Assembly (NCBI GenBank): GCA_019753105.1
Contig: JAIELJ010000004.1
Span: 124,001 to 188,000, forward strand
From: Hyphomonadaceae bacterium
GTDB lineage: Bacteria > Pseudomonadota > Alphaproteobacteria > Caulobacterales > Aquidulcibacteraceae
Direction of reading: 5' to 3'
DNA length: 64,000 nucleotides
This document shows positions 1 to 64,000 of the stretch, piece after piece (within the stretch, counting starts at the first letter, position 1; each line of letters begins with the position of its first letter). The notes below the pieces were generated by a model. It was not told where the DNA came from. It did no database searches and worked only from the letters and a program-made list of their open reading frames with translations. The translations under genes were made by a program, and so were the position numbers.

Positions 1-526
1 ACACAGTGCCCGGCGGATGCGCGAGCGGGCCAGTGCAGCAAAGCGCCAAAGTTTCTTCAAGCGTCATTGGGCGTTGATAGTTGGGAAGGCCACGCCCAAA
101 GGCCTCATCGAGGCTGCCGATGTTGTCGAACTGAGGCAGACCAGAGGTATGATTGAGGAGTTGGCGTAAAGTGACGCCGCCGATGCTGACGTCTTCCCCA
201 ATATAGGCGCTGATCGGCGCGTCCAGCTCCAGGCGGCCTTGGTCTACGAGTTGAAGCACCAACGCTGATGTAAAGAGCTTGGTGATGGAGGCGACCGGAA
301 AGCGGGTATCGTGCGTAATCGGCGCACCAAAGGCCCGTTCCGCAACGCCGAAGCTTTCCTCATGGATGGTGCGGCCTTCCTGGGAGATCAGCACTGTCCC
401 CGAGAACTGGGTTTCTTGCGCGTGCTCGCGAATGTAGGCGGAGACGCTGTCCGTTTGCGCCGAAGCTGCGCTTAGCGGCAAAGCAACCGCCACCATAAAA
501 CCTGCCAAAATCGACCGCCACGCCAT
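1..526 (-). CDS. Serine hydrolase, beta-lactamase/class C PBP family (3' end off the window)
   Basis: The reading frame starts at ATG 526, behind a good ribosome site (AAGGAGCG six bases upstream), and runs off the left edge, so only the first 175 residues are seen. Residues 1-24 form a secretion signal ending in ASAQ. The SxxK nucleophile motif of the serine beta-lactamase fold is present as S80-I-T-K83, in the usual FPVASITKLF context, and a later NHTSGLPQ segment is typical of the family. The second catalytic motif (YxN) would lie beyond the edge. The protein is most likely a periplasmic esterase, peptidase or D-aminopeptidase; the substrate cannot be told. Confidence 0.9.
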   Translation of the reverse strand, partial: MAWRSILAGFMVAVALPLSAASAQTDSVSAYIREHAQETQFSGTVLISQEGRTIHEESFGVAERAFGAPITHDTRFPVASITKLFTSALVLQLVDQGRLELDAPISAYIGEDVSIGGVTLRQLLNHTSGLPQFDNIGSLDEAFGRGLPNYQRPMTLEETLALCCTGPLAHPPGTV

Positions 527-667
527 AATGATCGCTCCTTAGGAAAGCCCAGTGCGCTAAAGACGGATCGCCGTAAGGATTTGGAGGCAGCATGAATTTG
601 TTTGTTTGGGGCGCCTCCAAAAAAGGGTCGAACGCCGTCTACTGTCGGCTAGGAAAGGAAGTCCGGG

Positions 668-1033
668 ATGGGCGTTGCAGTATTTTGGGCAGCATTGGCA
701 TCGGTAACCATCGCGATGGTTATCGGTGGCGTGATCGGCCGGTTGGCTAGCGAGCGCACGATCCGTGAAGCCATCGAGAAGGGTTTGGTGAACGATGGCC
801 AGACGGTGCGTGAACTGATGCAGGAGCGTGGGCCGTCCTGGCCGCACCGCCTGATCATCATGGGGATCATTGTCGTTTTCGGCGCGCTGGGTGTGGCTGT
901 CTTTGCCTGGTCGCTCGCGGCGCAGGAGCCGGACTCGACGCGCGCGCTTCTCGGTATTGCAGGGTTTACGTTGCTTCTGGGCATAGGCTTCTTGGCGGCT
1001 GGCATTTGGCTGCTGCGGTCACAGCCGCGGTAG
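668..1033 (+). CDS. Small membrane protein, DUF6249-like
   Basis: The 121-residue protein has an N-terminal transmembrane helix (residues 3-25), a short charged stretch (SERTIREAIEKGLVNDG), and two C-terminal helices (about 62-84 and 91-115). The ERxxIREAIEKG-type segment between helices is what DUF6249 proteins carry, and these are often encoded beside an ECF sigma factor, as here. AAAGGAAG lies seven bases before the ATG. Its end overlaps or abuts the start of the next gene, so the two are probably one operon. The function is unknown; a link to the sigma factor is inferred only from position. Confidence 0.75.
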   Translation: MGVAVFWAALASVTIAMVIGGVIGRLASERTIREAIEKGLVNDGQTVRELMQERGPSWPHRLIIMGIIVVFGALGVAVFAWSLAAQEPDSTRALLGIAGFTLLLGIGFLAAGIWLLRSQPR

Positions 1034-1590
1034 ATCGCGACGTGGTTGAGAGCGCCGGCGAAACTGAGGAGGCGAAAGACGTGCTGCTCGCTATGGCCGG
1101 TGATAGTCGGGCGTTTGCCCGTCTTGTCGCTGCCTGCCAACCTTGGCTCCTCAGACTTTTGTGGCGCATCCTGGGAGACATTCACGCCGCTGAAGATGCG
1201 GCCCAACTCAGCTTCGTTAAAGCTTGGTCCAACCTTCATCGGCTTGAACGGCCCGAGCGCTTCCGAAGCTGGCTGCGCGCCATTGCAGTGCGCAATGCGT
1301 TCGACGCCCGCAGAAAGTACATGCCGGCGGCCTCGCTCGACGATCTCGAAGACGCTGCCGATACGCGTTTCACGGTCGAGCGACAGGATCAGCAAGTCGA
1401 TCTCGCGCAGGCGTTGTCACGGCTCAGTGTGGCGCAGCGCGCCTGCGTGCTGCTCTCTCAAGCCGAAGGCCTCACCCACCCGGAGATCGCCGAACTCTTG
1501 GGAGCCCCTATCGGCACTGTTAAATCGCATGTGGCGCGGGGGCTGGCGATACTCCGCCAGTCCCTCGCCGATTGGAGAACGCATCGATGA
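1006..1590 (+). CDS. ECF-type RNA polymerase sigma factor
   Basis: This is a sigma-70 family protein of extracytoplasmic-function type. Region 2 covers about residues 30-100 (AFARLVAACQPWLLRLLWRI, then DAAQLSFVKAWSNL) and region 4 about 125-185 (helix-turn-helix HPEIAELLGAPIGTVKSHVARG). The start is uncertain: TTG 1006 gives the longest frame, GTG 1042 lies just after the previous stop, and ATG 1093 would begin right at region 2. I prefer 1006 or 1042. The end overlaps the next start as ATGA (1587-1590), so the small membrane protein behind it is probably translationally coupled and may act as its anti-sigma partner, although no zinc anti-sigma motif is visible. Confidence 0.92.
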   Translation: MAAAVTAAVDRDVVESAGETEEAKDVLLAMAGDSRAFARLVAACQPWLLRLLWRILGDIHAAEDAAQLSFVKAWSNLHRLERPERFRSWLRAIAVRNAFDARRKYMPAASLDDLEDAADTRFTVERQDQQVDLAQALSRLSVAQRACVLLSQAEGLTHPEIAELLGAPIGTVKSHVARGLAILRQSLADWRTHR

Positions 1591-1892
1591 ACGAACGACA
1601 ATTCGATGACGCGTTCGCGCGTCTGCTTGATGAAGCGCCGCCGACCAGCGCCGATCTCAGCAAACCCGTCAAAAACACGGTCGACCGCAGACGCGTCGCC
1701 GAGCTTGTGACGCGCATAGCCGTTTGCGCCGTGTTTGCGGCTGTTTGCGGATTCTTCTTCGCGTCGATCTCAAGCACCGCTGCGGCCTATTGGGGCGAGG
1801 CCTGGCTCGTGATGGTCCCGTTGGCATGCATCGGCCTACTGGTTTGGGCTGCGCTCATTGAAGTGCTGACGCTCTGCTTTGCGCGCGCGTAG
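1587..1892 (+). CDS. Small two-helix membrane protein, possible anti-sigma partner
   Basis: ATG 1587 overlaps the sigma factor stop codon as ATGA. The 101-residue product has a cytoplasmic-looking N-terminus (NERQFDDAFARLLDEAPP, residues 2-20) followed by two membrane helices (about 40-62 and 68-92). That layout, a short soluble head plus membrane helices directly after an ECF sigma gene, fits a membrane-bound sigma regulator. No HxxxCxxC zinc anti-sigma motif is present, so the role is inferred only from context. Confidence 0.75.
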   Translation: MNERQFDDAFARLLDEAPPTSADLSKPVKNTVDRRRVAELVTRIAVCAVFAAVCGFFFASISSTAAAYWGEAWLVMVPLACIGLLVWAALIEVLTLCFARA

Positions 1893-1935
1893 CAGAGGCG
1901 ATTTCGACGCCGACATCCCGAACCTTGGTGACTTC

Positions 1936-3777
1936 ATGATACGCTTCTTGCTTCACATGTTTTTCTGCGTCTGCGCTGCCGCTTGGTTCATTACGCTCCC
2001 AGGATCCGCGCAAGAGGTGGTCGACGATGCCGGATCGCTGCCGAGACTTAGCTATCGGCTGCCTATAACGCCGAGCGCCATGATTGAAGATGTCGAGCGC
2101 ATGCGACGCCTCGCCGCCGAGGTTGAGGATAGCAGCCGCCGTCTTTTGGAAACGTACGAGATTCGCGACGCCGCCACGCGCCGCGAATTGTATGTGGCGC
2201 GCCGTACTGCAGCGCTTGTGCGGGGCGACTTCGCTGCAGCGCTCGAACTGGATCGGGCTGGAGGGGCTGGTGCGCCAAGCTTGGCGACAGACTTGCTTGT
2301 CGCGGCGCTTACCGCGCAAGCCGGCAGGGACGAAGAGGGCGAATCGGCGTTACGCGCTGCGGTTCGCGAAAGACTGAGCGCCCGCGGCTCAGATGCTCGA
2401 AATCAGGTTATTGCGCTGCGCCGAGACCTCGTGCTCGCCAGCAGCGCCTTTCGGCTGGGTGAGATCGCCGCATTCGCCGACCCACAATGGCGACGTAACC
2501 CGGAGGTTTCGCAAGATTTTGCTGTAGCAATGCTTCGTCTCTGGACGGAGATCAATTTGCGCAACCGCATGCTTCCTTCAATGGAGGCTGAACTTGTCAA
2601 CTGGCTCAGCAGGCATCCGGCTTCCGACGGAAACATTTGGGCCGAGCGCGATATTGGCTTCGACGCCAATACGATGAGACCTGTGACCATCGCCGTTTGG
2701 GACGGTGTCGATCCCGCAGTTTTCGCGGCGTTCCTTACTGACGATCCCCAAGAGCAGATGAACGGCCGCAATGACGACGCAGACGGCTTCATTGATGAGA
2801 CCGAGGGGTTAGCGTTTGACGCAGAGTTTAGGCCAACGACCGGAATATTGCTTCCGGTTCCTGCTGGTCTTGAGCAACGCCTGGCGGAATACGAACGCTA
2901 CAAGCGCGGCGTAGGCGATCTCGCTGCGGGTCTTGATAGCCCAGACGTTGCGTTCGCACGGGCGTGGCGCCAGCGCCTTACGCCTGCTGATGTGGAAGAC
3001 TTTGAACTGGGTTATAGCTTTTACGGACAGTTCATTCACGGCACCAACGTCGCAAGCGTGGCGCTGCGGGGACTTGTTCGCGCCAACTTGGTGCCACTGC
3101 GCATCACCTTCTCAAGCGACACGCCGCCGCCTTTGCTCGATGAAGCGGCTGCAGAGCGCTTCGTAGAGATGGTGACGACAGGGATTGCTTATCTTAAAAG
3201 TCGTGGCGTGCGCGTGTGCAATATCAGTTGGGGCTTCACCCTCGAAGATATTGAGTTCAATCTCGCCCAGCATGGTTTGGAGGCGGATCCTGAAGCGCGC
3301 TCCAGACGGGCGCAGCGGATACTCCACGCAATGTATGCCGCCATGGATGAGGCAATCGCAAGCGCGCCGCAAATCCTGTTCGTCGTAGCCGCCGGCAACA
3401 CGGGTGAGGACGTTGACTTTGTGCGCGACCTTCCCGGAAGCATCAATCGGCCCAACGTGCTAACCGTTGCAGCAGCTGACGAGCAGGGGCGTGCGACAGA
3501 ATTTGCGAGCACCGGCGCATCGGTCGATTTATATGCTCTGGGCGTCAATGTTGAGGTTCTTGTGCCAGGTGGGGGACGATTGCGCGCATCGGGCGCTTCG
3601 CTTGCTGCGCCTCAGGTCGTCAACGCGGCAGCCAAGTTGCTTGCGATCGAGCCGCGGCTCTCGACCGAAGAACTCGTCCGATTGCTGATCGAGAACGCCT
3701 CGCCGGCGCCCAACGCTGACCTGCCGCTCCTCAATCTGCGCGCCGCGCGCGCGGCCCTTGAAGAAAGACGCCACTAA
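1936..3777 (+). CDS. Secreted S8 family serine peptidase (subtilase)
   Basis: The start is ATG 1936 because a clear signal peptide follows (about 26 residues, ending GSAQ). The 613-residue protein has a long N-terminal helical region (about 30-235) that is not part of the protease fold, then the subtilase domain. Catalytic residues are D256 (VTIAVWDG), H368 (IHGTNVAS) and S555 (GASLAAP), with oxyanion N488 (AAGNTG). A loop rich in Asp (NDDADGFIDE, about 278-287) matches the NGxDDDxNGYxDD loop common after the Asp motif in this family. The D-to-H distance (112 residues) is unusually long. It lies just behind the ECF sigma operon and may belong to its output. A broken second copy lies at 13540-13826. 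Confidence 0.92.
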   Translation: MIRFLLHMFFCVCAAAWFITLPGSAQEVVDDAGSLPRLSYRLPITPSAMIEDVERMRRLAAEVEDSSRRLLETYEIRDAATRRELYVARRTAALVRGDFAAALELDRAGGAGAPSLATDLLVAALTAQAGRDEEGESALRAAVRERLSARGSDARNQVIALRRDLVLASSAFRLGEIAAFADPQWRRNPEVSQDFAVAMLRLWTEINLRNRMLPSMEAELVNWLSRHPASDGNIWAERDIGFDANTMRPVTIAVWDGVDPAVFAAFLTDDPQEQMNGRNDDADGFIDETEGLAFDAEFRPTTGILLPVPAGLEQRLAEYERYKRGVGDLAAGLDSPDVAFARAWRQRLTPADVEDFELGYSFYGQFIHGTNVASVALRGLVRANLVPLRITFSSDTPPPLLDEAAAERFVEMVTTGIAYLKSRGVRVCNISWGFTLEDIEFNLAQHGLEADPEARSRRAQRILHAMYAAMDEAIASAPQILFVVAAGNTGEDVDFVRDLPGSINRPNVLTVAAADEQGRATEFASTGASVDLYALGVNVEVLVPGGGRLRASGASLAAPQVVNAAAKLLAIEPRLSTEELVRLLIENASPAPNADLPLLNLRAARAALEERRH

Positions 3778-4057
3778 AGCCGCTACGATGGTGGGTGTGC
3801 GCACGCTCCATCCCGCGGCCGACCGAGCCTTGCTGCCGGCGGAGCGTGCTGGCTGCGCTCGCGATCGATGATTTGCTTTGACAATTTCATCGGTGATAGC
3901 GCGGCGTTTGCTCACCGGGGGGATCGTTCTTCTGGATCGCGATCACCATTGCTGATTAGCGCGCCGACCATTGATCAGGCCGCGCGACACGCTTGCGCTG
4001 TTGCGCGCCGCGGTGTCTGGTTTGCCCCAATCGGAAACGGATCTTGGATTGCAAACA

Positions 4058-4876
4058 ATGGCGCTTGCGGTGGAGCAAAGTAACGGTGCGACAGCCCGAG
4101 ATGATTACAATGTTTGGTATGCCGGCGCGGCAACAGCCTTGTTTTTGGCCTACCTCGTCATCTTCCTGACGACAGCGGGTCCGGATCTGTGGCGTGCAAC
4201 GACCGCGGCGGCCGCAAACGTCGCGCCTGCGGCGCTGCTTGGCCTTTGCGTTCGTCCGTCCCTGCACGCAATCGTGCGGCTGGATCTCATGCAGCGCCTG
4301 GGCGCCTTCGTTGCGGGCGCGATCGGGTTTGCAATTGTCTGGTATGGCGCGATCGCCATCACTCTGGGCGCCGCCAATGTGTTGCAGGGGCGTCCATTCG
4401 ACTTGGTCTGGCTCCTCGGGCCGGCGCTGGTTTGGCAAATCTATCAGGGGCTGATCGTCTTTGTGCTTATTGTGTCGGCGACCGCGCTCCATGAAGCGGA
4501 GCGGAAAGCGATCGCGTCCTCCGTGCCGAGCGGCGCGCCGCAAGCCGGCGAAACAGGCGCGTTGCTCGTCAACACGGACGAGGGTCTCGCCCCGATCGCA
4601 GTACGAGAGATACTGGCGATCGAGGCGGACGACGACCAATCGCTTGTGCATCTCAAAACGCGCGTGCTGCGCGTGCGCAGATCACTGGCCAATTGGGATC
4701 AACTGCTTTCAGCAGAGCAATTCGTGCGCGTCCATCGCTCATGGATCATCAATTTGGAGGCGACGGTCACGATCGAGCCCGTGGGCGGCGGCAGGATGAA
4801 CGCGCACCTGCCGGGTGGGCTCACCGCGCCGGTGAGCCGAAGCGGGGCGCAAGCGTTGCGCGCCCGCTCCAGCTAG
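4058..4876 (+). CDS. LytTR-family DNA-binding regulator with four-helix membrane domain
   Basis: The C-terminal 100 residues are a LytTR DNA-binding domain (IAVREILAIEADDDQSLVHL, then VRVHRSWIINL near the end). The N-terminal part has four hydrophobic helices (starting around residue 20), so this is a membrane-anchored LytTR regulator rather than a response regulator. The start was set at ATG 4058; an in-frame TTG at 3971 would add 29 residues without membrane or domain character. Such proteins are often found beside a small membrane partner, but none is visible here. The preceding 280 bases (3778-4057) hold no recognisable gene. Confidence 0.88.
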   Translation: MALAVEQSNGATARDDYNVWYAGAATALFLAYLVIFLTTAGPDLWRATTAAAANVAPAALLGLCVRPSLHAIVRLDLMQRLGAFVAGAIGFAIVWYGAIAITLGAANVLQGRPFDLVWLLGPALVWQIYQGLIVFVLIVSATALHEAERKAIASSVPSGAPQAGETGALLVNTDEGLAPIAVREILAIEADDDQSLVHLKTRVLRVRRSLANWDQLLSAEQFVRVHRSWIINLEATVTIEPVGGGRMNAHLPGGLTAPVSRSGAQALRARSS

Positions 4877-4973
4877 GCATTCCATTCGCCGACGCAGATG
4901 TTCGTTGGCTGAATTTCCGCCAACAAACGTACGCTTGAGGCTAATTTCGCTCCCCGAACCTCAGGAGAGCGCA

Positions 4974-6365
4974 ATGTCACAGTATCGCTGGCTCGTGGTG
5001 ATCGCCGTCACGCTGGCGGCGTGCGCGAGCGCGCCGGATGCGCCCGCGCGCGATCCCCAACTTGTCGCACCCTCTGAACTCCTGACCGGAGAGCGCCTCA
5101 ACGTGAGCGCATCCGGGCTTGTGTCCGGCGAAGTGGTGACATTGGTGGCGGCCCGCGACATGGAGAAGTGGGAGCAAGGCGAGGACGGGGCATGGCGGCC
5201 GCGGCGGGTGGCGCTCTATGCGTGGGGCCGCTTTCGAGCGGACCAGCGTGGCCGTGTCGACTTCAACGCGGCCCCGGCTGCAGGCACTTGGCCTAGCGCC
5301 GATGCGCGCGGGCTATTGTGGTCGGGCTATGCTTTAGGCGCTCCTGAACTTGGCGCCATTGCGCTTGGGTCGATAGAGACGCCATCAGGCAGCGAGCTTG
5401 AGCTTACTCTGCTTCGCGGCGAAACCGCGATCGCACGAACGCAAGTCAGTCTGATAAATGCGGAACACGGCGTTCGCGTGAGCCGGGTTGCGGAGCCTAA
5501 TCTGCATGGCGCCTTTGCCTTGCCGCCAGCGCCGGGCCGCTATCCGGTCGTCATCCTTCTGCATGGCAGCGAGGGTGGTTCTATCGAAGGCGCTGAGGCG
5601 CAAGCGGCGCGCTTTGCCTCGCGCGGATTCGCGGCGCTCGCAATCAACTATTTTGCGCGTCCCCATAACGCCATCGAGGGCGTCGCGCCTGCGCTGGTGA
5701 ATATTCCGATCGAGACGATTGCGACCGCGCGCGCGTGGCTCGGCCGTCAAAGCGAGGCCGATGTCGAGCGTATTGCGCTCTATGGCGTGTCGAAAGGCGC
5801 TGAGTTCGCCGCCAACGCCGCCGCGCGTTATGACTGGATTGACGCCGTTGTTCCTTGTGTTGGGTCCGACGTCGTGTGGGAAGGCGATGTTGAGAATGCA
5901 GCGCCGGGGCAGGCGCCGTCATCTTGGACCTTCGGCGGTCAACCGCTTGGCTACGTGCCGCTTTATCCTCTTGATTGGACGCGCTGGCCTATCAACACCT
6001 TCCGCTACGAGGCTTCATTCGCCCGCTTGACCGCAGAGCAGCGGCAAGCGGCTCATATTCCAGTCGAAAACGCCAGAGCCGCCTTCTTGTTGATTGGCGC
6101 AGACCGTGACGAAGTATGGGCGTCCGGGCGCATGATGCGCGCCATGGCAGACCGATTACGCGCGCGGCCCCAGCCTGGACGCGTTGAGCTTGCCGCCTAT
6201 CCTTTGGCTGGACACCAAATCTGTGGCGATGGCGCGTTTCCCATCCGGCTTTACAGCGTGCAAAGCCGGGACCCGGGTGCAAAGGATCTCACCGCCGAAG
6301 GGCTGGCGACCGTCGATGCCTGGGAGCGAACCATCGCCTTCTTGCGGCGCGAGTTGCGCGAGTAA
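4974..6365 (+). CDS. Acyl-CoA thioesterase/BAAT-family alpha/beta hydrolase, lipoprotein
   Basis: ATG 4974 follows AGGAGAGCGCA. A lipobox (LAAC) shows that the mature protein is a lipid-anchored envelope protein. It has the two-part layout of the acyl-CoA thioester hydrolase / bile-acid-CoA:amino-acid N-acyltransferase family: an N-terminal beta-sandwich (about residues 40-160) and a C-terminal alpha/beta hydrolase (about 190-460). The nucleophile is S273 in GVSKGAE, the family's usual context (Ser as in thioesterases, not Cys as in BAAT), with D377 and H414 completing a triad. Envelope location makes a CoA substrate unlikely, so ester or amide hydrolysis is more probable. The gene stands alone. 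Confidence 0.88.
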   Translation: MSQYRWLVVIAVTLAACASAPDAPARDPQLVAPSELLTGERLNVSASGLVSGEVVTLVAARDMEKWEQGEDGAWRPRRVALYAWGRFRADQRGRVDFNAAPAAGTWPSADARGLLWSGYALGAPELGAIALGSIETPSGSELELTLLRGETAIARTQVSLINAEHGVRVSRVAEPNLHGAFALPPAPGRYPVVILLHGSEGGSIEGAEAQAARFASRGFAALAINYFARPHNAIEGVAPALVNIPIETIATARAWLGRQSEADVERIALYGVSKGAEFAANAAARYDWIDAVVPCVGSDVVWEGDVENAAPGQAPSSWTFGGQPLGYVPLYPLDWTRWPINTFRYEASFARLTAEQRQAAHIPVENARAAFLLIGADRDEVWASGRMMRAMADRLRARPQPGRVELAAYPLAGHQICGDGAFPIRLYSVQSRDPGAKDLTAEGLATVDAWERTIAFLRRELRE

Positions 6366-6478
6366 GATTTGCCCGACGCCGGCCGACGCATCGCCCAGCA
6401 ATTCCAATCTCACTGACCGCTTGTCGCGAGAGGTGATCTTGCTGCCGGGACGTTGCGTTCGCCTAACCTCGGTCTCAT

Positions 6479-8488
6479 TCAATTCCCAGCCGCGGCCGGC
6501 GCTGATGCCGCCGCGCAGCTCTCATCGGGCGCGCCGTAGCTCAGCGGGCTTGCGCCGGCGCGAAGCATTGCATCGAGCGCGGCTTGGATTTCGGCCGACA
6601 CGCAAGCTTGCGCTGCGCCGCCAAGGTGACGTGCGAAGAAGAGTTCAACGGCGCGATTGACCGCTAGAGCCGTCTCCTCGTTCGCGAAACTATGACCTTC
6701 ATTGCCGGCCAACAGGTAGACGCCCTCCAAGCCTCGGCTTCGCACCGCCTCGACAATGCGGTCCGATTGCGCCTGGGTCACGCGCGGATCGTTGGCGCCT
6801 TGAAAGACCAAGAGCGGCGCGGCCAGGGTGTCGGCGTGATTGATCGGCGATCTATCGTGCATGATCCGGCGATCGGCGCTCTGTCTGGGATCGCCGACGA
6901 AGCGATACCATGATCTAGGCAAGAACGGCCCCCACGATGGCGGGAACGCTTCGACCAAAGTCACAAGATCGACAGGCCCGGCAAAATCCACGCCGCATGC
7001 ATAGGTCTGGGGCGCACGCGTCATGGCCGAGAGAACCGCAAAGCCGCCGTACGAGCCGCCCATGAGGCAGATGCGTTGAGGCCGAGCGATGCCCTCGTCG
7101 ATGAGCCATTGGGTCACATCGAGCACGTCATTGGTCATGGCCGCACCAAATTCGCCGACGCCTGCCTCAAAAGTCTCGCGTCCGAGACCGGTAGAGCCAC
7201 GAAAGTTTATGCTGACCACCGCATAGCCACGTTCAGCATAAAGTTGCGTTTCGCCGTTGAAGGTTTCGTAGTCGCGCGTCCATGGTCCGCCGTGAAGGGT
7301 GATGATGGTTGGGTGGGGGCCGCGTCCGATTGGACGCGTCACATAAGTGGAAAGTAAAAGGCCGTCGCGGGCGAGCACCCAGTGATGCTCGGTCGGCGAA
7401 AATGCGCGGCCGGCGAGAGCTGGGTGCTCATCTGCGAAGGTCGTCAGCGTAGCTGAGGACTCGTCATAGATGATGTAGCGGCCAGGCATGTCGCCCGCGT
7501 CGACGCGAACGAGCCATTTGCCGGCGCGGCGATCAATGAATTCGACGCCGCCTGAAAGGCGCGTAGTCCAGCCCGGCTGCTCTAGAAGCTCAATTTGCGG
7601 GCGCACTTCAACGCATGTGGCGGCTATGAGCGCTCCATCGTCGCCAAAGATCGGCGTGCCCGCGTCATAACGGCCGCACGCGTGCGCCATGAGCGGCGCC
7701 ATTGCTCCGGTCGCAAGATCAATTTGCATCAGGGCGTCGACCGGCGCGCCGCGATTGGAGCGCACGATAGCGCTTCTCCCATCTGGCGCCAGTCGCAGCA
7801 CCGTTAGCCGTTCATCGGCCGGCGCCTCAAACACGACACGCCATGGCGCGCCTTCGCCGTCACGCGCAAGCAGACGAAGCGCCCCTGCCTGGCTAATCTC
7901 TGTTGCCGCGAGCACTTGCCCAGCGTCATCGGCAAACCAAGCGGTCACAAGGCCCGGGTTGCGCGCAATTTCGGTAAGCACGCCATTGTTGAGGTTGATA
8001 CTAAAGGCGTCCGGCGCGCTTGGGTCGCGCGCATTCAGTGCAACCACGAGAAGGTGAGGGGCGCGCGCCGGGCGCGCCACCAGCTCGGCCTGAACGCCTG
8101 CAATCGGCGTCAGATCTACCGGCGTATTTTGCGAACCGGGACTGAGCTTGAAGAGATGATAACCTTCATCGCCGCCGGCATCCATGAAGTAGAGCAACGC
8201 TTGGCCATCGAGAGACCAAAAGACGTTGTCGAGCGTCCGTTCTTCGTTGCGATAGATTCGCCGCTCGGTCCCCGATTGAAGCGAGCGGACGAAAATTTCC
8301 CCCCGTCCGTTCACCATTTTTATGTAGGCGACCTCCTCGCCATTGGGGGACAATTGTGGGGAGCGCACAAATGCCGGCCGCGCGGCGGCCTCAAGGTCGA
8401 GCAATGGCTGGCGGCTCGGCCCATCGTGGGTGCAGCCAAAGGCTGCGAATACCAAAGCCAATGCCGCCGCCAGTCGCACTCCGCCCAT
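6479..8488 (-). CDS. S9 family peptidase (prolyl-oligopeptidase type), lipoprotein
   Basis: The 669-residue protein has a signal with lipobox (AAFGC), a seven-bladed beta-propeller N-terminal half (about 35-390) and a C-terminal alpha/beta hydrolase. The catalytic triad is S479 (GGSYGG), D567 (GANDPRV) and H599 (EGHSF), all in the spacing usual for S9 peptidases such as acylaminoacyl-peptidase or dipeptidyl-peptidase. It would cleave short peptides in the periplasm. It is transcribed away from the AraC-type gene at 8573, with 84 bases between the two starts, so that regulator may act here. Confidence 0.92.
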   Translation of the reverse strand: MGGVRLAAALALVFAAFGCTHDGPSRQPLLDLEAAARPAFVRSPQLSPNGEEVAYIKMVNGRGEIFVRSLQSGTERRIYRNEERTLDNVFWSLDGQALLYFMDAGGDEGYHLFKLSPGSQNTPVDLTPIAGVQAELVARPARAPHLLVVALNARDPSAPDAFSINLNNGVLTEIARNPGLVTAWFADDAGQVLAATEISQAGALRLLARDGEGAPWRVVFEAPADERLTVLRLAPDGRSAIVRSNRGAPVDALMQIDLATGAMAPLMAHACGRYDAGTPIFGDDGALIAATCVEVRPQIELLEQPGWTTRLSGGVEFIDRRAGKWLVRVDAGDMPGRYIIYDESSATLTTFADEHPALAGRAFSPTEHHWVLARDGLLLSTYVTRPIGRGPHPTIITLHGGPWTRDYETFNGETQLYAERGYAVVSINFRGSTGLGRETFEAGVGEFGAAMTNDVLDVTQWLIDEGIARPQRICLMGGSYGGFAVLSAMTRAPQTYACGVDFAGPVDLVTLVEAFPPSWGPFLPRSWYRFVGDPRQSADRRIMHDRSPINHADTLAAPLLVFQGANDPRVTQAQSDRIVEAVRSRGLEGVYLLAGNEGHSFANEETALAVNRAVELFFARHLGGAAQACVSAEIQAALDAMLRAGASPLSYGAPDESCAAASAPAAAGN

Positions 8489-8572
8489 GTTTGCCCCTCA
8501 AAGTTTGTGCCGGTGCTTCCTCACGCTAACGCGCGTTTGTGTCTTGAAGATTTCGGCAACATAAAGAGAGCC

Positions 8573-9400
8573 ATGACGATCGAGCGCGTAAGGCCGGAGG
8601 CGGACCCCTGGGGAACTTGGGTCGAAGACGTCGCACAACGCAAAGTCGATTTGGGTGCGGTCAAGACATTTGCGGTCTACCCAACGATGCGGGTGGAGCT
8701 TCTCTTTCACTTCGCGGATCCGTTCGAAACCGCGCCCTTTGCCGATGCGCCGTTTGTTTGTGCGCCGCCGGCAGCGGTTTTACACGCGCGCGCGCGCAAG
8801 GAATTCCAACGTGCCGGCCCGGGGATCGACTGGTTCTTGGTCGCTTTGACGCCATTGGGGGCGAGGCAGCTTCTTGGCTTGCCCTTTAGCGCATTACGCC
8901 AGGCGCCAATCGATCTTCGTGACGTCTGGGGTAACGATTGTGAGGCGTTGTGGCGGCGCCTGGGTGATGTCTCTACCTTGGAAGAGCGATGGTCACTCTT
9001 CACCACATTCGCACGTTTGCGCATTCGCCAAGCGCCCAAACACGCCGCCTTGATCGAAGCCCTCGCGCCCAGGGCTTTGGCCAAGATTGAGCGTGCCGGC
9101 GCATTGGCCGCCGAGCTTGGGTACAGCGAACGCCGCGTGCGACAACTCGTTCAGGCCGAACTCGGTCTTGGTTTGAAGGCGCGTTTGGCCATCCAGCGTC
9201 TCAATGCGCAGTTGGAGGCGCTTAATCCGAACGCACCCGCGAAACTTAAGCGTGAAAGCGCTCATGAATACTCTGATCAGAGCCACGCGACGCGAGAGTT
9301 CAAGCGTGTGACGGGCTCGACGCCTCATGATTTTGTCCGCGCTAGATCCAAGACCGGCGATACGCTGAGCTACACAACGCCGGTGAACGAGGCGGACTGA
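8573..9400 (+). CDS. AraC-type helix-turn-helix regulator (DUF6597-like N-terminus)
   Basis: ATG 8573 was chosen because AAAGAGAG precedes it; the open frame upstream is only antisense to the S9 peptidase. Residues 1-170 resemble the DUF6597 sensor part (…LGARQLLGLPFSALRQAPIDL). The C-terminal 100 residues form the AraC DNA-binding domain (LAAELGYSERRVRQLVQAELG, then DQSHATREFKRVTGSTPHDF). It is divergent from the S9 peptidase gene and is the likely regulator of the shared 84-base intergenic region. A second protein with the same layout is encoded at 11718. Confidence 0.85.
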   Translation: MTIERVRPEADPWGTWVEDVAQRKVDLGAVKTFAVYPTMRVELLFHFADPFETAPFADAPFVCAPPAAVLHARARKEFQRAGPGIDWFLVALTPLGARQLLGLPFSALRQAPIDLRDVWGNDCEALWRRLGDVSTLEERWSLFTTFARLRIRQAPKHAALIEALAPRALAKIERAGALAAELGYSERRVRQLVQAELGLGLKARLAIQRLNAQLEALNPNAPAKLKRESAHEYSDQSHATREFKRVTGSTPHDFVRARSKTGDTLSYTTPVNEAD

Positions 9401-9443
9401 GCGCGGTTTCAAATCTGCCGCGGGCGCGAACGAGATAGCGCCG

Positions 9444-10226
9444 CTAGCGCTCGGGGCAGGGGTGTGTCGACACTTCGTGCTGGACCGCGTCTGCAACGGC
9501 CTGAGGCGCATCAAGCGGAAGCCAATGACTGACACCCGCATTTAAGCTGAACCTGGCTTGTGGTGCGATTTGGCGCAATGCGCTTAAGCGTTCCTCGGAC
9601 CAGAACGGGCTCTGCGCCAGAATAAAAAGCACAGGTTCGCGAACGCTGGCGGGCGCTGGGCGCGTCATGGGCAGCAGGGCCTCAAGCGATTGTGTTGCGG
9701 TGTCTTGGAGCGTCGCGGCAAACATTTGCCTTACGATCGTTGCGGTCTCCGGGCGCGCGCTCTCAAGACCGAAAGGGTTCTGCTGAATTGAGGGCCACGT
9801 TGCGCCCACCTGCGCGACTTGATCGGCGAATGCGGCACGATCCTCAAACGGGGGCACAAACGTCCCTTCAACGATGATCAATGCGGCGGTGTGGCCGGGA
9901 TAGCGGTGAAGATATTCGAACGCCGCATAGGCGCCGTTGGAATGTGCGACCAGGACTATGCACTGCGCCTGTGCGGCGAGGCGCGCCGCTTCGATCGTGT
10001 CGGCAAATCCTTGAAGCGAAACCATGCCTGGTGCGGCAGGCTGGCCTTGACCTGGAAGCGTGACGGCAATTCCCGGCGCAGAAAGCCGGTCTCGCGTCGG
10101 CGCCCAGACGCGCGCATCGCTTGCCCACCCGTGGATAAAAATGCTCGCAGGACGCTCCGGCGTCGCGGTTGCGCATGCGCTGAGCGCTAAAGCCGATAGT
10201 GCTGCGATAAAGCACCGAACCATCAT
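9444..10226 (-). CDS. Alpha/beta hydrolase, lipoprotein
   Basis: Start ATG 10226 overlaps the stop of the LuxR-VOC gene (ATGATG), so the two are coupled. The signal ends in a lipobox (LSAC). The alpha/beta hydrolase fold is shown by HGWASDARVW (oxyanion HG), nucleophile S in VAHSNGAYAAF (an AHSxG variant of GxSxG) and a C-terminal histidine in AGVSHWLPLD. Length (260 residues) is normal for the family. The substrate is unknown. Confidence 0.87.
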   Translation of the reverse strand: MMVRCFIAALSALALSACATATPERPASIFIHGWASDARVWAPTRDRLSAPGIAVTLPGQGQPAAPGMVSLQGFADTIEAARLAAQAQCIVLVAHSNGAYAAFEYLHRYPGHTAALIIVEGTFVPPFEDRAAFADQVAQVGATWPSIQQNPFGLESARPETATIVRQMFAATLQDTATQSLEALLPMTRPAPASVREPVLFILAQSPFWSEERLSALRQIAPQARFSLNAGVSHWLPLDAPQAVADAVQHEVSTHPCPER

Positions 10227-10846
10227 GGCGCGCTCACGGTGCACATGATCGCCAGCGGCCGCCCTTCGTTATCGTGAAAGAACGCCATCCATTCTTCACT
10301 GCCATCCTGATGCCGGTGGATCATGTGAGGAGCACTGATGAACGTGACGCCGCGTTCCTCGAGGTTTTTGTGTGCGCTCCGCACATCAGCGACCCGAAAA
10401 TAAAGGATTGAATTGGCTTGTCCCTCATCCTCTTCGAAAAGGAAAAGCCGAACACCGTCACAGTTAAAGAAGGCGAGATTGCCGAACGAATAGAGGTGCT
10501 CGAGCCCGAGCACCCTCTCGTACCAATGACGGGCAGCGTCGATATCCGCGACGGCGCGTCCGACTTGTCCCAAGCTCGCCAGTTTTGTCTCCGCGTGCAT
10601 GTCAACAGGCCTTTCCGCTAACGCGCTGGCTTGCGCGATCCCGTTCCAGGCGCGCAGCTCGGCCCGGCGTGTGAAACCAAGTTTGCTCAGCGCGTTCGCG
10701 ACATGATACTTCACCGCATCCGGGCTGATCGCCATCTTGTTCGCAATCGCCCGATTGGTGAGGCCGTGACGCACGGCCTCTACGACCTTCCACTCCGCGG
10801 GGGTCAGAATGTCTTGGTATGGCGGGCGTCCCCGTGATCGCGTCAT
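10223..10846 (-). CDS. LuxR-type HTH fused to a VOC (glyoxalase-like) domain
   Basis: Residues 14-70 are a LuxR/GerE helix-turn-helix (LTPAEWKVVEAVRHGLTNRA, IANKMAISPDAVKYHVANAL). Residues 88-205 are a vicinal-oxygen-chelate domain of the glyoxalase/bleomycin-resistance type (VGRAVADIDAARHWYERVLGL, then ERGVTFISAPHMIHRH and EWMAFFHDNEGRPLAIM). It is a one-component regulator in which the VOC fold may sense a small molecule, or a VOC enzyme carrying its own DNA-binding head. It overlaps the hydrolase downstream, suggesting that the pair handles the same compound. Confidence 0.88.
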   Translation of the reverse strand: MTRSRGRPPYQDILTPAEWKVVEAVRHGLTNRAIANKMAISPDAVKYHVANALSKLGFTRRAELRAWNGIAQASALAERPVDMHAETKLASLGQVGRAVADIDAARHWYERVLGLEHLYSFGNLAFFNCDGVRLFLFEEDEGQANSILYFRVADVRSAHKNLEERGVTFISAPHMIHRHQDGSEEWMAFFHDNEGRPLAIMCTVSAP

Positions 10847-10861
10847 GTTCGTCGCAGTGAC

Positions 10862-11560
10862 CTATGGCGCTAGTCTTTCTTGAGCCGGATTGACCCACTC
10901 AGCCCTCAGTGTGGCTCCCACCGAACGCGGCTCCAACAATTTCAAATACCCGAATGCGCCAGAGGGCCCGTGCTGGGTGGTGATGTCGATGCCGCGCGCC
11001 CCATGTGGGCCGGCGCGAAACGCATGAAGATTGTTGCGGACGGGCTGGACGAAGTTACAATCTCCGGGACGCAGCATTTGCGTGACGGTGTGCCTCAGTC
11101 GCGCTTCCCCTCGAAGTCCGGGCGGATCGCTATCTGGGTCGAGTTCGTAATTGTCAATCGTCGCTTCGCCCTCAAGCAGCAAAGTGGAAACGCTCGCATT
11201 CGGATGATTGTGGGGAGGCAAATACGCGCCGGGTGCGAGACGGAATTCTATCAGCACAAATGGCGCGGCAGGCGGGTGTGTCCCAAACAAAATCGCCGGA
11301 TCTGCCCATCCCACTGGCTGGAGCGGAGCTGACGGCACGTCTGTTCGCGCCGCAAGGCGTGATGAAATCCAATGCAGATAGCCGGCAACGTCGTCGCGGT
11401 TGCCGCGGATGAGCTCCAACGCTTCTTGACGCGTTGCGGCAAGATAGCTTTCCCAGTCCGAGCCATTGTCTTGAGCGAGCGCTCTGGACGCCGGCGCTAA
11501 ACCGGCAAGGAAAGCGAGGCTTGCACTCAAAACGTTGCGCCGGTTGCTTTGGTGTTTCAT
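10862..11560 (-). CDS. Cupin protein resembling thiol (cysteamine/N-terminal cysteine) dioxygenase, Tat-type signal
   Basis: Start ATG 11560 gives an N-terminus with paired arginines and a hydrophobic stretch (NRRNVLSASLAFLAG), looking like a Tat or Sec signal. The body has the cupin metal motif PPHNHPNASVSTLLLEGEA and a later NLHAFRAG, the same two blocks seen in 2-aminoethanethiol dioxygenase and plant cysteine oxidases. Those enzymes are cytosolic, so export would be unusual. The alternative is a cupin of unknown substrate. It sits 15 bases downstream of, and antisense-free from, the LuxR-VOC start, all on the minus strand. Confidence 0.7.
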   Translation of the reverse strand: MKHQSNRRNVLSASLAFLAGLAPASRALAQDNGSDWESYLAATRQEALELIRGNRDDVAGYLHWISSRLAARTDVPSAPLQPVGWADPAILFGTHPPAAPFVLIEFRLAPGAYLPPHNHPNASVSTLLLEGEATIDNYELDPDSDPPGLRGEARLRHTVTQMLRPGDCNFVQPVRNNLHAFRAGPHGARGIDITTQHGPSGAFGYLKLLEPRSVGATLRAEWVNPAQERLAP

Positions 11561-11717
11561 CTTGTTCACCGATCGCGGCGAAGGCGCCGTCATGCCTTGA
11601 TAGCGTTGGCGCAGGTGATTTTCCCTACCCACAACTTGGGCGATTGCGCGCGTTGACTTTTGTCCAAGCCAATTGGCGTCTAGTGGCGTCACCCGAACGC
11701 TTCAGGGAGAAAGACCC

Positions 11718-12512
11718 GTGACGGCCGCCTTTTTCATCCGCCCGGCGCCCAGCAGCATTTCTGCTTTTGTCCGCGAGCTTTGGCTGTTGCGGGACGATGG
11801 CGCGTTGCGCGCGGGATTGCCGAAGCCTTATGTAGAATTGGTGTTTAATCTCGCAGGCGTTCATTGGTGGCGCCCAGAGCTCAACGCCTGCGAGCAACGC
11901 TTTGATCACGCCTGGGTGACGCCCGTTCAGGACGCGCCGCGGTATGCACGCGCAGATGGCGTCAGAGTGCTCATCGGTGCGCGCATCGAACCGGTGGCGG
12001 CGGCTACTCTGTTTGGCCCGATTGGAGCCGGCGTAGGCCAGGCGCCGCCTCATCTTGAGACGTTGATGGGCGCATGGGGAGCGGACACGCTGAGCGCGCT
12101 TCGCGCTGCGACCTCTGAGGAGCAGGTTTTCTCAATCTTGGGTCGACGGCTCGAGAACGCCTTCTCGCGCGGAAAAATTTCTACACGTTGCCGCGATGAG
12201 CCGGCTGTTGGGCCGCTTACCGAGCTAGGCGCCAGCGCACGCACGCTGCGGCGCCGATATAAGGACCAAGTTGGTCTCTCGCCGAAGCGTTTAGCGAGGC
12301 TTCGAAGACTGGACCGCGTGCTGCGCGATCTGGCCGAGGGCGGCGCCGCATTGGCGCAAGTGGCGCAGGCGCATGGCTTTTTCGATCAGGCCCACATGAC
12401 ACGCGAAATCCTGAAACTGACGGGCGTTACGCCTGGCCAGCTGCGCCGCCGAAGTCAGGGGACACCGCCGCACATGGCGCCCTGCGGCATGGCCAAAAAG
12501 TACAATAAATGA
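11718..12512 (+). CDS. AraC-type helix-turn-helix regulator (DUF6597-like N-terminus)
   Basis: GTG 11718 follows AGGGAGAAAG. Residues 1-130 are the sensor part (RPAPSSISAFVRELWLLRDD; PYVELVFNLAG), typical of DUF6597 regulators. The C-terminal AraC domain reads LGASARTLRRRYKDQVGLSP and FFDQAHMTREILKLTGVTPG. The gene diverges from the exported cupin, so it may control that gene. Layout is the same as the regulator at 8573, but sequence similarity is low. Confidence 0.87.
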   Translation: MTAAFFIRPAPSSISAFVRELWLLRDDGALRAGLPKPYVELVFNLAGVHWWRPELNACEQRFDHAWVTPVQDAPRYARADGVRVLIGARIEPVAAATLFGPIGAGVGQAPPHLETLMGAWGADTLSALRAATSEEQVFSILGRRLENAFSRGKISTRCRDEPAVGPLTELGASARTLRRRYKDQVGLSPKRLARLRRLDRVLRDLAEGGAALAQVAQAHGFFDQAHMTREILKLTGVTPGQLRRRSQGTPPHMAPCGMAKKYNK

Positions 12513-12548
12513 TCCCGCGACTGCCGTTAGTGAGGACGCGGAGGGTAC

Positions 12549-12884
12549 ATGCTACGAAACTTCTTGGTCGGCGTCGGGGCTGTCTTTTCTGCAGGCCTAT
12601 TTATCGCTTTGGCCGAAACCGCGTTGCACGCGCTCATTACGGGCGAACTCGTGTTTGTCGGTGTCGCGCTAAGTTACGCGGTGGCCGCGACTCTGGCGGC
12701 CGCAATCGCCAGACGCTGGTCAAACGCGCTGGTCGCAATTGTTGCTTGTGTTCTTTTGGGTGCTTTGGCGGCGCTCAACTTGTTCATGTTGCCGCATCCG
12801 CAATGGTTCGCGCCGCTGGCTATCGCGACCTTGGTTGGTGGCTATGTGTTGGGTTCACGCATCGGGCGTGCATCGCGCGCATAA
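12549..12884 (+). CDS. Small membrane protein of unknown function
   Basis: ATG 12549 is preceded by GGAGGGTAC. The 111-residue protein is almost entirely hydrophobic, with four helices (about 5-25, 30-50, 60-80 and 85-103) and no charged catalytic residues. No family was recognised. It lies 36 bases after the AraC gene and could be co-transcribed with it. Confidence 0.7.
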   Translation: MLRNFLVGVGAVFSAGLFIALAETALHALITGELVFVGVALSYAVAATLAAAIARRWSNALVAIVACVLLGALAALNLFMLPHPQWFAPLAIATLVGGYVLGSRIGRASRA

Positions 12885-13539
12885 GCGCCCCCGCCAGGGC
12901 CGGCCTGAACGCGGGCGAGGGGAAGCAGTCGCGCACGCGGCCCGGCGCGCAATCACGCGAGCCGGAAAAGCCAGCGAGGCTTTCCATGACATAAGCAATC
13001 GCAACCCATGACGAGCACGCTGTCCAAATCGGGGTGGTGACTTGGTGGTCGCGCCAGAGCGCAAGCAGATCGCCGAGACCGATCCGGTCCGCTGCGTCAT
13101 AGATACCGGCAATGACGCCGCCGAGACCAGTCTCGATGAAACGTCACCCATTCGCCGATGTCGGTGACGGATGAGGTCGAATTTTTGCGGCCATCGTTGA
13201 TGGCGCCATGAGGCCGTTGACGTGGCGCGGCGCTTTTGGTCGCACGGTGCGGCTGGTCGAGCAGCGTCTGGCGCTGGCGCGGCTGTCGCCCAATATCCGG
13301 GTTGCCTATCGCAAAGGCGACATCAATCTCGATGTGTCGCGCGCGTTTTCGATCAATGACGATGTTTCCGTCCAGGAACGCGTGTTTCGTCAGTTGGCAA
13401 AGCCCGTCACGCGTGCGCCGAGCGTTCAGAGCGCGCTGACGGCTGGACGCATTCCCGTGCACGACCGCCTGGCGCGTTCGGCTGTCGCTGAGGCGAATGA
13501 AGCCGCCGCCGGGCGCGTAGTCTGCAATCTCTTCGAGCC
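12885..13539 (+). other. Region without a convincing gene; probable decayed DNA
   Basis: No frame here has a ribosome site, domain or natural start. The long frame from 13208 enters the S8-protease remnant at its 3' end but its first 100 codons resemble nothing I know, and the opposite-strand frame 13097-13762 is a shadow. Most likely this is the eroded upstream part of the broken protease gene plus unrelated debris at the edge of the conjugative locus. Confidence 0.5.
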
Positions 13540-13826
13540 TGACTTCGTCCTTCTTCTCTACGCACTCGGCACGAACATCGAAAGCGTTGTACCGGGAGAA
13601 GGTCGGCCGCGCCGGTCGGGCGCGCCCTTTGGCCGCCCCGCAAGTCGTGAATGCAACCGCCAATTTGGTTGCCCTGGAGCCGCGTTTCAGTGCGTCCGAC
13701 CTTGCGCGCCTGCTGGTCGAAACCGCTTCACTCGCGCCAAGGTCAGACTTGCTCCTCCTCAATACAGCCGCCGCACGCGCGCAGCTCGTTCACTGGATAG
13801 AAGCGCGCGCTTGGCCGGTCTCGTGA
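13540..13826 (+). pseudogene. 3' remnant of a second S8 peptidase gene
   Basis: Two frames joined together reproduce the C-terminus of the protease at 1936-3777. LYALGTNIESVVPGEGR in one frame matches LYALGVNVEVLVPGGGR. After a frameshift near 13625, LAAPQVVNATANLVALEPRF in another frame matches LAAPQVVNAAAKLLAIEPRL, ending with LLLLNTAAARAQL against LPLLNLRAARAAL. The catalytic serine of the GAS motif reads as proline (GAP). The N-terminal part is not recognisable, so the gene is dead. Confidence 0.8.
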
Positions 13827-13929
13827 CCATATCGGTGAGACGCCTGCGCCCGTCTTTGGTGCAAAGCGAGTTTTAGCTTCGCCCCATGCGCGATTTTCTG
13901 GTCCCGAACCATAGAGCATCGCTTTGATC

Positions 13930-13951
13930 AATGGGTCCCGTGGGACCCGTT
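13930..13951. promoter_or_regulatory. Near-perfect palindrome upstream of traG, candidate operator
   Basis: GGGTCCC-GT-GGGACCC (13933-13948) is a perfect inverted repeat, and the arms extend to AATGGGTCCC / GGGACCCGTT with one mismatch. A further half-like block ATGACCCA follows at about 13958. It sits about 80 bases before the traG start codon, the position expected for a repressor of the conjugation operon. It lacks a U-tract, so a terminator is less likely. Confidence 0.45.
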
Positions 13952-14028
13952 GAGCCAATGACCCAAAGCGCATCTGCTTCCACCTGAGATCGTAAACTCA
14001 AGCCAGACGATGTCTCAGGAGCGTTTCA

Positions 14029-16068
14029 ATGCAGCGGCGTTGGGCAGCGGTGGGCGCAGGAAGTGCGATCAGCGTCGTTGCGTGCGTCTGGGCTTCGTCG
14101 TTCATCGCAGATGCCTTTGGCCATCAACCGGCTTTGGGCGCGCCCGCGATCTCTATCGGAGGCACGCGGCTTTATCCGCCTTGGCGTGTTTTCGAGTGGA
14201 GCGCGCGCTGGAGCGAGACGTTTCCTCGTCCGTTCGCAGTGGCGCAAATCATCGCGCTCGGCGGCTTTGTTTTCGCGTGCATCGTCGCTGCGCTGACCAT
14301 GCGCCGCGATCATGCCATGAAGCCGTTTGCCGATGGCGCATGGGGCGGATTCGATGAAGCGGCCGCCTGCGGGCTGTTTGCCCGCGCAGGCGCCATTCTC
14401 GGCAAGCTCGATGGCGAAGTGCTGTGCTTCGACGGTCCAGAGCACCAGCTGCTGATCGGCGCCTCGCGCTCCGGCAAGGGCAGGGGTCATGTTGTTCCGA
14501 CCTTGCTCGCCTGGCCGCACTCGGCCCTCGTGCTAGACATCAAAGGCGAACTCGCCGATGGCGACGAACGCCATGGCTTCCCCGGCACGGCGGGCTTTCG
14601 AGAAACGCTCGGACCTGTGCTGCGCTTTGCGCCGACGCGATCGGACTCGGCCAGCTTCAATCCGCTTTTCGAAGTGCGCCGCGGCGCCAACGAAGTGCGC
14701 GACGTACAAAACATAGTCGAGATTCTGGTCGACCCCGCCGGAGACGGTCGCCACCAGGACTTTTGGGACCGTTCGGCCAAACACGTCCTGGTCGGCCTCA
14801 TCCTGCATGTGCTCTATGTCGAGCGCCTGGAGCGCAAAACGCTTGCCGTGGTGCGCGAAAAGTTGCGCGATCTCGACGCGACCGCTGTTGAGATGAAGTC
14901 GGTCTATCACCGCATCTCACCGACGACTGGCATCCCCGAGGTGCATCCCGAAGTGCTGCATGCCGCCGAGAGTTTTCTCGCTGGCGAAGAGCGCATGCAA
15001 TCCGGCATCAAGGCGACGGCGGAATCTTTTTTCGGCTTGTTTGCCGACGAGATCGTGGCGAAGAAAACCGCGGCCTCGGACTTCCGCATCGGCGATCTTA
15101 TGTGCCTCGATCGGCCGGTCACGCTCTATCTGCAGCCGCCGCCATCCGATGCGCTACGCTTGACGCCCTTGATGCGGCTCATCATCAACCAGTTCGCACG
15201 CGCGCTCATGGAGGACCAGACCCGCGATGCGCAAGGGCGCGTGAAGCGCCACCGCATGCTGCTTCTGCTCGACGAGTTTCCCATGCTCGGCCGCATGCCG
15301 TTCTTCGAAGTGATGATGGGCGCGATGGCGGGCTATGGGCTCAAGGCTTCGCTCGTCTGCCAATCTCTCAACCACATCACCAAAGCTTACGGACGTCAGA
15401 ACGTCATTCTCGACAATTGTCATATCGTCACGGCGTTCGCGGCGAGCGACGACGACACCAGCGAACGCATCTCGAAAATGGCGGGCGAGGTCTGGGAGCT
15501 GCGCGAGAGCCATACAGAGCGCACACCTCGTCCACTGCTGGGTTGGGGCCGCCGCACCATCACCATGCGTGAGGAGCACCGTCCGCTCATCACCGCGGCG
15601 CAAGTCCGCGCGCTTCCGCGCGACGAGCAATTGATGTTCGTCTCGGGCGCCAAGCCCATCCGCGCCAAGAAGCTCAAATTCGACCAAGAGCGCGTTTTCC
15701 GCGCGCGTTTGCGTCTCGCTTCGGGTGAGCGCCCGACTTTGAGCGTCGCTCATGATTGGCAGACGGTGCGGGCTGTCGGCTTCATCGCGAAAACGCCCCC
15801 GACCCCGACGCGCGCCAAACCCGCGCTCGCCAAAGAGGGGCTCAAAGCCCAGCCCGATCTGTTCGAGCAAGCAGCCGTCAAGGGTCAGAGCATTTCCGAA
15901 CGGGCGCTAGCGGGCTTTCGCGGCCCCGACGGCGGAATTCTGCCTCCGCCAGGCGATGACGCGGCCGTACGGCGCCACGCGCAGTCCGTCGCAACGTCAG
16001 CAGCGACACCGATCGAGTCGGCCTCCGCGGCGGAACTGACGGCGCGCCGTCGGTCAAAGGGGATCTGA
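14029..16068 (+). CDS. traG: Conjugative coupling protein TraG/VirD4
   Basis: The 679-residue inner-membrane ATPase links DNA substrate to the type IV secretion channel. Two N-terminal helices (about 5-28 and 65-88) precede the ATPase domain: Walker A GASRSGKGRGHV (about 145-156) and Walker B LLLLDEFPMLG (about 412-422), with FNPL, KGEL and QSLNHI segments typical of TraG. CAGGAGCG lies seven bases before the ATG. It opens the trb operon and is followed six bases later by a CopG gene. The relaxase normally served by this protein is not in the window. Confidence 0.95.
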   Translation: MQRRWAAVGAGSAISVVACVWASSFIADAFGHQPALGAPAISIGGTRLYPPWRVFEWSARWSETFPRPFAVAQIIALGGFVFACIVAALTMRRDHAMKPFADGAWGGFDEAAACGLFARAGAILGKLDGEVLCFDGPEHQLLIGASRSGKGRGHVVPTLLAWPHSALVLDIKGELADGDERHGFPGTAGFRETLGPVLRFAPTRSDSASFNPLFEVRRGANEVRDVQNIVEILVDPAGDGRHQDFWDRSAKHVLVGLILHVLYVERLERKTLAVVREKLRDLDATAVEMKSVYHRISPTTGIPEVHPEVLHAAESFLAGEERMQSGIKATAESFFGLFADEIVAKKTAASDFRIGDLMCLDRPVTLYLQPPPSDALRLTPLMRLIINQFARALMEDQTRDAQGRVKRHRMLLLLDEFPMLGRMPFFEVMMGAMAGYGLKASLVCQSLNHITKAYGRQNVILDNCHIVTAFAASDDDTSERISKMAGEVWELRESHTERTPRPLLGWGRRTITMREEHRPLITAAQVRALPRDEQLMFVSGAKPIRAKKLKFDQERVFRARLRLASGERPTLSVAHDWQTVRAVGFIAKTPPTPTRAKPALAKEGLKAQPDLFEQAAVKGQSISERALAGFRGPDGGILPPPGDDAAVRRHAQSVATSAATPIESASAAELTARRRSKGI

Positions 16069-16073
16069 CGCGC

Positions 16074-16526
16074 ATGCCCCGTTCTGGCATCACCGTCTAT
16101 CTGCCGCCGGCGCTTGAAGAGCGCATCTGCGCAATCGCCAAGGAACGGCATTGCTCGGAATCGAGTCTGATTGCGGATGCTGTGAAGGCCCGCTTCGACA
16201 AGCGGGTCATCGACACAACCAACGCTTCCGAGCGCGAGCGCATGCGCACGGATGCGCGACTCGATAAGGCGATCGGCGAGGCGCTTATCATGAAGGAGGT
16301 CTTGCTCCTCTTCGTGCGCGTCTGGCTTGAGCACAATCCGCCAATTGATCCGAGCCTTGAGGAAAGTGCTGCCGCCAGCGCCGATGCGCGCTTCGAGCGT
16401 TTCCTCGACTATGTCGCGCAAGGCCTTGCGCCCGGCAAATCGATCGCTTCGCGCGAACTGGTGACGCCGGCGCTTCATCCGGATGGTGATCATGCAAGGC
16501 CTGTGGTCGTGGAGCAGGGCCCATGA
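16074..16526 (+). CDS. CopG/ribbon-helix-helix family DNA-binding protein
   Basis: Residues 1-45 form a ribbon-helix-helix (GITVYLPPALEERICAIAKE, then CSESSLIADAVKARF). The remaining 100 residues are helical with no known domain. The gene sits between traG and trbB, the usual place of this CopG-type gene in trb loci, and overlaps trbB as ATGA at 16523. It probably regulates the operon or helps process the transfer origin. Confidence 0.88.
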   Translation: MPRSGITVYLPPALEERICAIAKERHCSESSLIADAVKARFDKRVIDTTNASERERMRTDARLDKAIGEALIMKEVLLLFVRVWLEHNPPIDPSLEESAAASADARFERFLDYVAQGLAPGKSIASRELVTPALHPDGDHARPVVVEQGP

Positions 16527-17464
16527 CCGCTGCAATTCAGTCAATCGGGAGCGCGCGTCGTCGCTCCGCTTTGGAGCGCGCTTTGGGCCGGGGCGTCGCC
16601 GCAGCACTTGAAGCCGACGATGTTGTCGAAGCGCTCGTCAACGAAGACGGTGTTGTCTGGATCGATTCTGTCGGACGCGGCTTGGAGCGAACCGACCATG
16701 TTTTGTCCGCGCATGATCGTGAGGCGGCGATTCGCCTCATCGCCCATGAAGCGGGATTGTCGATTGGCGAGGACCGGCCCCAGCTTGCCGCGATCCTGCC
16801 CGAGAGCGCGGCGCGCGTGCAAGCGTTGCTCCCCCCGCTGACGCGCGCGCCGGTCCTCGCCATCCGCAAGCGCCCGCGGCTCATTTATCGACTCGACGAC
16901 TATGTGCGCGACGGCATCGCTAAAGGTGCAGCAGCGGAGCGCCTCGCCAGGGCAGTTGCGGGCAAACACAACATCGTCGTCGCTGGCGGCACGGGCTCGG
17001 GCAAGACGACCTTGCTCAATGCCTTGCTCGCGGAACCTGCGTTCATGCAATCGCGCGTCGTTATCCTCGAAGACACAGCGGAACTCCAATGCGCCAGTGC
17101 GAACGTGGTGCAATTGCTGACCAAGGCGAGCGCGCCGGCCATCGGCATGCGCGAATTGGTGCAGATGACGTTGCGCCTCAGGCCCGATCGCATCGTCGTT
17201 GGGGAAGTGCGCGATGGTGCGGCACTCGAAGTCTTGAAGGCGTGGAACACCGGCCATCCTGGCGGCTTGCTCACGCTTCACGCCAATTCAGCCGCCGATG
17301 CGCTGTTAAGACTTGAGGACCTCTGCATGGAGGCGCGGGCGCACTCAGCGAAGCGCTTGATCGAAGCGGCGGTTCAACTGGTTGTGTTCATAGCGCGCAC
17401 CGAGCGCGGCCGCGCCATCACCGACATCATCGACGTGAAGGACGCCAAGAGGAGGGCGCGATGA
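16523..17464 (+). CDS. trbB: Conjugal transfer ATPase TrbB (VirB11 family)
   Basis: This hexameric secretion ATPase works at the cytoplasmic base of the mating channel. Walker A is GGTGSGKTTLLNAL (about 156-169); the Asp box (RVVILEDTAELQ), Walker B (LRPDRIVVGEVRDG) and His box (GGLLTLHANS) follow in order. Length 313 residues is normal. It is coupled at both ends by ATGA overlaps with copG and trbC. Confidence 0.96.
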   Translation: MTAAIQSIGSARRRSALERALGRGVAAALEADDVVEALVNEDGVVWIDSVGRGLERTDHVLSAHDREAAIRLIAHEAGLSIGEDRPQLAAILPESAARVQALLPPLTRAPVLAIRKRPRLIYRLDDYVRDGIAKGAAAERLARAVAGKHNIVVAGGTGSGKTTLLNALLAEPAFMQSRVVILEDTAELQCASANVVQLLTKASAPAIGMRELVQMTLRLRPDRIVVGEVRDGAALEVLKAWNTGHPGGLLTLHANSAADALLRLEDLCMEARAHSAKRLIEAAVQLVVFIARTERGRAITDIIDVKDAKRRAR

Positions 17465-17769
17465 AAAGACATGTTTGGATGTTCGCCGCCGCCTTGATCG
17501 CGATGAGCGTCGCCGGGCCGGCTTATGCGGCAGGGTCGGGCATGCCGTGGGAAGGTCCGCTTGAGCAGGTGGTGGATTCGATAACGGGTCCCGTCGCGCG
17601 CGCCGCCGGCGTCATCGCCATCGTCATCGCGGGCGTCACCATCGCCTTCTCCGAAGGCGGCGGCGGGGTGAGAAAGCTCGCGTGGGCGGGCCTCGGCATC
17701 GCCATCATGTTCGCCGCCGTGAGCTGGGGCCTCACTTTCTTTGGGTTCGCGGGCGGTGCGCTGATTTGA
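17461..17769 (+). CDS. trbC: Conjugal pilin TrbC (VirB2 family)
   Basis: The 102-residue protein has a signal peptide (to about residue 24, AYAAG) and two hydrophobic helices (about 43-63 and 74-96) separated by SEGGGGVRK, the layout of VirB2/TrbC pilins. In RP4 the mature pilin is cyclised by TraF, which is not seen here. Confidence 0.93.
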   Translation: MKRHVWMFAAALIAMSVAGPAYAAGSGMPWEGPLEQVVDSITGPVARAAGVIAIVIAGVTIAFSEGGGGVRKLAWAGLGIAIMFAAVSWGLTFFGFAGGALI

Positions 17770-17782
17770 AGGAGGCCGCGCG

Positions 17783-18046
17783 ATGGAAGACATCCCTGAA
17801 TTCTATGTGACGCCGCTTAGAACTTCGCTCACGCGTCCGATTCTGATGGCTGGCGTGCCGCGGGGCTTCGCCATCCTCAACGGCACCTTGTGCGCCGCGA
17901 TCGCTTTCGGTCTGCAGCAGCCCTTCATCGGCGGCCCGCTCTGGATGGTGCTGCAGGCAAGTGCGGCTTGGGCGGCCGCGCGCGATCCCTGGTTTCTCGA
18001 AACCTGGCCCCGTCACCTCGCCAAGCCTGTCTATTTCGCGACCTGA
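17783..18046 (+). CDS. trbD: Conjugal transfer protein TrbD (VirB3 family)
   Basis: The 87-residue inner-membrane protein has the VirB3 motif at its N-terminus (FYVTPLRTSLTRPILMAGVP) and a hydrophobic hairpin behind it. It starts 13 bases after trbC, preceded by GAAGGAGG, and lies directly before trbE, as in RP4 and Ti plasmids. Confidence 0.93.
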   Translation: MEDIPEFYVTPLRTSLTRPILMAGVPRGFAILNGTLCAAIAFGLQQPFIGGPLWMVLQASAAWAAARDPWFLETWPRHLAKPVYFAT

Positions 18047-18058
18047 CGGAGAGGCGCC

Positions 18059-20518
18059 ATGCTCGACCTTCGTCCCTACAAATCCTCGACGGCGCGCCTC
18101 AGCGATTATCTGCCATGGGCCGCGCTCATCGCGCCGGGCATTGTCTTGAATAAGGACGGCGCCTTCCAGCGGACGCTCGCGTTTCGCGGGCCCGATCTTG
18201 ATTCCTCGACACCGTCAGAGCTAATGGGCGCGAGCACGCGGCTCAATAATGCGCTGCGCCGGTTCGGTTCGGGCTGGTGTCTGCATGTGGAAGCGCGCCG
18301 ATCACCAGCCCCTGGCTATCCCGACGCAGAATGGCCGGATGCATTGTCATGGCTGATCGATGAAGAACGGCGCGCCGTGTTCGAACGCGCCGGCGCGCGC
18401 TTCGAGAGCCGCTATTTCCTGACGCTGACTTGGCTGCCGCCAGCGGAACGGCAAGGCAAGTTGGAGAGCGTGCTGTTCGAAGGCGGGGAGACGAGCAAAG
18501 AGGCGATCGATTACCGCCGCATGCTGGCGCTGTTTGAGACCGAGACCGACGCGCTCATCAATCTCATGGAGACCATGGCGCCGGAGGCGCGCTGGCTCGA
18601 TGACGCGGAGACGCTGACCTATCTGCACGATTGTGTTTCCGACAAACCGCATCGGGTCGCACTTCCTACGACGCCCTTCCACATCGACGCGCTGATCAGC
18701 GATACCGAACTCATTGGCGGGTTGAAACCAAAACTCGGGCGCCGTCATCTCGCGATCGTTTCTGTACGCGCTTACGTCACCGAAACCGAGCCCGGTCTCT
18801 TGGATGCGCTCAATCGCTTGGCGATGTCCTATCGCTGGGTGACGCGGTTTCTGCCGCTCGATCGTGAGGAAGCGCGCCGTGAGATCGAGAAAATCCGCAA
18901 GCGCTGGTTTTCCAAGCGCAAGGGTCTGATGACGCTCTTGCGCGAGGCGCTCTTCCGGGAAGAATCCGCGCTCTTCGATAATGACGCCTCCAACCAGGCC
19001 GATGATGCCGACGCAGCGCTGCAAGAGCTTGGCGCCGACGCCGTCGCAGCCGGTTACACGACACTCACCATCACACTGGCGGAGGAGAGCGAAGACGCGC
19101 TGAAAGAGAGCATCGAGCGCGTCCTCCAGGTCACTGACGGCATGGGCTTTGTCACCGAAGTGGAGGGCGTCAATGCGGTCGAAGCCTGGCTCGGCGGCTT
19201 GCCTGGGCAGGCTTATGCCGATGCGCGCCGGCCAATCATCCTAACGCCCAGCCTTGCGCATCTTTTGCCGCTTTCGGCGGTGTGGGCGGGGCCCGAGCGC
19301 AACGCCCATCTTGACGCGCCGCCGCTCATGCTGACTGCAACCGACGGCGCAACGCCGTTTCGGCTTTCAACCCATGTCGGCGATGTCGGCCACACGCTCG
19401 TGGTCGGCCCGACTGGGGCCGGCAAATCCGTGCTGCTCGCCACGCTCGCCGCGCAATGGTTGCGTTACGAGAACGCGCAAGTCTTCATCTTCGACAAGGA
19501 GCGTTCGGTCCGCGCCACCGTGCTGGGTCTAGGCGGGGACTTCTTCGATCTGGGCGAAGAGGATGCGCTGGGGTTGAAGCCGCTCGAAGGCGTCGATGAT
19601 GCAAGCGAGCGCGCGTGGGCGCTCGACTGGATCGCGGGCCTCCTCGCCGACGCGCACGTCGCGGTCACGCCTGAACTTAAGCGCGAACTTTGGCGCGGGC
19701 TCGAGCTTCTGGGCGAACGGGCGCCAGAAGATCGCACGCTGACGCTCTACGCAGCACTTCTGCAGGACGCATCGGCAAGGGCCGCACTTTTGCCCTTCAC
19801 CCATGCGGGTCCCCTCGGCCGCATCCTTGACCATGATTGCACGACGCTCGCGGAGGGACGCGTGCAGACGTTCGAGATGAACGATTTGATGCGCAAAGGC
19901 GTTGCCGCCGGCGCGGTTCTGGCCGCGCTCTTTCATCTGCTGGAGGCGCGCTTCGACGGGCGCCCGACCTTGCTCATTCTGGACGAGGCCTGGCTCTTTC
20001 TCCGCGACGCCTTTTTTGCGGCGCAGATTCAGGAATGGCTGAAGACGCTGCGCAAGCGAAACGTCTCCGTCATCTTCGCGAGCCAGGAACTCGCCGATGT
20101 TGAGGCAAGCCCGATTGCCTCAACCATCATTGAGGCGTGCCTCACGCGCATCTATCTGCCGAATGACCGCGCCCGCGAGCCGCGTTCGCGCGCCTTCTAC
20201 GAAGCGCTGGGCTTGAACAGCCGCCAGATCGCGCTCATCGCCAGCGCCACGCCTAAGCGCGATTACTATGTGGTGAGCCGGAACGGGGCGCGGCTTTTCG
20301 AACTGGGTCTTGGGCCCGCGGCGCTCGCTTTCGTCGCTGCGTCGAAGCCCGACGACCATTCCACAATCGATGAAGTGCTGGCGCGTGCGCCGGGCCGCGC
20401 CTTCGCGCCTGCCTGGCTCGACGCTCGCGGACAGGGCGCGGCTGCCGAAGCGGTGCGCCGATTCATGAAAGCTGCCGACGCGCTCAAACCGTCCGCCGAT
20501 GCACTGGCGGCTGAATAG
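18059..20518 (+). CDS. trbE: Conjugal transfer ATPase TrbE (VirB4 family)
   Basis: This is the large ATPase of the mating channel (819 residues). The N-terminal VirB4 domain runs to about 430; the C-terminal motor has Walker A GPTGAGKSVLLATL (about 450-463) and Walker B TLLILDEAWLFL (about 639-650), then FASQELADV. Good ribosome site ACGGAGAGGC. Intact and full length. Confidence 0.96.
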   Translation: MLDLRPYKSSTARLSDYLPWAALIAPGIVLNKDGAFQRTLAFRGPDLDSSTPSELMGASTRLNNALRRFGSGWCLHVEARRSPAPGYPDAEWPDALSWLIDEERRAVFERAGARFESRYFLTLTWLPPAERQGKLESVLFEGGETSKEAIDYRRMLALFETETDALINLMETMAPEARWLDDAETLTYLHDCVSDKPHRVALPTTPFHIDALISDTELIGGLKPKLGRRHLAIVSVRAYVTETEPGLLDALNRLAMSYRWVTRFLPLDREEARREIEKIRKRWFSKRKGLMTLLREALFREESALFDNDASNQADDADAALQELGADAVAAGYTTLTITLAEESEDALKESIERVLQVTDGMGFVTEVEGVNAVEAWLGGLPGQAYADARRPIILTPSLAHLLPLSAVWAGPERNAHLDAPPLMLTATDGATPFRLSTHVGDVGHTLVVGPTGAGKSVLLATLAAQWLRYENAQVFIFDKERSVRATVLGLGGDFFDLGEEDALGLKPLEGVDDASERAWALDWIAGLLADAHVAVTPELKRELWRGLELLGERAPEDRTLTLYAALLQDASARAALLPFTHAGPLGRILDHDCTTLAEGRVQTFEMNDLMRKGVAAGAVLAALFHLLEARFDGRPTLLILDEAWLFLRDAFFAAQIQEWLKTLRKRNVSVIFASQELADVEASPIASTIIEACLTRIYLPNDRAREPRSRAFYEALGLNSRQIALIASATPKRDYYVVSRNGARLFELGLGPAALAFVAASKPDDHSTIDEVLARAPGRAFAPAWLDARGQGAAAEAVRRFMKAADALKPSADALAAE

Positions 20519-20530
20519 GAGGACGACATC

Positions 20531-21250
20531 ATGCCTGTGTCCAAACTCAAGCTGATCGGCGCTCTCGCGCTCGCGTTCTTGATGGCGGCCGCCCCCGGGC
20601 GACCGGCGCACGCGCAACGGGTGGTGATCGATCCGTCGAACCTTGCGCAAAACATCACACAGGTTGCGCACATGGTCGAGCAGCTCCGGAACCAGGCAGC
20701 CCAAATCGAACAAGCCGCGGCGATGCTGCGCCAAAATCCGCTGCAATTGTCACCCGAACTCACGCGTTCCATCGGCGAGGCGCGCGCTCTGTTCGCGCGG
20801 GTTGAGGGTCTCGCCTTCGAAGCGCAAGCGCTCGGTGAAGATTTGCGCACGCTCTATCCCGAAACCTGGGAAGCATATGATCTCGCCGACGTGCTCGGCC
20901 GATCGGATCGCTGGCTGGACGAAAGCCGCGTCAGCATTCGCCGCGCCATGGAGGCCGAAGCGCGCGCGACCGCATCGATTGAGCGTGCGCAAGGCCAGAT
21001 TGACCGCGCCATGCGCTCCTCATCAGACGCTGAAGGCCAGACCGGCGCTATTCAGGCTGGCAATCAATTGCTGGGCGTACAAGCCGCCCAGCTCACCGAA
21101 ATCCATGCGCTGCTCGTCGCCCAAGGCCGGGCGCTGCAGACCGAACACATGGAGCGGCTCGCCCGTGAAGAACGCGCCGAAGAAATCCGCCGCCGCGCTT
21201 TCCCAACTGAACGCCGCGCCGCGCCCGATCCCGCGCGTAGCGCGTTTTAA
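20531..21250 (+). CDS. trbJ: Conjugal transfer protein TrbJ (VirB5 family)
   Basis: The signal peptide (about residues 1-29, ending PAHAQ) is followed by a helical, Gln-rich coiled body (VEQLRNQAAQIEQAAAMLRQ) as in TrbJ/VirB5 minor pilus proteins. AGGAGGACGACATC precedes the ATG. The usual small entry-exclusion gene trbK, which normally follows trbJ, is missing: trbL starts 15 bases later. Confidence 0.92.
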   Translation: MPVSKLKLIGALALAFLMAAAPGRPAHAQRVVIDPSNLAQNITQVAHMVEQLRNQAAQIEQAAAMLRQNPLQLSPELTRSIGEARALFARVEGLAFEAQALGEDLRTLYPETWEAYDLADVLGRSDRWLDESRVSIRRAMEAEARATASIERAQGQIDRAMRSSSDAEGQTGAIQAGNQLLGVQAAQLTEIHALLVAQGRALQTEHMERLAREERAEEIRRRAFPTERRAAPDPARSAF

Positions 21251-21264
21251 GGGATGAGCTCGCG

Positions 21265-22302
21265 ATGGAGCCGCAAACCCTCAACAGCTTCCTTGATCGC
21301 TTCCTCGCGGTCGCGGATTCCGGCTTCGGCCTGATCGCCGGCGATATCGCCTTCGTGCTGAACGCGCTCATCATCATCTCGATTACGCTGGCTGGCGCGC
21401 AATGGGCGCTGGCGCAGGAAGCGCCGATGGCGGCCTTCTTCCGCAAGGTCTTGTTTGTCGGGCTCTTCGCGTTTCTCATCAACAACTGGGACGGCCTCTC
21501 GACCGCGATCAATCAATCAGGCGCGATGCTCGGGCTCAAAGCTGGCGGCGACGGCATCTCCATGGCTGATCTGCACAATCCGGGACGGGTCGCAGCGATC
21601 GGCATCGAAATGTTTGGCCGCACCGCAGCGCTCGGCGAAGGCATGAACATCATCACCGACTTTGGACCGCTCATCGCCATCTATGTCGCCGCCTTCACCG
21701 CAATGCTCGGCTTCTTTCTTCTGGCGCTGCAAGTGTTCGTGGCGCTGATTGCGTTCAAGCTTGGTGCGCTCGCGGCCTTCGTTGCACTACCCTGGGGCGT
21801 TTTCAGCGGCACATCATGGGTGGCCGAGCGCCCGATCGGTTGGGTGGTTGGTTCGGCCGTGCGTCTCTTTGTGCTCGCCTTCGTCGCCTCGATCTCGGTG
21901 ACCTTCGTCGACAGCTTGCCGGCGACGCTCACCTTGGACGAGGGCGGGGCGCTCAACGTCATGCTGTTCGGCTTGACGGTGATGGCGCTCGCCTGGTTTG
22001 CGCCCAATCTTGCGACCGAAGTGGTGCAAGGCCAGCCGCATCTCTCGGGCGCCGACGCCCTGCGTGCAGGGACCGGCGCCGGCGTTCGCGCCATCGGCGC
22101 CGGAACACTTGGGGGATGGGTGGCTCTCAAAGGCGCCGGTGCGCTCCTCGGCGGCGCCCCCGGCTTGGCGGGCCGGGCGGGACGCGGCGGTGGAAGCGCT
22201 GGTGGCGGCGGCCGCACACAGCCGCAAGCAGCGATCAATTATGCGGGCATGCGCGCGCGACCCGCGCCGCCGCCCGCCTCAGGCAGTGGAGGCAAATCAT
22301 GA
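21265..22302 (+). CDS. trbL: Conjugal transfer protein TrbL (VirB6 family)
   Basis: A polytopic inner-membrane channel protein with about six helices between residues 20 and 240, then a Gly/Ala/Pro-rich disordered tail (about 270-345). It overlaps trbF as ATGA at 22299. Length 345 is a little short of RP4 TrbL but normal for chromosomal trb loci. Confidence 0.93.
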   Translation: MEPQTLNSFLDRFLAVADSGFGLIAGDIAFVLNALIIISITLAGAQWALAQEAPMAAFFRKVLFVGLFAFLINNWDGLSTAINQSGAMLGLKAGGDGISMADLHNPGRVAAIGIEMFGRTAALGEGMNIITDFGPLIAIYVAAFTAMLGFFLLALQVFVALIAFKLGALAAFVALPWGVFSGTSWVAERPIGWVVGSAVRLFVLAFVASISVTFVDSLPATLTLDEGGALNVMLFGLTVMALAWFAPNLATEVVQGQPHLSGADALRAGTGAGVRAIGAGTLGGWVALKGAGALLGGAPGLAGRAGRGGGSAGGGGRTQPQAAINYAGMRARPAPPPASGSGGKS

Positions 22303-22982
22303 GCTTTCCGTTCAGAGCGCCGGTCAAGAATTTCGCCCCAGAGCCGCCGGAAACTCCATACCGCCGTGCGCAGGCCGAATGGGACGCGCGCATGGGCAGT
22401 GCCGTGCTTTCCGCGCGGAGCTGGCGTCGCGTCGCGTTCGCCGCACTCGCGGCGACGGCGCTCGCGATTGTCGGCGCGACCGCGATCGCCCTGCAGCAGC
22501 GCACCTACGTTCATGTTGTCGAGGTCGACCCGCAGGGCCAGGTCTTGAGCGTACGCGCAGCCGAACGGCAGTGGACGCCAACCGAGGCGCAGACGGCTTA
22601 TCATATCGGTCGTTTCGTCCGCCTCGTGCGCTCATTGCCAACCGATGGCGTGGTGCTGCGCGAGAACTGGCTCGAAGCCTACAGATTTCTGACCCCGCAG
22701 GCGGCGGCGCAATTGACCGAGATCGCGCGCGAGGACGATCCGTTTCTCTCCCTCGGGCGCGTCGGGCGCACGGTCTACGTTCGCTCGATCATCGCGCGCG
22801 CGGACAATTCTTACGAAGTGAGCTGGATTGAGCGCAGCACCAATGGCTCGGGCTCAAATGCGGGCGAAGCGTATAGCGGTGTCTTCACCGTGACGACGCG
22901 TCCGCCGCGCAATGCTGATGACATTGCAGTGAACCCCCTTGGTCTTCTGATCTCCGATTTCTCATGGAGCCGGGTGAGATGA
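22299..22982 (+). CDS. trbF: Conjugal transfer protein TrbF (VirB8 family)
   Basis: ATG 22299 is set by the ATGA overlap with trbL. A short cytoplasmic segment with the TPYRRAQAEWDARMG signature is followed by one helix (about 46-66) and a periplasmic VirB8-like domain. It overlaps trbG as ATGA at 22979. Confidence 0.94.
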   Translation: MSFPFRAPVKNFAPEPPETPYRRAQAEWDARMGSAVLSARSWRRVAFAALAATALAIVGATAIALQQRTYVHVVEVDPQGQVLSVRAAERQWTPTEAQTAYHIGRFVRLVRSLPTDGVVLRENWLEAYRFLTPQAAAQLTEIAREDDPFLSLGRVGRTVYVRSIIARADNSYEVSWIERSTNGSGSNAGEAYSGVFTVTTRPPRNADDIAVNPLGLLISDFSWSRVR

Positions 22983-23872
22983 GAACAACCTTGATTGCAT
23001 GCCTCGGCGGCGCTGCCGTTGCGTGCGGAACCCAATCCTTTGCGCAAGAAGCTGGCTCTTTGAACGAAGTTGCAACGCGTTGTCGTCCCTTGATAACGGC
23101 GCAACCGTCGGCGCCGGAGCGTCGTCCGCGCTCGTCCGCGCAAACCTGGAGCGATGCGAATGGCGCGGCGCGTCAGCGCCCGGAGCGCGCCGGCTTTGAC
23201 GCGGCACGCTATGTCTACACATATGCGCCGGGCGCAATTTTCGAGCTCCTCGCCAACCCCAATTTCATTTCGACGATTCTCCTTGAAGAGGGCGAGACGC
23301 TGACGAATGTAGCCGCGGGTGACACCTCTCGCTGGCAGGTGAGCGAGGCTTACGCGGAAGGGTTGACGGGCGTTCGCACCATTCTCCTGGTCAAACCGGC
23401 GGCTATTGGTCTGCGCACCAACATCGTGCTTGTTACCGATCGGCGCATCTATTTGGTGGAAGCGATTAGCCAGGCCAGCGAGGGCTATTCTGCCGAGATC
23501 GCTTGGTGTTATCCCGACGCCGCCATCGAGATAGCGGACACTCAAGTTCGCGCGCTTAATTTCGACTATCGCGTGCGGGTCGTGCGCGGCGCGCGTCCCG
23601 TGTGGACCCCAGTGCGCGTATTTGATGACGGACGCCGCACTTGGATCGAGTTTCCGGAAGCGACAGAGGCGAACGAATTACCCCCGCTCTTCGTCATCAC
23701 CAGGGAAGGCGCTGAACTCGTCAATTATCGCGTCGATGGGCGCCGCTACCTGGTCGATCGCGTGTTTGACCGTGCGGAACTTCGCTTGGGCGTACGAGCG
23801 CCACAGATCGTGCGCATTGAACGCGCCGAACTCATCTCCTCGCAGCGACCGTCGCGGCGAGGCCGCCCATGA
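22979..23872 (+). CDS. trbG: Conjugal transfer protein TrbG (VirB9 family)
   Basis: ATG 22979 is set by the ATGA overlap and gives a signal peptide (to about residue 23, SFAQE). The body has the VirB9 segments YTYAPGAIFELLANPNF and IVLVTDRRIYLVEA, then a C-terminal domain (ELPPLFVITREGAELVNYRV). It forms the outer-membrane part of the channel. The lipoprotein gene trbH is absent from this locus, as in many chromosomal versions. Confidence 0.94.
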   Translation: MRTTLIACLGGAAVACGTQSFAQEAGSLNEVATRCRPLITAQPSAPERRPRSSAQTWSDANGAARQRPERAGFDAARYVYTYAPGAIFELLANPNFISTILLEEGETLTNVAAGDTSRWQVSEAYAEGLTGVRTILLVKPAAIGLRTNIVLVTDRRIYLVEAISQASEGYSAEIAWCYPDAAIEIADTQVRALNFDYRVRVVRGARPVWTPVRVFDDGRRTWIEFPEATEANELPPLFVITREGAELVNYRVDGRRYLVDRVFDRAELRLGVRAPQIVRIERAELISSQRPSRRGRP

Positions 23873-24963
23873 ATGCCGCCACGCAGTCCGAGGCGCCGTC
23901 GCCCGCGCCGCCGCCGGATCTTTCCATTCGGGCGCGCCCGCCGTCGCCCAAACGGCTCTCGCGCAAGGTGCTGCTGGGCGCCGCCATCACTTTAGCGGCC
24001 ATCGTTGCAGCTGCGCTGTTGTTCGGATTGAGCACAGGGCCCAGCCGGTTCGCGCGCCAAACCGACGCGCTGGCAAATGCCGGAGGTCCGCCGGAATCGA
24101 TCCAGGGTGCGCCCGCCGATTATGCGAGCGATGATCTCGGCGGCGGCGCCGACGAGCCTGGTGTTGAGACGGCGTTTGGAGACGATGCGCTGGCGCCGCC
24201 AACAGATCCAATGTGGTCAGGACAGGCGCCGGCATCGCCGCCCGCCTCAACATCCACCCCAACCGAAGCCGAGCTCCAGGAGGCGGCGCGCACCGCGCCC
24301 ATCCTATTCAGCTCCACCAGCGGCGTTGGCGAAAGCGATCAGAGCGACCGTTTGCCGTCGCGACTTCTGCCGCCGCGCTCGCGCTATGAGATCATGGCGG
24401 GATCGGTCATCGCGGCGGCGCTTGCGACCGAACTCAATTCCGATGCGCCGGGGCGCGTCATCGCCCAAGTGACGGCGCCGGTCTTCGATACCATCACCGG
24501 CGCGCATCTTCTCATTCCGCAGGGCTCGCGTCTTATCGGGACATACGACAATGCGGTCGCTTACGGCGATCGCAGATTGGTGTTGGTCTGGAACAGACTC
24601 ATTCTGCCGAACGGCTGGAGCATCAATCTAGAGAATATGGAGGGCGCCGATCCGACAGGCGCCGGCGGACTTCGCGACCGGACGGACAATCATTTTGATC
24701 GTCTCGCTGGCGCCATCGCGCTCTCGGCCATCATCAGCGTCGTCGCCAACAATGCCGAAGAAGACGATGAGGGCGCGTCCTTGTCGCAAAGCCTGGGCGA
24801 CGCCGCCGCCCAAGAAGCGGCGCGCACCGGCGCCAGGATCGTCGAGCGCGAGCTTTCGGTTCGTCCGACTTTGCGTGTGCGCGCCGGCGCGCCCGTGCGT
24901 GTCCTGGTCATGCGCGACATTACGTTGCGTCCTTATCGCGAGAACCGAAATGACCGCCGGTGA
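23869..24963 (+). CDS. trbI: Conjugal transfer protein TrbI (VirB10 family)
   Basis: A cytoplasmic Pro-rich head, one helix (about 41-60), a long disordered Pro/Ala linker (about 65-150) and the VirB10 beta-barrel domain (LPPRSRYEIMAGSVIAAAL; LIPQGSRLIGTYDNAVAYGD; LILPNGWSINLENM). It starts in an ATGA overlap with trbG and overlaps the next gene by 14 bases. Confidence 0.95.
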   Translation: MNAATQSEAPSPAPPPDLSIRARPPSPKRLSRKVLLGAAITLAAIVAAALLFGLSTGPSRFARQTDALANAGGPPESIQGAPADYASDDLGGGADEPGVETAFGDDALAPPTDPMWSGQAPASPPASTSTPTEAELQEAARTAPILFSSTSGVGESDQSDRLPSRLLPPRSRYEIMAGSVIAAALATELNSDAPGRVIAQVTAPVFDTITGAHLLIPQGSRLIGTYDNAVAYGDRRLVLVWNRLILPNGWSINLENMEGADPTGAGGLRDRTDNHFDRLAGAIALSAIISVVANNAEEDDEGASLSQSLGDAAAQEAARTGARIVERELSVRPTLRVRAGAPVRVLVMRDITLRPYRENRNDRR

Positions 24964-25486
24964 AAACCCTAATGTCACCGGCTTGCGGGCGAAGACGCCA
25001 ACGGGCGCCCGTGCGCGAGACGCCGATCAGAAGCGTGCGGGATCAAGGCAGCTTTCATTGTTTGAGTTGGGGACCGCTGAAGCAATTGTTGCTCCCGTCG
25101 AAGTCAAGACACCGCCGCCCGTCAAACCTGTTGCGGCCAAGCCCGCCTTGATCCGCGCCGGCGCGCGCCTGATCGACGAGCGGCCATCGCGTGTGCTTTG
25201 CGCGGATGACATGCCTGCCTATTCGGACGACGCGCATGAGAGCGTCGCCGCGGCGCTCGAAGCGCTGCCGCGGGCCCAGCTCTGGTTCACCTACAAGGAC
25301 ATTCAGTTCTTCTTCGGCGTTTCGCGCGCGACGGTGGCGAGGCGTCTGCGTGAGGGATTGGTCCCCGGCGTCCGTATGGCCGGTTCAAGCGTGGTGGAAG
25401 ACGCCCCAGTCCGGCGCTTCGATCGCGGCCAGCTGAAGTGGCTGCTCCTGGCCCTCCGCCACCGCCCGCGCCAGCAGGCCCGGTGA
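24950..25486 (+). CDS. Helix-turn-helix protein ending the trb operon
   Basis: ATG 24950 lies inside the end of trbI. The 178-residue protein has a Pro-rich linker to about residue 75 and a C-terminal MerR/excisionase-like helix-turn-helix (FTYKDIQFFFGVSRATVARR, LREGLVPGVRM) ending in a basic tail. In related trb loci this place is usually taken by a DUF2274 gene; here a DNA-binding protein replaces it. It may regulate transfer or excision. The family was not firmly recognised. Confidence 0.75.
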   Translation: MTAGENPNVTGLRAKTPTGARARDADQKRAGSRQLSLFELGTAEAIVAPVEVKTPPPVKPVAAKPALIRAGARLIDERPSRVLCADDMPAYSDDAHESVAAALEALPRAQLWFTYKDIQFFFGVSRATVARRLREGLVPGVRMAGSSVVEDAPVRRFDRGQLKWLLLALRHRPRQQAR

Positions 25487-25859
25487 TGTGGTTTGTCTGG
25501 AAGGCTTTTCGAGGGTGCAGCTGTCGCGATCAGGCGCCCAGCGAACTCACCGTCGCTGTCGCTTCGACGCCTCATCGCTCGCGGTCTCGCTGGATTGGGT
25601 GGTGTTGCTGAAATGACGGGCCTTTCGAAAGTAACGTGTCATGTTCAGGCGCCTAGAGCGGACAAACAGCCCATGTCGTTCTCGAAGCTATACAAAGCGC
25701 GATGGCTCGACGATACACCAGCGCGCGTCGCGGTGCGGTACCCGCCGCTGAATAATCAAGCCTCCAGGATGAGTTGGAAGAAGCATCAACCCAAAATTGT
25801 TGGGCCCACATGGTTATCGGCGGCATGGGAGAGCGCTACACTCGAGCTTGAGGTTCGAC
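25487..25859 (+). other. Intergenic region, no convincing gene
   Basis: Frames here (for example from about 25673 reading SFSKLYKARWLDDTPARV) lack a ribosome site and run into the next gene out of frame. A composition break from the trb genes suggests the right edge of the conjugative segment lies near here, but no repeat or tRNA was seen. Confidence 0.4.
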
Positions 25860-26339
25860 ATGATCAGACAGACGCTCATAGCTCTTGCCATCCTCGGCGC
25901 CTTCGCTTGTGCACCCGTCGCGCAGAATGACGACGACGTGCGTAGCGGCGTGACCGAACTCGTGCAGCGTTGGTCAGACGCTGGCGAAGCCCTGGACTGG
26001 GACGCGGTCGCTGACACGTACGCCGATGTCGAAAGCTTTGTCTGGATTGAACAAGGCGAAGCCCGCTACACAAGCCGCGGCGCCATACTCGACGGCCTCG
26101 ACCGGGCCCGCTCTATGTCGGCGTCCATCCGTAACGATGTGTCCGACATTGTCGTAACGCCGCTCAGCGATGACGCCGCCGCCTTCCGGGCGCACTATCT
26201 CCTCACCGTGTCGGCCGAAGGCTTCAGCGTCAATTCCGAAGGGGTGCTCTCTGGCGTCGCCATCAGGGAGGGCGGGACGTGGCGCTTTCTGCAAGGATCG
26301 TTCTCGGAGCAGCCGCACGAGATCCGTGGCCAACCATGA
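25860..26339 (+). CDS. SnoaL/NTF2-like (DUF4440-type) lipoprotein
   Basis: ATG 25860 is chosen for the lipoprotein signal that follows (LGAFACAP; cleavage before Cys19 or so). The mature part has the layout of a SnoaL/DUF4440 domain (WSDAGEALDWDAVADTYADV near the N-terminus, TSRGAILDGL and GGTWRFLQGSFSE near the end). A small cone-shaped fold that may bind a hydrophobic ligand; no enzyme activity can be assigned. Confidence 0.8.
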   Translation: MIRQTLIALAILGAFACAPVAQNDDDVRSGVTELVQRWSDAGEALDWDAVADTYADVESFVWIEQGEARYTSRGAILDGLDRARSMSASIRNDVSDIVVTPLSDDAAAFRAHYLLTVSAEGFSVNSEGVLSGVAIREGGTWRFLQGSFSEQPHEIRGQP

Positions 26340-26348
26340 TTACTGAAC

Positions 26349-26546
26349 TCAGATAGTCTCCCTTTGCGGCCGCCGCCAAGCCTGCGGCCCAGCAGAGCGC
26401 GCCTTCTTCTCGAACAGAGCCTCCAGCCGGATGATGTGCGCTTCAATGACGGGCGCGGTGGCCGTGTCATGTTCGCGCGCCTGGGCCAGATCCAGTTCCA
26501 AAGCATCTATTTCTTCTCGGATCAGCAAGCGGTCGACGACGCTCAT
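26349..26546 (-). CDS. Small helical protein of unknown function
   Basis: The 65-residue frame is supported by an excellent ribosome site (AAAGGAGG, six bases before ATG 26546). The sequence VDRLLIREEIDALELDLAQA is a predicted coiled helix; the C-terminus is basic. It ends nine bases past the lipoprotein gene on the other strand. It is downstream of the DUF6671 gene and on the same strand, 132 bases away. Function unknown. Confidence 0.65.
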   Translation of the reverse strand: MSVVDRLLIREEIDALELDLAQAREHDTATAPVIEAHIIRLEALFEKKARSAGPQAWRRPQRETI

Positions 26547-26678
26547 GGGCGGTCCTCCTTTATTGGCTGCTGACGGCGATCGCCGCTTATGCGTCTCGTT
26601 AGATGGAGCGCGGGATCGTCAGGCTCTAGTGCCAAAGGCATTGAAAACCGAAATCACAGTCATTCGACGCGTTTGCGC

Positions 26679-27554
26679 TCATGGATTGCACCATGGACAT
26701 TGGGATGGCTCGGTGTGGGAGAGCCCGTCCTCGCGCCCTTTCGTTTCGCGCAGCGCGCAGCTCGCGCAGCCGAAAACTTCATCGATGACCCATTCGGTTG
26801 GCGCGTCGCAGGCCGAGCAGGGCAGGCCACGGACGACGTCAACCCGGCCAAATCCAGGCGCGCCGCACGCCGGGCAGAGCGCTGCCAGACGCTGGGCAAG
26901 CTTTAACCCCAAAGCCGCAAGCGAAGCCATGCGCGTCGGGTTCATATGCGCGCGCATATCGGTTTCAACACACGCTGTGGCTTCGTCACTGACTTTGGCG
27001 CAAACCGCCATCGCGCGCTTCAGTGCGCCTAAGTCCTGGAGCCCCTTGAAGACTGGCGCGCCCTCAGACAGGGCGCGACCTTCGCGCCCAGGGGTGACGA
27101 CGACGGCGTGTTTTGGAAAGCCAATGCGCGCCAAGAACGGTTCGAGCTCCAACATCGTCTCGACACGCGCATAAGCATAATTGGTCTCGGTGATCAGGGC
27201 TTCGCTGATGCGGAGCCTGCGCTCATCGTCAATGAAGGTGAGCAATTCGCGGCCCGCCGGCACAAAGGGCATCTGCGGATGCGGGCCAAAACTGCCTTCG
27301 CTGGCGAGGCCCAGATCGCACCCGGCGATCGCCATGCCCAAACGAGCCTTCCGCTCCGCGACATCAAGCATTGATCCGACACGCTCGATCTCGCCGCAGA
27401 AAGTGCCGAGCTGATCGGTGTCGATACCGGGCGCTGCAGAGAGCTCGATCCCGAGCTCCGACATGAAAGGACCGGAGAAGGCTGCTTCCTTTCCATGCAT
27501 GCTCGCCAGTACGGCGCGGCGGCCGTGATAAGGGTGATCACGTTTCGCGACCAT
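26679..27554 (-). CDS. DUF6671 family protein with C-terminal zinc ribbons
   Basis: The 291-residue protein has an N-terminal domain of unknown function (HGKEAAFSGPFMSELGIELS; then ETNYAYARVETMLELEPFLA) matching what I know as DUF6671. The last 65 residues carry four Cys pairs (CPAC, CSAC, CASC, CPWC), that is two zinc ribbons. Its start shares one base with the cysD stop (TGATG), making it the last gene of the dabB-dabA-cysD operon. The zinc ribbons suggest RNA, DNA or protein binding; no enzymatic role can be read off. Confidence 0.82.
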   Translation of the reverse strand: MVAKRDHPYHGRRAVLASMHGKEAAFSGPFMSELGIELSAAPGIDTDQLGTFCGEIERVGSMLDVAERKARLGMAIAGCDLGLASEGSFGPHPQMPFVPAGRELLTFIDDERRLRISEALITETNYAYARVETMLELEPFLARIGFPKHAVVVTPGREGRALSEGAPVFKGLQDLGALKRAMAVCAKVSDEATACVETDMRAHMNPTRMASLAALGLKLAQRLAALCPACGAPGFGRVDVVRGLPCSACDAPTEWVIDEVFGCASCALRETKGREDGLSHTEPSQCPWCNP

Positions 27555-28444
27555 CAGAAATAACCCTCCCGTTTCAGCGCTTCGAGCGAGCCTTGATCGC
27601 TGATGCGTCCCTGCCTTTCCGACAGGCGCGCAGCGCGTGTTTCGGCGATGATCGCTTCAGCACTCGCCGCTGCGCTTTCGATCGCCGCGGTGACTGGCCA
27701 GCATCCGAGCGTGCGAAACCGCACCTGGCGTTGCGCCGCAGTCTCGCCCGTGCGCCAGATCATGCGCGCGGGATCGTCGACGACGATGAGCGCGCCTTGA
27801 CGCGCAACGACGGGACGGGGCGCCGCGAAATAAAGCGGCGCCAGCGGCACGCGCCGTGTGCAGATATAGGTCCAGATGTCGTCTTCGGTCCAATTCGAGA
27901 GCGGAAACACGCGCAAGGTTTCGCCTGCGCCGCGGCGCCAATTGTAGTTGGACCAAAGTTCGGGGCGTTGTTTTCTGGGATCCCAGCCATGCTGGGCGTT
28001 CCGCACCGAGACGATGCGTTCCTTGGCGCGGGTCTTCTCTTCATCACGGCGCGCGCCGCCGAAGACGACGTCGAACCTGTGCGCGTCGAGCGCTTGTTTC
28101 AGCGCCTCGGTGCGCATGACGCGGGTATAGTGCGCTCCATCGCGCTCGGGATGAAGGGCGAGCCTGCGTCCCTCTTCGTTGACATGGACCATGAGCCGGA
28201 AGTCAAAAGCCGCCGCGAAGGTGTCCCGGAAGGCCAAGAGGTCGGCGAACTCGAACGTCGAATCGACATGCACGAGCGGCAGAGGCGGCGCGGCCGGATA
28301 GAAGGCGCGCGCCGCCACATGTGCAAGCACGGTTGAATCCTTGCCTCCAGAGAAGAGTAGCGCCGGACGCTCTGCTTCGGCGACGCCGTCGCGCAGGATA
28401 TGGATCGCCTCCGCCTCCAGCCGATCCAGGTGCGATAGACTCAT
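27554..28444 (-). CDS. cysD: Sulfate adenylyltransferase subunit 2 (CysD-like ATP pyrophosphatase) without CysN
   Basis: The 296-residue protein follows the CysD pattern from end to end: PP-loop S32-G-G-K-D-S37, HVDSTFEFADLLAFRD, FGGARRDEEKTRAKER, RPELWSNYN, RVFPLSNWTEDDIWTYI, FRTLGCWPVTAAIES and a C-terminal RQGRISDQ…KREGYF. CysD normally needs the GTPase CysN to make adenosine phosphosulfate from ATP and sulfate. No cysN is present; instead it is coupled by ATGA to dabA and by TGATG to the DUF6671 gene. The PP-loop reads SGGKDS rather than E. coli's SIGKDS. Confidence 0.92.
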   Translation of the reverse strand: MSLSHLDRLEAEAIHILRDGVAEAERPALLFSGGKDSTVLAHVAARAFYPAAPPLPLVHVDSTFEFADLLAFRDTFAAAFDFRLMVHVNEEGRRLALHPERDGAHYTRVMRTEALKQALDAHRFDVVFGGARRDEEKTRAKERIVSVRNAQHGWDPRKQRPELWSNYNWRRGAGETLRVFPLSNWTEDDIWTYICTRRVPLAPLYFAAPRPVVARQGALIVVDDPARMIWRTGETAAQRQVRFRTLGCWPVTAAIESAAASAEAIIAETRAARLSERQGRISDQGSLEALKREGYF

Positions 28445-31008
28445 GAGCGCAAGGCGATGACGGCGTCACCCCAACAGAGATCGCCCCAATAGCGGTTGAT
28501 CGATCCGTCTTCGTCGATCGCGTAAAGATGGATCCATTTGTTCTCGACCAATTGACGCACGCTTTCGTGCGCGATGATCACATTGTTGATCGCCTCCATC
28601 GGCGCGGCGATAAAAACGTTGAGCCGCAACGGCTCATGCATGAGCCGGCGCCCGTCATGCACCGATTGCCAGGGGAGGCCAGGTCTCAGATCGCCGCCAT
28701 TGCCTTCCAGGACGCCAAGCGCGCCGACGACATTGTGCAGCGTCTTGTTGCCGCTGCCGAAGGCGGCATTGTTCACGGCCGAGCCGTAATATTGAAGGTT
28801 GATCCAACTCGCGACCACCATCGGCGCGGTCATGATGAGTTCAAGCACGCGGAACTCACTGTCCTTGCGCCAGTCATAATCATGCAAGAAAGCGCGGCCA
28901 TGGAGATCGAGCGCTTTGGTGCGCTCGCGCGGCGCGGCGATGAATGCAGCGTTGCCGGCCAAACCCCACTCGGGACGTACTTGGCTCCAGTCGCGGCTGC
29001 GCCTGACAATCGCCGCATTGAGGTCGCCGTCCTTCGAGACACCCAATAAGGGCGCGCGCTCGCCGCGCGCACGTGCGGCGGCATGCGACAGCCAATCTCG
29101 GAGCCGCACAAGTTCCGCACGGTGAGACGAGGGGACGAGTTCGGTATTGAAGAGCTCAATCTCATCAGTGGTGGTGTTGTGGAGACAGCCGATGAACCAA
29201 GTATCCTCGGGGATGAGAATGCCGCGCCCGCGCAGTCCGGCGCGCACATTGGCATCGTTCAGAATGGCCGCGGCGACGCGCGCATTGGCTTCGCCGGTAT
29301 GTCCCCCGCAGGCGCCGCAATCGAGGCCAGAAGCGTGCGGATTGTTGACGCTGGTGCTGCCGTGACCTGAGAGCATGACGATGCGTGCGAAGGTTTCGGT
29401 CATCGACATCGCCCGCAGCACCGCTTCGGCCATGTCGATGCGCGCCGCACTTGCAAAACCAGTAGCGCGCCCATCGACGATTTGAGGATCAAGCCGAGGC
29501 GCCAGTCTTGCGGCGACATCGGCGTCGAGCCCATCGCGATTGGGATCGGGCACTGGACGCGTGGCGCCCAGCCCGTCGCTCACCAACTTCGCCGCAAAGC
29601 CAAGCCCCATAGTCTCGACATAAGCGAAGGACGACACCGCCGATTGCTTGAACGCCTTCCACGCCTTGGCCGCCCGCCGGCGCATCAGCCGCAGACCCAA
29701 GGTCTCGACTTCCTCTTCGGCGCTCGCGCCCTTGACCTCCTCGCAAACGATTACGGCAGGTTTCAACAGCACCGGGCATTGCGCGCCGCCGCGGCGATTG
29801 CCGATCGGGATGTATTCGATCGGAAAACCGAAGAAGCCGGCAAAGCCGATGGTCTCGATCTCGGGGGAGGCGCTTTCGAGGGCGCGGCGGAAAACTTCCG
29901 AGCGGACGTCGATGCAGAAGGCCGCCTGCACTGCTGGTCGCGCGCGCGGGCGCGGAGCTGACTGCGCTTGCGCAGTCAGCTTTGAGAGCAGACGTCTTTG
30001 GAACGCGCGCTCATAAGCATCTTGCAACACAAGCCGCGCCTGCAGCGTTGTCTCGATCGTCGAGACCTCGTCTGTCGCTTCGGACGCCGCCTGCATCGCC
30101 TCGGTCCAAGCCTTGCGGAATGCCGGGTCGTTTTGCTCCTTGAAGAGGGCGTAGCCCCACGCCACCCGGATAGCGAGAAGGTTGACGAGCGTATCGTCGC
30201 TGCGCCCGTAAAGAGCATTGTCCCAAACCCGATAGCGCGCATACGCGGCCCAGCCTTGAATATCGAACAAGGCGCGGAAGAGGTAGTCCTCAAGGGCGCG
30301 TTCCGGGATGGCGAGTTCGGCCACGATAAAGGCGATGGCGTCTTCCGGTTTCTCGGGCAGGCGCGCCACGGTTTGCCGAAATGCCCGCACGCCCATGGTC
30401 TCAGGCCCTCGATCAAGCCGCATCGCGGCGCGCCAGGCCGCGTAGGGTCGCAAGTCACGCCAAGGGCTCGCCCAGGCGGCTTGACCTTCGTCGAAATAAG
30501 CCGCGCACCATTTCGAGATCTCATCAATCATGAAGGCGGTGCGCGATACGTGCGTGTCGCCGCCAGCCAGACGGTCAAGGATCTCAGCGATTGTCGCCAC
30601 GCGCGGCAAGCGCGGGCGCTCGTCAGCGCGTGACGCGGTTGCGGAGAGCTTGATCACAACAACGTCAAAGACATCGCTCAAACCAGACTCGGCGATGACA
30701 TCGCCTATATCTTGATCTGTGATCGAGCCGTCTTCGATGAACGGCGCATAGAACGAAGCCGGCATCACCATGTCGGTGTGCGCCACGCGCGCAAACGTCT
30801 GGCAGGTTCGGGCAAAGCTCTGATCGGCAAAGCCCACGAAAGGATTGACGGCGACGAAATGCTTCAGCGGCCAGAGCGGTGCGATGCGCCCGCACGCGCG
30901 CGCGATGGCTTCATCTATCGCCAAACGCGCGGGAGCGGCGGCGCCATCATTGGCGGGTCGCGGGAGAACGTCCGCAGACATCGTGGACATGAGTTCGCTC
31001 TTTTTCAT
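28441..31008 (-). CDS. dabA: Inorganic carbon transporter subunit DabA (DUF2309)
   Basis: ATG 31008 overlaps the dabB stop as ATGA, giving 855 residues, the normal length. DabA is a membrane-associated, zinc-binding, beta-carbonic-anhydrase-like protein that with DabB takes up CO2 and traps it as bicarbonate using the ion gradient. The four key residues known from Halothiobacillus are all here with the right spacing: C365 and D367 (FCIDVRSE), H549 (SGHGSTS) and C564 (LDCGACGG). An in-frame ATG at 31053 would start inside dabB and is less likely. It is coupled to cysD downstream. Confidence 0.94.
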   Translation of the reverse strand: MKKSELMSTMSADVLPRPANDGAAAPARLAIDEAIARACGRIAPLWPLKHFVAVNPFVGFADQSFARTCQTFARVAHTDMVMPASFYAPFIEDGSITDQDIGDVIAESGLSDVFDVVVIKLSATASRADERPRLPRVATIAEILDRLAGGDTHVSRTAFMIDEISKWCAAYFDEGQAAWASPWRDLRPYAAWRAAMRLDRGPETMGVRAFRQTVARLPEKPEDAIAFIVAELAIPERALEDYLFRALFDIQGWAAYARYRVWDNALYGRSDDTLVNLLAIRVAWGYALFKEQNDPAFRKAWTEAMQAASEATDEVSTIETTLQARLVLQDAYERAFQRRLLSKLTAQAQSAPRPRARPAVQAAFCIDVRSEVFRRALESASPEIETIGFAGFFGFPIEYIPIGNRRGGAQCPVLLKPAVIVCEEVKGASAEEEVETLGLRLMRRRAAKAWKAFKQSAVSSFAYVETMGLGFAAKLVSDGLGATRPVPDPNRDGLDADVAARLAPRLDPQIVDGRATGFASAARIDMAEAVLRAMSMTETFARIVMLSGHGSTSVNNPHASGLDCGACGGHTGEANARVAAAILNDANVRAGLRGRGILIPEDTWFIGCLHNTTTDEIELFNTELVPSSHRAELVRLRDWLSHAAARARGERAPLLGVSKDGDLNAAIVRRSRDWSQVRPEWGLAGNAAFIAAPRERTKALDLHGRAFLHDYDWRKDSEFRVLELIMTAPMVVASWINLQYYGSAVNNAAFGSGNKTLHNVVGALGVLEGNGGDLRPGLPWQSVHDGRRLMHEPLRLNVFIAAPMEAINNVIIAHESVRQLVENKWIHLYAIDEDGSINRYWGDLCWGDAVIALRS

Positions 31009-32606
31009 GCGCGTGGGCCTGGTTGTGAGGTGTTCAAGGGCTTCGGCCACCATCTGAGCACCAGCCGGTTGGCGAGCGTGTTGAGATAAAGACCCTGGGC
31101 AAGGTGCACATAAAGCGCCTGGCCCATGGGTGACGCATTCGCGCGTCCCAGTTGGCTCTGCAGCCAGGTGATGGCGGCGAACGCGCCGATTACGCCAAGC
31201 GTAATTGCAAGGTCGATCGGCGCATTGAGCGCCGGCGCCGGCGGCAGCGCCCCAGCAAAGAGCGTTTCAACACCACGCTGCAGGGCGAAATAGACCACCG
31301 CCACCAGCACGGCTGCGCTCGCAGCGCGCGCGATCACATAAGGATTGGGACGCTCGTCGATCGCGTTGGCGACCAGAAGCGTCAGGCTCATCAGCAGGAT
31401 GGCGCCGAGCGTGAAAACCCCAGGCTTGTCGGCAAGGCCCGCGCCGAAGCTCCAGGCGACGCCGGCCGCGATGGCGAGAACACCCGCGAGCGCGAGGAAA
31501 AAACGCGCCGGGTGGGGCGCGCCGCCCGGGTTCATGGACCAGGAGGCGCGCAAAAGATCGATGACGCCGCCGGACGATAAGAACGCATGCGCCTTGTAGA
31601 GCGAATGAGCCACGATATGCAGGAGCGCCGCTGCGAAGGCGCCGAGGCCGCATTGCAACAGCATGAAGCCCATTTGTGCGACAGTCGAATAAGCGAGGCT
31701 CACCTTGACCGAGGTTTGGGTCAGCATCACCAGCGAACCGAAGAGCGCGGTGATGGCTCCAACGATAGCCAGCACATGTAGCGCGGGCGTGGAAAGCGCC
31801 ATGACGTCGGCCAAGCGCAAAACCAGGAAACCACCGGCATTGATTATGCCCGCGTGCAAGAGCGCCGAAACCGGCGTCGGCGTCTCCATGACTTCGAGGA
31901 TCCAGCCGTGCAGCGGAAATTGCGCGGACTTCAGCACCGCGGCGATGGCGATGAGTATGGCGGCCGCTGTCAGACCCGCGGGCGCCGCCTCACCCCAGAG
32001 CGATGCGGCGCTAAAGACGCTTTCATAGTCGAACCGCCCCACATGCGCGAAGAGGATCAAGACCGCGCCGATAAGGCAAAGGTCGCCCAACCGGCTCACG
32101 ATGAACTTCTTGCGGCCAGCTAGTCGCGCATTGGTGCGTGCGCCGTAGAAGAGCAGGAGCCGGTTCAACGCAATGCTGGTGGCGATCCAGGCCAGCGTCA
32201 TCAGCACCAGATTGCCCGCAATGATGAAGGTCATAACCGCAGCGATGGTCAGCGCCATTTGCCGCAGGAAGAGCCCATGATTTGGATCGCCATCGAGATA
32301 ATTGCGGCTGTAGCGCAAAACGATGACGCCGACGAAGGCGACGAGCGCGAACATCACGGCGCTCACAGCGTCGACATAAGTCCCAAGTCCAGCGCCGAAT
32401 GCGCCCCAGGTTGAACTGATGAGCGGGCCGTCCAGAGCGACGGCCACGCCCGCGGCTATAGCGATGGCAAGCGCCATGAGCGCCGCCATGAAGACGACAC
32501 GCGCCAACCGCGCCGGCGCTTCTTTGGCGTTTGGCCAAAAGCTCGCTGCCACAAGCGCCAGGGGCGCGGCCATCACCAGCCAAGGCGCAAGATCGTTCAA
32601 GCTCAA
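31005..32606 (-). CDS. dabB: Inorganic carbon transporter subunit DabB (NuoL-like antiporter family)
   Basis: The 533-residue polytopic membrane protein belongs to the proton-conducting complex I/Mrp antiporter family (Lys/His motifs in LKSAQFPLHGWILEVMETPT and LLHAGIINAGG; then VAHSLYKAHAFLSSG). Pairing with DabA identifies it as DabB rather than NuoL. The start is TTG: 32606 gives the longest frame, but TTG 32600 has better spacing (seven bases) from GGAGGA. First gene of the operon, 95 bases from the divergent LysR gene. Confidence 0.93.
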   Translation of the reverse strand: MSLNDLAPWLVMAAPLALVAASFWPNAKEAPARLARVVFMAALMALAIAIAAGVAVALDGPLISSTWGAFGAGLGTYVDAVSAVMFALVAFVGVIVLRYSRNYLDGDPNHGLFLRQMALTIAAVMTFIIAGNLVLMTLAWIATSIALNRLLLFYGARTNARLAGRKKFIVSRLGDLCLIGAVLILFAHVGRFDYESVFSAASLWGEAAPAGLTAAAILIAIAAVLKSAQFPLHGWILEVMETPTPVSALLHAGIINAGGFLVLRLADVMALSTPALHVLAIVGAITALFGSLVMLTQTSVKVSLAYSTVAQMGFMLLQCGLGAFAAALLHIVAHSLYKAHAFLSSGGVIDLLRASWSMNPGGAPHPARFFLALAGVLAIAAGVAWSFGAGLADKPGVFTLGAILLMSLTLLVANAIDERPNPYVIARAASAAVLVAVVYFALQRGVETLFAGALPPAPALNAPIDLAITLGVIGAFAAITWLQSQLGRANASPMGQALYVHLAQGLYLNTLANRLVLRWWPKPLNTSQPGPRA

Positions 32607-32701
32607 CTCCTCCGTCCGACGGCGGCGGGGAGTAAGACGCTCCTCTTATTTCGTCCAATTCAAAGATTGCAATGGATTGTTGTGTTTAATAAAACAAAGA
32701 T
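32607..32701. promoter_or_regulatory. Divergent dabB / LysR control region
   Basis: The 95 bases between the two starts are AT-rich compared with the surroundings. They hold small dyads, ATTGCAAT (32666-32673) and CAAT-GG-ATTG (32670-32679), close to the LysR start, plausible as an autoregulatory LysR-type site. No firm -35/-10 pair was assigned. Confidence 0.4.
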
Positions 32702-33577
32702 ATGGCAGACCTCAATTATCATCACCTGCGCTATTTTCACGCCATCGTGGAAGCGGGCGCGCTGACCAAGGCTGCCGAGCGTCTCAACGTGTCGCCCTCG
32801 GCATTGTCGGTGCAGCTTGGCCAGCTTGAGGCGCAGCTTGGACATAGGTTGTTTGACCGTGTCGGGCGCAAGCTCGTGCTCACCGAAGCAGGGCGTATTG
32901 CGCTGCAGAGCGCTGAAACGATCTTCGATGCTGGCCAAGAATTGTTGAGCACGCTGCGCGCTGGCGCAGCGAAGCGAACATCGGTGCGGATCGGCGCACT
33001 GGCGACCTTATCGCGAAACTTTCAGGTCGCGTTCCTAAGGCCGCTGACAGGGCGCGGCGATGTGCATGTTGTTATGCGCTCAGGCGGCATGCGCGATCTC
33101 ATGGCCATGCTCGACGCCCACCATATCGACGTGCTTTTGACCAATGCGCCGCCGCCGCGCGACGAGACCAGCGCCTGGACCGCACACCTCATTGCCGAGC
33201 AGACGATCAGCCTCATCGGCCCGCATCGGCGCGGGCGAAAACCATCGGCCGAGAAGGTGCTCGCCAGCGAGCCGCTCATTGTGCCGACGCCGGAGAACCA
33301 TTTGCGCGGCGACTTCGATGCGCTCGCGTCCCGCATGCGAATTTCCCCCCGCATCGCGGCGGAGGTGGATGATATGGCGATGCTGCGCCTGCTGACGCGC
33401 GAGGGGTTTGGCTTTGGCGTCGCACCTCGCGTCGTGGTTCAGGACGAATTGGCCAACGGCGTCCTCGCCGATTACGGCACGCTGCCGGGGCTGAAAGAGA
33501 CGTTCTACGCCATCTCGCCCACAAGGCGTTTTCCCAATCCGGTCGTGGCGGCGCTGGTGAAGGCGTCGCTGGCTTGA
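32702..33577 (+). CDS. LysR-type transcriptional regulator, probable regulator of the dab operon
   Basis: The N-terminal winged helix-turn-helix is clear ([40 protein letters not shown]), followed by a periplasmic-binding-like effector domain (about 90-291; [20 protein letters not shown] type segment). It diverges from dabB; LysR-type CbbR/CcmR proteins control CO2-uptake genes in other bacteria, so the same job is inferred here. Ribosome site is weak. Confidence 0.92.
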
Positions 33578-33611
33578 GAAAACCGCCCGCGCCCCGTATG
33601 CCAATCATGTC

Positions 33612-33986
33612 ATGATGACGACGTGGACCGGTCTTCGGCGTTGGGCGCGAGCGATCAAGCGCGATACCGTGGCGGCCTATCTGGCGGTTCGTGATGAACG
33701 GACGCCGTGGTGGGCGAAAGCAATAGGGGTCGTTGTGGTCGCCTACGCCTTGTCGCCCATTGATCTCATTCCCGATTTCATACCGATCATCGGCTATCTT
33801 GATGATCTCTTGCTCGTCCCTGCGGGACTTTGGCTCGTCATGCGGCTCGTTCCGGCGCCTGTTTTGGTGGATTGTCGCGCGCGGGCCGCAGTGATGGCTG
33901 AGCGTCCGGTGAGCTGGATTGGCGTGGCTTTCGTCGTTGCGGTGTGGCTCGTGATTACGCTGTTGGCCGTTCGCATGCTCGTATAA
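33612..33986 (+). CDS. YkvA family membrane protein (DUF1232)
   Basis: The DUF1232 signature [20 protein letters not shown] is at about residues 45-64, flanked by a membrane helix; a further helix closes the protein (about 100-122). Length 124 is usual. Function of the family is unknown, though members are often near stress genes. The following 186 bases (33987-34172) show no gene. Confidence 0.88.
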
Positions 33987-34172
33987 CCGGCATTGACCGG
34001 GCCTGCAGGCCGCCGTTCACGCTTACCGCGCGAACGTGGAAATTCTCCAGCGCTTCCTTCGATGGCGTGCATTCGCATCGCGCTCATCATGCGATCAGAT
34101 GGGCAGGTGCGCGGCGCAGCTTGGTCTAAGCTTGCCGGCTCCATCAGCCGCCTGCGAGAGGCGATGTGGCGG

Positions 34173-34601
34173 CTACCGCCCCGCGGCGGTCGCCGGCGCC
34201 GCGTTGAGGAGTTCGAAACTCGCCAGACGCACAAAATCGCTGATCGCGCGGGCCGGCATGGCGAATGGATCGAAACCGGCTTCACCATGGCTCGCCCAAA
34301 GCGCGCGCGTCTTGAGCGCACCGTCAAGCAAGGTCATGCCCCATCGCGGAAAACAGAGTTCGTCGATAGGGCGCGCCTCGATCAGGGTGACATCAAAATG
34401 GCGCTGATCCGAAGCGATGCGCAGAAAGAGCGGCGCGATTGCCGTGCGCGGGCCTTCAAGCACCTGCAGGATGACGCCATTCTCTTGCAGCAGTAGACCG
34501 CTGACGCCAAAGCCTTGATTGGCGAGCGCCGCCTTCTCGATCAGCGCATCCAGGTCCAAGGATAGGCCGGCGCGGCTGACATAGGTGAGGCGCTGCATCA
34601 T
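34173..34601 (-). CDS. BLUF-domain blue-light sensor
   Basis: The 142-residue protein is essentially a single BLUF domain that binds FAD. The flavin-contacting Tyr (LTYVSRA, residue 6), Asn (ANQGFGVSGLLL, about 30) and Gln (ILQVLEGP, about 48) are present, with the DQRH segment after them. There is no output domain, so it must signal by binding a partner. Start was set at ATG 34601 because the BLUF fold begins there; the in-frame upstream extension is unsupported. Confidence 0.88.
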   Translation of the reverse strand: MMQRLTYVSRAGLSLDLDALIEKAALANQGFGVSGLLLQENGVILQVLEGPRTAIAPLFLRIASDQRHFDVTLIEARPIDELCFPRWGMTLLDGALKTRALWASHGEAGFDPFAMPARAISDFVRLASFELLNAAPATAAGR

Positions 34602-34724
34602 GACTTCAGTGCTTACACACCCGGCGTTAATCGGGTCTTGAGGCGACCCCCTCACGCGCGCGCTGCTTGAAGCGGCGATCCAGCCGCCGCCGCGCGTTAT
34701 ACGGGCGTCGTCGAATCGTCTTCA

Positions 34725-34767
34725 GAAAAAATGGCTCGCTCCCGATCCAAAGCAACCGGGAGCGAGC
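34725..34767 (-). terminator. Rho-independent terminator of the DUF465 operon
   Basis: An 11-base-pair stem (GCTCGCTCCCG 34734-34744 with CGGGAGCGAGC 34757-34767) and 12-base loop. On the minus strand it is followed by CATTTTTTCTG, a T tract. It lies 15 bases past the DUF465 stop codon, in the right orientation. Confidence 0.8.
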
Positions 34768-34781
34768 TGCCGAGCTCAGCG

Positions 34782-34964
34782 CTACGAGGGTGCGCGCTGG
34801 GCGGCTGGAAGCGTGACCAGTTTGTCCTTGATGGCGAGTTTGAGCTGCTTCAAACGCTTAACGCGGATGAAGTCCGGGGAGGGTCGCTTCAACTCGCTGG
34901 CAAGATCGCTCTCGATCGCAGCGTGACGGCGGGCGAGGCCTGCCGGATGAGCGGCCGTGATCAT
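34782..34964 (-). CDS. DUF465 (YdcH-like) small protein
   Basis: The 60-residue protein carries the family pattern RRHAAIESDLASELKRPSPD and RVKRLKQLKLAIKDKL: two short helices, with the RPxPD turn typical of YdcH/DUF465. Start ATG 34964 overlaps the stop of the gene before it (ATGA). Function unknown. Confidence 0.78.
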   Translation of the reverse strand: MITAAHPAGLARRHAAIESDLASELKRPSPDFIRVKRLKQLKLAIKDKLVTLPAAQRAPS

Positions 34965-35140
34965 GCCGAGATACCGCGCTCGCGCTGGCGGCGCTGCGGC
35001 GGATGGTCGTCTTCGTCCTCGTCGTCACGCTTCAGGGGACGCCGGCTTTTCTTCGTCTCGACGCGGAAATTGATCTTGTCTTCGGGACGCTTCTGCTTCG
35101 CGCGCAGCGCTGCATGCATGGCGCCGATGGTGTTGATCAT
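34961..35140 (-). CDS. Small charged protein upstream of DUF465 gene
   Basis: ATG 35140 has GAGGAG at good spacing. The 59-residue product has a short helical N-terminus (INTIGAMHAALRAKQKRPED) and a strongly charged tail (DDEDEDDHPPQRRQRER). It is coupled by ATGA to the DUF465 gene, and one copy of the upstream element (35189-35236) lies about 50-95 bases before its start. Confidence 0.65.
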   Translation of the reverse strand: MINTIGAMHAALRAKQKRPEDKINFRVETKKSRRPLKRDDEDEDDHPPQRRQRERGISA

Positions 35141-35188
35141 AGTGCTCCTCATATCCCACTCCGGCGTCGTAATTGTCCGCATCGGAGC

Positions 35189-35236
35189 GATGCGAGCCGA
35201 CATCGCGGCACATGCCGCCAGAGGGGCCCGGCTCGC
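35189..35236 (-). repeat. Two-part upstream element, copy 2
   Basis: On the plus strand: GATGCGAGCCGACATC, 12 bases, then GCCAGAGGGGCCCGGCTCGC. It is read toward the minus-strand gene starting at 35140. Other copies at 35301-35342, 36101-36166 and 39381-39433 have the same order and orientation. Confidence 0.6.
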
Positions 35237-35300
35237 TTGCCTAGACATGGGCGCGCGAGGTGCGCCTGCAAGCCAAGCGTCGATGAGGAATGCACATGAC

Positions 35301-35342
35301 ACCGATCGTGTCCGACAAGCCGCTTAGCGGAGCCCGGCCCGC
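35301..35342 (-). repeat. Two-part upstream element, copy 1 (degenerate)
   Basis: CGATCGTGTCCGACA then TTAGCGGAGCCCGGCCCGC on the plus strand: the second block keeps GCCCGGCCCGC but has lost the AGAGGGG start. It lies between copy 2 and the small gene at 35375. Confidence 0.4.
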
Positions 35343-35374
35343 AACCCTGCCAGCGAGCACACAAGACGTCGACT

Positions 35375-35554
35375 TCAGGGTGGGGGAAGTCGCATCCATG
35401 CGCCGGCTTCGTTGTCGCTGTTGACGCGGCGCGCCCAAACTTCGTGCTCTGACATTAGAATCTGAACGGCTGACAAGTCTTCATACGCCCAACCACTCCG
35501 GACGCCCCCATGATACAATTCTGAAAACAACTCGCTTAAAGCGCTTTCATCCAT
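35375..35554 (-). CDS. Small hypothetical protein
   Basis: ATG 35554 has GGAG eight bases upstream. The 59 residues (MDESALSELFSELYHGGVRS at the start, ending RLPPP) look like a folded acidic protein; no family was recognised. Frames extending upstream lack support. Confidence 0.5.
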   Translation of the reverse strand: MDESALSELFSELYHGGVRSGWAYEDLSAVQILMSEHEVWARRVNSDNEAGAWMRLPPP

Positions 35555-35703
35555 CTGTGATGCTCCGCGGTTCGCAGCATTGGTTGCAGGCGGCTCAGGC
35601 CCGATCGGCCTTTCAGAAACGCGTCTGGCCGCCTCGCGCGCGTGGGTGGCGCGCCCATGAGCTGATCTCGATCCGTCCATCCTAAACTCTAGGCGCCCAC
35701 TCG

Positions 35704-35979
35704 TTAAGCTGCAGTTGTGGTGTTGCGCGTGCGGTAGAGCGAGTACGCCATGGCGCCGCCGATGAGCGCGAGCGTCATCATAAGCGCCCAATGCGGCTCA
35801 AGATAAGGCGCCCAGCCAAGCTCCTTTGAAAGTCCGAAGTTCCAGATGATCTTGACGCCGATCAGCACCAGCACCAGGGAGAGCCCGTACTTCAGATACT
35901 TGAAGCGTTCGACCGCGGCTGCGAGCATGAAATACATCGAGCGCAGTCCCAGGATCGCGAAGATGTTGGATCGCGCCAT
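35704..35979 (-). pseudogene. C-terminal remnant of a TerC/Alx family membrane protein
   Basis: The 91 residues ([20 protein letters not shown], then [20 protein letters not shown]) match the last third of TerC/Alx proteins. The N-terminal 200 or so residues, including the helices with the conserved acidic residues, are missing: upstream sequence in all frames is unrelated. It is probably dead, or makes only a two-helix stub. Confidence 0.8.
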
Positions 35980-36100
35980 CGACAGGGGAATTGATAAGGG
36001 GCATGACGCTTTGCCTTCGCTTCTCGGGTTGTGCCTCGGGAGCAGCCGGCGCGCGGTTTGGCGGTTTCAGATGAGCCGAGCCGACGCGGGGAATGATCCC

Positions 36101-36166
36101 GATGCGGTCCGACATCACGACATCATCTTGAAAAAGATGGTGCGTCGTCAGAGGGGCCCGGCCCGC
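36101..36166 (-). repeat. Two-part upstream element, copy 3
   Basis: GATGCGGTCCGACATC, a longer spacer, then GTCAGAGGGGCCCGGCCCGC on the plus strand. It lies upstream of the terC remnant, suggesting it once served that gene. A short hairpin GCCCCT-CAATT-AGGGGC (about 36169-36185) follows directly. Confidence 0.6.
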
Positions 36167-36321
36167 ACGCCCCTCAATTAGGGGCTGCGGAAGTCCGATC
36201 AAGGCCCTTTCCCCCTCAGATCCGATCAATCGCAGTCATTGCCAAACTCAATCATCGGCGCAGCGCGCGCCGCAGCGTGGCTTCCTACCTCCATCATGTC
36301 TCGGATCAACGGAGGGCGCAC

Positions 36322-37273
36322 ATGCGAGCTTTGGAGACCACGCCCGCGGACCACGTCAGCCCACCCATTGACGTCGCCAGTGCAGGCGAGGGGCTTGTCG
36401 TTGTCATTAATGCGGACGCAGGCAGTGTGCGCCAGTTGGGACCAAGAGCGCTGCGCTCGCTTGTTCGTCGCAGCGGACCTGCCGATCTCGCGCGCGTCAT
36501 CACCACGGATCGGCACGACCTTCGCCAATGTCTCATCGAAGCCGCGCGTTCGGCCCCACGGGCGATCGCGATCATTGGCGGCGATGGCACTGCGCACGGC
36601 GCAATCGAGACGTTGACGCCATTAGGCGTTCCCACCATCCCTTTGCCGGGCGGCACCATGAACCGGCTGGCGGCGCGTGTGTTCGGCCGCGCCAAGCTTG
36701 AGCAATGTGTGGCGTCGCTGGAAGAGGGGCGGGCGCAAAGTCTCGCGGGCGGAAAAGTTGGCGGCCGTTCGTTCTTCGTCGCGGCCGGCTTCGGCGGCTG
36801 GATGCAAGTGCAGTCGCTGCGCGAACGGTTGCGCAAGCCCAAGAGCATCGCGGCACTACGCGCGGTTCTTCGCATGGCGCCGCGCCAATTCGCCGATCGC
36901 GTCTCGTGGTCCGCAGGCGAGGCGGCGCCGCTCTCTCACAGCACGCTCATCGTCGGGATTGGACGCATCGACACCGCCTTCGGCTTTGGCCTCGAGCGGC
37001 ATGAGCCGGCGCTTTTTGAAGCCGCCGGCGCCGACATACGGGGACTGGGGCGATCTCGCTTGGGTGACAGGGGCGGCCGTGCTGCGCCGCTGGCGGCGGC
37101 TGAAGCGCGTCACGGCCCTGAGCACCCGATCGCTTCACATTGAAAGCAATCATGAGGGCACGCCCGCTTTGTTGGACGGTGAGTTCCATATGCTTGGACG
37201 CGTCAACGCGGTGAGCTTTGAACCAGATCTCGGACTGGTCTGGGCGCCGACGCGGCGGCGTGGCCCATGGTGA
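36322..37273 (+). pseudogene. Diacylglycerol kinase-like lipid kinase with a frameshift
   Basis: Start ATG 36322 follows GGAGGGCGC. The DAGK catalytic domain is clear: VVVINADAGSV, IAIIGGDGTAHGAIETL (GGDGT nucleotide loop) and TIPLPGGTMNRLA. Near 37030 the frame breaks: one frame ends in unrelated residues at 37143, while the next frame continues a normal DAGK C-terminus (YGDWGDLAWVTGAAVLRRW, then LHIESNHEGTPALLDGEFHM) to 37273. Removing one base in GACATACGGGG restores the gene. Either a real null allele or a sequencing error. It overlaps the phosphoesterase gene by seven bases. Confidence 0.82.
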
Positions 37274-38007
37274 AGATCGCGCACATCAGCGACCTCCATT
37301 GCGGAGAGGTGTCGAATCGTCGGCTCGATCGTGCGCTCGACGCCATCAACAGCGTAGATCCCGACGTCATCGTCGTGACCGGCGATATCACTCACAGCGG
37401 ACGACGTCGTCAGTACAGCATCGCAAAGCGCGTCTTTGCTTCGTTACGCGCGCCAATTCTTGGCTGCCCCGGCAATCACGATGCGCCGGTGTTTGATCCC
37501 ATAGCCCGGATATGGGCTCCGTTTGAACGATTTCGCCAGCTTGGCCTGGCGTCGGCTTGGGATTCGAGCTGCGGAACGGTGAGCATCCGTGCTCTAAACA
37601 GCGCCTGCGCGGTCCAAGCGCGGCTGGATTGGTCGCAAGGGGTTTATAGGCCGAAAGACTTCGCTGCGTTGGCCTGTTCGTTCGCTCCGGTCGCGCAGCA
37701 TCGAATCATCGCGTGCCACCATCCCCCGCACGCGCCGTCGCCGGCCCGCATGTCAATCGCGACGCGGGGCTATTCTGCCGCGCTCCCGGTCCTCGAAGGC
37801 GAGCATCTCTTCCTATGCGGTCATCTCCACCACAGCGCCGACTATTGCGTGACCGGCTTTGCTCATCTGCGCGTCATGACCGCACCGACGCTGACGTTTA
37901 TGCGCGAACGAGGGGAGCCGCCAGGCTTTAGGGTGATCACATTTTCATCGGCCGCGACGCAGACGACCTGGCGCTGGAACGGCGACGACTATAGACCGGC
38001 GATGTAA
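37267..38007 (+). CDS. Calcineurin-like metallophosphoesterase
   Basis: All metal-binding blocks are present in order: ISDLHCG (DxH), VTGDITHSG (GD), PGNHDAP (GNHD), ACHHPP and GHLHHS. It resembles CpdA-type cyclic-nucleotide or lipid phosphodiesterases; the substrate is not certain. It overlaps the lipid-kinase-like gene, so the two probably act on the same lipid or signal route. Confidence 0.9.
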   Translation: MVKIAHISDLHCGEVSNRRLDRALDAINSVDPDVIVVTGDITHSGRRRQYSIAKRVFASLRAPILGCPGNHDAPVFDPIARIWAPFERFRQLGLASAWDSSCGTVSIRALNSACAVQARLDWSQGVYRPKDFAALACSFAPVAQHRIIACHHPPHAPSPARMSIATRGYSAALPVLEGEHLFLCGHLHHSADYCVTGFAHLRVMTAPTLTFMRERGEPPGFRVITFSSAATQTTWRWNGDDYRPAM

Positions 38008-38018
38008 TTTGGCTCCGC

Positions 38019-38471
38019 TCAAAGACCATGAGTTTGCGGTTCGATCTGAAGCAGGGCGCAAAGCTTCAATATCGTTTCGCGCTCTTCAGCGTCGAAGCCG
38101 CCATCTGCGTCAGCGATCCCGCAACAGGTGTCGATGAGCAGTTCGCTCTCCCGGCGTCGGCCTGCAAGCCGCGACACAAGCTCAAACGCCGCCTGCTCGC
38201 CAGCGTCATGATTGTCGGCGAACCTCAGCGTCATGTCTTCGAACAGGCGCAGTATCTCGGCTATGCCGAGCGCTCTTGCCGGCTCGAAGCGCAGAATGAG
38301 CCTGCGCATGCGCAGGGTTTCTTCCGGCGACACCCAGCCGTCCGAGTAGGCGACAAGAGCGCACCCGGCGACGACCGCCTCCACTAAAGCGGCGTCGGCG
38401 TCTTCCAGTTCACGCTGGAGTTCGCTTGCATTGAGCCGCAGCTTGGTTCGCTTAAAACTTCCCTTGGACAT
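38019..38471 (-). CDS. TerB-like (tellurite resistance TerB family) protein
   Basis: The 150-residue all-helical protein has the TerB pattern: GCALVAYSDGWVSPEETLRM and later CGIADADGGFDAEERETILK, two acidic metal-binding-like loops. It follows the universal stress protein gene on the same strand, 13 bases apart, and forms an operon with it. Confidence 0.85.
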   Translation of the reverse strand: MSKGSFKRTKLRLNASELQRELEDADAALVEAVVAGCALVAYSDGWVSPEETLRMRRLILRFEPARALGIAEILRLFEDMTLRFADNHDAGEQAAFELVSRLAGRRRESELLIDTCCGIADADGGFDAEERETILKLCALLQIEPQTHGL

Positions 38472-38484
38472 CTCGCTACCTCGT

Positions 38485-39321
38485 TCAATTGGACATGAGA
38501 ACAGGCAATAGGGGCTCGTTCAGGACGGACACCGTGACGCCGCCCAATAGATATTCTTGCGCCGGCAGCGTGGCGTAGGCGCCCATCACCAAAAGCCCCG
38601 CGCCGCGTGCGATTGCTGTTTCCATGATGAAGCGGCCGCGTGCCCGGTCGTCGCTGTCAAGCATCTCCCAGGTCGCTTCGATGCCGTGGCTCATCAAATA
38701 CTCCGCGGCGTCCTGCGCCGCTTCAGCGCGCGGCAGCTTCTTCGCCCCCAACACGGAAAACACTACGATCCGCTTGGCGCGCTTGAGTAATGGCAACGCC
38801 GCCGAGAGCACGCGGCTCGCTGGTTCGCTGTGGTCCCAGGCGACCGCGATCGTACCGAGGTTGAGGCTGAAGGGACGGCTAAGTGGCAGAATGAGCAGGG
38901 GACGGCCGCTGTCGAAGAGAAGCTGCTCGGCCAGCTGACGCGCCGAGGCGTCGAAATCAGGCAAACCCAACACTGAGAAATCATGCGTACGCGCTGCCAT
39001 CACAACCGCACGCTCGCCGTCGCCCAGTCCGTTGAGGATCTCAATTAGCCGTACGCTGACATTGGCGCCCTCGGCCGCGCGCGTTACCGATTCCCGCAGC
39101 GCGATCGCGTCGGCTGCCATGTCCGCATTGAACTCCGCCACGGGCAGATGCGCATATTCGCGCGCCAGCCAGTGCGCCGGCACGTTCGCCCTGTTCTGCG
39201 CGACAGACGCGGTAAGCGCTGCGCCGCAGGTGTGCGTCAGAGCAACCGCTGCTTCAATGGCAGGGATGGGTTTGGGCTGTTGCCCCGCTGGAAGGATCAG
39301 TTGAATGCGACCCGTCATCAT
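38485..39321 (-). CDS. Universal stress protein, tandem UspA domains
   Basis: Two UspA-like halves: residues 1-140 (degenerate) and 150-278, the second with GAGLLVMGAYATLPAQEYLL and GGVTVSVLNE, close to the GxxGS…P signature. AAGGAGCACA precedes the ATG. One copy of the two-part upstream element (39381-39433) lies 60-110 bases before the start. A co-regulated TerB gene follows. Confidence 0.9.
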   Translation of the reverse strand: MMTGRIQLILPAGQQPKPIPAIEAAVALTHTCGAALTASVAQNRANVPAHWLAREYAHLPVAEFNADMAADAIALRESVTRAAEGANVSVRLIEILNGLGDGERAVVMAARTHDFSVLGLPDFDASARQLAEQLLFDSGRPLLILPLSRPFSLNLGTIAVAWDHSEPASRVLSAALPLLKRAKRIVVFSVLGAKKLPRAEAAQDAAEYLMSHGIEATWEMLDSDDRARGRFIMETAIARGAGLLVMGAYATLPAQEYLLGGVTVSVLNEPLLPVLMSN

Positions 39322-39380
39322 TGTGCTCCTTCGATTGGGCGCAATCCGCGCTCAAACTGAAAAGAGCTGACGCGGACATG

Positions 39381-39433
39381 GCCCGCGGCTCGACATCGCG
39401 ATCGCCATCGATCGCCAGAGGGGCCCGGTCCGC
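39381..39433 (-). repeat. Two-part upstream element, copy 4
   Basis: CGGCTCGACATCGCG, 16 bases, then GCCAGAGGGGCCCGGTCCGC on the plus strand. It is upstream of the universal stress protein gene and is the best-placed copy for testing promoter function. Confidence 0.6.
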
Positions 39434-39589
39434 TAAAGTACAGCTGGGCGTCAGTCTCTTTGGCTGCAAGTGTTCCGACAATTGACAGCAGCAATCATAG
39501 CAATCGAGGCGAAGCGCCGCTGTGCATGCCGCCCTTTCTCGCCGCGGTCCCGTCGCCATATGGGTGGCAAGAGTCAGGCGAACAGAATC

Positions 39590-40348
39590 ATGAAGTTCAC
39601 GTTCCTTTCGCGTCGAAATCTGATCGCGACGCTCAGCGCCGGGCTCGCTGTCGGCGCTTGCAGCGACAATCCGGCCACCGGGCGCAGCCAGTTGGTTCTG
39701 GTCTCTGATGAAGAATTGGCGGCGCTCGGGAGCGAAGCCTGGCGCGATGCGCTGCAGCGCTTGCCGCGCGCCGATGACGCGGCCATGAAGCGGAGGCTCG
39801 CGCGCATCGGTCAGAATGTGGCCGCGCTCTCCGGCGCGCGCGCCAGCGATTGGGAGTTTGCTGTTTTTGACGGTCCAGAGATCAACGCGTTTGTGCTGCC
39901 CGGCGGCAAAGTTGGGTTCTTTCGCGGCCTCATCGAACACGCACAATCTGATGATGAGATTGCAGCGGTGATGGGTCATGAGGTTGGTCACGTCGAGGCG
40001 CGCCACGCCGCAGAGCGCATGAGCCAACAAGTAGCACTTGAACTCGGCGTCTCGTTGGCGGCCGCAGCCTTGTCTGAGGAGTACGGGCGTCATGCGGAGA
40101 GCATCGCCGGTGCGCTTGGCGCCGGTGCGCTCTATGGCGTCATGTTGCCCTATTCGCGCATCCAAGAGCTGGAGGCTGACCGCCTCGGCGTCCTGCTGAT
40201 GATGGGGGCTGGCTACGACCCTGCCGGGGCCTTGTCGTTCTGGCGGCGCATGGCAAGCGATGGCGCCGGTGCATTGGAGTGGATGTCTACCCATCCCGCC
40301 GATGGACGCCGGCTCGCGGAACTAGAAGCTCTCGTTGGCGCCAGGTAG
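39590..40348 (+). CDS. M48 family metalloprotease, lipoprotein
   Basis: ATG 39590 gives a twin-arginine-like start (SRRNLIATLSAGLAVGAC) ending in a lipobox. The zinc site is H-E-V-G-H in VMGHEVGHVEARHAAERMS (about residues 127-131), with the third ligand in ELEADRLGVLLM. It is close to the BepA/LoiP type of periplasmic proteases that check outer-membrane proteins. The start frame upstream (39470) is unsupported. Confidence 0.9.
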   Translation: MKFTFLSRRNLIATLSAGLAVGACSDNPATGRSQLVLVSDEELAALGSEAWRDALQRLPRADDAAMKRRLARIGQNVAALSGARASDWEFAVFDGPEINAFVLPGGKVGFFRGLIEHAQSDDEIAAVMGHEVGHVEARHAAERMSQQVALELGVSLAAAALSEEYGRHAESIAGALGAGALYGVMLPYSRIQELEADRLGVLLMMGAGYDPAGALSFWRRMASDGAGALEWMSTHPADGRRLAELEALVGAR

Positions 40349-40396
40349 GCGCAATAGCGAAGTTGGCTCGCGTCCAATGAGTCTGCAAGAACGTGG

Positions 40397-40657
40397 TCAG
40401 TTCGGCGACTCAAACACGCAGCACACAGTGCGTGAAACCGCGCGGCGGCAGCGTGCTTCGATGCAGCCGCGCAGGTCTGCATCGGCAAGATCGTGCCAGG
40501 CAATCGCCAGTTCCGGCCACCCCAATAGCATCGCCGCTTCGACCATGTGTGCACTGCGAAAGGCGCCGGTGTCGGCAAGCGAGAGCGCCATGGAGGATAA
40601 ATCTACGCGCGCGAGCATCGCGTCTTGGTCCGGCGCTGCTGGTGGCTGCGTGAACAT
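40397..40657 (-). CDS. Small hypothetical protein
   Basis: The 86 residues (MFTQPPAAPDQDAMLARVDL, then FRSAHMVEAAMLLGWPELAI) look like a short helical protein. No clear ribosome site is seen and no family was recognised; the in-frame extension to 40879 is basic and unlikely. Confidence 0.4.
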   Translation of the reverse strand: MFTQPPAAPDQDAMLARVDLSSMALSLADTGAFRSAHMVEAAMLLGWPELAIAWHDLADADLRGCIEARCRRAVSRTVCCVFESPN

Positions 40658-40873
40658 GATTGCTACGACGCGAAGATTCTCTCGGTTATACAATCGCCCA
40701 AAGGTCGTATGTCTTGTGAAGCTCGCGAGGCTGAGAGCGTCGCGAGGGCGCCCCAAGCGTGGCCGCGGGCCCATCTTCACGTGCTGGGGAGGCCCTTTCT
40801 GCGTGTCGCGCGCCCCGATAGCGCGGCGTCGGTGGCGAGGGCTTGGCGCCCGCCGCCGGCTGAGCCATAAACC

Positions 40874-40930
40874 GGCCAAATATGGCCTATCATGTTGACA
40901 TTCCGCATATAAAGGGCCATATTTGGCCTC
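40874..40930 (+). promoter_or_regulatory. hipBA promoter with mirror-image operators
   Basis: GGCCAAATATGGCC (40874-40887) and its exact reverse complement GGCCATATTTGGCC (40915-40928) flank a promoter: TTGACA at 40895-40900, 17 bases, then CATATT at 40918-40923 inside the second operator. Transcription would begin at about 40930-40931, on the hipB ATG, so the message has no leader. Binding of HipB to both sites would cover the promoter. Confidence 0.8.
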
Positions 40931-41248
40931 ATGTTGAAGGTTCCTGCCGAGCTTCTGGGCGACCTAGGCGAGTCCATTCGCGCCCGCCGGATCGCCTTTA
41001 ACTACTCCCAGCAGGAGGCGGCCCGACGCGCCGGAATCGGGGTGCGGACTTTACGGCGGATCGAGGCGGAAGGGCAGGGCACGATCGAAAGTCTGATCAA
41101 CGTCGCGATCGCGCTGCGGTGTGAGGATAGATTTTGCGATCTCTTCCCGCTGCCGCCTGCGCGCAGCATGGATGAGTTACTGGAGCAGCAGCACAGAACA
41201 GCCGAACTCAAGCGTCCTCAACGCGCGCGCAAGGCGAAGCGACCATGA
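40931..41248 (+). CDS. hipB: HipB-like antitoxin, XRE helix-turn-helix
   Basis: The 105-residue protein has an XRE/Cro helix-turn-helix (IRARRIAFNYSQQEAARRAG, IGVRTLRRIEAEGQGTIESL). It overlaps hipA as ATGA at 41245 and has mirror-image operators right upstream, as HipB repressors do. No ribosome site precedes the ATG, fitting a leaderless message. Confidence 0.9.
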   Translation: MLKVPAELLGDLGESIRARRIAFNYSQQEAARRAGIGVRTLRRIEAEGQGTIESLINVAIALRCEDRFCDLFPLPPARSMDELLEQQHRTAELKRPQRARKAKRP

Positions 41249-42492
41249 GACTGCCTCGCGGCGCACCTCTCAACATCGCGCTTGAATTCGACGTGGCGCG
41301 TGCGCGCTTGCCGGCTGGGCGCCTCGCCATGAGCGACTCTCTCGCACAACTTGAATGGTCGTCTGAGCTTATAGCGAGCACTCTTAGTCCGGCGGGGCTC
41401 TACTATCCGCCGGAGCCCGAACTTCACGCGGCGCGCACGCGGAACTTCAACGGCCTGCACGGTTTCTTGGCCGACGCATTGCCCGAAGGTTGGGGCTATC
41501 TCGTGATGCGCAAACGCCTCGCCAAGCTTGGCGTGGACATTGCTTCGCTGACCTCTGCTGAGCAACTCGCGCTTGTCGGCGAGACAGGCAGGGGCGCGCT
41601 CGTATTTGAGCCGGCGACAACGCCAAGCGACGAGGTTGAGACGCTCGACCTCGATGCGCTGGCGGATGAAGCAGCTTTGATCTTGAGTGGCGACGATGGA
41701 GACCTCGCTGAGACTTTGGCTGCGCTCGCCGGCGGCTCGGGTGGGGCGCGGCCCAAAGTCCATGTCGGTTTTGACGACGGGGGCAATGTTTCGGTTGGCT
41801 CGGGTGAGATCGCGCCGGGCCACAGCGCATGGATCGTCAAATTTCGCGCGCCGGAAGATCCCATTGACATCGGGCCACTCGAATACGCCTACGCATCCAT
41901 GGCGCGCGCAGCGGGGATCGACGTCCCCGACCACAAGCTCCTCGCATCGAAGAAGAGGCCGGGCTATTTCGCCACCCGTCGTTTTGATCGTCCTGAACCA
42001 GGGGCGCGCCTGCATATGCTCTCTTTGTCTGGCGCGATTGAGTCTCCGCCGCAGACGCCATCGAGCTACGACACATTGCTGCGGGCTACGCGCGCCATCA
42101 CGCGCCGCGCCGATGATGTCGTGGCCGCATTCCGACGCATGGTGTTTAATGTTCTTGCGCACAACCGCGACGACCACACGCGCCAGCATGCGTTCCTCAT
42201 GGACCGAGCGGGCGATTGGCGATTGGCGCCGGCGTACGATCTGACCTACGCGGCCGGACCTGGTGGGGAACACTACCTCGATATCGAAGGCGAAGGGCGC
42301 AAACCGACGCGCGTTCACGTCGAGGCGCTTGGCAAGCGCCATGGGCTTTCCATAAAGCAAACCGCTACTGCAATCGACGACGTGCGCGCTGCGATTTCAC
42401 ATTGGGACGCGGTCGCCAACGCGGCGGGCGTGACTGTGGCGTCCAGAAAAATGGTTGGGGAAGCGCACACGCGAGTAGCGGCGTCGTTCTAA
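41245..42492 (+). CDS. hipA: HipA-like serine/threonine kinase toxin
   Basis: The 415-residue protein has the HipA layout: N-terminal domain (GLHGFLADALPEGWGYLVM), Gly-rich loop (GGSGGARPKVHV, about 170-181), catalytic loop VLAHNRDDHTRQHAFLM (Asn/Asp) and the metal-binding LAPAYDLTYA. HipA kinases phosphorylate aminoacyl-tRNA synthetases (GltX in E. coli), stopping growth; the target here is unknown. No frameshift or lost motif was seen, so the pair is probably active. Confidence 0.93.
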   Translation: MRLPRGAPLNIALEFDVARARLPAGRLAMSDSLAQLEWSSELIASTLSPAGLYYPPEPELHAARTRNFNGLHGFLADALPEGWGYLVMRKRLAKLGVDIASLTSAEQLALVGETGRGALVFEPATTPSDEVETLDLDALADEAALILSGDDGDLAETLAALAGGSGGARPKVHVGFDDGGNVSVGSGEIAPGHSAWIVKFRAPEDPIDIGPLEYAYASMARAAGIDVPDHKLLASKKRPGYFATRRFDRPEPGARLHMLSLSGAIESPPQTPSSYDTLLRATRAITRRADDVVAAFRRMVFNVLAHNRDDHTRQHAFLMDRAGDWRLAPAYDLTYAAGPGGEHYLDIEGEGRKPTRVHVEALGKRHGLSIKQTATAIDDVRAAISHWDAVANAAGVTVASRKMVGEAHTRVAASF

Positions 42493-42724
42493 GGCCCTGG
42501 CTGCGGCGTTCCGCGTGGAAACGATGGGGCTTGGGCGCACGCCTTCTGAGTGCTGACGAGGCGTCGCAGTTTGTGTCACGCCAAACGCAGCATCGGGTTG
42601 AGACAGTGGCAATCGGGACTCGAACCTAAAATTTCGGATAAAAATTGCGGGGTATGTTGTGGGGTATGTTCGCTGCGTGAGACGCCTAACCGGTTGACGG
42701 ATTAGGTGCTTTCCTTCTGTAGCA

Positions 42725-42743
42725 AATCCCTCTCTGTCCGCCA
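42725..42743 (+). repeat. Displaced tRNA 3' end, candidate attachment site
   Basis: AATCCCTCTCTGTCCGCCA reads as the 3' strand of the T-stem, the acceptor strand TCTGTCC, discriminator G and CCA, as found in bacterial tRNA-Ser genes. No tRNA body precedes it, so it is a duplicated 3' end such as integrases leave at one edge of an island. Nearby are a doubled GGGGTATGTT (42649-42669) and GTACCCA repeats (42810-42828). The rest of 42493-42840 shows no gene. Confidence 0.6.
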
Positions 42744-42840
42744 AAGTTTGGGCGCAAAAACCCAAGTAAATTAGCGAAAATCGCGTGAAATATTTTTTGG
42801 GTTCGGCCCGTACCCACGGCTGTACCCATGACCGACCGCC

Positions 42841-43584
42841 TCACTCGCGCACCACCGGGGGGGGCGGCGGGCCGATTTGCGCATCGAACGCCGCCGACCT
42901 GACTAATTCGTCCGAACCTTGCACCCAGAGAAAAGACTGAACGTCGATCATGTCTTGGGGGGCCATATCGCTAAGCGTCCGTTTGAGACCGTTCGCGAGC
43001 TCCAGCGCGCTTTCATACGTTTCCCAGTTCGGTTTCGAGGTGTAGTCGAACTGCATGCCGAGCGCTTCGACGGCCCGGCGCGTTACGCGAGGTTTGACGA
43101 AGAGATGCTGATCAGGCTGAGCTAGAAATCCAAACACGGTGACGACAGGCCAGGTGACCACGCGCGTTTGCTTGCGCGGCAGCGCGCTGAGGGCCGCCAC
43201 CCAATCTTCGAACCGTTTCCCAGATGAGCGTCGGCCGTAGAGGAACTGGTAAAGAGCCGTCGCGAAGATTTCCGCGCCGTTTCCCCTTGTGCCATCGCGA
43301 AGCGCCATCTTTTCGAACGAGAAGATGAGGTTAGTGCGTCCCTCGATCCGCAGAGCGCGAAGGGCGATCTCTTCGTAGCTGTGTTGGCGAAGCAGGGACT
43401 TATAAGTGTTTTGGCCGAGCGCCTCTCGCCACTGGCAATGCGCCTGCCACTTGTAGTCGCGCTCGCTGTAGTGTTCGTCAGCAAAGCCTTCGGGGAAGTA
43501 GCTTAGGAACTTGCGCTTAGCTCGCTTCAGTTGGGGCGTGTCGCCGGAGCGCGCGGTGTGTGGTGTTAAGGTGGATGTCGCCAT
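42841..43584 (-). CDS. Hypothetical protein (island gene)
   Basis: From ATG 43584 the protein has 247 residues, soluble and rich in aromatic and basic residues (KRAKRKFLSYFPEGFADEHY; KWQAHCQWREALGQNTYKSL; LIFSFEKMALRDG). The centre, ALYQFLYGRRSSGKRFEDWV, resembles small hypothetical proteins in mobile islands. No catalytic motif was recognised. It sits directly beside the displaced tRNA end. Confidence 0.7.
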   Translation of the reverse strand: MATSTLTPHTARSGDTPQLKRAKRKFLSYFPEGFADEHYSERDYKWQAHCQWREALGQNTYKSLLRQHSYEEIALRALRIEGRTNLIFSFEKMALRDGTRGNGAEIFATALYQFLYGRRSSGKRFEDWVAALSALPRKQTRVVTWPVVTVFGFLAQPDQHLFVKPRVTRRAVEALGMQFDYTSKPNWETYESALELANGLKRTLSDMAPQDMIDVQSFLWVQGSDELVRSAAFDAQIGPPPPPVVRE

Positions 43585-43781
43585 GCTGAGCAAAGCACGG
43601 TCGCAGGTGGGCGGGTTCCCGCCTGGGCCTGCAACTCCATATGCGAAGGCTGGCGTCACGCGCGCTCCAGCTACGCGGACGAACGTGACTTCGAGCAACG
43701 CGGTTGTGTCGTTGAAAGAGAAAGTGGGATCAGTGAGACCATCAAGCGCGCAACTTTCCCGATGACCCGGCGTTTGTCTGC

Positions 43782-44033
43782 ATGACAAAGCGCAATGAAG
43801 AGACCGAGCGCACAGCGCCGGAAACTGAGAAGACAACTGGTATCGAGAAGCTTCACGGGCTCGATCGCTCAGGTTTGGGTGAGAAGGGCTGGGCCGAAGC
43901 GCCGGCGGACGGAATAGGCGGACATCCGGAATTGGAAACCGCGCCAGATGCCGGAAACGGCGGTGGCCTCAACGGCCCCCAGCCCGAGACCGATTTGACG
44001 ACTGGCGGCGTAAAGCACGCCCAGCCGACCTGA
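43782..44033 (+). CDS. Small disordered acidic protein
   Basis: The 83-residue frame (MTKRNEETERTAPETEKTTG at the start) is almost free of hydrophobics and rich in Glu, Thr, Gly and Pro. A plausible small stress-type protein, but with no family and no strong ribosome site. The region 43585-43781 before it is empty. Confidence 0.45.
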   Translation: MTKRNEETERTAPETEKTTGIEKLHGLDRSGLGEKGWAEAPADGIGGHPELETAPDAGNGGGLNGPQPETDLTTGGVKHAQPT

Positions 44034-44080
44034 ACAGGTCACGTGCTGCGCTTTTCGCCATCGCCAACGACAGCAATTGA

Positions 44081-44137
44081 TTGAGTAGGCCGGTCGCAGA
44101 ATTTCGCTCTACGACGCACGCTGGCCCTTTCGAGACA
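44081..44137 (+). repeat. Dispersed intergenic repeat, copy A
   Basis: The block begins GAGTAGGCCGGTCGCAGAAT and ends CTGGCCCTTTCGAGACA. It aligns without gaps over 55 bases with 60304-60358 (about 41 matches by eye) and more weakly with 61721-61778. All three copies lie between genes in broken regions. Confidence 0.6.
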
Positions 44138-44328
44138 TTCGATGCGAGCGACACGCCGGCGTCAGCTGTGGATGGCGATGCTCCTACTCAGTTGGCAGAG
44201 AGCGCAGATACACCTCGAGCGGTTGATCGGGTCCGCAATAGCGGGGCGTTTCCGAGATGATCATCGGCGCGTCGTTCCAGATGTTGCGTGTTGTCGGATT
44301 GTCGCCCGCCTCGGCTGGAAATCCGATC

Positions 44329-44628
44329 TCACGGATCGGCGTAACCATCGGCTTCGATGGTGAGCGCGCCCGCACGCGGATCGTGTTGGAACATGAAACC
44401 GCCGCGTCGCTCTGATCGCGGCGGCAGACAATCAAAAGTCATTTCGCGCGTCTCGTTCTGACCCGTTGAGGTCACCAGTTCGGCCTCAAGCCGCACTTGT
44501 GCGGCGGTTGTTTCGCCGCTGTTGACCGCGATGAGCTTAACCGCGTAACCGGTCTCGATCGGTTCGATGCTCTCGACGCGAATGGAGATCGAGGGCGCTG
44601 CGCCGGTTTCGCTCAGCGCATTAGTCAA
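44329..44628 (-). pseudogene. TIGR02588 family protein, N-terminus lost
   Basis: Residues from about 12 onward (PSISIRVESIEPIETGYAVK; LPPRSERRGGFMFQHDPRAG; ending GYADP) match the periplasmic part of TIGR02588 proteins. The N-terminal membrane helix these proteins have is missing; instead the frame starts inside the truncated GlsB gene on the opposite strand. The partner TIGR02587 gene is also absent. Probably not functional. Confidence 0.75.
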
Positions 44629-44812
44629 AGGCTACGGCTTTGGCTTGGTCGGCAACATCTTAGTCGGGATCTTTGGCGCATTCGTCGGCGGCTGGCTCTT
44701 TGGCAATCTTGGCTTGGCAATTGGTGGTGGCGTAATTGGCGCGATCATAGGAGCCACACTTGGCGCTGTCGTGCTCCTCCTAATCCTCCGCTTTATTCGG
44801 CGTGCTGCTTAG
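44567..44812 (+). pseudogene. GlsB/YeaQ/YmgE-type membrane protein, N-terminus replaced
   Basis: From about residue 21 the sequence (KGYGFGLVGNILVGIFGAFV, then LGLAIGGGVIGAIIGATLGA) matches the last two helices of the small stress-response GlsB/YeaQ family. The first helix is missing; the start of the frame is sequence antisense to the TIGR02588 fragment. It may still make a short membrane peptide, but no ribosome site is seen. Confidence 0.7.
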
Positions 44813-45131
44813 TTGGCTGTGCGGTGCCGAGGCTCATTTGCGCAAGGACAGGCGTCTCAGGGACAGCCCGCACGGATCCAAGTCTCTGGGTAGAGTGCGC
44901 GGCGACGTTGTCGCCGCTCATGGGACGTTCGTCGGAAATCCGCCCTCCAGGTTGGGTCCAACTCAGTACGCAGCAACGGCTGTTCGATGCTTGGCGCCGC
45001 ACAGACTCGCGCACGCACATGGCGCTAAACATTTCAGACGGGATGAAGCACGGGACCCGAGGCGAAATTGGGGACCTAACGCGCTGCGCCCTTGCTGTAC
45101 AGGTACCGGATCAATGCAGAGAGGATAACCT
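44813..45131 (+). other. Intergenic region, no gene seen
   Basis: No frame has a start with a ribosome site or recognisable domain. The last 60 bases hold the leader and ribosome site (AGAGAGGATA) of the response regulator. Confidence 0.5.
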
Positions 45132-45533
45132 GTGGTGCAGGTATTTCGGCACGTTCAAACGCATCTCTCAGCAAGTTCTCCGAACGTATTTGTAGTCGAA
45201 GATGAAGTTCTGACCCGAATGTCGATTGCAAGCGCATTACGCCACATCGGGTTGACAGTGCTTGAGCTGCATAACGCCGACGAAGCCATTCGCGTCATTG
45301 ATGCCGGCATGGTTCCGGGCGCACTTCTCACCGATATCTGGATGCCTGGCTCAATCGACGGACTGCGTTTGGCGAGCTATTTGGACGTGCTTTTTCCGGA
45401 TATGAAAGTGTTCGTCACTTCTGGTTATGTTCGTGAACAGGATTTTCGTCTCTCGCTCACCTTTATTGGCAAGCCTTTCGACCCCGATCATGTGGCGCGG
45501 AGAATCAAGACAGCACTTTCACCGATGAGTTGA
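45132..45533 (+). CDS. Single-domain response regulator (receiver only)
   Basis: GTG 45132 follows AGAGAGGATAACCT. The receiver domain is complete: acidic pair in VVEDEVLTR, phosphoacceptor Asp in LLTDIWMPGSIDG, Thr/Ser in FVTSGYV and Lys in FIGKPFDPD. There is no output domain, so it works through a partner, as in CheY- or DivK-like proteins. It lies head-on to the polysaccharide operon, 33 bases from its end. Confidence 0.9.
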   Translation: MVQVFRHVQTHLSASSPNVFVVEDEVLTRMSIASALRHIGLTVLELHNADEAIRVIDAGMVPGALLTDIWMPGSIDGLRLASYLDVLFPDMKVFVTSGYVREQDFRLSLTFIGKPFDPDHVARRIKTALSPMS

Positions 45534-45566
45534 TTTGGCGATCGACCGGAGTGGATCGAGCTGTGC

Positions 45567-46490
45567 TCAGCTCTGGCGCATTGCGGCGGACAATAAGACC
45601 GGTGCAGCGATTGGTTTTGGGAGCGGGGCCAGGTAACCGGCGAGAAGACCCCGTGACCAAGTTAGCTTGTATCGGGCAAGCGCGAAATCGCCCGCTAATG
45701 CGGCGAGTGCTGCGCGCGCCAAGGGACGGCACGCAAACCACAAGAGCTGCACGTGATGAAATCGGTGCAGACGTAACACGCGGCCTTGCCCCGGTGCGTA
45801 TGCACGCGCGCGCTTAAGCCCCGTAAGCGCGTCATGCAAGTCCACCTGGTCGTGATGTACCACTAGCGTCGGATCGAAACGCAAAACCGCTTTTCCGCGG
45901 ATCAAGCGTAGCAGCAGATCTGTCTCTTCTCCGCTTTGGAAGGGCGATTCAGCGCCGACGCCCAAGGTTTGGTCAAAGTACACCTGACCTTTGACGCCTG
46001 CGCGAACAAAAATCGTGTTCGAATTGCCGGCACGCCAAACGTTGGCTCGGTTTATTGATCGGCGTGAGCGATGGAAGACTCCCAACGATGGCACGAAGTG
46101 CCGATCCACCGTGCGGCCGCTGAATAGATCAATATCGGTGTGCTGCTCGAACATCGCGGTCACGTCTTGCAGGAGGCACTCAGGGTACCAACAATCGTCG
46201 TCCGGGAATGCGACGATCTCTCCAGTCGCAAGTGCTAAGCCGGTGTTTCGTCCCAGCGAAAGGCCACGTGCGGATCGGGTGGCGACAAGGTGCAATGCCC
46301 GAGAGTGCCGCTCCAGGACCGGAGCGAGTCTATCGTCCGTGTTCTGATCAACAACTATGACCTCAAAGTCGCGAAACGCCTGTTTATTGAGTGAAACCAG
46401 TAGGCGTTCGAGTTCAACGGTCCGGCCGAGTGTTGAAACGATGAGGGAAACTCTTGGCACAATCTCACGTCGCCTCACTAATCGGAACAT
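45567..46490 (-). CDS. Family 2 glycosyltransferase
   Basis: From ATG 46490 the protein (307 residues) has the GT-A fold signature VSLIVSTLGRTVELERLLVS, VIVVDQNTDD and the metal-binding FPDDDCWYP, then GEETDLLLRL as catalytic base region. It adds a sugar to the polysaccharide repeat at the membrane. It overlaps the methyltransferase gene by 26 bases; the frame extending to 46553 would overlap more. Confidence 0.88.
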   Translation of the reverse strand: MFRLVRRREIVPRVSLIVSTLGRTVELERLLVSLNKQAFRDFEVIVVDQNTDDRLAPVLERHSRALHLVATRSARGLSLGRNTGLALATGEIVAFPDDDCWYPECLLQDVTAMFEQHTDIDLFSGRTVDRHFVPSLGVFHRSRRSINRANVWRAGNSNTIFVRAGVKGQVYFDQTLGVGAESPFQSGEETDLLLRLIRGKAVLRFDPTLVVHHDQVDLHDALTGLKRARAYAPGQGRVLRLHRFHHVQLLWFACRPLARAALAALAGDFALARYKLTWSRGLLAGYLAPLPKPIAAPVLLSAAMRQS

Positions 46491-47307
46491 CCGATGGCGT
46501 GTCGCTCGGCTTTTGTAGACATACAGCCATCTGAACGAGGACCCGGCGCGCAATCGCGTCTGGCCAGCGTGTGGAGCTGCGTTCGATGCGCTCCAGCATG
46601 CTTGCTGGCAGCAATTTCAGTAGTGGCTCCGTGCGCAACCGGCCGGCGGACAGAAAAGTTGTAAACAGATCAATTGAGCGGACATCGAGCGACGCCCCTT
46701 GCGCCAAGGGTGCGATTTCGTCGCGGTGCAGCAGGAAGATGTGGCCATCGCCGTCCGGCTGAAACTGGATCGCCTCGAATACGCTAGGGTCAGGACAATC
46801 AGAAAAGCGTGGCAGCCGGTTTCCGAGGTACTCGCCATTCGGCGTTGTCATGACAACGAAGCCGCCGGGCTTCAGAAGCGTCGCGATCTGAGCCAAGAAC
46901 CGATCGGGGTGGGCGACGTGCTCGATTATTTCATTGATGACGATGGCGTCGTAGGGAGCCACGTTTTCTAGAGCGAAGGCATCGCCCGGAAGAAAGCTCA
47001 GCGCGCCGCTTTCGTATTTGAGTTGAACGTAGCCGGCCAGATCAACGCGAAGGTCATTCCATGTCACGTCGTATCCGCGCTCGGCGAGGAGCAGCGAGAG
47101 GTTGCCTTGCGCAGCTGCGACATCGATGATCCTCGCGCCAGCCGGCGCCACATCTCCGATTATCGAGAGCGTGCGCGCCATCCGACGCCGGTAGGCGTTG
47201 CCGTGTCCGCGGGGGGAAGCGTCCAGGTCGAACACTTCCTTGAGGTCAAAATTGTAGGCGTCCTGCCAAGAGGCGGGCCAGTCTGTTTTGGGTTGCGGCT
47301 TCAGCAT
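46465..47307 (-). CDS. Class I SAM-dependent methyltransferase
   Basis: Start ATG 47307 shares one base with the stop of the acyltransferase gene (TAATG). The SAM-binding motif I is RIIDVAAAQGNLSLLLAERG (a variant GxGxG), motif II DAIVINEIIEHVAHPDRFL and LLKPGGFVVMTTPN. Length 280. It probably methylates a sugar, either as capping step or within the repeat unit. Confidence 0.88.
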   Translation of the reverse strand: MLKPQPKTDWPASWQDAYNFDLKEVFDLDASPRGHGNAYRRRMARTLSIIGDVAPAGARIIDVAAAQGNLSLLLAERGYDVTWNDLRVDLAGYVQLKYESGALSFLPGDAFALENVAPYDAIVINEIIEHVAHPDRFLAQIATLLKPGGFVVMTTPNGEYLGNRLPRFSDCPDPSVFEAIQFQPDGDGHIFLLHRDEIAPLAQGASLDVRSIDLFTTFLSAGRLRTEPLLKLLPASMLERIERSSTRWPDAIARRVLVQMAVCLQKPSDTPSDVPISEAT

Positions 47308-48401
47308 TATCGAACCGCGCGCGGCGCGGACAAGCCGCGATAAACGTCCATTCGCCGCATCGCGCGACCCGGGAGGGCGGCAACCCACTTGTTTGGAAGG
47401 CGCTCGATCTGCGCACGCAGCGCATACTGAGAAGATCTCGACCAACTCGCGAGCGAGGGTGGCCCGTCCCATCCCCAAACAACGCCGCGCCGGTGCGTGC
47501 CAAACTGCCGTTTGTACATTTGTTCACCGGTCCCAAAGTCGACCTCGCGCAATCCGCGCTGAGCCGCCCATTCGAGTATCTCACGGAGCAATTGGAGACC
47601 CGGGGAGAAGGCCTCGAAGCTCTGATCGTGCGCCATCAACACGCCGTGCAGGCCTTCGGCGCCGCGAAAGCAGAGATTCCCTGCGATCAAGCGATCATCG
47701 ACAGTCAACGTAAACAACACGCCGGAGAAGTGCTCATTCCCGCTCGACAGGCTATCGATCAGAGACCTTCTCACCCACTGCGTGCGCCAGACTGCGGGCT
47801 GTCGCGTGCGCGCCAATTGCGCTTCTTTCCAACGCAGCATGGTTTCCAGATGCGCAACATCCGACGAATTCGCGGCGAACGACACCTCGCCTCGTTCGCG
47901 CGCCAATTTTCGTCGCGTGCGCGCCAATTGATAAAGAAACTGAGGGCGGCGGGCCTTTAGTTGCGCGAAATACTCAACGCTGCCTGCGCTCACGTCCGCG
48001 ATCCAAGTTTCTTCGCCGCCCTTTGAGCGGTCGGAGAACATGGACTGATGTGCAAGAGCACGGGAAAAATCCAAGCGTCCGACGCGTAGAGCCTTGCACA
48101 GGCCCGCCACTGAAACACCGTGCGCGTCGCCGACGATGCCTTGATAGTCTCCAACCGGTGCTCCCAGTGGCATCGCGGCCGATCCTACGCGGTGCTGCCA
48201 TTGTACTGCGAAAAATCCCTGGATGCCGGCCGAGTCTTCGAGGATTGCCACACGAGCATCCGGTCGAACGCGAGCCATGAGTTGGGCGTAGTCTGGTGAA
48301 AAGTGTGGATTCGCAAGCGAGGGATGCGATGCCTGCAAGGCCCGCCAGCGAGCGACCTCGGCGTCCCCGAGCTCGCGAACGGCAACCGCTTCAATACGCA
48401 T
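47307..48401 (-). CDS. FemAB/CelD-type GNAT acyltransferase
   Basis: The 364-residue protein has the FemAB/CelD (BcsL) double GNAT fold; the C-terminal half shows AGNLCFRGAEGLHGVLMAHD and ILEWAAQRGLREVDFGTGEQ, the usual signature of the polysaccharide-linked members. Proteins of this kind (for example HfsK in Caulobacter) acylate the exopolysaccharide. Last-but-two gene of the operon. Confidence 0.87.
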   Translation of the reverse strand: MRIEAVAVRELGDAEVARWRALQASHPSLANPHFSPDYAQLMARVRPDARVAILEDSAGIQGFFAVQWQHRVGSAAMPLGAPVGDYQGIVGDAHGVSVAGLCKALRVGRLDFSRALAHQSMFSDRSKGGEETWIADVSAGSVEYFAQLKARRPQFLYQLARTRRKLARERGEVSFAANSSDVAHLETMLRWKEAQLARTRQPAVWRTQWVRRSLIDSLSSGNEHFSGVLFTLTVDDRLIAGNLCFRGAEGLHGVLMAHDQSFEAFSPGLQLLREILEWAAQRGLREVDFGTGEQMYKRQFGTHRRGVVWGWDGPPSLASWSRSSQYALRAQIERLPNKWVAALPGRAMRRMDVYRGLSAPRAVR

Positions 48402-48431
48402 TCTGCAAGCTCGTATGATGAGTTAGGTTGG

Positions 48432-49229
48432 TCACGGCGTTAGGTGGAGTGCGTCATTGGCCTCGACGGAAAGCGAAACCATGAACGCCGCCTCGGGCTC
48501 GTAGGGGATTTGCTCGCTGACCGGAGCGCGCAGTCGGAGCGCCCAGCCTGGTCCGTTGGCGTGATGCTCCAGATGGACCGCAACAGGCGCGGAATCTGGA
48601 TGGGCCTCCCTCAATGCCTGCATGACCATTCCCGTCACGATCGAGCCCAGCGCCGCAGACAAGCGCGGATTGGAGACACTGTCATCGGCAAGCACACAGA
48701 GCGACAGTTCAGCCGGAGAAGAGTTGATTGAAACACCGACGCTTGCGCAGAGATCTTCGAGTTGGGCGCGCTGGCGCAACACCTCACGCACGAGCGAGGC
48801 CTTCTCTTGCTGCAATCGACGTCGTTGGCTTTGCTCGGCGCGGCGGTCGGTCAGGTCTGTGATCGTTATGAGCAGCAGTGCGGCCTGGTGCTCCGTACAG
48901 AGTATCTTTTGAACGTTCAGCGCGATCAGGCACGCCGCGTCATCGTGCGACACGAAATCGAGTTCGCAACACCCTTCTGGGTTCGCGCTCGAAAGCTGCG
49001 ATAGCACGAGGCTCAGTTGCGGCACATTCCAGGTTTTTGCATCGACATCAAAAAGACGTCGGCCGTCGATTGGTTCATCAGCGGGTGCGAATGTATCGCG
49101 AAAGGATGCGCTCGCGGCGAGGACGTGTAGTGAGGCATCTAGAAGCAGCATTGGTAGCGCTGCGCCTTGGACAATAGCCGATACCAGAGGCGTCGCATCA
49201 TCAAAACAAGTGGATTTGGTGGGCGCCAT
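48432..49229 (-). CDS. PAS protein resembling a HisKA_2/HWE kinase without catalytic residues
   Basis: ATG 49229 has CGAGGAA at good spacing. Residues 15-130 form a PAS domain (LPMLLLDASLHVLAASASFR). After a coiled link comes LVREVLRQRAQLEDLCASVG, which lines up with the HisKA_2 segment LxREVHHRVKNNLQ, but the phospho-histidine is replaced. Then GSIVTGMVMQALREAHPDSA lines up with the N-box (NELVTNALKHAFP) with the Asn missing. So it is probably a sensor without kinase activity, inside a polysaccharide operon. Confidence 0.75.
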   Translation of the reverse strand: MAPTKSTCFDDATPLVSAIVQGAALPMLLLDASLHVLAASASFRDTFAPADEPIDGRRLFDVDAKTWNVPQLSLVLSQLSSANPEGCCELDFVSHDDAACLIALNVQKILCTEHQAALLLITITDLTDRRAEQSQRRRLQQEKASLVREVLRQRAQLEDLCASVGVSINSSPAELSLCVLADDSVSNPRLSAALGSIVTGMVMQALREAHPDSAPVAVHLEHHANGPGWALRLRAPVSEQIPYEPEAAFMVSLSVEANDALHLTP

Positions 49230-49399
49230 CCAAATTCCTCGTTGCAAAATAACGCGTGGCGGGAGCCCCGCGAGAAGAGCCGCTTGTTGGGGACAAGTCT
49301 GTACGATGACGTGCATAGCAATAGCGAAACATTCGATTTTGCAGCGCGTCGCGACCTTGTTCTCTGGTTGATTGGGAACGCGGTTTCTCAGCGCCTAGT

Positions 49400-50854
49400 C
49401 TATGCGAGCGGACGAAACCCGTTCCGTGCTGCTGAGTAAGCCGAGATCAATTGATGTCGCGCCACTGCTAACGCCAGGCCCATATAGAGCAGTGCGCCGG
49501 CTCCAATCAGGAGTGCTAGGCGGGCCGGCACTTCCATACCGAGAACCGAAGGCGACTGACGCAGGAACCAAACAGAAGTGAACATCGCCAAGTTCAGGAA
49601 CAATGGAACGATCATGTTGCCGAGAAAATCGGCCGGGCGCTCATTCGTCGCACGTCGCAGAAGTACGAATGCAGCGATGCTCTGCGCAACGGTCGCCGCC
49701 AAGGCAGTGGCGGCAACCGCCGTCGGCCCCGATGTTCCGAAAGTGGCGAGGCCGCCGAATAGAGCGAGAAGGAAGAACAGACGAAGCGCGAGGATCGCGC
49801 CTCTTCGCTCAAGAACCAAAAGCACATTCTCGCAATACATAGTCGAGATGGCGACGGCTGCGGCGATCAAGAGGAGCGCGATCGGCTCCGCTGCGGGCGC
49901 CCATTGAGCGCCAAGAAGAACGTGCACCAATTCTGGAGCGATGGCGGCAACACCAAAAAAGAGAGGAAAAATCACCAGTCCGCTCACGCCCACCGCTTGC
50001 TCGAACGCACTGGTCAAGCGCGCGGGCTCATGTCGCAATTGGGCGAAGACGGGCAAGGAGACGCGATCCAACGCTCCTGAGACGCCTAGCAGCATTGCGA
50101 TGCGCACACGTTTGCCAAGATTGTAAACGCCGGCGGCGACAGGTCCTGACAGCATTGCCACCGCCAACCCATCGGCAAGCGCACAAAGGCTTGCGACCAA
50201 ACCAGCAGGCGCAAGGGTAAAGCTCGGACGGAGCGTTGATCGGAATTTTGAATACGAGAACGAGAAGCTCGGCCGCCAATCGCAATAATTCCAAAGCAGC
50301 AGGGCAGAGATAACTGCGCCGACGATCTGCTGGTAAATCAGCGCTTCGACGCCCAAGCCAGCTATCGCTGCAAGCACGCCGACACCACCACCACCCAACG
50401 CCGCCACTACGGCACGCCCTGCAAGTGCGCGAAAGCGCAGCTGCTGAGCCAGTCGCGCCTCTTGCAAACGGCAGAGCCCAAACAAAACCAACAGTGGGGC
50501 GAGAAGCGGCATGATCTCGACGAGACTTGGGGTGCGGAACATGTCGGCGAGCCATGAGGCGCTCGCCATTAGAACGACGCACGTGACGACGGTGCTGGAG
50601 AGTGCCCACGCAAACCCCGCATTGTAGGCTTCCTCGTCAAAGGCTGGTTGAGCGACGAGGGTGGTCGCAACGGCTTCTGTAGTGAATGAGCGGCAAAGTT
50701 CGATGATGGCGATGGCGACTGCGACGGCGCCGAAGGCCTCTGGGCCAACGAGACGCGAAATGTAAATGAACATAGCCAAGCTAACGAGCTGAGCCCCGTA
50801 ACCACCCGCCATCGCCCAAGCGAGACCGGTGACTGCACGCTTCATGAGTGACAT
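49400..50854 (-). CDS. Polysaccharide flippase, Wzx-like (MOP superfamily)
   Basis: ATG 50854 opens a 484-residue protein with about 12-14 helices and the family start KRAVTGLAWAMAGGYGAQLV followed by SRLVGPEAFGAVAVA. It would flip lipid-linked repeat units to the periplasm. The in-frame extension to 51169 is antisense-like and overlaps the GH5 gene. 170 bases separate it from the PAS gene. Confidence 0.9.
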   Translation of the reverse strand: MSLMKRAVTGLAWAMAGGYGAQLVSLAMFIYISRLVGPEAFGAVAVAIAIIELCRSFTTEAVATTLVAQPAFDEEAYNAGFAWALSSTVVTCVVLMASASWLADMFRTPSLVEIMPLLAPLLVLFGLCRLQEARLAQQLRFRALAGRAVVAALGGGGVGVLAAIAGLGVEALIYQQIVGAVISALLLWNYCDWRPSFSFSYSKFRSTLRPSFTLAPAGLVASLCALADGLAVAMLSGPVAAGVYNLGKRVRIAMLLGVSGALDRVSLPVFAQLRHEPARLTSAFEQAVGVSGLVIFPLFFGVAAIAPELVHVLLGAQWAPAAEPIALLLIAAAVAISTMYCENVLLVLERRGAILALRLFFLLALFGGLATFGTSGPTAVAATALAATVAQSIAAFVLLRRATNERPADFLGNMIVPLFLNLAMFTSVWFLRQSPSVLGMEVPARLALLIGAGALLYMGLALAVARHQLISAYSAARNGFRPLA

Positions 50855-50877
50855 GGAGGCTTCTCGGTTGACGATGC

Positions 50878-51924
50878 TCACCGCAAAAAGCGGCGCAGCA
50901 CGGCCATTTGTGGCCGATCCACCGGCGATCCCAGCGAACGAGGTCTGACGAGCAGCGGGTAGTCTTCCGGCCACCACGCCCCACCCGCCCAATACGTCCA
51001 CCCTAGCCAGACGTCGCTGTTCGCTGCGACGTGTTCGAGCAATGTTGATAGCTCGGACAAACACAAGTCTGTTGGACCGGCAGCGAATTCGCCTAGGAAT
51101 CCCTTGCGTCGCTGAGCGCGGCACCATCGCGTAAACACGTCGAGGCGATCGCCGGCGCCAGCGCTGCAACCGAACTGCGCACCGCTGGACTGAGGGTCAA
51201 GATACTGGTGGACGTCGAAGGCAAAGTTAGCCGCCGGATCAGCTATCGCTGTCATCGCGGCGGCGTTGCCACTGGCGACCCACGAGTGGGCGCCTGACCA
51301 TGCATTGCCCGAGACCAGAATGAGCTGGCCTGCACCCGCGGCCCGAATGGCGCTGATGGTCAGGTTTTGTGTTTCAACGAGAACATCTGTTCGCTGATCA
51401 TGCGGCTCGTTGATCAAGCCGAAAATAACCCGGCGATTATGTTGAAATCGGGAAGCAAGGTCGTGCCAAAAAGCGGCAAACTGTTGGGCGCTGACCTCAG
51501 ACTCGCCGATGATACAAGCCGCGCCATTGACGGTTCGGCGCCCGTACTGGTGGGCGTCGAGAATGACGCTCATCGTCTCCGCTTGATCAACCGCCAACAT
51601 GATGGAAGCGAGATAATTTTCATCAAACGGGCCACCCAGTTGAGGCTGCAAACGTTCCCACAGAAACGGTAATCGAATGATTGTAGCGCCCGCTGCTCTG
51701 TAATGGGCGATTTCCGCGTGCTCGGGCGCTACGTAGTCAACGTTCAGGCGACCCGGCAATTGATCGGGCGCGAACTCCAGGCCTGCGAGATTGACTCCAG
51801 CCATAGGCACAGCGGCACGCGAGGTGAGTGGGTGCGCCTCGCACCCTAAATTGCTCGCAGCCGTGGCAAGCGCCGCGCCCATAAATGTCCGCCGTGAAGC
51901 GGTGGACCTGTCGCCCGTCTTCAT
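50878..51924 (-). CDS. Glycoside hydrolase family 5 (cellulase-like), Tat signal
   Basis: A twin-arginine signal (SRRTFMGAALATAAS) directs export. The GH5 fold shows GATIIRLPFLWERLQP, VILDAHQYG, the acid/base in FGLINEPHD and the nucleophile in RKGFLGEFAAG. It would cut beta-1,4- or 1,3-linked glucan or mannan. Coupled to the polymerase gene by ATGA (51921-51924), so it probably trims or releases the cluster's own polysaccharide. Confidence 0.9.
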   Translation of the reverse strand: MKTGDRSTASRRTFMGAALATAASNLGCEAHPLTSRAAVPMAGVNLAGLEFAPDQLPGRLNVDYVAPEHAEIAHYRAAGATIIRLPFLWERLQPQLGGPFDENYLASIMLAVDQAETMSVILDAHQYGRRTVNGAACIIGESEVSAQQFAAFWHDLASRFQHNRRVIFGLINEPHDQRTDVLVETQNLTISAIRAAGAGQLILVSGNAWSGAHSWVASGNAAAMTAIADPAANFAFDVHQYLDPQSSGAQFGCSAGAGDRLDVFTRWCRAQRRKGFLGEFAAGPTDLCLSELSTLLEHVAANSDVWLGWTYWAGGAWWPEDYPLLVRPRSLGSPVDRPQMAVLRRFLR

Positions 51925-53165
51925 GTGGCGATTTCGGGCGTAAGCTGTCTTTGGTTTGAGCGCGACTTCGGAACACGAGATGGCACGCGTGCAGATGCAG
52001 CGTCACTCGCGATTGAGCACCCCAACATGAACCAAGCGAGCGCAGCCGTCTTGAGCGCGAACAAGGATGTTCCACTCACGCACAAGAGCGCGCACAAGTA
52101 GAGACCGAGAAGGAATTTGAATCGCGCAGACTGGTCACCCGGTGTGGGCAGCCAAATGAAGCAAGCCCAAAGCGCCAAGCTGAGAGGAAGACCGAACGCA
52201 GTCAGGACATATGCATAACCAGCGTCCAGTGTCGCGTCGCGCTGCGAGACTAGCCCGAACAATGACTCGAGCTCCAAGTTCGCGAGGCTGTTGCCCGACT
52301 GCGCCAAGCGGGTCGGCAAGTCATCTCCCGCGCCTGGGATTAATGTCGCCATGAGCAACAACCCGGCAATGATTACGAAGGGCGCCGGCGCGATAATCGT
52401 GCGCATCCATGGAACGGGTGTAAAACGCGCCAGGACAAAGATGACCGAAACCATCGCAGCAAAGCGCGCATCGGCAAGGATTACTGCGCTTACTCCGACA
52501 GCCATAATCGGGAGCCAAGTGCGCCACTGACGCCGCGCAAAAGAAAGTCCCCAGGCGATGGCGATGGCGCCGAAATTACCCATCGATACTGGTTCGATGA
52601 AGATCGACGACACGCGATGAGGACCCAGGAATGGCAACAGAAATCGCCCCTGGCTGCGCACGCTGCTTATGAAAAGAGATGTGTCCGCGTACTCGCTCAC
52701 GCGGGGATCCAACTCACCTCGCATGATGTAAAACGCCAGCACATTGAAGTATGAGGCGAACGTCGAAGGAAAGAACCATTCGAAGAAGGCGAAGGTGATG
52801 ACTGGAATCGACACTGCCCAGAACGCCAATAGCGCCCGACGGCCACTACCCGCCGACATGCCGAGTGTCAGAAAGGCGACGATCAATGCCGCATCGCGGA
52901 CGGCCTTCAGGTCAATGACCTGAGAAAACACCGCAACGACGCCAAAACTCAGCGCTATGCCCAGCAATGGGAGCATGATCACGCGTGGGTTGATGTACAG
53001 CGTCACGGCGATCGCCACGCCGACCACTGCAGCGTCTACGAACATCACGACGACGTTCGTGATCGGAAGGCCATTCGTGAACATGCCGCACAAAAGCAGC
53101 AGATACGATGCCGCTACGGCGACTAGCCACGCCGATGCGTTGCCGAATGTGTTCGAGCGGGTCAT
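51921..53165 (-). CDS. Polysaccharide polymerase, Wzy-like membrane protein
   Basis: The 414-residue protein has about 11 hydrophobic helices and a large periplasmic loop around residues 150-190 (FIEPVSMGNFGA…), the layout of Wzy/ExoQ-type polymerases. Sequence motifs in the family are weak, so the call rests on topology and its place next to wzx, wza and wzc genes. First gene of the minus-strand operon, divergent from wza over 143 bases. Confidence 0.75.
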   Translation of the reverse strand: MTRSNTFGNASAWLVAVAASYLLLLCGMFTNGLPITNVVVMFVDAAVVGVAIAVTLYINPRVIMLPLLGIALSFGVVAVFSQVIDLKAVRDAALIVAFLTLGMSAGSGRRALLAFWAVSIPVITFAFFEWFFPSTFASYFNVLAFYIMRGELDPRVSEYADTSLFISSVRSQGRFLLPFLGPHRVSSIFIEPVSMGNFGAIAIAWGLSFARRQWRTWLPIMAVGVSAVILADARFAAMVSVIFVLARFTPVPWMRTIIAPAPFVIIAGLLLMATLIPGAGDDLPTRLAQSGNSLANLELESLFGLVSQRDATLDAGYAYVLTAFGLPLSLALWACFIWLPTPGDQSARFKFLLGLYLCALLCVSGTSLFALKTAALAWFMLGCSIASDAASARVPSRVPKSRSNQRQLTPEIAT

Positions 53166-53308
53166 CGCCGATACCGGGAAGGTAGTGCTTAAGCGAACAC
53201 GTTAAACCAGCGGCGCCGAACCGTCTGTCCACTATCGCACACACGCGTCCACAGGAACTGTTGTGCATTTGGCGAGTTTCAACGGTGCATTTTTGATTGT
53301 TTGCCCCG

Positions 53309-53893
53309 ATGAAATTCGCTTCGCTGTCCCTCGCGGCTCTCCTGCTGGCGAGCCCGTGTGCTGCGCAAGTGTCACCGACTGCCAGTGTTGTACCGAATAC
53401 TTACACATTGGGCGCTGGAGACAATTTGCGCATCACGGTGTTCAACGAACCTGAATTGAGCGGCGAACAAACGATTGGCGCGAGCGGCGGAGTGTCCCTG
53501 CCTCTTATTGGCGATGTGGATGCATCGGGGTTGTCGAGTAGCGACTTAGCGATCGAGTTGCAGCGTCTGTTCAGAGACGGCTTTCTCAGAAATCCCAATA
53601 TATCAGTTACAGTCATTTCCTATCGCCCGTTTTACGTAACGGGCGAGGTGAGCCGTCCCGGAGCTTTTCCCTATACGTCTCAGATGACCGTAGCGAGCGC
53701 TTTGGCTACGGCGGGCGGTCTCACGCGGCGGGCAAACCGGTCCCACGTGTATTTGCGACGCGCGGGCGAAACTACAGAGACGCGAGTCTCGTCTCGCGCT
53801 GACGTCACACTTGAACCCGGGGACACTGTGCGCGTCGCCGAAGGTATGTTGGCAGCGCTTCAAGACCTGCCGCTTGGATTGATATTCCGCTGA
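53309..53893 (+). CDS. Polysaccharide export outer-membrane protein, Wza/GumB family
   Basis: ATG 53309 gives a signal peptide (about residues 1-20, CAAQ). The export domain (YTLGAGDNLRITVFNEPELS) and one SLBB domain (RPFYVTGEVSRPGAFPYTSQ; ALATAGGLTRRAN) follow. No lipobox Cys, as in the shorter GumB/HfsD-like forms. Forms the outer-membrane channel with the Wzc protein behind it. Confidence 0.9.
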   Translation: MKFASLSLAALLLASPCAAQVSPTASVVPNTYTLGAGDNLRITVFNEPELSGEQTIGASGGVSLPLIGDVDASGLSSSDLAIELQRLFRDGFLRNPNISVTVISYRPFYVTGEVSRPGAFPYTSQMTVASALATAGGLTRRANRSHVYLRRAGETTETRVSSRADVTLEPGDTVRVAEGMLAALQDLPLGLIFR

Positions 53894-53943
53894 AAAGGGG
53901 ATCGCGCCCCGCGCCTCGCGACGAAATTGGATTGGGCACCACG

Positions 53944-56130
53944 ATGGACAATTATGCAGTCGTTGTTGACAAGCGCACGCGGCAGGGAAGCGAACTGAGC
54001 GGTCACGCGACCCTCGACGCGGTGGTTCAGCCGCATGCTTCAGAGCCTTTCCAAGACGCGTGGTCCGCACTGCGTCGGCGTGGCGGTTTAGTGCTGTCGA
54101 TCGCCATCGGCACATTCTTTATCGCAACGGCGGTAATCCTATTGCGCCCACCAATATACGAAGCGTCGTCCATGTTGATGATGTCGCCACGAGAGCCGGA
54201 AGGGATTGCTTCGCCTCAGACAGAAGGTTTTCGTCCAGCAGATACTGGCTACGTCGACTCGCAGGTCGAGATTCTCCGATCGCCGGTGCTCGCTGACCGG
54301 CTTGTCGATGTGCTGGAGTTGGATCGCGACGGCGAGTGGAACGGAGGCGCCTCCAACACGCCTGCCAATCGCGCGCGCGTCGTGAATTCCGTAATGCGCG
54401 CTGTGGAGCCGCGCCGCCGAGGGCAGACATACGTTGTAGAAGTCGCTGTGCGGTCCCGCGATCCGGCGAAAGCGGCGCAAATGAGTAACTCGCTCGTCGA
54501 GATTTATATGGCGGCGCAGTCACAAGCTCGCATCGATAACGCCGAGGACACGAGCGCTTGGCTTGAAACAAGGCTCACGTCACTGCGCCAAGAGTTGCAG
54601 GACCGCGAAGGCGCGCTGGAAGCGTATCGCGCGCAGGCAGGACTGCTCACTGTAAACGGCGTGACGTTGACCGAGCAGCAAGTACAAGAAGGCGAGACTT
54701 CGGTCCTGGCGGCGCGAGTGGATCTGGCGGCCAGCGAAGCCCGTTGGCGGCAAGCGCAGCGGCTCACGCGGGCTGGTGGCTCGGGCGACACCATGGTCGG
54801 CGCGCTCACGTCTGATGTGATGGTGCACTTACGGGAACGACAAGCCGATATCGACCGCAGGCTGGCTGAACAGCGGGATCGCTATGGTGAGCAACACCCG
54901 ACCGCGATCGCTACGCTAGCGGAGAAAGCGGACATAGAACGTCAGATCGCAAGTGAAGTGGGGCGGCTGACAGCGAGCCTGCAGAACGAGGCAGAGGTGT
55001 CGCGCGCGCGCGCGACCACGCTGCAATCGCATTTGGCCGTCGTCAGGGGGCAGTTGGTGCGGAATAATGCGCAACTGGCAGAATTGAATGCGCACGAGCG
55101 GGGCGTCGAATCGACACGAGCCATCTACGCAACGTTCGAACAGCGGTATCGTGAGTTAGCAAACGGCGCCGCCGGGGTGGGTGGAGAAGCGCAGCTGATT
55201 TCCGCCGCCTCTGCTCCAACTCAACCGGCGTCGCGACCGCTTGGCTTGATGCTCGGTCTTGCCGCACTCGTCGCGGTGATGGCTGGCATCTTTGCCGGCT
55301 GGGTCGCCGAGCTGTTCGGCACCAAGGTGCAAACCCCCGAAGAGATTGAGCGGAACATCGGGCTGCCAATTTTGGCAACTATTCCCCAACTCGAGGGACG
55401 TGAGTTCAATAAACTCCCGGCGCCTAGCAACCACCCCGGCGGCTACGCCGTTGCGAGTCCACGGTCAGCCTTCACCGAGTCCATGCGGTTGCTGCGCTCA
55501 CGCGTCATGGGGTCCGTCCTAGGTCAACAATTGCAATCTATTGCAATAGCGTCAGCGCTTCCCGGCGACGGGAAAACCACAACAGCGCTCTGCCTCGCGC
55601 GCGTTGCTGCGATGTCCGGTCGCCGGACTTTGCTGATGGACTGCGACCTACGCGGACGCTCCTTGAACGTATTGCTCGGCATCGAGCCGACAAGAGGACT
55701 TCTTGAGGTGCTCAAGGGAACGGTTCAATGGCGTGATGTGGTCGGCAGAGACGAAGGAAGTGGCGCGCACATTCTCCCGATCGCCGGCGACAGCTTCACG
55801 GCCGAGGATGTTTTCGGTGGAGAGGCGATGAAGACGCTGCTTGATGAGATCAAGCAAGAGTATGATCTCATCGTCATGGACTGCCCGCCAGTCCTAACAC
55901 TAGCAGAAGCGCGGGAGATCGCCGTTCTTGCCGAGGGCGTAGTGCTCGTTGCTAAGCGCGGCCAGACGCCCAGGAGCGCTCTGAGAACGGCACTCAGCGA
56001 ACTGCGCGCCGTCGGTGCGAATGTTCTGGGCGTAGCGCTGAACGGCATCGACGCCAACGCGTCAGGCCGCACGACCTATAGTGACCCGCTTTACTTCTCG
56101 CGGTCGCAGAAGGGTACCTATTTCAGCTGA
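53944..56130 (+). CDS. Polysaccharide co-polymerase / tyrosine autokinase, Wzc family
   Basis: The N-terminal Wzz domain has helices at about 45-65 and 430-450 with a long periplasmic coiled coil between. The cytoplasmic BY-kinase has Walker A ALPGDGKTTTALCLARVA (about 540-557), A' TLLMDCDLRGR and Walker B YDLIVMDCPP. The C-terminal tail has several tyrosines (TTYSDPLYFSRSQKGTYFS), the autophosphorylation cluster. Controls chain length and export with Wza. Confidence 0.93.
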   Translation: MDNYAVVVDKRTRQGSELSGHATLDAVVQPHASEPFQDAWSALRRRGGLVLSIAIGTFFIATAVILLRPPIYEASSMLMMSPREPEGIASPQTEGFRPADTGYVDSQVEILRSPVLADRLVDVLELDRDGEWNGGASNTPANRARVVNSVMRAVEPRRRGQTYVVEVAVRSRDPAKAAQMSNSLVEIYMAAQSQARIDNAEDTSAWLETRLTSLRQELQDREGALEAYRAQAGLLTVNGVTLTEQQVQEGETSVLAARVDLAASEARWRQAQRLTRAGGSGDTMVGALTSDVMVHLRERQADIDRRLAEQRDRYGEQHPTAIATLAEKADIERQIASEVGRLTASLQNEAEVSRARATTLQSHLAVVRGQLVRNNAQLAELNAHERGVESTRAIYATFEQRYRELANGAAGVGGEAQLISAASAPTQPASRPLGLMLGLAALVAVMAGIFAGWVAELFGTKVQTPEEIERNIGLPILATIPQLEGREFNKLPAPSNHPGGYAVASPRSAFTESMRLLRSRVMGSVLGQQLQSIAIASALPGDGKTTTALCLARVAAMSGRRTLLMDCDLRGRSLNVLLGIEPTRGLLEVLKGTVQWRDVVGRDEGSGAHILPIAGDSFTAEDVFGGEAMKTLLDEIKQEYDLIVMDCPPVLTLAEAREIAVLAEGVVLVAKRGQTPRSALRTALSELRAVGANVLGVALNGIDANASGRTTYSDPLYFSRSQKGTYFS

Positions 56131-56134
56131 TGCG

Positions 56135-57226
56135 TCACTGCGCGCGCGACAACACATTGCGATAAAGCGATGCTGTTTGCTCTGCATGCGCCGGCCATCC
56201 GTAGTGTTGCGCGTAGCGCTGTGCTTTTTGCCGCCGGGCGAGAGTTAAGCGATCCAGCTCTTCTCGTATGATTGCCGCGGCAACCGATGGGTCGTCGAAA
56301 GGAGCAACGCGGCCGACGGGTGACCCGGACACTAAGTCCACGAACGATGCGTTCGGCTCCACCACTGGGATGAGGCCAGCGGACATCGCTTCGATCAGCG
56401 ACATACCAAATCCCTCATAACTGGAAGCCGATACGAAGACGCCGCACGCGTTCACGACTGTTTGCAGCGCTTCACTTGGCAAGTGACCATAGACTTGGAC
56501 TCGCTCGCTCACGCCGAGCGATCGAGCGTGCGTCATCAGCGTGTTCATTGAAACGTCCCATGCCGGTCCAACTATGTGCAGTCGCGTCGTCGAAAGCGAT
56601 GGCTCTGCCAGGAGTGCAATCAGTCGATCCACATGCTTGTGGCTGGCGAGACGGCCGAGGTAGAGAAGGTCGCGACCCGCTGCGAGCGAGGCGCTCAGGG
56701 GCTCGACGCCGTTCGCAATGACCAGGGTCTCCGGCCCCAGTGCGGACAGCATTCTCCTGTCAGCCTCCGAGTTCGCTATCAGATGATCATAGCTGCGCGC
56801 GGCGAGTGTGGTGATGCTGGCGAAGTAAGCGCGCTTGAGCGTCGCCATCCACGGTGTGTGAAAAAAGCCGCCATGACTGGTCGCTATCCGCCCCTGGTGA
56901 GCGCGACGAGGTTCGCGCGCGACCCGCTCGAACATGCCATCAATGCCATGCACATGCAGTATGTCGTATGCTTCCAGCGCCGAGCTTGGGATGAATGGCA
57001 GAAAAGCGCGCCGATGCCCCAACATCGGCACACGCTGGACCGGCACGGCTCCTACAAGTGCGTTCGCCGCCAGACTGATCTTCGGCGCGGTGAAAACGCG
57101 ATCTAGAGTGACCACCGTGCTCTCACACTCGAACTCGCGAAGATGGGTAGCAAGCGACGCCACGAAAGCTTCCAGGCCGCCGATACCAGGATCAAACTGG
57201 CGAACGAGATGGCATACGCGGATCAA
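56135..57226 (-). CDS. Family 4 glycosyltransferase
   Basis: Start TTG 57226 overlaps the WecG gene stop as TTGA and begins exactly at the GT-B fold (IRVCHLVRQFDPGIGGLEAF). The donor-site motif is SSYEGFGMSLIEAMSAGLIP with E-x7-E. ATG 57364 would add 46 residues overlapping the upstream gene and is less likely. Adds a sugar to the lipid-linked repeat. It runs head-on to wzc, four bases apart. Confidence 0.88.
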   Translation of the reverse strand: MIRVCHLVRQFDPGIGGLEAFVASLATHLREFECESTVVTLDRVFTAPKISLAANALVGAVPVQRVPMLGHRRAFLPFIPSSALEAYDILHVHGIDGMFERVAREPRRAHQGRIATSHGGFFHTPWMATLKRAYFASITTLAARSYDHLIANSEADRRMLSALGPETLVIANGVEPLSASLAAGRDLLYLGRLASHKHVDRLIALLAEPSLSTTRLHIVGPAWDVSMNTLMTHARSLGVSERVQVYGHLPSEALQTVVNACGVFVSASSYEGFGMSLIEAMSAGLIPVVEPNASFVDLVSGSPVGRVAPFDDPSVAAAIIREELDRLTLARRQKAQRYAQHYGWPAHAEQTASLYRNVLSRAQ

Positions 57227-58038
57227 GCCGCCGCCTTCGTCTGGCGACTGGGCGTCTCGGCCCGATTTTGCCGTTGCCGTAGAACCGCGATCGTGACCAC
57301 TACGAGTTCGATAGTGTATCGGCGCCAAAGTCGCTTCGGCTCTAGCAGCAATCGAAACATCCATTCGAGCCGCGCTCGGCGCAAGAACAAGGGTGCGCGA
57401 GGTTTGTCTTTGGCGATAAAATCAAACAATGCACCGACGCCGATGAACAGACCCCGGTCCAATCGCGCCGCACTCGTACCGATCCATTGTTCCTGATGAG
57501 GGTTGCCAAGTGCGACAAGCACAATGTCAGGGGCAGAGACGGCCAGAGCTTGTATGAATTCTTCACTGTCCAAATTGCCCGAGAAGCCATCTTCCGCACC
57601 ACAAACGACAAGCAGTGGGTGACGAGACGATAGCGTGCGTGCAGCGCGGTCTACGACGGCTCGTGTCGAGCCGACGAGAAACACACGATACCCCGCTGGC
57701 GCTGCCGCTAAGAGTCGGGGAACGAAGTCCGTGCCGTTCAAATTTTCATGGAAACCCTGTCCGGTGGCCAAGCGCGAGAGAAGCGTCATCCCGACACCGT
57801 CGTTGAGCAGGAGGAATGGATGCAATGCATCCTGGACCTTCCGCTCTTTGATCGCGCAATAGAGTAAGTGCGTGTTTGCAAACGCAACTTGTGTCGCCTT
57901 TGCGGTCGAAGGGCGCGTCAGAAGCGTTTCGATGACCGCGTCGCTTGTCTCATCATTGATGTTCAGCGGACCTATGCGACGAGAGCGCGGCTTGCGGAGC
58001 GATCCGACCGGTGTCGCATCAGTATGCGTTGCGGTCAT
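57223..58038 (-). CDS. WecG/TagA/CpsF family glycosyltransferase
   Basis: The 271-residue protein has the family motifs FANTHLLYCAIKERKVQDAL, NDGVGMTLLSRL, NGTDFVPRLLA, VALGNPHQEQWI and GVGALFDFIAKDKPRAPLFL. These enzymes add the second sugar (ManNAc(A)-type or related) to the primed lipid. Caulobacter HfsJ is of this family. It overlaps the priming transferase gene by 20 bases. Confidence 0.92.
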   Translation of the reverse strand: MTATHTDATPVGSLRKPRSRRIGPLNINDETSDAVIETLLTRPSTAKATQVAFANTHLLYCAIKERKVQDALHPFLLLNDGVGMTLLSRLATGQGFHENLNGTDFVPRLLAAAPAGYRVFLVGSTRAVVDRAARTLSSRHPLLVVCGAEDGFSGNLDSEEFIQALAVSAPDIVLVALGNPHQEQWIGTSAARLDRGLFIGVGALFDFIAKDKPRAPLFLRRARLEWMFRLLLEPKRLWRRYTIELVVVTIAVLRQRQNRAETPSRQTKAAA

Positions 58039-58732
58039 TGAAGAGGACTCCCACGGTAGATGCGAGAATCATCAAGTCGCGGATCGCTGACCAGTTATCG
58101 ATGTACTGGAGGTCTAGTCGCGTGCGCGTCGCAATCTTGTCGGCGGTCTCGGTTTCCCCGCGTGATCCGGAGACTTGCGCTAGTCCTGTGATCCCCGGGC
58201 GGGCGAGGAAGCGCCTCGGGTAGTCGTTGTAGGAACTGGAGAATGCATGGTCGTGCGCAACAGCGTGTGGGCGCGGTCCCACAAGTGACATATCACCCAG
58301 GAGCACGTTCAAAAGCTGTGGCAGCTCATCGATGCTCGTGCGTCGAATGAAGCGACCTATCGCGGTGACCCGTTTGTCGCCCTGAGTGGCCTGATGCAAT
58401 CGCCCGTACGTCGATTGCTGGTGCATCGACCTGAATTTGTAGATGCTAAAGGCGCGACCGCGAAAACCAGTGCGCCTTTGGCGGAAAAGGGCCGGGCCTG
58501 GCGAACTCAGCCGGATCGCTACTGCGACGCACGTCAAGATCGGCAGCAGCAAGAGAAGTGCTGCGGCTGAGAAAATCAAATCGACGAAGCGCTTCAGCGC
58601 ACCACCCACTGGCGTGGTCGCGAGCCGGTAGTCGTAGTTTGCGCGCGTGTGAAGCGTGTGTACGAGTCCCGGCGTCCATCTCACCATTCTGGAATGGCTT
58701 GTGCCAGACGCGTTGTTGCGTGATTGCTGCAT
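58019..58732 (-). CDS. Priming sugar transferase (undecaprenyl-phosphate sugar-1-phosphate transferase)
   Basis: ATG 58732 with GGAG before it gives 237 residues. One membrane helix (about 45-65) precedes the transferase core: [35 protein letters not shown] and [13 protein letters not shown]. It is the short PglC/ExoY type with a single helix. It starts repeat-unit synthesis. The longer frame to 58990 has no membrane or domain character. Confidence 0.92.
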
Positions 58733-59061
58733 GTCCCACTCCGCGTCTCCCCGTGGCGTCAACACGCAGTGCGCAGATTGGTTGCTGTGAACGCGCAGTT
58801 TGTTCGATGTCGATCGATTTTTGTGCAGGCGAAGTGTGCGGTGTCGGACACTAGTATAGGGCGAGAACGTGCAGTACGAATTGGAAGGCGCGTTGCAGGC
58901 CGTGGCGATCGTAGGTTCAACCAATCGCTCGCCATTAGACTTTGCAGATGTCTGACGCGCTTTTAGCTCAGCAATTGACGCAGCCGACATTGCAATCCTG
59001 TTTGTCGGAACAACACGAGGTTCGCGCGGCGCTTGCGGCGATTCGCGCCATCGTAATGCGC
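58733..59061 (-). other. Upstream region of the polysaccharide glycosyltransferase operon
   Basis: An open frame continues in phase with the sugar transferase but looks non-coding (Ser/Asn/Arg-rich, no domain). The promoter of the minus-strand operon is expected here; no clear -35/-10 pair could be assigned. Confidence 0.4.
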
Positions 59062-59325
59062 CTAAGGGATCGAATTCCGCGTTATCATCGGTGAGAGGAC
59101 GTTCGATGAATATCGACGCGTACCTAGGGCGATGACTTCACCCGACCGCTCGGTTTCTGCCGCGGCGCGTTCGCAACTCACAGGACGAGAAGTGCGCTTG
59201 CGAGGCGGCAGCAGAGGCTGATGCTCAGCCGTGACGTGGTGCAGCGCTTCTGCTTCGATGTTGGCGTCATAAATCTCGCCGCAACCGCCGCAGATTTTCA
59301 GAAACTCTTGTTGAGCGATGGACAT
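59062..59325 (-). CDS. Small Cys-pair protein of unknown function
   Basis: ATG 59325 with GAGGG upstream. The N-terminus (MSIAQQEFLKICGGCGEIYD) has a CxxC pair and a following ALHHVTAEHQPL that could complete a zinc site; the C-terminal half is probably disordered. No family was recognised. 59326-59608 beyond it holds no gene. Confidence 0.5.
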   Translation of the reverse strand: MSIAQQEFLKICGGCGEIYDANIEAEALHHVTAEHQPLLPPRKRTSRPVSCERAAAETERSGEVIALGTRRYSSNVLSPMITRNSIP

Positions 59326-59608
59326 GGGACGAACCCTCAGCAGCGAAGAAAGCTCTAGTACCTGGCGCTGTGGATATCGGTGCGGAACCGAACAGAGTGT
59401 GATTAGGAGTTACCGGGGTCGTGGCGTGCAGCCCCCGCCTGTGGCCACTTGGCAAAGGGCATCATTGTGCGCGGCAGGCAGGCACCACGAGAGACATTGT
59501 CCTGAGCGTGCTGCGATGCATCGGTCGCGGCCTGGATCATCGAAAGGCACCTAAGCTCAGGTCACTCGTTGTCTCTCTCGTCTCGCTGTTGCGCTTGGAT
59601 CTGATAAG

Positions 59609-59847
59609 ATGGCCTTCGAACTCCTCGTCAATGCTGTCGGCACACTTGCCGGCGTTTGCTCGATGGCGAGCTTTGTGCCGCAGATCCTCGAGATTTGGCG
59701 CGATCGGGACGCCAGCGGCGTGTCGCTGCGCATGCCTGGCCGATCATCGTTTCGAACGGTGTGTGCCTGATTTTGGCGATCGTCATCGTGGGACTGCGTC
59801 TGAGATTCAAGGACGGCGAACCGGGCGCGCAAAGGCGCAGCGCATGA
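59609..59847 (+). pseudogene. SemiSWEET sugar transporter, internally deleted and frameshifted
   Basis: The first frame (VGTLAGVCSMASFVPQILEI, then WRDRDASGVSLRM) is helix 1 of a SemiSWEET with its PQ motif. It then runs into nonsense and stops at 59770. The next frame supplies the third helix (WPIIVSNGVCLILAIVIVGL). Helix 2, about 20-25 residues, is missing and the frame is shifted, so no transporter can be made. Confidence 0.8.
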
Positions 59848-60111
59848 GCAAGAACCCAGCGCCAGCGGACGCCGCCGACGAAATTGATCGCGACACACAC
59901 GGGGTCGAGGGCTTCAGCGACGGGTTCTTCGCTATCGTCACACTGCTGGTGATTGATCTGCGCTTGCCCGAAGCCAGTACACTTCTTCTGTCTCAGCAGC
60001 TCCGGATCTGGGGCCGGTCGCTGCGGCCTACCTGATCAGCTTTCTCAACATTTACATCTTGTGGGTCGCGCACCACCAACTGATGCGCATCGCCACGCGG
60101 GCCGACGCGTC
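59844..60111 (+). pseudogene. TMEM175-like (DUF1211) channel fragment, frameshifted
   Basis: The first frame has helix 1 with the family signature (GVEGFSDGFFAIVTLLVIDL) and stops at 60035. Shifting frame gives helix 2 (AYLISFLNIYILWVAHHQLM) and then the homology ends at about 60111. The rest of the channel is gone. It is fused by ATGA-like overlap to the SemiSWEET wreck. A C-terminal-looking fragment in a third frame (GGQLRLSWSFDPE, stop at 60198) follows. Confidence 0.78.
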
Positions 60112-60300
60112 ACCGGTTTCTATGACGGCAGTGGCGAAGACGAGTTCACAAGCTGGGGCGGCCAACTTCGGCTCTCCTGGAGCTTCGATCCAGAGTGACT
60201 GCTTCGCCTCCGAAAGTCGTCACTCGCAGTGCGTCGGCGAGTGGCGGATTTCGGCGAGATCGCGACATTGCTGCGGACGCTAAGCCACTGACCGCAATGG

Positions 60301-60358
60301 GGCGAGTAAGCCGGTCGCGGAATCTGTCGTTATGACGCCCGCTGGCCCAAAGGCGACA
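60301..60358 (+). repeat. Dispersed intergenic repeat, copy B
   Basis: Begins GCGAGTAAGCCGGTCGCGGA and ends CTGGCCCAAAGGCGACA. Best match is copy A at 44081-44137. It lies just before the frameshifted gene at 60388. Confidence 0.6.
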
Positions 60359-60387
60359 CTGGCGCTCGGTCGCGATAAGCAGGCGGC

Positions 60388-61121
60388 ATGACAGACGATA
60401 TCGAAACCTGGGCCTGGAGCACTTGGACCGACGAACTCAACGCGGCGCTGCATCCGTTGGGCGTCCTCTTGGACGGTGCCGAAGCGGCGACGGTTCTGGA
60501 ACCCCTCAAAAATCGGTCTCTGTTGGCGACGGTGCGCGCCGCAACCGAGGAAGATGTTCTTCGGTTTGCGCAGGGGCAAACGACTTTCTTGAGATAAGCG
60601 GGATCACTCCCGCCCATATTCGAGAGGCGATTGATCGCACGAAGTGGCATTACAGACATGCAGAGGTCTCAACGGCGCTGCTCCTGACCTACGACTCGCG
60701 TGCAGCCCAAATTGAGAAGAAGCGAGAAATCACCACTGCGCTTCACGCCATCGCTCGCGAATGTCGCTGGGCTATCGGGGACGTTCGTTGGCAGACGTAT
60801 CCAATGAGCTTCTATTGGGCGGAAGCAAGTCAAGGCTCGCGAAAATTCACTGTGCTTCTTGAGCAAGGCGCACCCGTCGTGGCGCTGTCGTCCACGATCC
60901 CGGAATACTTCAACCTGCACTTTATCGACGACTCTGACTTCATCGACGCGACTTGGCGCACTCAAGCCCCATTCACTCCACTTCGGGCAACGGACTTGGC
61001 TGTGCCACAAAGCAACGCTGATCGAGAGTTTCTTGTTGGCTTGAGCGCGAAACACGAGCGCGATTTGAAACACTGGAAACCGGCAACGGTCGGAGATGTG
61101 ATTTTCAACTGGTGGGACTAG
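60388..61121 (+). pseudogene. Hypothetical protein split by a frameshift
   Basis: The first frame runs from ATG 60388 (DDIETWAWSTWTDELNAALH) and stops at 60597. The next frame continues as a good protein to 61121 (ISGITPAHIREAIDRTKWHY; ending DLKHWKPATVGDVIFNWWD). Neither half has its own complete start and end, so one gene of about 245 residues has been broken near 60575-60595. A 6-bp hairpin (GCGGGA-TCAC-TCCCGC, 60598-60613) lies right after the break. Family unknown. Confidence 0.65.
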
Positions 61122-61223
61122 TTGCGAGTCGCGGCTTTCGGCGAGATCAGGACGGGCGCCGTCGGATAATTGAATTCCTTCTGTCGCCAATTGCACGGCC
61201 TGTGGGGGAACGGGGAGGGAGCG

Positions 61224-61625
61224 GTGAGAGGACTCGGTCGATCAATGGCAGCAATGTTCGTTGCGGCGATGATCGTAGCGTGCGGATCGACGGGTATGGA
61301 AACAAGAGGGCGTTTGGAGATCGAAGACTTCACAGCGGACAGGTTCGGTCCCGACGTGGAAGACGCTTCAATGCGGTTCAGCGAAGAAGTACTGCATCGA
61401 TATCGGGACGTAGCTTCTCACGAGGAGGTAGTGGCAGACCTTGAGGACAACGGATTTGCTTGTCGCGATTCAGTTCGGGATTCGATGGGTGCACCTACAA
61501 TTCACTGCATTGCTGAACGTCCACGCTTTCCGATGTATCGAGACAAATGGATCGTAATCATTCGCGACCCAGATCGTGATGGGCCTCCGCAGCTTGTTGC
61601 AATTTATCGAATTCAGGCCCCTTAG
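61224..61625 (+). CDS. Small lipoprotein of unknown function
   Basis: GTG 61224 follows GGGGAGGGA. The signal ends in a lipobox (MIVACGST), and the mature part (about 112 residues) is acidic with two Cys near the middle (NGFACRDSV; TIHCIAE) that could pair. No domain was recognised. Confidence 0.7.
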   Translation: MRGLGRSMAAMFVAAMIVACGSTGMETRGRLEIEDFTADRFGPDVEDASMRFSEEVLHRYRDVASHEEVVADLEDNGFACRDSVRDSMGAPTIHCIAERPRFPMYRDKWIVIIRDPDRDGPPQLVAIYRIQAP

Positions 61626-61720
61626 GAGTCTGCACAGTGCCGCCGCAAGATCGTTTTTGACGAGCTTGTTCGGCGACATCAGGCCGGCCGCCTGGCTGCT
61701 GACGCCAGCGTCACGTTTTG

Positions 61721-61778
61721 AGCGACTAAGCCATTCGTGATTTTGTACGCTACGGCCCACGATGGCCCTAAGCGGACC
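61721..61778 (+). repeat. Dispersed intergenic repeat, copy C (divergent)
   Basis: Begins AGCGACTAAGCCATTCGTGA and ends ATGGCCCTAAGCGGACC. About 36 of 57 positions match copy B by eye. It abuts the end of the minus-strand gene at 61780. Confidence 0.45.
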
Positions 61779-61779
61779 G

Positions 61780-62352
61780 TCAGTGCCTGGAGGCATAGAC
61801 GGCCCGCGAGTAGGCGAGCACTGCTCCGCCCTGGACGCGAAGGGCGATGACGTGAATTTGCGGCTGTCCGCTTTGGCCGGCTCTTACTAAATCCTGCACC
61901 GACATGTGGTCTAGAGATCGCAGCCGGCCATCGAGATTGACGTAGTTCCAACTGATCTGTCGCTCGTTCTGTGGACCAACCTCGACAGGCATTGATCGCA
62001 TCATATCGGCCGCAATTTCTTCAAACGACCCAACAGCAACAACAGCGCATTGCGCGAAGGTCTGATTGCCGGATATCGTTTCGCCAGCACTAAATGCGCG
62101 AAAACTAGATGTTCCTGGATTAATGACGCGACCCTCCGTATTACCGCTTAAGGGCACGAAATCTATTGTGCCCGGTTGTGGGAGAATCCACCCAGACGCA
62201 TCCGCCGCAGCGAAAGCTGAGGCCGCGTCGGCGTCAGTATCGATGCAAAGCTGGTGAAAGTCTGCCACGCCCGGAGAATCCGCGACCGCAGCGGATGACA
62301 TCATGGCGAGCAAGCCAACTGCCGCACATACAACGATAAAGGATCTCGACAT
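61780..62352 (-). CDS. Secreted protein of unknown function
   Basis: From ATG 62352 (a GTG at 62358 is also possible) there is a signal peptide (to about residue 24, AAVADS). The mature protein (about 166 residues) has two Cys (HQLCIDTDADAA; FAQCAVVAVG) and no known domain. 62353-62625 upstream shows no gene and should hold its promoter and that of the divergent AraC gene. Confidence 0.7.
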   Translation of the reverse strand: MSRSFIVVCAAVGLLAMMSSAAVADSPGVADFHQLCIDTDADAASAFAAADASGWILPQPGTIDFVPLSGNTEGRVINPGTSSFRAFSAGETISGNQTFAQCAVVAVGSFEEIAADMMRSMPVEVGPQNERQISWNYVNLDGRLRSLDHMSVQDLVRAGQSGQPQIHVIALRVQGGAVLAYSRAVYASRH

Positions 62353-62625
62353 CCTCACCCCGACCTAATCAAGACCATTCCGTAACCGCTGGCAATAATC
62401 TCCGCAATTGGCTCAACGTCCGTTGTCGGCGACAACACGCCATAGCGAATGTGATTACGCCAAGAATTGAGCGCGCCGGACATTCGAGTAATTGATGAAT
62501 GCGCGGGCTGTGGCAAAACTCGCCGGTTTGCATCCATTGCCGCGAACTTGTGCATCAAGGTCAGGCACCGGCTCACCGCCCAGCGGTGAGACGCGGGGAT
62601 CAACGACGATGGCGGTTAGCTCAAA

Positions 62626-63447
62626 GTGACTCAGTCTGGCGAAAATTGGTTCGTTGAAGCCCCCGGCGATATTCAGCGGATAGAAGCTTGCCTTAGCGGT
62701 GTGGCGTACGCTCCCCACCGCCACGACACCTATACGATCGGCATCACGCTAAGCGGCATTCAAAGTTTCACGTATCGTGGCGCCGGAAGAGCGTCTTATC
62801 CCGGTCAGATCGTCATCTTGCACCCCGATGAAAGGCATGACGGCCGCGCTGGCGACGACAACGCCTTTCGCTATCGTGCGGCCTACATCTCTCCAGTCGA
62901 CGTTCAAGAAGCGCTGAATGGTCAGGTGCTGCCGTTCGTCGAAGGCGGTGTTTCGATTGACGCAGGACTGCATCGAGCGGCTGCAGCTCTTCTGGAAGAC
63001 TTCAAGCGGCCGTTGTCGAGCCTCGAGTACCAAGACATCCTCTATGATTTGGCGCTTGCGTTGCAGGCGGCGGCGGGCTGCGCCGTCGCCATGAAACGGG
63101 CCAATCGTGAAGCGGCGGCCGGTGCACGCGACTACATAGAAGCCAATCTCTCGCATGGATTTTCGCTTGAAGATCTGGAGCGCGCGACGGGCCATTGCCG
63201 CTGGCAATTGTCGCGTGATTTTCGCGCAATGTTTGGCACCAGTCCGTACAGATACCTCAGTCTGCGGAGGCTGGACCGGGCACGGCGAATGATGCGCGAC
63301 GGCGGCGCGATCGCCGAAATCGCCCTCGATTGCGGCTTTTCGGACCAGAGCCATTTTGGACGCGTGTTCAAGCAGGCTTTTGGGCTAACACCGAAGGCTT
63401 GGCTTAGGAGCGCGCGACGTTCGCACGATCATTCTAGAACGGCCTAG
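62626..63447 (+). CDS. AraC family regulator with cupin-like sensor
   Basis: Residues 1-140 form the AraC ligand-binding cupin (VAYAPHRHDTYTIGITLSGI; SYPGQIVILHPDERHDG). The C-terminal domain has both helix-turn-helices (FSLEDLERATGHCRWQLSRD; IAEIALDCGFSDQSHFGRVF, KQAFGLTPKAW). Starts at GTG 62626. It may regulate the following CPBP protease gene, 22 bases downstream. Confidence 0.92.
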   Translation: MTQSGENWFVEAPGDIQRIEACLSGVAYAPHRHDTYTIGITLSGIQSFTYRGAGRASYPGQIVILHPDERHDGRAGDDNAFRYRAAYISPVDVQEALNGQVLPFVEGGVSIDAGLHRAAAALLEDFKRPLSSLEYQDILYDLALALQAAAGCAVAMKRANREAAAGARDYIEANLSHGFSLEDLERATGHCRWQLSRDFRAMFGTSPYRYLSLRRLDRARRMMRDGGAIAEIALDCGFSDQSHFGRVFKQAFGLTPKAWLRSARRSHDHSRTA

Positions 63448-63469
63448 TTCGTTGGCGCACTGAAGTGCG

Positions 63470-64000
63470 ATGAAGACAACATCGCTGTTCTCGCCGGAAC
63501 CCGCAAAGGGATGGATTCCCTGGGGAGCGCTGGCGCCATTTCTCTTGATCTTCTTTGTGGCCGCTCCGGTGATATTGACCGACGCGCCGTTCATTCAATG
63601 GGGATTCGTAGACGATCGCGGCAATCCGATAGGCGCTTACGGCCTTTATGCCTTCTTGGTTATCCCGTTCGCGATGACTGGAGCGTTGGTGCTTGCGTGG
63701 GTGCTGTTCGTCGAACGCCGGCCGCTCCGCACCATCGGCTTGACGCCGACTGGCGGGGCGATGTCGTTTGCGCGCGGACTCGCTATAGGCTTCGCGACCA
63801 TCGGAGCGGTCGTCGCTGTGATCTGGGCGGCGGGCGGATACCAACCGGAGGGATTCGCGAGCGCGTTCTTTGCGCCACGCGACTTGATCAGCATCGGCAT
63901 TCTATTTCTGTGCTTTGTGGTTCAGGCCAGCGTCGAGGAGATCATCTTTCGTGGCTGGCTTATGTCCGCGCTTGCACGCAAGTTTAACGTCGTCCTAGCG
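63470..64000 (+). CDS. CPBP family intramembrane metalloprotease (3' end off the window)
   Basis: From ATG 63470 there are 177 residues before the edge. Four hydrophobic helices are seen, and the catalytic first motif EEIIFRGW (glutamate pair plus Arg) sits in the last one. Motifs two and three would lie beyond the window. These enzymes process prenylated or bacteriocin-related membrane substrates; the target is unknown. It follows the AraC gene closely. Confidence 0.88.
   Translation, partial: MKTTSLFSPEPAKGWIPWGALAPFLLIFFVAAPVILTDAPFIQWGFVDDRGNPIGAYGLYAFLVIPFAMTGALVLAWVLFVERRPLRTIGLTPTGGAMSFARGLAIGFATIGAVVAVIWAAGGYQPEGFASAFFAPRDLISIGILFLCFVVQASVEEIIFRGWLMSALARKFNVVLA

Follow-up and report, generated by a model that had tools for sequence, protein, structure and literature searches.

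Inorganic-carbon pumps of the DAB/DAC type, such as DAB2 of Halothiobacillus and MpsAB, combine a DabA protein bearing a full zinc and Asp-Arg site with a DabB subunit, and have a divergent LysR gene. Excerpts of the DAB2 structure paper list the site as C351, D353-R355, H524 and C539 (PMC13144422). The locus described here, found in a window of 64,000 nucleotides (the whole stretch of DNA that was analysed), has all of these elements. It differs from the described pumps in that the operon continues into genes for a CysN-less CysD and a DUF6671 protein. From the ORF coordinates, the order is LysR<>dabB-dabA-cysD-DUF6671, with four minus-strand genes and a divergent LysR gene:

26679..27554, minus strand: DUF6671 protein, 291 aa (PF20376)
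27554..28444, minus strand: cysD, 296 aa; third CysD in the genome, no cysN adjoining
28250..28252, minus strand: cysD codon 65, Glu in HVDSTFEF (codon counted from the start at 28444)
28441..31008, minus strand: dabA (DUF2309/PF10070), 855 aa from the ATG overlapping the dabB stop
31005..32606, minus strand: dabB, NuoL/Mrp-like proton-conducting membrane subunit, up to 533 aa (ORF; PF00361 and PF00662)
32607..32701: dabB-LysR spacer, presumed control region, 95 bp on the assumption that 32606 is the dabB start
32702..33577, plus strand: divergent LysR-type regulator

The four genes are joined by ATGA, ATGA and TGATG overlaps (GCGCATGAAAAAG, GCGCTCATGAGTCTA and TATTTCTGATGGT); all three were re-read at the junctions and agree with a preliminary description of this DNA. 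The start of dabB is uncertain, being the TTG at 32606 or a codon further in; a GGAGG lies just two bases 5' of the TTG. DabB, whose gene adjoins dabA through an ATGA overlap, is NuoL-like and matches Pfam Proton_antipo_M. DabA, the sole DabA match in the genome, scores 933 bits against PF10070 with the whole model covered, and has the zinc-site residues C365, D367, H549 and C564, as described previously, together with R369. Relatives of the LysR protein (45-55% identity) are encoded beside DAB or SbtA genes in six other loci (L023, L038, L062, L064, L079 and L167). No RuBisCO match was found in the window genome, which separates it from the DAB/DAC pumps; among 23 genomes checked, RuBisCO matches were present in four and absent from 19, a difference from the SbtA/SbtB, CmpABCD and CmpR/CbbR low-CO2 loci of autotrophs. 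The latter resemble the present locus, as far as excerpts of the literature describe them, in placing a regulator beside a DIC uptake system.

We favor a reading in which this is a low-CO2 operon and its CysD a CO2-limitation isoform that probably serves a resident CysN, and put the probability of the whole at about 0.5. The operon would serve growth under scarce CO2 or bicarbonate in a host without RuBisCO. The LysR regulator, presumably responding to CO2, would turn on DabB-DabA; an ion gradient would then drive one-way hydration of CO2, and the HCO3- trapped in the cell could feed carboxylations that heterotrophs require too.

The gene order recurs elsewhere. The complete set, LysR included, is present in Mesorhizobium terrae (L167) and the four genes dabB-dabA-cysD-DUF6671 in Mesorhizobium INR15 (L176), where the LysR side falls outside the stretch; both copies are on plasmids. 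At contig ends, dabA-cysD-DUF6671 is seen in L021 and L136, and in L137 dabA is followed by a cysD of the same Glu type, with DUF6671 absent from the following 1.5 kb. Methylocystis plasmid pGW6_1 has LysR<>dabB-dabA-bioD-ccrA-cysD, with pyrC-DUF6671-acyl-CoA carboxylase 8 kb on from the cysD operon and no CysN found in a 44-kb stretch of the plasmid. The coupling of DAB, CysN-less CysD and DUF6671 is real, recurrent and beyond chance. In this respect the preliminary description stands, because two separate cysD-cysN pairs exist in the genome and the order recurs. What must be given up is its view of CysD as an obligate neighbor: CysD lies within 5 kb in just 9 of 84 DUF6671 loci, compared with 21 for DabA and 18 for SbtA, so that a modified pump into which CysD is built as a constant component is not indicated. 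Neither does any finding point to DUF6671 as an adenylyl acceptor or carrier, the role it had been offered. A stronger pattern emerges in two parts: DUF6671 keeps company with CO2/HCO3- genes in general, and a single charge swap is common to the lone CysDs. A literature search for any two of DUF2309, CysD and sulfate adenylyltransferase gave 162 matches, and DUF2309 was absent from the 10 that were listed.

The DUF6671 protein scores 167.6 bits against PF20376 (gathering score 23.8). H20, K22, D47, E86, TDMRA..NP.R and four CxxC pairs are invariant in the alignment, from which L071 was omitted for stops. The N-terminus is weakly like the HAM1/ITPase house-cleaning pyrophosphatases (HHalign 77%, residues 15-80 only; 63% in another run), from which DUF6671 differs by its extra conserved motifs and zinc-ribbon tail; 23 other families reached 9.4% at most. 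A comparison with the YjjX profile gave no match, which says little since HAM1 against YjjX also fails there. Against solved structures there were 16 matches, mainly zinc ribbons, with a best E of 0.17.

The genomic company of DUF6671 was counted in loci L014-L100 (L016, L019 and L020 having been left out beforehand), of which L021-L100 were chosen by likeness to the window protein. With ORFs from a crude caller, clusters named from one representative each and a CO2-linked family grouping made after the loci were viewed, 78 of the 229 ORFs that lie within 1 kb of DUF6671 belong to DIC-linked families, versus 5 of 428 at 5-10 kb. The families are DabAB, the SbtA-type transporter, PurEK, Sua5, PyrC (assigned to Amidohydro_1 by Pfam, and to dihydroorotase by the annotation of the plasmids and inspection by eye), IlvD, isocitrate dehydrogenase and CysD. 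At least one DIC-linked gene lies within 5 kb in 65 of the 84 loci and a DIC transporter in 39; the 19 loci lacking a DIC-linked gene at this distance include several that are truncated. The presence of SbtA recalls the low-CO2 loci of autotrophs, whereas the union with housekeeping CO2/HCO3- enzymes sets the DUF6671 loci apart. Among plasmids searched afterwards (15 places in 12 plasmids, best place per record used), DabA or SbtA occurs within the 5-6 kb fetched in 10 of 12 records and PyrC in the other two. A second DUF6671 copy in the window genome, itself interrupted, lies beside a Sua5 gene.

These observations suggest that DUF6671 is a marker of genes with which cells cope with CO2 scarcity. 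Under the low-CO2 reading it would be a hallmark of such loci across phyla, accompanying DIC transporters (DabAB, SbtA), enzymes that use CO2 or HCO3- (PurEK, Sua5 and acyl-CoA carboxylase, joined on the Methylocystis plasmid stretch by BioD and crotonyl-CoA carboxylase), isocitrate dehydrogenase, which releases CO2, and two enzymes dependent on a carbamate. PyrC and IlvD need a lysine carbamate derived from CO2; our literature search returned no paper joining carbamylated lysine with dihydroxyacid dehydratase. The 9 IlvD and 10 PyrC copies looked at in DUF6671 loci retain this lysine, so CO2-independent isozymes are not the general rule. IlvD has at least two copies in seven of seven genomes, a count spanning the whole IlvD/Edd family and not extra IlvD as such, and PurK_C gives one match per genome in all seven genomes with PurK beside DUF6671. 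An apparent ICDH-DUF6671 fusion in L052 and L070 was discarded on inspection by eye: the long N-terminus looks like a wrong-frame reading over the isocitrate dehydrogenase gene, and these loci were not counted as having ICDH. Cyanobacterial purK mutants, according to an excerpt of a published study, require high CO2 (PMC10880623).

One might ask whether the locus responds to alkaline pH, sodium or metal stress instead of CO2. Among NCBIfam models the LysR protein matches NhaR best, though far below the cut-off (103.6 vs 219 bits); a LysR near DUF6671 on a Pseudomonas hygromyciniae plasmid is annotated NhaR, and TerC/Alx genes are found near DUF6671 on three plasmids. However, what PurEK, Sua5, BioD, crotonyl-CoA carboxylase, SbtA and DabAB have in common is CO2/HCO3-, not sodium or metals, and DUF6671 also occurs in records named for the acidophiles Sulfobacillus and Acidithiobacillus. 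We regard this explanation as very unlikely.

The CysD of the operon passes both CysD model cut-offs (TIGR02039, 403.9 bits vs 396.6; NF009214, 416.7 vs 413) and matches Pfam PAPS_reduct. It resembles the CysD of CysDN sulfate adenylyltransferase (PDB 1zun) in this and in its PP-loop SGGKDS and most conserved columns, and differs in having Glu65 for Lys, in having no adjoining cysN, as noted earlier, and in being a third genome copy: two cysN genes lie elsewhere, each paired with its own cysD. Being just 53% and 47% identical to these two CysN-linked CysDs, its pairing with a resident CysN is unsure in the window genome. CysD matches occurred in 215 of 385 genomes; 30 matches, that of the window included, were fetched and read. 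Of the 340 plasmids that gave a CysD match at 1e-40, 8 were read. Of the 83 columns that CysN-linked CysDs conserve, 69 persist in at least 80% of the lone ones. Of the 12 genomes checked for a CysD-CysN pair besides the lone CysD, 11 retain one: G618 and all 10 of a first set, in which four Melainabacteria have a CysN-like match below the CysN cut-off. The CysN-less status changes at least four times on the CysD tree (a quick tree, on which a change may be a gain or a loss).

Residue 65 is the sole alignment column without overlap between the two groups. It is Glu in 15 of 15 CysN-less CysDs, that of the operon departing in this way from the HVDxxWKF motif; CysN-linked CysDs have Lys (42 of 44) or Asn (2 of 44, both with a CysN), and Lys occupies this place in 1zun. 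The split suggests a positive-to-negative swap at one residue, apparently made repeatedly. A plain spare CysD without special role, carried on a mobile element, might have lost Lys65 because contact with CysN was gone; conjugation genes adjoin the operon (14029-24963), and the four-gene set was seen on plasmids. We find this most improbable, as drift is not expected to yield Glu in every case from several tree places, nor to preserve so many conserved columns.

A somewhat less remote idea, quite unlikely all the same and already raised in the preliminary description, gives the lone CysD an adenylyltransferase or ATP pyrophosphatase activity on some other substrate, or one for which DUF6671 is the partner; Glu65 would then serve that partner. 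Of the 15 CysN-less CysDs, 13 adjoin DUF6671, and the invariant residues of DUF6671 are enzyme-like; yet CysD is lacking within 5 kb of DUF6671 at 75 of the 84 loci, and in L137 and Methylocystis the Glu CysD does not adjoin DUF6671. Equally doubtful in our eyes is a new enzyme that would activate bicarbonate, not sulfate, making from ATP and HCO3- a carboxy-adenylate for carboxylations. By analogy with the basic residues that distinguish NrtA from CmpA, the Lys-to-Glu change could refit a sulfate pocket for bicarbonate. In CmpA, a Glu stands at the place of the NrtA Lys. Nitrate-binding NrtA, as an excerpt has it, uses K269 and H196 where bicarbonate-binding CmpA uses Ca2+ (PMC8786288). This idea is in keeping with the single-site change of charge that lone CysDs show in different parts of the tree, with their company of DIC genes or DUF6671 and with the absence of an adjoining CysN. 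It also fits G310 (L136), where the Glu CysD is the only CysD match (6 of 10 candidates scored), so that no resident CysD-CysN pair was seen there. On the other hand, the conserved columns are kept and the CysD cut-offs passed, one would expect a new enzyme to form a single clade, whereas lone CysDs occupy at least four places on the tree, and contact of residue 65 with the oxyanion is only presumed.

Returning to the low-CO2 isoform, we think it likeliest that the lone CysD retains ATP binding and has the resident CysN as its partner. It would be the CysD subunit of low-CO2 growth, not the everyday copy, recruited several times, mainly into genomes that have a CysD-CysN pair of their own, and in every case carrying Glu at residue 65, which may make the step CO2-independent or alter how the oxyanion is held. 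We know of no CO2 dependence of CysD itself. It is tempting to speculate, unlikely as we consider it, that the Lys of HVDxxWKF in ordinary CysD carries a CO2-derived carbamate, so that sulfate activation would fail when CO2 is scarce; the Glu isoforms, having arisen several times, would mimic the carbamate and slot into the resident CysN, and DUF6671 would mark a CO2-starvation regulon, widespread among heterotrophs and still without a name.

DUF6671, a family named in no paper that our literature search found, thereby gains a candidate function, namely coping with scarce CO2 outside autotrophy. The list of enzymes seemingly housed with bicarbonate uptake touches the long-standing question of why CO2 is needed by organisms that are not autotrophs, and the Lys-to-Glu split in CysD makes a sharp prediction, open to test with a single point mutant.

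As the preliminary description had it, dabB, dabA, cysD and the DUF6671 gene form a coupled operon joined by ATGA, ATGA and TGATG overlaps. All four are on the minus strand, and a LysR gene lies divergently upstream. The relevant features are:

26679-32606, minus strand: dabB-dabA-cysD-DUF6671 operon
14029-24963, plus strand: type IV secretion/conjugation genes (coupling protein, VirB11-, VirB4-, TrbL/VirB6-, CagX/VirB9- and TrbI/VirB10-like)
41245-42492, plus strand: HipA-type kinase gene, a possible toxin-antitoxin module

DabA, the genome's only match to its family, has the metal and Asp-Arg site of the DAB2 structure as described in PMC13144422, and CysD exceeds two curated CysD cut-offs. 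A separate cysD-cysN pair, which the description proposed to look for, does exist: the genome (3.87 Mb, 20 contigs) holds two more cysD genes (L001, L003), each with a cysN, making the window cysD a third, CysN-less copy. Searching this genome for RuBisCO gave no match, so the Calvin cycle is unlikely to operate in this host. The conjugation genes directly adjoin the operon and are perhaps an integrative conjugative element; given these neighbours, and relatives that lie on plasmids, the gene set may move between genomes.

DUF6671 is a marker of CO2/bicarbonate loci. A family search of 299 genomes of the phylum found it in six, including the window genome (one of the six below cut-off), and scanning genome contigs with the window protein yielded 80 loci. 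In 84 loci, ORFs were crudely called and clustered, and recurrent neighbours were given Pfam names from one representative per cluster. Within 5 kb of DUF6671 lie DabA (21 loci), an SbtA-type bicarbonate transporter (18), isocitrate dehydrogenase (17), DabB (14), CysD (9), PyrC (8), PurE and PurK (7 each), Sua5 (6) and IlvD (4); at least one occurs in 65 of the 84, and a transporter in 39. Of the 229 ORFs closest to DUF6671 (within 1 kb), 78 belong to these families, versus 5 of 428 at 5-10 kb; the loci had been picked by similarity to the window protein, and the families were grouped as CO2-linked after the loci had been viewed. A better test is provided by 12 later-fetched plasmids with a DUF6671 match: in the 5-6 kb retrieved from each, seven carry DabA, three SbtA (two from a single strain) and the remaining two PyrC. 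On a Methylocystis rosea plasmid, a LysR gene diverges from dabB-dabA-bioD-ccrA-cysD-aminotransferase; formylmethanofuran dehydrogenase genes and the series ilvD-pyrC-DUF6671-acyl-CoA carboxylase lie nearby. PurK_C has one match per genome in all seven genomes with PurK beside DUF6671; according to PMC10880623, cyanobacteria require the PurK step only under low CO2. RuBisCO matches occur in 4 of 23 genomes carrying the DUF6671 locus, one scoring 58.6 bits.

Across 56 sequences DUF6671 shares H20, K22, D47, G50-T51-F52, R58, K69, E86, E103 and D109, besides TDMRA..NP.R and four CxxC pairs. Its N-terminus matched the HAM1/ITPase profile with HHalign probabilities of 63% and 77% in two runs (in the latter, 23 other families reached at most 9.4% and reversed controls stayed below 1%), a likeness that is suggestive only.

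Several observations concern the surroundings of these genes. The window genome's second DUF6671 (L020, G000 contig C1:188599-189123) contains an in-frame TAG and adjoins a Sua5 (threonylcarbamoyl-AMP synthase) gene. In locus L039, a small protein between SbtA and DUF6671 (9615-9944) resembles PII-like SbtB by eye. In the DAB loci of Melainabacteria and related organisms, a protein of about 320 aa with no Pfam match (cluster c18; L066 5041-6012 and relatives) is encoded upstream of dabB. A conserved 72-77-aa protein (IAWVLAHPxMSxWLKxAL) immediately follows DUF6671 in Mesorhizobium terrae (L167 6931-7164), Mesorhizobium INR15 (L176 5866-6099) and locus L166 (6880-7098); none was seen by eye downstream of the window DUF6671.

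Fifteen CysDs near DabA or DUF6671 are without CysN in the fetched stretch: those of the window, L017, L021, L041, L049, L053, L059, L063, L066, L068, L136, L137, L167, L176 and the Methylocystis plasmid L246. DUF6671 adjoins 13 of them, the exceptions being L137 (not next to it) and L246 (8 kb away). A separate CysD adjoining CysN is found in all ten genomes from the window to L068, counting four Melainabacteria whose CysN-like match scores below the CysN cut-off, and G618, which carries L137, also has a CysD-CysN pair. The exception is G310, which carries L136: it gave a single CysD match in a class search that scored six of ten candidates.

Lone and CysN-linked labels change at least three times on a 22-CysD tree and at least four times, on well-supported branches, on a quick 53-CysD tree. 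Such changes may be either gains or losses; we read them as gains of lone CysD in Melainabacteria, planctomycete L059, genome G261 and the window-containing clade. In this planctomycete, the lone CysD shares 88% identity with the CysN-linked CysD of the same genome. Lone CysDs occur at several places in the tree, and those of Melainabacteria and the planctomycete are closest to their host's own type, which suggests that they have to fit the CysN of their host; G310 argues against this as a general rule. A separate branch, with GHNY or GHNF replacing WKF, holds the CysN-accompanied L003 and L121 (of G000 and G299), each preceded by another PAPS_reduct gene and with a short CysN alongside.

Position 65 (window numbering) is the sole column splitting lone from CysN-linked CysDs without overlap: Glu in 14 of 14 lone, against Lys in 37 and Asn in 2 of 39 CysN-linked sequences. 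Six CysDs examined later agree (Glu in the lone Methylocystis protein, Lys in five CysN-linked ones), bringing the totals to 15/15 Glu and 42/44 Lys; the solved CysD (1zun) also has Lys. In the PP-loop fold it comes after the VDT motif and is therefore probably near the active site. Of 83 columns conserved among CysN-linked CysDs, 69 are retained in at least 80% of lone ones and 56 in all; the lone CysD is thus strongly constrained and may still meet a CysN. Glu65 could replace a lysine carbamate or, alternatively, recast the oxyanion site. That the lone CysD itself activates bicarbonate is kept as a rival explanation. The simplest account is that of a low-CO2 operon in which a pump and the hallmark protein DUF6671 are joined by a low-CO2 isoform of CysD.
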